Origin: a virus
Reading direction: 5' to 3' (one strand)
IMG/VR virus record: IMGVR_UViG_3300031630_000373
Coordinates: 1-21,761 of that record
DNA: 21,761 nucleotides
The translations under genes were made by a program, and so were the position numbers. Shown piece after piece: positions 1 through 21,761 of this stretch. The notes below the pieces were generated by a model that was not told the DNA's origin, searched no databases, and worked only from the letters and a program-made list of their open reading frames with translations. Each line of letters starts with the position of its first letter. Position 1 is the first letter of the stretch.

Positions 1-1
1 A

Positions 2-1672
2 GCACTTGACACTATGGAAGCTGCAGGTAAAGTTCCAATCTTAGACCCAAGTGGTACAGTGAGAGGAACCGATGCAGTTTTAAAAACAGCTGAAGTTTAC
101 ACTGATGTTACATCGGAATACAAAGATCTACTTGCTCATCTTTCTGGTGAAGAAGGGTACAATCCAAACTTCTATTTAGATGGCTCAGGTATCTTAACCA
201 CAGGCGTAGGCCTTACAGCTGAGTATGTTGCTGACCCCTCACCACTTAGGGCTATGACAGAAAAGACCAATGAGGCTAAGAGTCGTGTACCTAAATACGC
301 AAGACTACACCCTCAGGTTCAGCTTGCTCTTGTTGACTCTGCTTATCGTGGTGACTTGACTAACACCAATGAGGACACTGGAGTGGTTACCTCTCAGAAA
401 TGGGTTGATCACGTAAACAACGGTGACTTTCGTAAGGCTGCTGTTGAACATATTAATCATAATGAATACAACAAAGCTAAGGGCATTAGTGGTAAAAACA
501 GAGGTCTTATCCCAAGGTTTGATTGGAGAGCTGCAGCTTTAAAAAGATCAGCAGAACCCCAGACTATACAAAAGATGCAAGATCGTAGTAAGTCAATCTA
601 TGATCAGAGAGAAGACGCTGCAATGCTTAATGGTATGGGTAGTGGAATTACTCCTGATAAGGTTCCAGAGTCAAACATCTTTAGTGATACTTTTGATTCA
701 GTTACAGATTCTGTAGAAGGATTTGTGGACAATTTGCTAGCTACTCGTAAATTTCCAGAACAAAAAGTACCACCAAAAACAACACAAGATATTCCAGTAC
801 CCGAACAAGGGACTACTGTACCTAACGCGGAGAATGAAATGGCAACACAAGCACAGGTTAAAGCTTTCATAAAGAAACGAAATGAAACACAAACACTACC
901 TGAAGGTGGTAGGGTTGACACTCCCTTGCGGAACCAACCAGCACCTACCTCAAAGTACGGTGTAATTGTAGGCAGAGAGCCTGTAGATACTGTTGGTGAA
1001 TACATAGGCCCCAACACTGTTATAGACCCTGCACTAATGCAACAAGTAGCACAAAATAGAATGCAGCAAAGTCAGCTTTATAACATACCTGTACCTACAA
1101 TTGACAACGACATACCTAGTGTTGCTAATGGTGGTGTATTCCCATTCCCTGCGGTAATCCCACAAGGAACTGTAGATCCGGGTTTACTTGCAGCATCTAA
1201 TCAACAAAAGATGATGATGGAGCAAGCTCGAATGCAACAAAATCAGCTTAACATGATGAACACACAAGGGGCTGTAGATCCGGGTTTAATTGCAGCAGCA
1301 GCTGGACAACAGTTATCTATGATGCAGCAAGCAGCTAAAGCTTCTGAAAGGGAGCCAGCTGCTATAGCTCAAGATCAAAGCAGGATGCAACAAAGTCAGC
1401 TTAACTTAGTTCAAAGGGGTGGACAAGGTTATCATTATGATCAGAATGGAAGGCTAGTTGTTAACTACACAGGCCCTGTTAACCCTGCACCACCAGTAGG
1501 TACTGTTCTTTCCAGTAATGGACAGCCTGTTACTACTGCTAGTGGCTCTATGATTGGAGCACCTACACAAAACCCAGCTTCTAAAGCTCCTGCTGGTGGT
1601 AAAGGCGCTAATGCCACACCTCAGTCAGCTATTGCACAGCTTACGGGTATGAAAGAACTCGGAGGTAAGTAA
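2..1672 (+). CDS. Virion-associated lysozyme / internal virion protein (5' end probably outside window)
   Basis: The frame is already open at base 2, and the first ATG (base 14) has no ribosome binding site, so the protein probably begins upstream. Numbering from that ATG (552 codons), residues about 38-180 look like a GH24 (T4-lysozyme type) muramidase. The triad spacing E47-x8-D56-x5-T62 matches T4 lysozyme E11/D20/T26, followed by TTGVGLT and a later basic GLIPRFDWRAAALKR stretch. Such domains in virion proteins make a local hole in peptidoglycan during DNA entry. From about residue 190 the chain becomes low-complexity: Pro/Gln-rich, then Met/Gln-rich with repeated VDPGL and RMQQSQL elements (about 335-465), then Ala/Gly/Pro-rich. 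It is first in a run of four large late genes, and its TAA overlaps the next ATG (TAATG). Placement among ejection proteins suggests a virion role rather than a free endolysin, which remains the alternative. Confidence 0.75.
   Translation, partial: ALDTMEAAGKVPILDPSGTVRGTDAVLKTAEVYTDVTSEYKDLLAHLSGEEGYNPNFYLDGSGILTTGVGLTAEYVADPSPLRAMTEKTNEAKSRVPKYARLHPQVQLALVDSAYRGDLTNTNEDTGVVTSQKWVDHVNNGDFRKAAVEHINHNEYNKAKGISGKNRGLIPRFDWRAAALKRSAEPQTIQKMQDRSKSIYDQREDAAMLNGMGSGITPDKVPESNIFSDTFDSVTDSVEGFVDNLLATRKFPEQKVPPKTTQDIPVPEQGTTVPNAENEMATQAQVKAFIKKRNETQTLPEGGRVDTPLRNQPAPTSKYGVIVGREPVDTVGEYIGPNTVIDPALMQQVAQNRMQQSQLYNIPVPTIDNDIPSVANGGVFPFPAVIPQGTVDPGLLAASNQQKMMMEQARMQQNQLNMMNTQGAVDPGLIAAAAGQQLSMMQQAAKASEREPAAIAQDQSRMQQSQLNLVQRGGQGYHYDQNGRLVVNYTGPVNPAPPVGTVLSSNGQPVTTASGSMIGAPTQNPASKAPAGGKGANATPQSAIAQLTGMKELGGK
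1019..1402 (+). repeat. Imperfect in-frame repeats encoding VDPGL and RMQQ(S/N)QL units
   Basis: Inside the lysozyme-domain gene, RMQQ(S/N)QL is encoded three times, at 1058-1078, 1229-1249 and 1382-1402. VDPGL is encoded twice, at 1172-1186 and 1274-1288, 102 bp apart, with the 15 bases identical. A related IDPALMQQ lies just before the first RMQQ unit. The spacing between RMQQ units is 171 and 153 bp, both multiples of three, so the frame is kept. The pattern suggests duplication of a Q/M-rich linker or interaction segment. Confidence 0.7.
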
Positions 1673-3831
1673 TGGCTGTTGATAGGAGTATGCCTAGATT
1701 TTCAGGCACTAACATACCTAGGCCTGTTCCTGATCCAAATCAGGGCAAGCTTAACTTTGATGGTAGGGGTCGGAAACCAAACCTAGCACCTAAACCTGTT
1801 CCACCAGTTCAACCAGTTCCAACTCAACAAGCATTAGACTTAGACAACACTGCTAAACCAAAAAATACTATACCTTCTGTAGATAAGAATGGTAACCCAA
1901 GGACTACTTTTCCAAAGGCTGCTGTAGATGATATGGGTAACAAGGTTAAACCAACTGATTATAAAAATCTGGCTAAGTTTGGTAAAGCTGCATGGAAAGC
2001 TACTAAGATTCCTAGGGCATTAACGATTCCGGGTCTTGGTGCTATGGTATTAGAAGAGGCATTGTTTCCTACAGTATATGACTCAACTGAAACTAAAGAT
2101 GCTCTTGCTGAGGAACAAGCAGGTTTTGATGAAGAAAGTATAAAAGCTTTAACTAAGGCTCAAGACAGAGTTAACTTACTAACAGATATAAACGCTGCAC
2201 CTAAGTTACTTAACGAAGCTAAGTTAGAGTTGTCTCAACTTAAAGGTTCTACAGATCCACAACAATCTATTACCGAATGGGAAAACGATGTTAAGTCAGA
2301 GTTGGCAAACAACCAAGCTATTATTGACGCACACACAAGGAACTTAAGCTTTGACCCTGATGCTCTTAGGTCTGCACTTAAACCTGCATTAGAGCAAAGG
2401 GATGCTCTTGAATCTAAGCTTGCTGATGCGTCTTCTTGGCGTAAGAGTATTGATGCAGAATCTGCAGTTAACAAAGACCCAGACGCTGTATCTGTTATGG
2501 AAATGGCTCAAGGTATGGACCCAAGTACACTACTACCTCAGCTTGGTTCTTTAGATAAAAATACAATTAAAAAAGAAACTGATAGTGTATTAGATAGGTT
2601 TATTGACGGATCAATTACTACTGTTAATCAAGCTATGTCACTTGCTGGTAAAGGACTTGGTTCATTGTTTAGCGACCCAGCTATTCAGAAAGCACTTGTG
2701 TACTACATGGGTGCTCGTCTTATGGGTTACTCTGGTAGTGGTTCAGGTATGGCTGCTGGTGAAGTTCTTCTTAAAAGCTGGGAAGATCAAGCTGCTGCTG
2801 ATGTTTTAACAACTAAGGCACAAAACAAACTCGCTGAAGATGCAGCTGTAGATCATACTAAGTCTGTTCAATTCTTTGATAAAACTACAAAGAAGATTAT
2901 CTCAGGTTACTCATCTAAAGATGGTAAGGCTTTCTATCAGGTTACAGACAAGGGGCTTAACAAAGATAAGAACGGTAATCCTATTGCTATAAACCCAGCG
3001 TCATCTGGACTTGTTACTTATAAATCAAACACTCATAAAACTTATGATGAGATTAATCAAGGTATCTTGGACTCTACTAATAAGCAGACCAATTCCTTTA
3101 TTAAAACTCTTAATGATAATCCAGATTATGATGAGAAAGATTTGGCAGCTCTTAACCAGACTTTTGGTAACGGACGTGCAGCCAGAGATGTGCTTGAAAT
3201 TGTTACTAGGGAAATGCAAGAAGCAGGTGTTGACTATGACAATGCTGCATTTTCGGCTATGTTCCAAAACATGTTAACGACTACAATGGAGAAACAAGCT
3301 GATGGTTTACGTAAAGGTGACTATGGCGAAGAGACTGCAAGCATGGTTGGTGAGTGGCGAGAAATGCAACTCAAGAGTAGCTTAACAGGTGAAGGTAATA
3401 TAGCTAACTTTGTATATGGAAAAGCTACGAAATGGAGTGGCGATGGTGTTGCCGAATATGAAGAAGGTTTTGACGCTAGTGGTCATGCTAAGGGTATGCT
3501 TGAAGAGAAGATAAACTCTCAAAAGAATTGGTGGGTTAAAGCTGCTATTGCAAATGGAGCTGATCCAATCTTAGCTAACGAAAAGATAACCACTACTAGA
3601 GTTGTTCAGGAGTTTGGACGTTTGTTCCAAGATACTGTAATGCGAGATCCAACTGCACGTGTGTACTGGTCAGATCAATCTGGTGACAGAACTAACGCAT
3701 TCATGGAGTGGATGCAGAGCAATGACACAGGTAATATTAACCATGAACATCAATACCTAGGACTTAATTCCCCTGAAGTTAGGAGTCTTTCACTTGATAT
3801 TGATTTTAATAAACCTTTTAAGATGAAGTAA
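1672..3831 (+). CDS. Probable internal virion (ejection) protein, 719 aa, coiled-coil
   Basis: No family is recognised with certainty. The start is firm: GGAGG lies 6 nt before the ATG, and the ATG overlaps the upstream stop by one base. Residues 1-70 are rich in Pro, Asn and Lys with PxPVPP-type repeats. Residues about 95-130 hold a basic amphipathic stretch ending in a short hydrophobic segment (TIPGLGAMVLEEALF). Residues about 135-270 are Lys/Glu/Leu/Ala-rich and look like coiled coil. A Gly/Ser/Met-rich, weakly hydrophobic segment (about 340-370) follows, then a polar alpha-helical C-terminal half. Length and position between a lysozyme-domain protein and a very large protein resemble the internal-core block of T7-like phages (gp14-gp15-gp16). 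The gp15-like role is inferred from size and context only, not from residues. Confidence 0.55.
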   Translation: MAVDRSMPRFSGTNIPRPVPDPNQGKLNFDGRGRKPNLAPKPVPPVQPVPTQQALDLDNTAKPKNTIPSVDKNGNPRTTFPKAAVDDMGNKVKPTDYKNLAKFGKAAWKATKIPRALTIPGLGAMVLEEALFPTVYDSTETKDALAEEQAGFDEESIKALTKAQDRVNLLTDINAAPKLLNEAKLELSQLKGSTDPQQSITEWENDVKSELANNQAIIDAHTRNLSFDPDALRSALKPALEQRDALESKLADASSWRKSIDAESAVNKDPDAVSVMEMAQGMDPSTLLPQLGSLDKNTIKKETDSVLDRFIDGSITTVNQAMSLAGKGLGSLFSDPAIQKALVYYMGARLMGYSGSGSGMAAGEVLLKSWEDQAAADVLTTKAQNKLAEDAAVDHTKSVQFFDKTTKKIISGYSSKDGKAFYQVTDKGLNKDKNGNPIAINPASSGLVTYKSNTHKTYDEINQGILDSTNKQTNSFIKTLNDNPDYDEKDLAALNQTFGNGRAARDVLEIVTREMQEAGVDYDNAAFSAMFQNMLTTTMEKQADGLRKGDYGEETASMVGEWREMQLKSSLTGEGNIANFVYGKATKWSGDGVAEYEEGFDASGHAKGMLEEKINSQKNWWVKAAIANGADPILANEKITTTRVVQEFGRLFQDTVMRDPTARVYWSDQSGDRTNAFMEWMQSNDTGNINHEHQYLGLNSPEVRSLSLDIDFNKPFKMK

Positions 3832-3843
3832 TAGGAGAATACT

Positions 3844-6800
3844 ATGGGAGAGGGTCTTGTTTTAGATCTAGGTGATTTACTCACACAAGAAAAAGAGGCT
3901 ACACAAGGCCCCCAAGAAAGCTCATTAGCTATTAAAGGGTCCGATTGGGCCTTTATTGATGGTGATACTATATTTAATTCAGTAACAGGTAAGTCAATAA
4001 GACTAGATGGAATTGACACCAGAGAAACTGCTAAGTTTATAAAAGAAAAGCCATACTCAGAGTCTGAGATTGGTGCAGATTCTGCTGCAGCTTACATAGC
4101 TGGTCTTGCAAATGAATATGGTTTTAACAGAGAAGTTTATTCAGGTGAGAAAGGTTACTATGATCGTGATCTTGGTGACTTGTATAATGAAGATGGTGAG
4201 TCTTTTGTACAAACTCTAATAAAATCTGGTGTAGCTTCTCCATCAAGATTTTCTGGTGGAGATGACGTAGGTAATGTTCTTGCAAGTGCTTTTGCTGAGA
4301 AGAGTAGAAACTCTGATAAAGTTCTAGGTACTGCCAGTGACCTGTCTTCTTTTGAGCAAGCCAGACAAGCTATCTATGAGGTTGAGACAGACCCCTATGG
4401 TGGTATGGCAGTTCAGAAGCTAATGGCCTTTGACGCTGCTGAGTACGCACGTAACCCTAACTTCTACATGGGCATTAAAACTGTTAACGCTGGTGCAGAT
4501 TACGAAGGTAAGTCTAGAACTCCTTTTGGTACTGGCTTTGACATTGGATTTGCTAACTTGTATAAAGGTTTAAATACTTTTGGTCAAGCTCTTAGTGATC
4601 GTATAGGTGCTGAAGAGACTGAGGCATCCTTTGCAGCAGACGCAATTAAGAATCAGAAGTATATAAATGCTCAACCACTTCTAAACATGAATGTAACTCA
4701 AATGGATTGGACTGAGTTTGATGAAGTATCTTCTGGACTCAGGGGTATGCTTGGTTCATCTCTACCATTCATGGGTGCAACCTTAGTTGGTATGGCTGCT
4801 ATGCCTGTAACTGCTGGTGCTTCTGCTGCACTACCTATTTCTGTTTACACAGGTATGGTATTAGATACTATGGAAGGTGACATAGCTGACAAGAATCTTG
4901 GTGTTGCTATTGTAGCTGGAACTGCTATGACTTTCTTAGACAGACTAGGACTTAAGGGTCTTGTCAGTCCTAAGATGATGCTTACCAACGAAGGTCGTAA
5001 GGAAGCGATCGGTCATATTGCTAGAGTTAAAGGTATTTCTACGGAAGAAGCATCAAACCTCTTACTGTCTATGAGTAAACGAGAGTTGCTCTCAGAGATT
5101 GGTAACGCTAAAGAGTTTGCAGCTAATCAAATACAGAAAGGTCACTTGTTTAGGGAAAGTGTTAAGCGACTATCAAGGGGAACTGCACAAGAGGGTGTGA
5201 CAGAAGCAATGCAAGAACTCACAGAGTACACTGCTGCTGTCATTGGCTCTGAGAAACAATGGAACTACGATGAAATAGAAAATCGTATGATCAATGCTGT
5301 TGTAGCAGGTGGTATTATGGGTGCTGGATTCACAGCTCCGGGCACTGCTTTCCAAGTTGCTGATTGGCATGCTGCTGCTGACATTGATAGTGATGTTGAT
5401 AATAGATTTGACAATCAAGTACATAGTAATATAGTTAAACAACAAGAAGATTCAAGGGGGTATATTCAAACAGTTGATTCCATCACAGCCACTAACTCTG
5501 CGGAAGAGAAAGTGTTTCAAGAAGGAATGGAAAACCAAAGGTTTGATAAAGCTGAGGCTCAAGAGTTAGGTAAATCTTGGAACTCTGATCAGGACTTGTC
5601 TAACCCACGAAGTGTGGACGATTGGGCTGAGATGCATGACAGGCCTAACACTAGTCTTGCTTGGATTAAATCTTTTGCAAAGAACCCTAAGGTTGCTTTA
5701 CGTGGGACAATGGATAATGCTATTCAGAAACTTGATGGTGTATCCACTACTGCTGTTAAAATGGTAGACATGATTGGTTCTTACAGGAACCGTGTGTTTC
5801 CCGGAAGGAACATGGTAATGTCTCAACAACTTAAAGTAGCTGAGTACGACAGTATGCTTTCTCCTCAGGAAGAAATTGAAGCATCCTTTAAAACTCCTAG
5901 GGGTTTAAGCTCTGCTAGTCGGTCTGACTTTGTAAGTAAGTTAATGTATAAATACAATGAAGAACTTCTTAAACCTGCAAGAGAATCTGGAAAACCTGTT
6001 AATTGGAGTAAAGCTTCAGACGAGCTTGTGTCCAACAAGCAAGCGATACTTAAGTACGACAAGGAACTTTTAACAAGATCTAATGCAATGCTTAGGGATA
6101 ACAACATTGCTATTGAAGATGGTAACACAGTCTCTAACAATCAAGATCCAATAGAGGTTCTTCAGGATTGGTCATACAGACATAAGAATCTATTGACAGA
6201 GTATATTGCTAACCATAAGGTTGAGTTTATAAACACCTTAATGTCTTCTTATCAGCTTGACTATAACACTGCTATGGATTTAACTGACTCCATTATAAAC
6301 GATGAAACAGTTAATACTATTGGTGATGCGTTTGATGTAACTAAGCATGGACTTAATCCTTCTTATAACAAGCAACGTAAAATGAACATCTCTGATCGAC
6401 CTGAGTTTGCTAAGTTCTTAGAGCAGAACATATTTAAAAACATGGGTGATGCTTCACGAAGTGCTGCAAGATTTCAGGCTCATCGTAAGTTTTTAGGTAA
6501 GGATTCGGTGTACCTTAATCGTATGCTTAATGATACCTACATGGAGATTCGTGAAGCTAAGGGTGAGCAAGCTGCAGTTAAACACACTTCAGAACTTGCA
6601 CATGATATTCGTAATGCTTTGAATGCTGAATCAGGTAACTACAAAAGGATAGAGAATCAAAACTTAAAGCAAGCTCAGAAATACTTAACAGTTGTAACTA
6701 TGCTTCAGTCTTTATCTAATGCTGCTTTCTCTTCTATACCAGAAGTTGGTATGATCTTTAACGGTGTTCCTCGGGAAGTTATGGTTAAGAACACAGCTAC

Positions 6801-7932
6801 TTACGGTTATCTATTTGGTAATGCTGTTGGCTCTTGGATTAGAAACTTGGGTGTTGTAGCTAGGGTTGCAAAGCCCCGTGATACTCTTGAAACTATTATT
6901 GAAAAGAAACTAGCAGAGTATCGTTCTAAGGGTGACACTGACCCTAGGTTTGTGTACTACACAGATATGAAACAAATGCTACGTAGTACTGGATTTATGT
7001 CTCAGGAAACTGGTGCAGCTACAACTACAGGTGTTCAAGAAACTAACCAGTTAACTAAGGGGATGGCTGACGCTTTCTTCAAAGCTAACTTCTTACACGA
7101 CCAACAAGACATGCATCGTATGATGCGTCTATCACTCTTTAATGATTTTCTTATAGGTAAGATAGATCTTATTGATAGGTATGAAGGTCAGACTGACACA
7201 GTTGGTGTTGCTGAAGCTAAGAAAATGTTGAGAGACTTAGGGATACCCCTCAGTTCTTTACAACCTTTATCACATAAGATGAAGCGTGGTGAAACACTCA
7301 CTGATACTGAAGCAGCTATCTACAAAGATGTGTTTCTTAATGGAGCTGCTAACTTTGTTAACCAAGCTATACCTATGCCTAACGCATTGAACAGGCCACT
7401 GATCTACAGTGACCCACACTTTGCAATGTTAACACAGTTTAATGGTTTTACTTCAACGTTCCAAGCTAACCAGATACCGATGATGTGGGATCAAGTTAAG
7501 CGAGGAGGTCCAAGTTCTAAGGGATTAACTTACGGAACCTTTGCATCAGCTAGCACTATGCTTCTTCTTGCATTTGCATCTCAAGGAATCAAAGATGAAC
7601 TTAAGTATGGAGAATCTTCACCGTACCTTTCAGACCCACAGAAAATACAACGAGCTATATACTCAAGCGGATTACTAGGAACTATGGAGCGTGTGATCGG
7701 GAGTGACTTCCTGTTTCCCTTGTATCCTGAAAGTTCTTATGGTGCTTCAGAGTATGTGTGGGATCATGTTGCAGGTGAAGCCCCTGCTGCTGGTACAGTT
7801 GAGCGTACTTATGGTATTATTGAAGGTCTGATAACATCAGATGATGCGCAATTCAAAAGAAACTTATACGGAAGTATACCTATCTTTGCTCCTTACAAAA
7901 ACAGAATGATAAACTGGAATACTGATGATTAA
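3844..7932 (+). CDS. Very large internal virion protein with N-terminal staphylococcal-nuclease (SNase) domain
   Basis: This is a 1362-residue protein with AGGAG 6 nt before the ATG. Residues about 33-140 match the thermonuclease fold: IDGDT (D39, D41), RLDGID-T-R-E (R53, D58, T59, E61), YYDRDLGDLY (R108) and a FVQTLIKSGVA helix. These correspond to staphylococcal nuclease D19, D21, R35, D40, T41, E43 and R87, so all calcium-binding and catalytic positions appear intact. Membrane-like Ala/Gly/Met-rich stretches lie at about residues 298-372 and 484-505, and another near 1226-1245. The rest is polar and helical, and the last 200 residues have the look of the C-terminal region of large phage polyvalent or ejection proteins. 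It follows a lysozyme-domain gene and a coiled-coil gene, so the likely role is an ejected, membrane-crossing protein. The nuclease is strongly supported; ejection into the host is inference. Confidence 0.75.
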   Translation: MGEGLVLDLGDLLTQEKEATQGPQESSLAIKGSDWAFIDGDTIFNSVTGKSIRLDGIDTRETAKFIKEKPYSESEIGADSAAAYIAGLANEYGFNREVYSGEKGYYDRDLGDLYNEDGESFVQTLIKSGVASPSRFSGGDDVGNVLASAFAEKSRNSDKVLGTASDLSSFEQARQAIYEVETDPYGGMAVQKLMAFDAAEYARNPNFYMGIKTVNAGADYEGKSRTPFGTGFDIGFANLYKGLNTFGQALSDRIGAEETEASFAADAIKNQKYINAQPLLNMNVTQMDWTEFDEVSSGLRGMLGSSLPFMGATLVGMAAMPVTAGASAALPISVYTGMVLDTMEGDIADKNLGVAIVAGTAMTFLDRLGLKGLVSPKMMLTNEGRKEAIGHIARVKGISTEEASNLLLSMSKRELLSEIGNAKEFAANQIQKGHLFRESVKRLSRGTAQEGVTEAMQELTEYTAAVIGSEKQWNYDEIENRMINAVVAGGIMGAGFTAPGTAFQVADWHAAADIDSDVDNRFDNQVHSNIVKQQEDSRGYIQTVDSITATNSAEEKVFQEGMENQRFDKAEAQELGKSWNSDQDLSNPRSVDDWAEMHDRPNTSLAWIKSFAKNPKVALRGTMDNAIQKLDGVSTTAVKMVDMIGSYRNRVFPGRNMVMSQQLKVAEYDSMLSPQEEIEASFKTPRGLSSASRSDFVSKLMYKYNEELLKPARESGKPVNWSKASDELVSNKQAILKYDKELLTRSNAMLRDNNIAIEDGNTVSNNQDPIEVLQDWSYRHKNLLTEYIANHKVEFINTLMSSYQLDYNTAMDLTDSIINDETVNTIGDAFDVTKHGLNPSYNKQRKMNISDRPEFAKFLEQNIFKNMGDASRSAARFQAHRKFLGKDSVYLNRMLNDTYMEIREAKGEQAAVKHTSELAHDIRNALNAESGNYKRIENQNLKQAQKYLTVVTMLQSLSNAAFSSIPEVGMIFNGVPREVMVKNTATYGYLFGNAVGSWIRNLGVVARVAKPRDTLETIIEKKLAEYRSKGDTDPRFVYYTDMKQMLRSTGFMSQETGAATTTGVQETNQLTKGMADAFFKANFLHDQQDMHRMMRLSLFNDFLIGKIDLIDRYEGQTDTVGVAEAKKMLRDLGIPLSSLQPLSHKMKRGETLTDTEAAIYKDVFLNGAANFVNQAIPMPNALNRPLIYSDPHFAMLTQFNGFTSTFQANQIPMMWDQVKRGGPSSKGLTYGTFASASTMLLLAFASQGIKDELKYGESSPYLSDPQKIQRAIYSSGLLGTMERVIGSDFLFPLYPESSYGASEYVWDHVAGEAPAAGTVERTYGIIEGLITSDDAQFKRNLYGSIPIFAPYKNRMINWNTDD

Positions 7933-7964
7933 TAATATACAAGAAGTACTAGGAGGTCTAGCTA

Positions 7965-10900
7965 ATGGCTAAGTTTAATGCAGGTAATGCAGGGCAAGTA
8001 AAACGTCTTGAAGCATCTAGGGCTATGGATTCTAATGGCATACAAGATGCCATCGCAGATAAAATTCAAGTAGGTTTAACCCAAGATAGTGTGTTTCCAA
8101 CGGAAGAAGGTCAGTACGATAATGCGGTTCTACCTGCTGCACCTGTTGGAGTTAATGATGGGAAGCAAGAAATGCTTCCTGTTAATAACCCAGAACAGAT
8201 AGCTGCACTTGAGTTACAGCAACAACAAAGAGCTAGGTCTAGTTCTATTCAGCAGTTAGCTGACACAGAAGTCTTATCTAATTGGGACAAGAGTAGTATT
8301 GCTGGTATCGTAGGTGAGGCTAACAAGCCTAGGTTAATCCATGCTCTTACTAACCTTAGTAAAACTGATTCAGTTAAGATACCAGTGGATACAGGTTTGG
8401 AAGGTTCAGCTGAGAAAAGGAATTATGTTGCACAAAACATGATGAACTTTAAAGCACCTTCTGTGAGGGTAGCTGAAGATCCTGATGCACCTAAAGAGAA
8501 GATGGTTGATGCCGCAAGGACTAGGCCATTGACTGCAGCTAATCTTTTCTCTCATCTTGGAATGATACAAGAGACTAGTCCAGATGATGTTCGTATGTTT
8601 GAGGTTACATCTGATGCACAAGTCTTAGGGTTTGTTGTTATGGAGCATGAGTACATGCGTCATATGCAAGAGAGAAATATTATATCTCCTGAGATGATTG
8701 ATAATTTTACTGATGATGAAATCAATCAACTAACTGGATTAAGTTCTCAAGATACAGAGTCTGACATATCTGTTGGTAAGCTTGGAAATATGTATCATGA
8801 ACAGTTAATGATGTATCAGCAGGTGGCTCAAGGTGGTAAGGATATTATCCCTGATAAACATCTTGACCCTGCTAATCAATTAACTAAAGAAGCTTATGAA
8901 CAGTTAGGTCTTTGGGTTAAGCAGCAGTACAACCTAGGTAACCCTGCTAACACTAAGTTAATAGATGTTGGTACTAATGGTAACACTCGTTATGATTATG
9001 TACTTACACCTACTGGTGTTCTTGCTATTGAGAACGCTAGGAAAGATGCTATAGAGCCTGATGTACGCATTAGAACTCAGATCATCAATGACCCTAAGTC
9101 ATTCCCAGCTTATCAAAAAGATAAATCAGACACTAATAAGAACTTTAAATTACCATCTGACAAGAAGCGAAGACTGCAACCTGAAGTTGAAGCAATGTCA
9201 AACACATCAGCTGTTAAACATATCATAACACCTAATCGTTTAAAGTCAGGTTTATTGATAGCTTTGCAAGCTTTTAAGTATGCTAGCCAAACATTAAGCA
9301 ATGATTTAGTTGGTGGCTCTGAGATTCAAGTAGACGGTCAAACAGTTGGTATAAATGGTAGGGTTGTAGTTGAATCATGGCAAGGTAACTCTCTTGGCAT
9401 TGGTCAGAAGATGGCAGACAAGATCAACAACACTGCTGAGAACTTGTTATTAAAAGCTAAAGCACTTACCAAAGAAATAGAATCAGACCGTATGATGAAT
9501 CGACCTGTTGACTATGATAAGCAAAATCAGATCAGAGTTCTTCTTGATTTCCATAAGACTGCCCAGACAAACGCTTGGCGTAAAGCTAGGTATAACCAAG
9601 AAGCTACTAAGGCTTTGGCTATGGTTCAAGATGTTGTCGAGGTCTATGGTCTTCCTATTGGATTCCCTACTTTCCTTCAGTCAGGAACATCAAGAATAAG
9701 CTATGCCACTCAGGTTATGAATGTTCAAAACAACAAGTTTGCTAGGCAACTGTTTGGAAGTGGTACTAAGTACGAGGTTAAACCTAATACTAATACTAAT
9801 AAAGAACAAGCTATGCTTATAACTTGGGCAGGTCACTTCTTTACAGATGGTGCTTTTGTACCAGAGAAGATGCTTATTAACATGAGAGAACGTATCAACT
9901 CAAGCCCACCTGATCCTAAGCTTATGGCAATAGCTTCAGTTGGAAAGAAGCTTAAGGAAACTATGGACAGTTATAACACAGACTTACCTGTGGACTCTGT
10001 TCTTAAAATGGAAATAGTAAACGGTGAAGTTCAAGGTGTAGGTGCTGCAATCAACGCACCACGTCCTAAATTTAGTTCAGATGATGATGTTAAAAGGTTC
10101 TTAACCGAAGCAGCAAAGCACCCCAATGAGGTTGTTAATTTAATAGAGGAAGCCATTGAGCTTTCTAATTATATGGATGCGGTTAAGAGTAATGGAACTA
10201 TTATGTCACAGATGAGACCCATTGAAGTTGATGGTATCATGAATGGTATTGCAAGTATGTCTGCTCAACTTGGAATCATAGATGTTATGTACCGAGTTGG
10301 TGTTCTTCGTGAACATCCTGAAAAAGTTATTGCAGATTACCAAGGGCTTGAGGGTAACCTACGTGACCTTATGGTTAACAACATGAGGGAATCTATCAGC
10401 GATATAACTGTTAACCCTGAGCTTATGAGTAAATGGGGCATTGACGAGTCTAATCACACTGAGATAGTAAACTTACTTGAGTTAGCTATACTTAATAAAG
10501 ATGAGTTCCTTAAGCCACCTATTATGACTTTTGCTTATGGACAGGCTATTGAGCGTATGTTGGGTGGAGTTATGAACGCAATAAGTACTGACGAGAACCT
10601 TAGGGCTGCGGCTTTAATTAGTTCTTTTGGTACTGCAGGTACAGGTAAGATCTTACATAAGATACTTTCTAGGGGTTTAACAGAAACTCTTTCACCTGAG
10701 ATTGTTGCTTTTGCAGAAGCTCTTAAAGATATGACTCAGGTTGGTATGCTATCTAATGAACCTATTCGTTTTGTAAAAGCTACTGGCACTACAACTTCAA
10801 GTAATTCTTTAGCTATGCAAGATACTGGTGATAAAGTTAGATCCACTATACAAATGGAATACTCTGACCCAGTTAAAGCAGGTAGAAGGTTTGGTGACCC

Positions 10901-11753
10901 TAAGTCAGACAACCCCTCTACTCAGTTAGATGAGAAGGGTAAGCCTTACGAGAAAGCTATACGTGCAGAACTACCAATGACAATAAAGAAGCTAACTGCT
11001 TTAGGTCGTACAGCACAAGGTGGTTTCTCTATGAGGCAGGGTATACTAGCTCAAGCTATCATAAGTAATGATGGCTCTGTGTTTTCTAAGCTTATGTCTG
11101 GACCTATGTATAAGGCTCTTCAGAGAGAGGCAGGATCTCAAGTACCTTATGTTTCATTAATATATGATGCATTCATTGGAGACTTGGGTTCTTTCATACC
11201 ACTCCTTAAGCTATCTAATCAGACTTGGGTTAATGTTAACCTTAAGTACGATCTTATCAAGTCTCTTGCTGATGGTGCTGCTGAATCACATGCGCGTGGT
11301 AAGGCTAGGATCAATGCTCTTGCTGCGAAAGACCCAGAAGGTCTTGTTGAAGATAGAGAACATGCTGAGTATGTTGTTGGCCTAGCGGCAGAGCTTGTTA
11401 AGGAAGAGAAAGGTGGTCTCGTATACTACAGAAGTTCTGACTCAAAGAGTTTAGCTACTCTTAATAAGTTACTCACTGACCTTGATGCTCTGTTTGATAA
11501 TAGAACTCAGAACACATCGTTAAGTTCTTCTAAACTTAGGTCTTTAAATGACAGGAGTCACATGCTAACTAACAGAGAACTCGCTGATCTTTTTCAGAAG
11601 TTTACACCACGAACTATGGGTAAGATTGCACGTATCAGGGCGATTGGTAATGAAGCTAAGAAAGGACGAACCACTATCCTTAACACCTTAGGTTCTAAAC
11701 CAATCATCCATGAGTTTGCAGTTGATGGTCTTAAAGAGTTTAACTTTAACTGA
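7965..11753 (+). CDS. Virion-type single-subunit RNA polymerase (N4 vRNAP-like), 1262 aa
   Basis: The start is set by AGGAGG 8 nt before the ATG. The polymerase motifs of the T7/N4 RNA polymerase family occur in order. FP-x8-R with R577 fits the T/DxxGR region (T7 R425). Motif A is VDGIMNGIASMSA with D756 (T7 DGSCSGIQHFSA, D537). Motif B is KPPIMTFAYG with K850, Y858 and G859 (T7 KRSVMTLAYG, K631/Y639/G640). Motif C is LIYDAFIGDLGSF with D1068 (T7 LIHDSFGT, D812). The A-to-B spacing is 94 residues, the same as in T7. Residues 1-450 are an N-terminal extension with a Gln-rich patch near 83-90. As the last gene of the late operon, behind three ejection-type proteins, it is expected to be packaged and ejected like N4 gp50. 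N4 vRNAP is about 3500 aa, with a core of about 1100 aa, so this is a core-sized stand-alone version. Polymerase family is well supported; packaging is inferred. Confidence 0.85.
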   Translation: MAKFNAGNAGQVKRLEASRAMDSNGIQDAIADKIQVGLTQDSVFPTEEGQYDNAVLPAAPVGVNDGKQEMLPVNNPEQIAALELQQQQRARSSSIQQLADTEVLSNWDKSSIAGIVGEANKPRLIHALTNLSKTDSVKIPVDTGLEGSAEKRNYVAQNMMNFKAPSVRVAEDPDAPKEKMVDAARTRPLTAANLFSHLGMIQETSPDDVRMFEVTSDAQVLGFVVMEHEYMRHMQERNIISPEMIDNFTDDEINQLTGLSSQDTESDISVGKLGNMYHEQLMMYQQVAQGGKDIIPDKHLDPANQLTKEAYEQLGLWVKQQYNLGNPANTKLIDVGTNGNTRYDYVLTPTGVLAIENARKDAIEPDVRIRTQIINDPKSFPAYQKDKSDTNKNFKLPSDKKRRLQPEVEAMSNTSAVKHIITPNRLKSGLLIALQAFKYASQTLSNDLVGGSEIQVDGQTVGINGRVVVESWQGNSLGIGQKMADKINNTAENLLLKAKALTKEIESDRMMNRPVDYDKQNQIRVLLDFHKTAQTNAWRKARYNQEATKALAMVQDVVEVYGLPIGFPTFLQSGTSRISYATQVMNVQNNKFARQLFGSGTKYEVKPNTNTNKEQAMLITWAGHFFTDGAFVPEKMLINMRERINSSPPDPKLMAIASVGKKLKETMDSYNTDLPVDSVLKMEIVNGEVQGVGAAINAPRPKFSSDDDVKRFLTEAAKHPNEVVNLIEEAIELSNYMDAVKSNGTIMSQMRPIEVDGIMNGIASMSAQLGIIDVMYRVGVLREHPEKVIADYQGLEGNLRDLMVNNMRESISDITVNPELMSKWGIDESNHTEIVNLLELAILNKDEFLKPPIMTFAYGQAIERMLGGVMNAISTDENLRAAALISSFGTAGTGKILHKILSRGLTETLSPEIVAFAEALKDMTQVGMLSNEPIRFVKATGTTTSSNSLAMQDTGDKVRSTIQMEYSDPVKAGRRFGDPKSDNPSTQLDEKGKPYEKAIRAELPMTIKKLTALGRTAQGGFSMRQGILAQAIISNDGSVFSKLMSGPMYKALQREAGSQVPYVSLIYDAFIGDLGSFIPLLKLSNQTWVNVNLKYDLIKSLADGAAESHARGKARINALAAKDPEGLVEDREHAEYVVGLAAELVKEEKGGLVYYRSSDSKSLATLNKLLTDLDALFDNRTQNTSLSSSKLRSLNDRSHMLTNRELADLFQKFTPRTMGKIARIRAIGNEAKKGRTTILNTLGSKPIIHEFAVDGLKEFNFN

Positions 11754-11776
11754 TAACAATAAATAATAATAAAAAA

Positions 11777-11809
11777 GCCCTCAAGGTTCCGTTAAGGAAC
11801 CCAAAGGGC
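11777..11809 (-). terminator. Rho-independent terminator for the leftward (replication) operon
   Basis: Arms GCCCT (11777-11781) and AGGGC (11805-11809) flank a CAA/CAA internal loop, and an inner stem GGTTCC/GGAACC (11785-11790 with 11796-11801) closes a GTTAA loop. Read leftwards, the hairpin runs into the complement of 11761-11776, a T-rich tail that includes six consecutive T. It lies about 50 bp past the last minus-strand gene. Confidence 0.75.
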
Positions 11810-11812
11810 ATT

Positions 11813-11850
11813 ACCCTCAGGTATACATTACGTATACTTGGGGGTTATTT
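11813..11850 (+). terminator. Rho-independent terminator for the rightward (late) operon
   Basis: Positions 11813-11826 pair with 11832-11845 as a 14-bp stem containing two G-U pairs, around the 5-nt loop ATTAC. The T-rich tract TATTTTATTTATATT follows at 11846-11860. It sits 60 bp after the end of the polymerase gene, on the strand and side expected to stop late transcription before it invades the replication genes. Confidence 0.8.
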
Positions 11851-11858
11851 TATTTATA

Positions 11859-12107
11859 TTAGTTTGACATAGCATTAGCTACGGTAAGTCGACCAGCTTT
11901 CCTACCTGATTCAGCATAAGCTTTAGCTTCCTCATCAGATAGTCCCTCTGACAGAGCACCTGCGTAGTTATCATCCCAAACTTTACTAAGGATTGCTTCG
12001 TTTATTTCGGGTGTGTAAGCAAGGGTTGGGTCAAGATTGTACATCTCAACGTACTCCATGTCGTCAATGCCCGGAACTATATTGTAAGACTTCTTTTCAT
12101 TATTCAT
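11859..12107 (-). CDS. Small acidic hypothetical protein, 82 aa, last gene of the replication operon
   Basis: I do not recognise this protein. It is soluble and acidic, with no signal peptide, membrane segment or obvious metal-binding motif. The middle contains Tyr/Asp/Glu-rich sequence (GIDDMEYVEMYNLDPTLAY) and the end is helical (LSDEEAKAYAESGRKAG). Its ATG overlaps the stop of the MazG-like gene by 8 nt (ATGAATAA), which suggests coupled translation. Its stop is about 50 bp from the leftward terminator. The overlap, conserved reading direction and position support it as a real gene. Confidence 0.65.
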   Translation of the reverse strand: MNNEKKSYNIVPGIDDMEYVEMYNLDPTLAYTPEINEAILSKVWDDNYAGALSEGLSDEEAKAYAESGRKAGRLTVANAMSN

Positions 12108-12435
12108 CTTTTACAAATACTCCATCAACCATACGACCAGTGCGCACAGATATTTTATTATAGGCTTCGTCTAAGCATTCTGCTAAGCCTAACCCCCACA
12201 GGTTTGATTGAATTACAAGAGTCACAAGGACATCGCCCATCTCATCTCGTATTTTATTTATATCTCCAGAAGAGATGGCATCAATCATTTCAACCGACTC
12301 TTCTTCAAACTTACTTAATTGTTTTTGGATACGCACATGCTTCTCAGCATCTGTGTTAAGGTTACCAAGGATACCCTTGATGTGACCCCAATCAATAACT
12401 TTAAGTTCAATCTCCTCAAATATCTTATACATCAT
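12100..12435 (-). CDS. mazG: MazG-like nucleotide pyrophosphohydrolase
   Basis: A protein of about 111 residues of the all-alpha NTP pyrophosphatase superfamily. Visible marks are the N-terminal WGHIKGIL helix, the metal-binding FEEESVEM helix (EExxE type), RDEMGDVLVTLVIQ (the second acidic DExGD motif), LAECLDEAYNKI, and the ending GRMVDGVFVKDE typical of phage MazG-like proteins. The longer open frame up to 12504 lies inside the upstream gene and has no homology-like sequence. I start at the ATGATG pair (12435 or 12432), which has AGAGG just upstream and gives an 8-11 nt overlap with the preceding gene. Such enzymes hydrolyse NTPs or dNTPs to the monophosphate. In phages they are proposed to clean or shift the nucleotide pool or alter the (p)ppGpp response; which applies here is unknown. 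Confidence 0.8.
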   Translation of the reverse strand: MMYKIFEEIELKVIDWGHIKGILGNLNTDAEKHVRIQKQLSKFEEESVEMIDAISSGDINKIRDEMGDVLVTLVIQSNLWGLGLAECLDEAYNKISVRTGRMVDGVFVKDE

Positions 12436-12619
12436 CCTCATCCTCTGAGATAGCTTGCTCTGCAATAGAGAGGAAAACAAAGTTTGCTGTTGACTGCAAT
12501 ACACCTAGCATTGCTACATTGGTTATCTTACCATTGTACTTAGATACAAGGTCACCCACTTCATTTAACATATCGTTTTCAGCTACATACTTATCTGGGA
12601 ATTGTGTTACGTTACTCAT
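12425..12619 (-). CDS. Small hypothetical protein, 64 aa
   Basis: No family is recognised. A TTG at 12637 could extend the frame, but the ATG at 12619 has a strong AAAGGA site 7 nt upstream and is the better start. The first 15 residues are polar, the centre is mildly hydrophobic (NVAMLGVLQSTANFVFLSIAEQA), and the end is an acidic tail (SEDEDDV). The hydrophobic part is too mixed to call a membrane helix. It follows the RNA polymerase stop by 11 bp and its own stop overlaps the MazG-like start, so it belongs to the same transcript. A small regulator is possible but there is no direct evidence. Confidence 0.6.
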   Translation of the reverse strand: MSNVTQFPDKYVAENDMLNEVGDLVSKYNGKITNVAMLGVLQSTANFVFLSIAEQAISEDEDDV

Positions 12620-12630
12620 ATATTTATCCT

Positions 12631-14805
12631 TTAACAAAAGAAGTAATCAGAAGATATGATCTCAGATATATCTAAGGATCCTAACTCTGGTTGTTTAAGT
12701 TCATAACCCTCTCGGGTCTCTAACAACATCTGCTCTATGGCAGTAAAGAAGTTAGTGCTATTGTACATCATGGCAAACTGCCACTTGGTGTGGTCAATTA
12801 ATTTATTCACATCACATGCATGAGTTGAAAAGGAATCATGTATAGCTCCGAAGTCTCCAGAGAAACTCTGAATAACTTTAGCCATGTGTGCTGCATCCAT
12901 TGAGTGAATAAAGTTAGGTGAGCATCCAGACGCAAACGATCTCCTACACGGCAACAAGTCACCATTGGAAGTGATGTAAGGTATCTTGATGCTGTGACCT
13001 ATTTGACCAAGGCCACGTATGGTACTGCGTACAGTTATATTCTTCTGACGCCACACTTCGTACAACACTGGGAATCCTGAGGGAGTTGTCCAACGTGTAC
13101 ATGTCTCACCTGTTGATAAGATATGATCAGTCATCTTCTGTATAAACTTCATGGTCTTTAAGGGACCTACGCAGGTGTCGTTGATTGCAAGTATAAGTTG
13201 TTTTGACAGAGGGGTACAGTCATCTTCTGTGATATTGTACTTCTTATCATAACCTTCAACCTTACAGTCGTAGTACATGTTTGCTGCAATCTTTTTCTGA
13301 CCAGCAGAGTAAGCCCTAGTCATAGAGCCACGCTTTGCTATGCCTTTCCTTATAGCCTTCATTGGTATGTTACGTTCTGCAAACCACTCAGGCATCCTGT
13401 CTATCAATCGCTTAGCTACTTGTACATAAAAGTCTTTTTGTATCTCACTTGGTACTAAGGATACTAGCTCACCAGCTTCCTTGTCCTTGGATATAGCCGC
13501 TAGGTGTTGCCACCCATTGTTACTACCATCAACCGGGATAGGTGTACGACTCATGTGTACTTTATTGTTTAGCACAGAATGATTATATCCAGCTACATCT
13601 AAGCAACAAGCAAGAAAGCTAACTGGTTTTTCTGCCTCTGTCCTGAAGCTTTGTCCATCCGCTAAGAGGTTTATCCAAGTCAGGTTGTTTAACGTCCACA
13701 ACTCCCTGTCCTTTAGCGTCATCTTGTCTACTGATATTGTGGATAATCCTTCGTCTTGAAGATAGGTTCTGTAATCCGCTGTTATCCATTCTGGTAGTTC
13801 CTCTAATTCATATGATTGATTGTAAGAACAAGCTGTGTGTATGCACAGCCACCTGTAACCTTCAGTATCCATAGCTTTTGCATAGGCAAACTCAAACAAT
13901 CCCTTGGATACATCAGACCCTTGGAAGTTTAAGAATGGTTCAGTGTAGTAAACACGCCCACGATAATCACACTCGACCATTTGATAGAAGTCACGTAGAC
14001 CTATGGCATGTACCTTAGATATAACAAACTTCATCTCTATAGCTTTTGACTTAGCTTTTATAGACTGATCTTCAAGATCTATGAACAGACCTAGGTTAGT
14101 CTCTAAGGCTTTAGCCACTGTACTGTTAAGCCTCCACGGTGTTTGTTGCAGCTTGTTAAGGGCAGTAATAAAAGGTGCTCCTATAAGCTGCTTAAAGTCC
14201 TCCTCTGAACTCATACGTTTTATGTAAGGCCTCTTGGTAAACTCATTACGCAAGGACATAATGTCTTTTGGTGGTGTAAAGGACGTACCTATAAGTGTAC
14301 TCTTTATGTACTCAGGGGGTAGGTCTCCAAGCTCTGCCCATGTACTTAGCAACTTGATAATGTAAGGTGCTCGGAACCCTTTGTACTCCCTTTCGATATG
14401 TATATAACCTAGTTGTAGAAAAGCTTCTAGGTATAAGTCACCCACTGCTAAAATCTCTTGATGGTTAGTGTTGAGTACCCCTAAAGAAGATAGCACCTGT
14501 AAGCCTATCACAGACGATGTGACGGTTAGTTTGAAGGGGTTAGCCGATGACCTTCTGGACTTTTGATAAGCTGCCACAGCACCTGCTACGGCCCTTACAG
14601 TTAGCTTCTCGTAGGTATATCCGTAGGGTATCATTGAAGAGATTAATCTGGCCCCTTCTGGGGGCCTCCCACGGAAGGTATTACCCTCACATCTTTCTTT
14701 TATGTATGATGTTATACGTTCTACACCAGCAGTAGACTTCTCTTGATCACCCAGTGTACTCGAGGAAGTCCTCTTGTCCTTTGAGTCTGTTAGTTCTGGT
14801 ATCAT
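12631..14805 (-). CDS. T7-type DNA-directed RNA polymerase
   Basis: Single-subunit phage RNA polymerase. Numbered from the ATG at 14805 (724 aa): DYRGRVYY (D280, R284; T7 D421/R425), motif A VDGSNNGWQHLAA (D426), motif B AKRGSMTRAYS (K491, Y499), motif C AIHDSFSTHA (D657), and a C-terminus SDYFFC matching the T7 FAFA foot. T7 RNAP is 883 aa; the shortfall is spread over the N-terminal domain and the A-B interval (65 against 94 residues). The T7 R627 position is Lys, with Arg one residue earlier, and the T7 G640 position is Ser. The start is uncertain: an ATG at 14889 would overlap the helicase gene by 143 bp, the ATG at 14805 overlaps by 59 bp, and neither has a strong ribosome site. It would transcribe middle or late genes from phage promoters, none of which I could identify. 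Confidence 0.92.
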   Translation of the reverse strand: MIPELTDSKDKRTSSSTLGDQEKSTAGVERITSYIKERCEGNTFRGRPPEGARLISSMIPYGYTYEKLTVRAVAGAVAAYQKSRRSSANPFKLTVTSSVIGLQVLSSLGVLNTNHQEILAVGDLYLEAFLQLGYIHIEREYKGFRAPYIIKLLSTWAELGDLPPEYIKSTLIGTSFTPPKDIMSLRNEFTKRPYIKRMSSEEDFKQLIGAPFITALNKLQQTPWRLNSTVAKALETNLGLFIDLEDQSIKAKSKAIEMKFVISKVHAIGLRDFYQMVECDYRGRVYYTEPFLNFQGSDVSKGLFEFAYAKAMDTEGYRWLCIHTACSYNQSYELEELPEWITADYRTYLQDEGLSTISVDKMTLKDRELWTLNNLTWINLLADGQSFRTEAEKPVSFLACCLDVAGYNHSVLNNKVHMSRTPIPVDGSNNGWQHLAAISKDKEAGELVSLVPSEIQKDFYVQVAKRLIDRMPEWFAERNIPMKAIRKGIAKRGSMTRAYSAGQKKIAANMYYDCKVEGYDKKYNITEDDCTPLSKQLILAINDTCVGPLKTMKFIQKMTDHILSTGETCTRWTTPSGFPVLYEVWRQKNITVRSTIRGLGQIGHSIKIPYITSNGDLLPCRRSFASGCSPNFIHSMDAAHMAKVIQSFSGDFGAIHDSFSTHACDVNKLIDHTKWQFAMMYNSTNFFTAIEQMLLETREGYELKQPELGSLDISEIISSDYFFC

Positions 14806-16375
14806 AGTATGCTGATCCGCAGTCTCCAGTTCGTCCTGTGAATCGTGACTTAAGTACTCGGAGTTTAATTGTGTTTCTTTCATCTTCATCTTCTGCCACT
14901 AAGTTACGAGAGAATGTAATTATATCAAAGCTAATCTGTTTAATCGAACCTGAACCCTTGATATCATCAATAGATGACAGGTGTCCTTCTTCAAAAGATT
15001 TACCTTGTGATTTCCTGAGGTGACTGATAAGACCTAGCCATACGTTATGTTTCTTGACTATCTTAAGTAGGTCAGACATGACGGAGTCTATAGCTTCGTT
15101 ACCTGTCTTTCCGTCAGCTCCTTCAGAAACTGCAATGGTGATATGATCAAGGATGATATACTGGCACCCAAGCAAGCATAGGTTTTCAATTTGATCAATG
15201 AGACTAGAATCAGACACAGCTCCGTTGTGGTCGAGCAGGATGAGCCTTTCATTACCAAATACTCTTTCAAATGCAGCACGTTCTTGCTCAACAGTTGGGT
15301 CTGAAGGTGTAAACATCTTGATAAACTTCTCCGCAGAATCTCCAATGCTTTCTTCAAGAGATACAAGGCCAATGCTTTCATCTGTATTATCCTCCAGTTC
15401 TAGTATAATTTCTTTAATCATTGTTGATTTACCTGACCCTGTGCCAGATGTGAACAATACAATCTCACCCTTACGCATACCATCTAGCTTTGCATTAAGA
15501 CCTTCAAGACACTTAGGGTACGGCACAGACTCCACAGATTTACGTTCTACGTATGCTTCCCAGATAGCTTCACCACGTACAATAGCTGCTGGTGTGTAGC
15601 TTCGTGCACTGAACACAGCACTTATAATCTCAGTTGGGTTAGCCACCAGTGCATCACATGGGTCATTGGCAGACAGAGATGCGACCTTAGTCTTATCCCA
15701 ACCAATTATTTTAGCTGCTTCTGCTACTGCTTTATCTCCAGCATCATCTTGATCAAACATTAAGATGACTTCCTTAAATGATCGTAACCAATCTCGGTTA
15801 GCCACAAGTATCTTCATGTTAGATGAGGATGGTAGAGAAACTACTGGGTATGTCTTCTTGTATTTAGTGAGCATAGCTTGCTGAACTGCAATAGCATCTA
15901 GCTCACCCTCAGTTATGATCACCTTGAAACCACCGGGCTGGAACTTAGACTGACCAAACAGTTCAAGCTTAGCATTCTTTAGGTCACCTACAACACGGAA
16001 CTCCTTAGGGAGTGTGCGCTTCTTGTACGCAACTATCTTACCCTTCACTGTGTATGGGTAGTAGTGTGCATTTATTGTACCATTAGAGTCATAAGATACT
16101 TTCATATCGTACTCGTCACATGCAGTCTTAGTTAGACCACGCTCACGTACACCTGCACTGTCATAGTTTTGTATATCTTGAAGTGAATCGCCACTCATAT
16201 CGTACTCTCGTTGTTTAGTTGGGTTAAACTTTGACACTATTGTGTCATCATATTGATCTAAGAATGCTGGCTTGTTACATGCAAAGCATTTACCTCTACC
16301 ATTAGACCACAGTGCTACTGCATCTGATGATCCGCAATGGTTACATGGGTAGTGTTTAGTGAATGAGTCACTCAT
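14747..16375 (-). CDS. T7 gp4-like primase-helicase
   Basis: A 542-residue bifunctional replication protein of T7 gp4 type (566 aa). The zinc-binding domain has C11, C14, C30 and C33 (CNHCGSSD and CFAC). The TOPRIM primase core has ITEGELDA (E156) and MFDQDDAG (D208, D210). The RecA-like helicase has Walker A SGTGSGKST (K316) and Walker B YIILDH (D410). A GTG at 16384 is in frame, but it lies inside the AGGTGG ribosome site of the ATG at 16375, so I choose the ATG. That ATG overlaps the TGA of a small upstream frame (TGATG). It would unwind DNA ahead of the polymerase and make primers. It lies upstream of the RNA polymerase gene, whose start runs into its 3' end. Confidence 0.95.
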   Translation of the reverse strand: MSDSFTKHYPCNHCGSSDAVALWSNGRGKCFACNKPAFLDQYDDTIVSKFNPTKQREYDMSGDSLQDIQNYDSAGVRERGLTKTACDEYDMKVSYDSNGTINAHYYPYTVKGKIVAYKKRTLPKEFRVVGDLKNAKLELFGQSKFQPGGFKVIITEGELDAIAVQQAMLTKYKKTYPVVSLPSSSNMKILVANRDWLRSFKEVILMFDQDDAGDKAVAEAAKIIGWDKTKVASLSANDPCDALVANPTEIISAVFSARSYTPAAIVRGEAIWEAYVERKSVESVPYPKCLEGLNAKLDGMRKGEIVLFTSGTGSGKSTMIKEIILELEDNTDESIGLVSLEESIGDSAEKFIKMFTPSDPTVEQERAAFERVFGNERLILLDHNGAVSDSSLIDQIENLCLLGCQYIILDHITIAVSEGADGKTGNEAIDSVMSDLLKIVKKHNVWLGLISHLRKSQGKSFEEGHLSSIDDIKGSGSIKQISFDIITFSRNLVAEDEDERNTIKLRVLKSRFTGRTGDCGSAYYDTRTNRLKGQEDFLEYTG

Positions 16376-16527
16376 CAGTTCCACCTACTTTCTTTTAAGG
16401 ATTTAGTATCAGTACGTCTGGTACTTGCTTTGGACTTAGCATCAAGTCTCTGTTGTTTCTTCTCCTTTGGCTTCAATAAGTAATCTTCCGCTTCTGTAGA
16501 TTTCGTCAAGTCTTGTTTTTGTTTCAT
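16375..16527 (-). CDS. Possible small Lys-rich protein, about 50 aa
   Basis: A tentative gene. The frame ends with TGA overlapping the primase-helicase ATG (TGATG), a classic coupling junction, and covers the otherwise empty 66 bp between the GIY-YIG-like gene and the helicase. The product is very basic (KKPEKKQQ-like, KSKASTRR, KSLKE) with no motif. The start is unclear: an ATG at 16527 and a GTG at 16563 both lie inside the upstream gene and lack a good ribosome site, and a TTG about 33 codons from the end follows GGAAG. It may simply be a translated spacer or chance frame. Confidence 0.35.
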   Translation of the reverse strand: MKQKQDLTKSTEAEDYLLKPKEKKQQRLDAKSKASTRRTDTKSLKESRWN

Positions 16528-16927
16528 CTGATATTGCTTCTTTTGGAATAAATTTAATTGCACCTATCTGTCTGTTTAAATACAGAGGTACACCTAACAG
16601 GCATTTCTCTGTGAGAACATCTAAGTACCATTGGACTTTACACTCTGCTGCTGACAAGCCACCTCTTGTTTCAAACAATTGAATGATCTCGTAAGACAAT
16701 TCAGAACCATTTACTTTTAGTTCATTGATATGTTTGGAGGAGCTTGTGTACGACTTCCAGTTAGACTCTTTGTCTCTCTTGGTTTTCTTATATGAATGGA
16801 ACTGTTTCTTACCTACGTATCTTATAGGGTTACCGTCAGGTACAGATACAGTTATAAGATATATGAAACCAAAGTAATCGTCAACCTCAAAGGATTCTCC
16901 ATTATAAGACCAGTGTCCAAGGCTCAT
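16442..16927 (-). CDS. GIY-YIG-like nuclease family protein, 161 aa
   Basis: The N-terminal half has the GIY-YIG pattern: GFIYLI (20-25) for GIY, YVGKKQF (37-43) for YIG, then a basic loop, SNWKSYTSSS, a conserved-looking Glu (E96) in AAECKVQWY, and an Asn (N118) in YLNRQ. The first motif is degenerate (FIYLI rather than GIYYI), as in several small phage proteins annotated as putative nucleases. No separate DNA-binding domain is seen, only a helical, charged C-terminus. The ATG overlaps the preceding gene's stop by 4 nt (ATGA). It could be a recombination or host-DNA nuclease, or a reduced homing endonuclease. It lies inside the operon between the exonuclease and helicase genes. Confidence 0.65.
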   Translation of the reverse strand: MSLGHWSYNGESFEVDDYFGFIYLITVSVPDGNPIRYVGKKQFHSYKKTKRDKESNWKSYTSSSKHINELKVNGSELSYEIIQLFETRGGLSAAECKVQWYLDVLTEKCLLGVPLYLNRQIGAIKFIPKEAISDETKTRLDEIYRSGRLLIEAKGEETTET

Positions 16928-17217
16928 GACTTAGTATCCCTTTCTACCAGTTTAATAAACTCATCTAAATCACCTTTGTAACTATCATCCTCACGCATAC
17001 CAGATGCTTTCAGTAGGTCACACATGTCTTCAGATATAGGTTGCATATGTAGGCAGAAACCCCACTCAGCTGGCATAGTGTCTCCTTCACAATCCTCGTA
17101 CCAAGAGTCAACACCATACTTGTAGTAGTGTAACCAAGACTTCTCATGCACTGTGATTATCTTTATCTTGTGCATCTCTATCGAATCACCTACTTTCTTC
17201 CAACTAGCTCTACTCAT
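16924..17217 (-). CDS. Hypothetical protein, 97 aa
   Basis: No family is recognised. I place the start at the ATG 17217 because GAGG lies 9 nt upstream and the junction is the same 8-nt overlap (ATGAGTAG) seen elsewhere in this operon; an in-frame start at 17235 is possible. The protein is small, acidic and Trp/Tyr-rich (KSWLHYYKYGVDSWYEDCEGD), with an acidic, helical C-terminal third ending in FIKLVERDTKS. It has scattered Cys and His but no clear zinc motif. It is overlapped on both sides, by the exonuclease upstream and the GIY-YIG-like gene downstream, so it is surely cotranslated with replication proteins. Confidence 0.65.
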   Translation of the reverse strand: MSRASWKKVGDSIEMHKIKIITVHEKSWLHYYKYGVDSWYEDCEGDTMPAEWGFCLHMQPISEDMCDLLKASGMREDDSYKGDLDEFIKLVERDTKS

Positions 17218-17992
17218 CTGCAAAGACCTCTTCAATAGTTAACCTACGAAACCCATCCCAATTCCTGCGCATGTACAGTAAGTTAAAGCAGGTCTCAAGC
17301 TTAGGTTTCCAATCACGTGGATTGTGGTCACGCCATGCGTTAGCTACAGTCTCAAGCATATCTTTAGTAGCGACACCCTGTAAGATCTTCTCGGCTTTCT
17401 TAGGGCCTATGCCCTTAAGTCCATGAATGTTATCTGTACTGTCACCTGTTAGCATTTGTATACACATTTTATAATGACCTTGGTCAGCGTCAATAAAGTA
17501 TTGTGTCTTCTTGTTGAAGTTGTAATGCCAACCGGGGACCATGTCAATGTCCTTGTCGATATGTGCTATAACGTAATGCTCACCAGCTTCATAAGCCTCT
17601 TGCGCCCAGATAGATACTATATCATCTGCCTCACAGTTGTCAGACTTAAAGCATCCAGTTTCCCAAGCGTACTCTGTAACTGCGTTACGTCTTTCGACTA
17701 CCTTAGGATCTATCTCTGTCTTACTTCGGTTACCTTTGTAGTCTTCAGAGATACCGTACCTGAAGTTACCCTTACCTTTTACAGCAACATAACCTTTGAT
17801 ACTACCTGTGTCACGCATGACTGCATCAAGTGCTTTGTCAAAGTAACTCTTTGCTTGTGTGATTGAATCTGTTGTAACTGCTATACGGAATATGATTGAG
17901 TCAGCGTCTATAAAACACTTGTCGAACTCCATCTCTTCTGTCATACAGCTTTTGTTAAACATTTCGTATACTGCATCGTTATTATTGAACAT
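17210..17992 (-). CDS. T7 gp6-like 5'-3' exonuclease (FEN/PIN-type)
   Basis: A 260-residue flap/5'-exonuclease family protein. Acidic metal-binding residues are visible in FIDADSIIF (D29, D31), CEADDIVSIWA (E121, D123, D124), DKDIDMVPG (D146, D148) and LTGDSTDNIHG (D184, D187). A helix-hairpin-helix GLKGIGPKKAEKIL follows (191-204), plus a basic YKGNRS element (85-90) for DNA. T7 gp6 is about 300 aa. It should remove RNA primers and degrade host DNA to feed nucleotides. The ATG at 17992 overlaps the HNH gene's stop by 11 nt, with AAGAG upstream. Internal ATGs at codons 17 and 21 could be the ancestral start if the HNH gene was inserted later. Confidence 0.9.
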   Translation of the reverse strand: MFNNNDAVYEMFNKSCMTEEMEFDKCFIDADSIIFRIAVTTDSITQAKSYFDKALDAVMRDTGSIKGYVAVKGKGNFRYGISEDYKGNRSKTEIDPKVVERRNAVTEYAWETGCFKSDNCEADDIVSIWAQEAYEAGEHYVIAHIDKDIDMVPGWHYNFNKKTQYFIDADQGHYKMCIQMLTGDSTDNIHGLKGIGPKKAEKILQGVATKDMLETVANAWRDHNPRDWKPKLETCFNLLYMRRNWDGFRRLTIEEVFADE

Positions 17993-18449
17993 ACTTATTA
18001 CTCTTTAGTAAATTGTCAGATGCTTTTAGGATCTGTAAGTTATACTCTACATGAAACCCCGATACATTTTTACCTTGTAAGGGGATTATGTGGTCTACAT
18101 GGTAAGCTCCAGGCCCATGAATATTGTTGAGCCTTGCCGCTTCTTTGTAGATTTCTTTTATAGCTTCTAAGTCAGCCCAGCTAGGCGTTCTTTGTATTTT
18201 ATTTGAGTTCCTTAATTTGTTAGTGGCATTACAAGCACCTCTGTTTCTTCGTTTCCACATCTTATTAGCTAGTCTTGTAGTCACTCGGTATGATTGGTCA
18301 TTATTTCTTCGAGCTAAGGTACGCATTACATTACATTGTCTACATATATAATTGTATTTAATGGACATATTTTCAGTCCAATTAAAACCAACAACTAATG
18401 TTTCACTACAATCTTTGCAGGTTCTTTTTCTATTAATGGATTTCTGCAT
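17982..18449 (-). CDS. HNH endonuclease, probably a free-standing homing endonuclease
   Basis: A 155-residue protein from the ATG at 18449. The N-terminus holds a zinc-ribbon-like pair, CKDC (C11, C14) and CRQC (C36, C39). A basic, Arg/Asn-rich linker (TLARRNNDQSYR, KMWKRRNRGACNATNK) follows. The C-terminal HNH core is YHVDHIIPLQG with D119 and H120, then NLQIL (N137) and a last Asn (N146) in DNLLKSNK. This is a common phage HNH type. It is wedged between DNA polymerase and exonuclease, overlapping the polymerase gene by 17 nt and the exonuclease by 11 nt. Homing endonucleases often sit beside DNA polymerase genes, so a mobile origin is likely. A longer frame to 18491 lies within the polymerase gene and is unlikely. 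Confidence 0.85.
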   Translation of the reverse strand: MQKSINRKRTCKDCSETLVVGFNWTENMSIKYNYICRQCNVMRTLARRNNDQSYRVTTRLANKMWKRRNRGACNATNKLRNSNKIQRTPSWADLEAIKEIYKEAARLNNIHGPGAYHVDHIIPLQGKNVSGFHVEYNLQILKASDNLLKSNKYVQ

Positions 18450-20286
18450 AATTAATACCGATCTTCCCATCTCCATCCATACAGGTAACACCTACAGACT
18501 TAGGTCCCTCACGGAATCCAGCTACAGATATATCTAATACAGTTTTAGAATGTTTAGTAGGCGTAACCCATGCAGTCTCGTCATGATAGAACAAGATAGG
18601 GTATGTACCTTCGATACCTAACTCTTTAATCTTCTTGTACTGGTACACTAATGCAGACTTGCATGTGATACCTTCTAGTGTTTGAAGTAAGTAGTTGAGT
18701 AGTTGGTGTTCTGAGCTTACAACAACTCGCCTACCATCAGCGCCTATGATAAAGCCAATCCCGGTCTTCATCTTGTTGTGATTATACTCAGATATTAAGG
18801 AGTCCTTTAGGTCTTTAAGCTTAGGGAACGCTGCTTTGAACTTAGCATCTGCTTCCTTACCAGCCTTGGGTGATTTAAGTCCAGTGATAACTTCACCAAG
18901 CTTAGCAACACCTGCACCAAATAAGTAAGCATATATAAAGCTCTTAGCTTTTGTCCTTGAGATGCCAAGTATAGCAGCATTTCGTGAGTGAGCATCAGTA
19001 CCGTCAGATTCTTTACCCACAACTACAGATGCTGTGAAGTCATCATCACCCATGTAGTGTGCTAGACCTCTGAACTGATTACCAGCAGAGTCAGCACCCA
19101 CTAACCTATGACCACGCTCACATGTAAGTAAAGCTCTTAGGTCTTTACCGTACTGTGAGTGTACTCCGGGTATGTTAACGATGCCACGATGACGACAACG
19201 AAATGAAGGTGTACCTATGGTAAACATATCACCATGCAGTCTACCATCACCCCACTTAGCTACCATCTCTATCCAGTTATCAACCATAGATAACCTTTGA
19301 CGTAGCATGTAGTAGTCACTGATCATACTGCCAACGATACCTAGGGGTTCTAGGGAGCTGTCTGTTAGCTTTGGTGACATCTTTATCCACTTACCTGCTA
19401 CCTTCTTAAAGGTCCAATCATCAGGCTTCCAACCAATGTCAGAGAGGTACTTCTTTACCTCTGCAAGCTGACCTAGTCGTACTTCACTGAACTCTATACG
19501 AGAGAAAGGTCCTGTGATAAAACTATCAGAAGCCTTAGTGTTTACATCTAAATCATACCAATCGGTTATGAGTTTGTAGTAGTCACCATTCTTCTTAACA
19601 ATCTTATCTACTTCCTTACTACCCTTGAGCATACATACACTACCTAGCTGTGGCTCAAGCTCATCCTCAATGGCATGTAATTTCCATGTAAGATTTTCCT
19701 TAAGTTCTTTAGCTTTAGGCATATTAAACAACCAACCTTTAGCTGTGATCTCAGCATTAACTATTGCGAAATCATGCTCTAGGTTCAAGGCTTGCTTAAA
19801 CTGTGGACGTGCTTTGATTTGTATTGACGCTTCTCTTGATAGTCTTTCGTATACTTTAGTGTTTAATGTAACGTCTTGTATACAATAGGTTAGCATCTCT
19901 TGGTTGTAGTTAGTCCAATCATTGTAGTCTCCTTTTGGATACTTGAAGAACTCACCCCAACCTGCAAGGCCATGCCTGTGTGTGCGTTGGAACATACATA
20001 GCTGTGACATTAGCAGTGTATCCCATACAGTCTGAGAGGGCCTAGGTTCCCATCCTAGGAGTCTTTTAAGAACTGGTAGGTCATATCCAATTATGTTGTG
20101 ACCTGCTATTAGGTCAGCTTCTGAGAGCTTCTGGAGACCTTCTTCTAGTGAAGGAAGGTTGTCATCGTAATCTGAGTAAGAGAAGATGTCTTTTGTGGTG
20201 ATATCTTGCATTACAAGACACCATATCTTGTTTACTTCAGGGATAAGTCCGTTAGTTTCTAGATCCCAAATTAGTTTAGTAGTCAT
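18433..20286 (-). CDS. Family A DNA polymerase with 3'-5' exonuclease domain
   Basis: A 617-residue replicative polymerase. Proofreading motifs are WDLET (D8, E10), AGHNIIGYD (D69) and YCIQD (D138). Polymerase motif A is VGADSAGNQFRGLAHYM with D399. Motif B is RTKAKSFIYAYLFGAG (R444, K448, Y452), and motif C is YHDETAW (H568, D569). Y452 occupies the T7 Y526 (Pol I F762) position. Q404 stands where T7 has E480. The C-terminus (DGKIGINYAEIH) aligns with that of T7 gp5. At 87 residues shorter than T7 gp5 (704 aa), it probably lacks the thioredoxin-binding insertion. The start is firm: GGGAGG 7 nt before the ATG at 20286. It acts with the primase-helicase downstream and the RNR upstream in the same operon. 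Confidence 0.95.
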   Translation of the reverse strand: MTTKLIWDLETNGLIPEVNKIWCLVMQDITTKDIFSYSDYDDNLPSLEEGLQKLSEADLIAGHNIIGYDLPVLKRLLGWEPRPSQTVWDTLLMSQLCMFQRTHRHGLAGWGEFFKYPKGDYNDWTNYNQEMLTYCIQDVTLNTKVYERLSREASIQIKARPQFKQALNLEHDFAIVNAEITAKGWLFNMPKAKELKENLTWKLHAIEDELEPQLGSVCMLKGSKEVDKIVKKNGDYYKLITDWYDLDVNTKASDSFITGPFSRIEFSEVRLGQLAEVKKYLSDIGWKPDDWTFKKVAGKWIKMSPKLTDSSLEPLGIVGSMISDYYMLRQRLSMVDNWIEMVAKWGDGRLHGDMFTIGTPSFRCRHRGIVNIPGVHSQYGKDLRALLTCERGHRLVGADSAGNQFRGLAHYMGDDDFTASVVVGKESDGTDAHSRNAAILGISRTKAKSFIYAYLFGAGVAKLGEVITGLKSPKAGKEADAKFKAAFPKLKDLKDSLISEYNHNKMKTGIGFIIGADGRRVVVSSEHQLLNYLLQTLEGITCKSALVYQYKKIKELGIEGTYPILFYHDETAWVTPTKHSKTVLDISVAGFREGPKSVGVTCMDGDGKIGINYAEIH

Positions 20287-20347
20287 AGTCAGTCCTCCCA
20301 GACTGTTAAGCAGTTTACAGTGACCTTGCTTAGGTCAATTAGTTATT
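20287..20347 (-). promoter_or_regulatory. Leader of the DNA polymerase gene with two small hairpins
   Basis: The longest spacer in the minus-strand module (61 bp). It holds a 6-bp stem with a 5-nt loop at 20321-20337 (TGACCT/AGGTCA) and a 5-bp stem with a 6-nt loop at 20290-20305 (CAGTC/GACTG). The loop of the second contains most of the GGGAGG ribosome site. No T tract follows the first, so it is not a usual terminator. It may be a processing site, a translation control element or a promoter hairpin; this is only suggested by the shape. Confidence 0.4.
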
Positions 20348-21301
20348 CTACCAGCCCCAAGAGGAGCCAGACATTCCATCTGCGCTGTAGTCAGTGACAC
20401 GACCTTCAAAGAAGTTCTTGAAACTGTCTCCATTAAGCACCCAATCTAACCAAGGTAATGGATTCTCTTGGATATCCCAGTTAGGTTTGAGTCCTAAGTT
20501 AGTTAGTCTTCGATCTGCGATATATCGGATATAACACTTGACTTCTTCTGACGTAAGGCCCTCCATAGGTCCCATTTCAAACGCAAGGTCAATAACTTTG
20601 TCTTCAAGGTGGACAGCAGTCCTGTACATTTCGTAAATAGATAGTTTAAACTCATCATTAACAACCTCCGGGTTCTCATGTGTAAATGTTCGGAACAATT
20701 CAGTCATACCTGCGACATGCATTGTCTCATCACGAATAGACCACTCAACAATCTCGCACATTCCTTTGAGCTTACCATACCTTTGGAAGTTTAACAGCAT
20801 TACAAATGCAGAAAACAGTGACATACCTTCGTTACACACAGTTTGTGCCAGTGCTTTAGCTAAACCTTGCTTAGTATCTGGGTCAAATGTTTGCATAAAT
20901 TCAAGTTTGTCTGCCATAGCTTCGTATTCTAGGAATGCTGTGTACTCTGCCTCAGGAAAACCTAAGGTGTCATTGAGTAACGCATAAGATCTCATGTGAA
21001 TTGTCTCTCTTTGTGCAAAAGATAGCATCATCATACGTGCTTCATTGTTTTTAATACGGGGTAGGAACACATCTACGTAACTACCACCTACTATCACATC
21101 AGATTGTGTGAATAATCGCAGGATTTGGGTGATAAAGTTCTTCTCTGACACAGAAATCTTACCAGATTTCCACTGTACTACGTCCTCATTAAGATCACAC
21201 TCCCATTCACCCCAATGTAATTTGTCATGTTCGATTGATTGTGTGACAAAACTGGTGTAGTTGAAGGGTTTAAAGGCTGGTGATGCAGTTAGTAAGCTCA
21301 T
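20348..21301 (-). CDS. nrdB: Class I ribonucleotide reductase, beta subunit
   Basis: A 317-residue R2 protein. The di-iron ligands can be placed: D68, E99 and H102 (RETIHMRSY), E158 (NEGMSLF), E192 and H195 (RDETMH). Spacings of 31 (D68-E99) and 34 (E158-E192) residues equal those of E. coli NrdB (D84-E115, E204-E238). The radical tyrosine is Y106, seven residues after E99 as in E. coli Y122. Y305 near the C-terminus is in the place of the electron-transfer Tyr356. It makes dNTP precursors together with the alpha subunit just upstream. The ATG is 7 bp after the nrdA stop, with AAGGA upstream. The C-terminal tail is short and ends SGSSWGW. Confidence 0.95.
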   Translation of the reverse strand: MSLLTASPAFKPFNYTSFVTQSIEHDKLHWGEWECDLNEDVVQWKSGKISVSEKNFITQILRLFTQSDVIVGGSYVDVFLPRIKNNEARMMMLSFAQRETIHMRSYALLNDTLGFPEAEYTAFLEYEAMADKLEFMQTFDPDTKQGLAKALAQTVCNEGMSLFSAFVMLLNFQRYGKLKGMCEIVEWSIRDETMHVAGMTELFRTFTHENPEVVNDEFKLSIYEMYRTAVHLEDKVIDLAFEMGPMEGLTSEEVKCYIRYIADRRLTNLGLKPNWDIQENPLPWLDWVLNGDSFKNFFEGRVTDYSADGMSGSSWGW

Positions 21302-21308
21302 TTATTAA

Positions 21309-21761
21309 TTATCCTTGGCATGATAGGCACTCATCTTCTTCAACTGCGTAGTCTTTTAGTGCTACACGGGTAGGCTTGAAGCTTACTGTGTCAGCCTTAG
21401 CACCTGCACTTGTTCGAAGATAGTAAAGTCCCTTTAATTTCTTGTTAAATGCACGAATATGCACCTCGTTTACGTACGCTTTGTCGGTTCCAGCAGGAAA
21501 GAATAAATTTACAGACTGTCCTTGACAGATAAAGGGCTGTCGTGTTGCTGCATGGTCTATAACCCACCGCTGGTCAAGCTCGAAAGCTGTTTTAAATATT
21601 TGTTTAAACCATTCATCCATCCATTCTAAGTGTTGTACACTACCTTCATGTAGTATTATTGATTTCCACTGAGCTTCAATCCATTCAGGGCTGTCACTGT
21701 GGTCTTCAAGTACTTTTGATAGGTATGGATTCTTAACTAAGTGAGCGCCTACCCTTGTACG
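21309..21761 (-). CDS. nrdA: Class I ribonucleotide reductase, alpha subunit, C-terminal 150 residues (5' end outside window)
   Basis: The frame stays open to the right edge of the window, and the ATG at 21620 is internal. The fragment begins RTRVGAHLVKNPYLSKVLEDH, then EGSVQHLEWM, FKTAFELDQRWVIDHAATRQPFICQGQSVNLF, LKGLYYLRTSAGAKAD and the C-terminal CLSC pair. These match the C-terminal part of class Ia NrdA, including the Tyr-Tyr radical-transfer pair (as in E. coli Y730/Y731) and the redox-active cysteine tail. The catalytic cysteines of the barrel lie upstream, outside the window. It is paired with nrdB, so the phage encodes a complete oxygen-dependent RNR if the missing part is intact. 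Confidence 0.93.
   Translation of the reverse strand, partial: RTRVGAHLVKNPYLSKVLEDHSDSPEWIEAQWKSIILHEGSVQHLEWMDEWFKQIFKTAFELDQRWVIDHAATRQPFICQGQSVNLFFPAGTDKAYVNEVHIRAFNKKLKGLYYLRTSAGAKADTVSFKPTRVALKDYAVEEDECLSCQG

What the first reader, a model, noticed from the sequence alone, without database searches (positions are those of the whole stretch)
3940..4265. Complete SNase active site at the N-terminus of a giant ejection-type protein
Residues 33-140 keep every catalytic and calcium-binding position of staphylococcal nuclease (D39, D41, R53, D58, T59, E61, R108). I know of no well-described case in the T7/N4 internal core proteins. A nuclease entering with the phage genome would have to spare phage DNA. 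It could act in the periplasm, on host DNA, on plasmids or on defence-related nucleic acid, and would supply nucleotides for the RNR route encoded here.
Basis: partly seen in the sequence, partly recalled or inferred. Interest (0 to 1): 0.7.

Follow-up and report, generated by a model that had tools for sequence, protein, structure and literature searches.

The report
Nuclease domain on phage ejection protein
A large group of marine viruses of bacteria carries an intact DNA/RNA-cutting enzyme domain, of the staphylococcal nuclease type, on the front end of the giant protein that is probably pushed into the host ahead of the viral genome; its active site is almost unchanged in all 92 relatives examined, so it very probably works, but what it cuts and how the virus protects its own DNA are unknown.

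Summary
Residues 33-140 of the 1362-aa protein at 3844-7932 are a staphylococcal-nuclease (SNase) domain with all catalytic residues. Profile-to-PDB search (E 1e-6 to 5e-8) and Foldseek (prob 1.00) put SNase on top. The rest is homologous to LUZ24 particle protein gp50; gene order, a lysozyme-bearing neighbour and total lack of cysteine (as in T7 gp15/gp16) support an ejection (internal core) protein.

The domain is a clade-wide trait. Scans seeded only on the protein's body found it in every relative with a complete 5' end (about 98 proteins). Among 92 distinct domains (mean identity 30%), SNase Arg35, Glu43, Arg87, Asp19 and Asp21 are essentially invariant. Nine relatives join lysozyme + SNase + body in one chain. 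Two cultured phages, Roseobacter CRP-7 and Aeromonas phiA008, have it, annotated 'hypothetical protein'; LUZ24, KIT05, JB8 and a KPP25-like phage lack it. I found no description in the open literature.

I infer a Ca2+-dependent nuclease delivered with the ejection apparatus, most likely acting in the envelope at the entry site. Supplying nucleotides to the ribonucleotide reductase is unlikely. Virion presence, activity and target are untested.

The parts
3844..7932 (+). Gene of the 1362-aa SNase-bearing ejection-type protein
   Evidence: ORF; relatives; CRP-7 gp34 is the isolate counterpart
3940..4263 (+). SNase domain, residues 33-140
   Evidence: Pfam, PDB profile matches, Foldseek
3958..3966 (+). 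D39-G40-D41 codons (SNase D19, D21)
   Evidence: invariant; 91/92
4000..4002 (+). R53 codon (SNase R35)
   Evidence: 92/92
4015..4020 (+). D58-T59 codons (SNase D40, T41)
   Evidence: present here, variable in relatives
4024..4026 (+). E61 codon (SNase E43, catalytic)
   Evidence: 92/92
4165..4167 (+). R108 codon (SNase R87)
   Evidence: 92/92
4537..7605 (+). Body of the protein (residues 232-1254), homologous to LUZ24 gp50
   Evidence: hhalign prob 98.9, E 2e-17; PHROG 6958
2..1672 (+). Lysozyme-bearing protein (5' end cut by the window; 591 aa in G001), same module; lysozyme domain about 149-517
   Evidence: PF00959 E 0.004, PHROG 7 and 37474; no cysteine
1672..3831 (+). 719-aa protein of the same module, no known family, no cysteine
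7965..11753 (+). 1262-aa protein of the same module, no known family, no cysteine

Best explanation
The gene encodes the largest ejection (internal core) protein of a LUZ24-related marine podovirus. Its N-terminal ~110 residues are a catalytically competent SNase-family nuclease, packaged in the virion as part of that protein and expelled with it ahead of the genome. Shown here: fold and active site, near-absolute conservation of the catalytic residues, fusion to an ejection-type body throughout a clade, linkage or fusion to lysozyme. Inferred: presence in the virion, nuclease activity, calcium dependence, place of action. I place the action most likely in the cell envelope at the entry site, beside the lysozyme, where calcium is plentiful (about 10 mM in seawater) and where it would break down nucleic acid met there, while the phage's own DNA passes inside the protein channel. 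Low calcium in the cytoplasm during assembly, the acidic domain, and burial or incomplete folding in the core are the likely reasons why phage DNA is not cut.
For: SNase fold and active site. R35, E43, R87 92/92 and D19, D21 91/92 at 30% mean identity (the exception L102 has a shifted SDVDT). Domain present in all relatives with a complete 5' end in body-only scans. dN/dS 0.10-0.20. Body homologous to LUZ24 particle protein gp50. Gene order as in LUZ24 and CRP-7. No cysteine in the four-gene module; 4 cysteines in 133,296 residues of 98 relatives; none in T7 gp15/gp16 and LUZ24 gp50. Lysozyme-SNase fusions in nine relatives. T7 gp16 carries its N-terminal transglycosylase at the same place and it acts in the periplasm (PMC11440229). 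Domain charge median -7.8.
Against: No proteomics of any SNase-bearing phage; no activity test. D40 and Y85 are not conserved in the family, so activity may be weaker or use another metal. What nucleic acid there is to cut in the periplasm is unclear. Ejection proteins can reach the cytoplasm in other phages. The acidic charge may only reflect the generally acidic protein.
Confidence: 0.55

Rival explanations
1. The SNase domain is carried into the cytoplasm (like N4 virion RNA polymerase or polyvalent effectors) and attacks the host chromosome, plasmids, host RNA or defence-related nucleic acid in the first minutes of infection.
For: Polyvalent proteins with DNase-type domains, some fused to lysozyme, are proposed to enter with phage DNA (PMC5512222). 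Aeromonas phage phiA008 joins SNase with an HExxH peptidase-like motif on one 2050-aa chain, as in that model.
Against: Cytoplasmic calcium is far below SNase needs (established knowledge); a non-specific nuclease would meet the incoming phage genome; no HExxH motif in the marine clade that could release the domain (0 of 104).
Confidence: 0.3
2. The nuclease works before or during assembly, or on the phage's own DNA (end processing, trimming), or the domain is cut off and not in the particle.
For: The domain lies in the core, next to packaged DNA; DNA may spool around podovirus ejectosomes (PMC11440229).
Against: No cleavage motif or separate gene seen; the fusion is kept in all relatives with a complete 5' end except one frameshifted contig; replication-side nucleases are encoded elsewhere.
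Confidence: 0.1
3. The domain is a catalytically dead OB-fold used only to bind DNA or as a structural plug.
For: Y85 and D40 vary.
Against: The catalytic R35, E43, R87 and D19, D21 are the most conserved residues of the domain, more so than its core.
Confidence: 0.05
4. The nuclease supplies nucleotides to the phage's ribonucleotide reductase pathway.
For: The phage encodes NrdA, NrdB, MazG and a DNA polymerase.
Against: SNase chemistry gives 3'-phosphates; RNR acts on ribonucleotides, not on DNA breakdown products; few copies enter per virion. RNR also occurs in a LUZ24-type phage without SNase (KIT05).
Confidence: 0.02

Closest known systems
Staphylococcal (micrococcal) nuclease family, PF00565
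   Same: OB-fold, DxDT strand, R35, D40, T41, E43, Y85, R87 equivalents
   Different: Fused to a ~1200-aa phage protein; acidic (median charge -7.8), whereas S. aureus nuclease is basic (own knowledge); D40 and Y85 vary in the family; activity untested
LUZ24 gp50 / PHROG 6958 virion structural (ejection-type) proteins
   Same: Homologous body over residues 232-1254, same place in gene order, no cysteine
   Different: LUZ24 gp50, KIT05, JB8 and CRPAP1904 proteins lack the SNase domain
Roseobacter phage CRP-7 gp34 and Aeromonas phage phiA008 UIS74281
   Same: SNase at the N-terminus of a giant protein with the same body family
   Different: CRP-7 gp34 only about 23% identical overall; phiA008 protein is 2050 aa with an HExxH motif and lies in another part of the tree; both annotated hypothetical
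T7 gp16 and PhiM1 tetrameric ejection protein
   Same: Largest core protein with an enzyme module; in T7 at the N-terminus; no cysteine in T7 gp16
   Different: Enzyme is a peptidoglycan hydrolase; no sequence homology of the body found to T7 gp16
Polyvalent proteins (Iyer et al. 2017, PMC5512222)
   Same: Giant phage protein with enzyme domains thought to enter with the DNA; lysozyme + nuclease on one chain in nine relatives
   Different: SNase is not named in that paper's main text; the window protein has one recognised enzyme domain; no HExxH peptidase motif in the clade

Membership tests
SNase family (PF00565) | SNase OB-fold | tested here: met
   AlphaFold2 + Foldseek, prob 1.00; PDB profile match E 5e-8
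SNase family (PF00565) | Catalytic R35, E43, R87 and metal ligand D21 | tested here: met
   Present in the window protein; 92/92, 92/92, 92/92 and 91/92 in relatives
SNase family (PF00565) | Curated Pfam score cut-off | tested here: inconclusive
   Window protein 19 against 21 bits; relatives L042 24.4 and phiA008 29.9 pass
SNase family (PF00565) | Calcium-dependent DNase/RNase activity | not testable with these tools
   Needs the expressed domain
LUZ24 gp50-type ejection protein | Homologous body | tested here: met
   hhalign prob 98.9, E 2e-17 over residues 232-1254
LUZ24 gp50-type ejection protein | Place at the end of the structural module, beside other core proteins | tested here: met
LUZ24 gp50-type ejection protein | Present in the virion and ejected | not testable with these tools
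   Needs virion proteomics; LUZ24 gp50 is annotated as a phage particle protein
T7 gp16 family | Sequence homology to T7 gp16 | tested here: not met
   hhalign probability 0.2
Polyvalent proteins | Two or more disparate enzyme domains on one chain | tested here: inconclusive
   Met in nine relatives (lysozyme + SNase); only one enzyme domain recognised in the window protein

The most novel reading that the evidence does not exclude
A major clade of marine podoviruses always arms its ejection apparatus with a non-specific nuclease that is silent in the virion and switched on at entry (by calcium or refolding), and uses it in the first minutes to destroy host or defence-related nucleic acid while its own DNA is shielded in the channel: a virion-delivered nuclease weapon with built-in self-sparing.
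Probability: 0.3. Interest if true: 0.8.

Novelty: new variant of a known kind. Interest (0 to 1): 0.62.

Why it matters
Enzymes on podovirus core proteins are known for peptidoglycan (T7 gp16, PhiM1) and transcription (N4), and DNases are proposed in polyvalent proteins. A nuclease kept intact in every examined member of a large, deeply branching marine clade is, as far as the searched open literature goes, undescribed. It poses a sharp question: how can a particle hold an apparently competent non-specific nuclease against its own tightly packed DNA in seawater calcium, and what is cut at entry? It can be tested now, because two cultured phages (CRP-7 on a Roseobacter RCA-lineage host, phiA008 on Aeromonas) carry it.

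Tried and rejected
Chance resemblance: rejected. Dead OB-fold: rejected on invariance. One-off fusion or assembly artefact: rejected, since the same architecture occurs in independent contigs and isolates. Ascertainment bias (relatives found through the SNase motif): tested with body-only patterns and a body-only query; all relatives with a complete 5' end still have the domain, and the one apparent exception, L210, has it in the neighbouring frame just upstream. Both scans kept only the best 80 loci, so more distant bodies without SNase (as in LUZ24) are not counted. T7 gp16 homology: not found. A solved relative of the body: none. A repeated element at the conserved gene start: single copy, not explained. 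Alignment A5 could not be used for a scan. The dN/dS script stopped after two pairs because of a division by zero; only those two pairs are used. Ten paper searches found no SNase-bearing ejection protein; one paper (phiRIO-1) was not held.

Full report
WHAT IS THERE. The window is a whole 21.8-kb virus fragment. Rightward it carries a lysozyme-bearing protein (2-1672, 5' end cut), a 719-aa protein (1672-3831), the 1362-aa protein in question (3844-7932) and a 1262-aa protein (7965-11753). Convergent to these lie MazG, a T7-type RNA polymerase, primase-helicase, a SegE-like GIY-YIG endonuclease, 5'-3' exonuclease, family A DNA polymerase and NrdB. A 51.7-kb relative (G001) with the identical protein adds terminase, portal, major head protein, tail genes and NrdA. 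The host is unknown.

Residues 33-140 are an SNase domain. The single-sequence Pfam score is borderline (19 against 21 bits), but family profiles hit staphylococcal nuclease structures at E 1.1e-6 and 5.3e-8, and AlphaFold2 models have only SNase among the listed PDB matches. The window's domain alone also finds Bacillus 'thermonuclease family' proteins on plasmids at 35% identity, E 6e-3.

IT IS A CLADE-WIDE TRAIT. The first scan gave 20 relatives. A scan with patterns from the body only gave 194 or more relatives (best 80 kept); of 68 distinct proteins from these and earlier loci, CRP-7 included, 67 have the domain, and the exception is cut off by the contig end. A second scan with a query lacking the domain gave 36 further proteins: all with a complete 5' end have it, except L210, where it lies in the neighbouring frame just upstream. 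Across 92 distinct domains with mean pairwise identity 30% (minimum 14%), R35, E43 and R87 are 92/92 and D19 and D21 91/92; the one exception, L102, has an SDVDT motif shifted by a gap. In a 72-row alignment the only invariant columns are D39, D41, R53, E61, R108 and G118. D40 varies (D63, N10, E10, S7, T1, Q1). The domain is under purifying selection like the body (dN/dS 0.10-0.20 against 0.11-0.14 in two pairs).

THE CARRIER IS AN EJECTION-TYPE PROTEIN. Residues 232-1254 align with LUZ24 gp50, a phage particle protein (hhalign probability 98.9), and the family with PHROG 6958 virion structural proteins. Gene order matches LUZ24 and CRP-7. The four window proteins of this module (3899 residues) contain no cysteine, against 46 in 2786 residues of seven replication-side proteins. 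The 98 SNase-bearing relatives contain 4 cysteines in 133,296 residues. T7 gp15, T7 gp16, LUZ24 gp50 and the KIT05, phiA008 and CRPAP1904 counterparts contain none. I read this as a mark of proteins that pass through the oxidising periplasm (inference; S. aureus nuclease itself lacks cysteine, so the domain alone proves little). T7 gp16 is not detectably homologous: the protein may work like gp16 but is not shown to belong to its family.

LYSOZYME LINK. Nine relatives have a phage-lysozyme-like domain directly in front of the SNase domain on the same chain. In the window the lysozyme sits on a protein encoded two genes upstream. Similar lysozyme modules occur on Vibrio N4-type virion RNA polymerases and on an Alteromonas internal virion protein. 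The SNase domain thus sits where other podoviruses put their entry enzymes.

DISTRIBUTION. A tree of the bodies puts 56 SNase-bearing rows (marine contigs and CRP-7) on one side of a well-supported branch. LUZ24, KIT05, JB8 and a KPP25-like protein lie on the other side without the domain, and phiA008, with it, among them: two changes of state (phiA008 and CRP-7 are long branches, so their exact places are unsure). In the phage record collection only CRP-7 and phiA008 were found to have it; both are annotated 'hypothetical protein'. A structure-library entry of an uncultured phage protein of 1342 aa already bears the automatic name 'SNase-like, OB-fold'.

HOW IT MOST LIKELY WORKS. Shown: fold, active site, conservation, fusion, linkage. 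Inferred: packaged in the core, expelled ahead of the DNA, active as a calcium-dependent nuclease, most likely at the entry site in the envelope. Reasons for the envelope: the domain's position equals that of the T7 gp16 transglycosylase, which degrades peptidoglycan during entry (PMC11440229); it is coupled to lysozyme; calcium is abundant there and scarce in the cytoplasm. Phage DNA would be spared by its channel during entry and by low calcium during assembly; within the virion the acidic domain (median charge -7.8) or its burial may matter. The main rival is delivery into the cytoplasm as in the polyvalent-protein model (PMC5512222). Nucleotide supply for RNR is chemically implausible.

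NOVELTY. None of ten full-text searches of an open-access library turned up a paper on an SNase domain on an ejection protein; subscription papers were not searchable. I rate it a new variant of a known kind: an enzyme-bearing podovirus core protein with a new enzyme class, found in every complete member examined of one clade.

Noticed in passing
3835-3935: The ribosome-binding site and first ~30 codons of the SNase gene are unusually conserved in nucleotide sequence, synonymous sites included (27/28 identical codons against L006, about 58% elsewhere). The block is single copy in the window; cause unknown (regulatory element, translation control or a recombination join).
   Followed up: partly
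2-11753: All four rightward proteins (3899 residues) are free of cysteine, as are T7 gp15/gp16 and LUZ24 gp50; absence of cysteine may be a simple marker for recognising podovirus ejection modules.
   Followed up: partly
L227 (Aeromonas phage phiA008), L228 (Pseudomonas phage CRPAP1904), L229 (Roseobacter phage CRP-810): Their giant proteins of about 2000 aa in this gene region carry HExxH metallopeptidase-like motifs, suggesting a link to polyvalent proteins; phiA008 has SNase as well.
   Followed up: partly
12631-16384, minus strand: The RNA polymerase ORF and the primase-helicase ORF overlap by 143 bases (14747-14889) as listed; the true polymerase start may lie further downstream.
   Followed up: no
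16442-16927, minus strand: SegE-like GIY-YIG endonuclease (PF19835, E 6e-24) between the primase-helicase and exonuclease genes; possibly a homing endonuclease.
   Followed up: no
L210 about 3330-4050: The SNase part and the body are in different frames in this contig: a sequencing error or a real frameshift.
   Followed up: no
BFVD entries A7KUR9_2 (965-aa piece) and A0A6J5NQ80 (1342 aa): Other large viral proteins with an SNase-like fold by Foldseek; not identified further.
   Followed up: no
L221, L222, L223: Relatives of the protein lie in contigs filed under Dehalococcoidia, Bacteroidetes and Pelagibacter genomes, probably phage contigs binned with those genomes.
   Followed up: no

Follow-up and report, generated by a model that had tools for sequence, protein, structure and literature searches.

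Described virion RNA polymerases

Virion RNA polymerases (vRNAPs) of the N4 type are giant multidomain chains, nearly all of which also carry a fused metallopeptidase domain (PMC5512222). The catalytic core of the N4 enzyme (gp50) is represented by mini-vRNAP, residues 998-2103. In the schitovirus DEV the vRNAP is the third ejection protein, and no clear analogue of T7 gp16 was found (PMC12633501). Shorter proteins have been assigned to this kind in two further phages. Stenotrophomonas phage StenR_269, which lies outside known families, encodes a 2270-aa protein proposed as a vRNAP by its authors on the basis of size, helix content and absence of cysteine (PMC10747016), and Alteromonas phage R22Y, compared by its authors with a schitovirus, encodes a 2,083-aa vRNAP plus a second RNA polymerase (RNAP; PMC11705849). 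No description of a free-standing, core-sized polymerase of the N4 branch beside a single-chain T7-like RNAP was found in a partial search of the open-access literature. One further report (PMC12629253) concerns 29-33 kb phages from another group, and what look like mentions of CRP-7 in it seem to refer to CRP-701.

A free-standing polymerase gene at the end of a virion operon

The DNA analysed here (the window) is a 21,761-nt stretch of the virus record IMGVR_UViG_3300031630_000373 from IMG/VR. The phage is marine, and many of its relatives also carry the free-standing polymerase. An initial annotation, made from the sequence alone, had assigned all motifs of the single-subunit RNAP family to the ORF at 7965-11753, and this observation was confirmed; it did not mention a second, T7-like RNAP in the same window. 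The relevant features are as follows.

2-1672, + strand: lysozyme-like protein without Cys, truncated at its start by the edge of the window; 556 aa here, 591 aa on the longer contig
1672-3831, + strand: Cys-free ejection-type protein of 719 aa without a credible family match
3844-7932, + strand: upstream ejection-type protein of 1362 aa without Cys; a weak SNase-like domain lies near the N-terminus
7951-7956, + strand: AGGAGG, resembling a ribosome-binding site, 5' of the polymerase ATG
7965-11753, + strand: stand-alone RNA polymerase of virion type, N4 branch; 1262 aa, no Cys
11754-11850, no strand assigned: terminator-like hairpins between two convergent operons (scan match at 11813-11845)
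12631-14889, - strand: second RNA polymerase, T7-like; 752 aa, 14 Cys, Pfam RNA_pol 9.5e-52

The 1262-aa product belongs to the N4 virion-RNAP branch of single-subunit RNA polymerases, an assignment that rests on computed homology, fold and catalytic residues; its catalytic activity is inferred. The gene order is likewise established from the sequence: the polymerase is the last gene of the late arm, behind three Cys-free ejection-type genes and followed by a terminator-like site. Schitoviridae vRNAPs likewise lie at the end of the virion operon, adjoining ejection proteins. Purifying selection acts on the gene (dN 0.070, dS 0.440 against homologue L048). A T7-like RNAP is encoded close by on the opposite strand in 73 of the 80 loci examined, and the contig ends first in the other 7. 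This second enzyme is presumed to transcribe later genes. It is Cys-rich and encoded in the replication arm, whereas the virion-type enzyme is Cys-free and encoded in the virion operon. The later partner polymerase is a single T7-like chain in these phages, as opposed to a heterodimer in N4 (PMC12633501).

The free-standing form of the polymerase is new. Members of the family are free-standing proteins of 1117-1356 aa (56 distinct sequences; 62 complete ORFs at the loci examined span 1159-1342 aa), whereas seven measured Schitoviridae vRNAPs span 3022-3679 aa. The family therefore does not meet the description of N4-type vRNAPs as giant fused chains, and its members lack the N- and C-terminal thirds that the N4 vRNAP carries on one chain. 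The two phages tested do not qualify as Schitoviridae either, if a giant vRNAP and N4-type hallmark proteins are required. The vRNAP is not giant, and only the N4-type portal (phrog_1216) is held in common, detected in both phages tested, namely the window's contig (G001) and roseophage CRP-7. Their head protein and terminase belong to other PHROG families than those of Schitoviridae (phrog_1328 versus 1357 and phrog_2 versus 38, respectively).

Homology to Schitoviridae vRNAPs

Single-sequence searches do not detect this family. With the window polymerase as the only query, Pfam returned no family (0 domains), PHROGs a single chance-level match (E 0.26), the PDB sequences only an unrelated lyase (E 2) and phage records merely two vRNAPs (E 0.4 and 0.9). 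Homology was shown by profiles: 5 window-like rows matched Schitoviridae vRNAPs at E 2.5e-6, 18 rows at 8.7e-18, and 56 rows matched 14 Schitoviridae vRNAPs at 2.9e-19 with R577, D756 and K850 in register, and the lowest E from shuffled or reversed control profiles was 0.58. The match of the 56-row profile to T7-like RNAPs, spanning motifs A to C, was much weaker (1.2e-6). Motif C was aligned to vRNAPs only in a separate, insignificant stretch (0.26). The family phrog_414 ('RNA polymerase') was matched by 10 of the 24 members of one alignment (A5; best 6.2e-8), the window's own member not being among them; hmmsearch of the PDB with the same alignment recovered no polymerase (best E 1.4), and when phage records were searched by tblastn with two divergent members, nothing matched at E 0.1 or below.

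In an unrooted tree that took in 26 of the 56 family rows, the free-standing polymerases form a single clade (support 99/98) beside Schitoviridae vRNAPs (90/84), and T7-like RNAPs split off at 100/100. Both profile homology to Schitoviridae vRNAPs and grouping with them apart from T7-like RNAPs are thus satisfied, and the earlier suggestion of a distinct lineage held.

Catalytic residues and predicted fold

The catalytic positions map to the window as follows.

9693-9695, + strand: codon of R577, equivalent to N4 R424 and T7 R425 via profile alignment; invariant in 56/56
10230-10232, + strand: codon of D756, the motif A Asp (DGIMNG), equivalent to N4 D559 and T7 D537; invariant in 56/56
10512-10541, + strand: motif B (KPPIMTFAYG), running from K850 to G859; its K, Y and G are invariant in 56/56
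11166-11168, + strand: codon of D1068, the motif C Asp (IYDAF), aligning with T7 D812; invariant in 56/56

All six residues (R577, D756, K850, Y858, G859 and D1068) are unchanged across the 56 homologues, whose median pairwise identity is 21%. They fall among just 20 invariant columns of 1262 (naive probability 7e-12), so the motif residues are more than a chance resemblance. This count left out four divergent rows (CRP-7 gp33, L115, L114 and L095); in a smaller alignment including three of them, the Arg, both Asp and the Tyr-Gly pair remained invariant (21/21) and the Lys was kept in 19/21. The spacing of motifs A and B is 94 residues, as in T7 (537-631, 94), compared with 111 in N4 mini-vRNAP (559-670), and that of motifs B and C is 218, between T7 (631-812, 181) and N4 (670-951, 281). 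The residue positions and spacings given in the initial annotation therefore held. Its placing of R577 in a T/DxxGR motif held only in part: the context, QSGTSR, is not the textbook form, and the equivalence with N4 R424 depends on the profile alignment.

The AlphaFold model of the window polymerase (pLDDT 73.3, pTM 0.63) contains the polymerase right-hand fold, absence of which would have refuted the assignment. Foldseek matched it to T7 RNAP (1.1e-11) and N4 vRNAP (1.3e-11), and it superposes on N4 mini-vRNAP (2po4) with Z 19.7 and an rmsd of 4.5 over 559 residues. T7 and mitochondrial RNAPs tie with N4 mini-vRNAP in structure score, and such scores cannot separate the N4 from the T7 branch. 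N4 gp50 and other Schitoviridae vRNAPs share the fold, the catalytic residues and the lack of Cys with the family; T7 gp1 and its relatives share the single-subunit fold, the A-B spacing of 94 and motifs A, B and C, but differ in their weaker profile match and separate clade. The initial annotation required the motif residues to come together in a single site. This is inferred indirectly, from their alignment with the N4 and T7 catalytic residues and from the superposition of the polymerase domain. Where the model superposes best on N4 and mitochondrial structures, the alignment begins near residue 370 of the polymerase (P0001), and rows that also cover the N-terminal part exceed an rmsd of 8; the promoter-binding end may therefore differ from these enzymes, a possibility that rests on the model.

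Cysteine content and promoters

Near absence of Cys is shown across the family, with 1 in 69,429 residues of the 56 sequences and none in the window protein. Seven full-length Schitoviridae vRNAPs have 0 each, versus 286 in 15,879 residues for the T7-like RNAPs encoded at 23 of the family's loci (one mis-framed, giving 5 aa). A Cys-free vRNAP has been interpreted as suited to crossing the tail and periplasm (PMC3715699). Low Cys content is by itself a weak sign of injection, because virion proteins here are to some extent Cys-poor in general (in CRP-7, 1 Cys in the head protein and none in tail gp51 or the scaffold) and the exonuclease of CRP-7 likewise contains no Cys. Packaging in the virion, proposed in the initial annotation, and injection remain inferences in the absence of proteomics, strengthened by operon place together with near absence of Cys.

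Early promoters are likewise only inferred. N4-type promoter hairpins were not evident in three left arms (G001, G003 and CRP-7), where transcription starts are unknown: short hairpins were not in clear excess, and no hairpin arms were repeated. Perfect stems of 6 numbered 4 versus 5.8 in shuffled sequence for G001, 6 versus 6.0 for G003 and 11 versus 5.7 for CRP-7 (shuffle maximum 12). Direct repeats in two left arms showed no common interpretable element.

A probable counterpart in a cultured roseophage

Roseobacter phage CRP-7 gp33 (QBQ72826.1, 'hypothetical protein') has 1235 aa and no Cys, and adjoins a T7-like RNAP. It is probably the counterpart of the window polymerase, although membership is supported only indirectly, via the divergent member L095, which matches gp33 at 1.7e-7 and the family profile at 2.7e-4. 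The window protein itself did not match gp33 directly, the family profile reached only E 6, and comparing the profile of the CRP-7 group with that of the family was unsuccessful (A1-A2 0.35; fam18-A2 0.24). The motif residues of gp33 can be aligned with the family; R replaces the motif B K in gp33 and L115 (uncertain alignment), and L095 has Ser instead of the motif B Gly (by eye). The CRP-7 group profile matched Schitoviridae at 6.2e-4 over motif C only, and its structure model was unusable (pLDDT 35). The prediction that such a gene would easily be called hypothetical fits gp33, subject to the same reservation on membership. CRP-7 has been grown on the Roseobacter RCA strains FZCC0042 and FZCC0040 (PMC6918029), so packaging can be tested, provided that gp33 is the counterpart.

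Proposed function and alternatives

The reading we favour (probability roughly 0.8) is a core-sized, free-standing RNAP, a homologue of the N4 vRNAP's polymerase domain, that is packaged and injected for early genes; packaging, injection and activity are inferred, without biochemistry or proteomics. The polymerase would be made late and packaged in the head together with the products of the three genes directly before its own (lysozyme-like, 719 aa, and 1362 aa with a nuclease-like domain). With these it would pass through the short tail, before or together with the DNA, and in the cell would transcribe early genes and possibly help to pull the genome in. The T7-like RNAP (12631-14889), a product of the other arm, would take over afterwards; this hand-over is also inferred.

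The alternative that survives best, though unlikely, is an active but unpackaged polymerase, made late and used in the cell to transcribe late genes or to prime replication, while host RNAP takes care of early genes. The late-operon place is compatible with late use, presence in virions has not been shown and no early hairpin promoters were found. Against it, the gene closes a cassette that encodes Cys-free ejection-type proteins, the sister group is present in virions of N4-like phages (PMC3715699; PMC12633501) and the second RNAP in the replication arm could handle later genes. Less plausible still is a structural ejection protein that descends from a polymerase but is no longer active. The ejection role of the DEV vRNAP and the motif B changes in gp33, L115 and L095 could be read this way, but selection for structure alone would hardly keep six catalytic residues invariant in 56/56 sequences of such low identity. 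An origin by duplication of the T7-like RNAP of the phage is all but excluded: both enzymes belong to the single-subunit RNAP superfamily, the family profile also matches T7-like RNAPs and structure scores do not separate the branches, but the match to vRNAPs is far stronger and the tree sets the T7-like group apart at 100/100.

A bolder extension of the packaged-polymerase reading is possible, in which the free-standing form is older and the 3500-residue N4 protein arose later, when an ejection protein, this polymerase and a C-terminal part were fused; these marine podoviruses would then use an injected and afterwards a T7-like single-chain polymerase, with little or no need for host RNAP. 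The 1362-aa family (17 rows), compared with seven full-length Schitoviridae vRNAPs, aligned residues 397-500 with N4 332-443 (E 0.0012, probability 19), against 0.13 for the reversed control and 0.64 for the shuffled one. This weak likeness to part of the N4 N-terminal region is at most suggestive and is not evidence for a split or fusion.

The existence of a free-standing lineage, in another marine group, shows that fusion with the rest of the chain is not a requirement for the polymerase module. The family offers a natural minimal enzyme with which to study passage of an RNAP through a narrow tail, and points to phages with two different single-chain polymerases. We note that an IMG/VR survey dropped vRNAP-related proteins shorter than 2,500 aa, a filter by which T7-like RNAPs were excluded too (PMC10654107), so the free-standing family, if found at all, would have been lost by that length limit.

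Gene and its surroundings

The polymerase gene is the last of four consecutive plus-strand genes of the ejection cassette and is followed on the opposite strand by a T7-like RNA polymerase (RNAP):

window edge onwards, + strand: lysozyme-like protein (truncated at the window edge), 719-aa protein and 1362-aa protein (3844-7932), in this order
7965-11753, + strand: polymerase ORF, 1262 aa
11813-11845: terminator-like hairpin, 3' of the polymerase ORF
12631-14889, opposite strand: T7-like RNAP (Pfam RNA_pol, 9.5e-52)

The opposite strand also encodes MazG, primase-helicase, 5'-3' exonuclease, DNA polymerase and ribonucleotide reductase, among others; an HNH-endonuclease-looking ORF (17982-18491, by eye) overlaps the DNA polymerase gene at its 3' end. 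A 51,738-bp contig carries an identical polymerase (100%), and its larger virion ORFs all lie on one strand, from the terminase first to the polymerase gene last. The 1362-aa protein has a weak SNase-like domain in a Pfam search (PF00565, 0.002, under its cut-off), which we take to span residues ~38-135 with the nuclease-site Arg-Glu-Arg apparently kept (IRLDGIDTRE ... YDRDLGDL; by eye). Function as an injected nuclease is a possibility. The same SNase-like part (35%) occurs in gp34 of the cultured roseophage CRP-7.

Family and branch assignment

Searched alone, the window protein gave no credible match; the sole hint came from two virion RNAPs (vRNAPs) of N4-like Vibrio phages, hit in the motif A-B region (E 0.4 and 0.9). 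A family of relatives was therefore built. Members were collected in two scans, of which one used the T7-like RNAP as query (118 confirmed stretches, best 80 retained, 78 loci) and the other the family profile (136 confirmed stretches, best 80 retained, 79 loci). The working set comprised 56 distinct sequences of 1117-1356 aa, some near-identical (median pairwise identity 21%), of which a few, at least L066 and L081, are truncated at the start by the contig end; four divergent sequences (CRP-7 gp33, L115, L114 and L095) were left out. Twenty columns are invariant in this set, including all six catalytic-site residues proposed in the initial annotation (R577, D756, K850, Y858, G859 and D1068).

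Against 14 Schitoviridae vRNAP cores the family profile reached 2.9e-19, R577, D756 and K850 being in register; its match to 14 T7-like RNAPs had E 1.2e-6 and spanned motif A to motif C. Shuffled-alignment controls scored 0.58 or worse. In the vRNAP alignment, motif C lay only in a separate second stretch that was insignificant (0.26), yet in register. In an unrooted tree, 26 free-standing rows picked from the 56 form one clade (99/98), with support of 90/84 for 14 Schitoviridae rows and 100/100 for 14 T7-like rows.

An AlphaFold2 model of residues 95-1262 (alignment of 24 rows) reached pLDDT 73.3 and pTM 0.63. Foldseek matched it to T7 RNAP (1.1e-11) and N4 vRNAP (1.3e-11), and at least 50 of the 163 matches were single-subunit RNAPs; lack of a polymerase fold, which would have refuted the initial annotation, was not observed. 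With a second aligner the best hit was N4 mini-vRNAP (Z 19.7; rmsd 4.5 over 559 residues), and mitochondrial RNAP (19.6) and T7 RNAP (19.4) scored level with it, so the fold establishes the superfamily only. The protein is thus very probably a polymerase by descent and predicted fold, its activity being inferred. Membership in the N4 branch is also strongly supported, but by profiles and the unrooted tree rather than by fold.

Free-standing form and linkage to a T7-like RNAP

Among 80 loci examined (L003, L129 and L130-L207), 62 have a complete gene (49 distinct; 1159-1342 aa), and neither these nor the 56 sequences include a fusion to another long stretch. No description of a free-standing N4-branch polymerase was found in the literature searched. 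A T7-like RNAP lies behind the gene on the opposite strand in 73/80 loci; in the other seven the polymerase gene is truncated or the contig stops less than 900 bases away. All loci except L129 were found with the vRNAP itself as query, so this linkage was not built into the sample.

The T7-like RNAP occupies two open reading frames in L129 (8359-10648) and L206 (9912-12201), for which sequencing error, an intron or a split gene are candidate causes, and a single one of 652 aa in L207. The L129 contig, which belongs to this phage group (vRNAP of 1159 aa), is binned with an uncultured Dehalococcoidia MAG, possibly as a mis-binned phage contig or as a host hint. In L095 (12179-15151), and at the same place in L105, two ribonucleotide-reductase-subunit-like ORFs (by eye) separate the T7-like RNAP from a 1372-aa vRNAP-like gene.

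Proposed packaging and role

Packaging is not shown; it is inferred from gene order and cysteine content. The four ejection-cassette proteins on the 51,738-bp contig contain no cysteine in 3,934 aa; counts range from 0 to 7 among 12 other late-arm proteins measured on that contig, and reach 14 in the T7-like RNAP. The 56 polymerase sequences contain one cysteine in 69,429 residues, and one more occurs in L150, a truncated fragment outside this set. The seven full-length Schitoviridae vRNAPs measured (7/7) lack cysteine, an absence interpreted as a requirement for crossing the tail and the periplasm (PMC3715699). As a sign of injection this carries a caveat: virion proteins here are commonly low in cysteine, and the CRP-7 exonuclease, presumably non-virion, also has none.

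By analogy with N4 (PMC12633501), the polymerase would be injected to transcribe the early genes and would then be relieved by the T7-like RNAP. Against a full analogy, a search of three left arms for hairpin promoters found none, the giant chain of N4 vRNAP is absent here and the N-terminal part of the window protein superposes poorly. Packaging and early use remain the likely reading (probability ~0.8), inferred by analogy.

Relation to CRP-7

The window's contig G001 shares portal phrog_1216, head protein phrog_1328 and terminase phrog_2 with CRP-7; N4 has the same portal but a different head protein (phrog_1357) and terminase (phrog_38). An unclassified podovirus, CRP-7 infects Roseobacter RCA strains; the relevant sections of its description mention no RNAP besides the T7-like one and term the RCA phages non-N4-like (PMC6918029). 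Its gp33 occupies the position of the window polymerase gene and has no cysteine. Family membership of gp33 is inferred only indirectly, from sequence, through L095, whose match to gp33 has E 1.7e-7 and whose match to the family profile has E 2.7e-4; gp33 against the profile gave E 6. L095 has motif-like DGTQSG, KAPLMQVSYS and HDS (by eye), with the motif B Gly replaced by Ser. The CRP-7 left arm (L010, 1443-1515) carries tandem copies of a AAAACCTTGAT-like element at 11-base spacing, possibly regulatory, and a similar stretch recurs near 2422.
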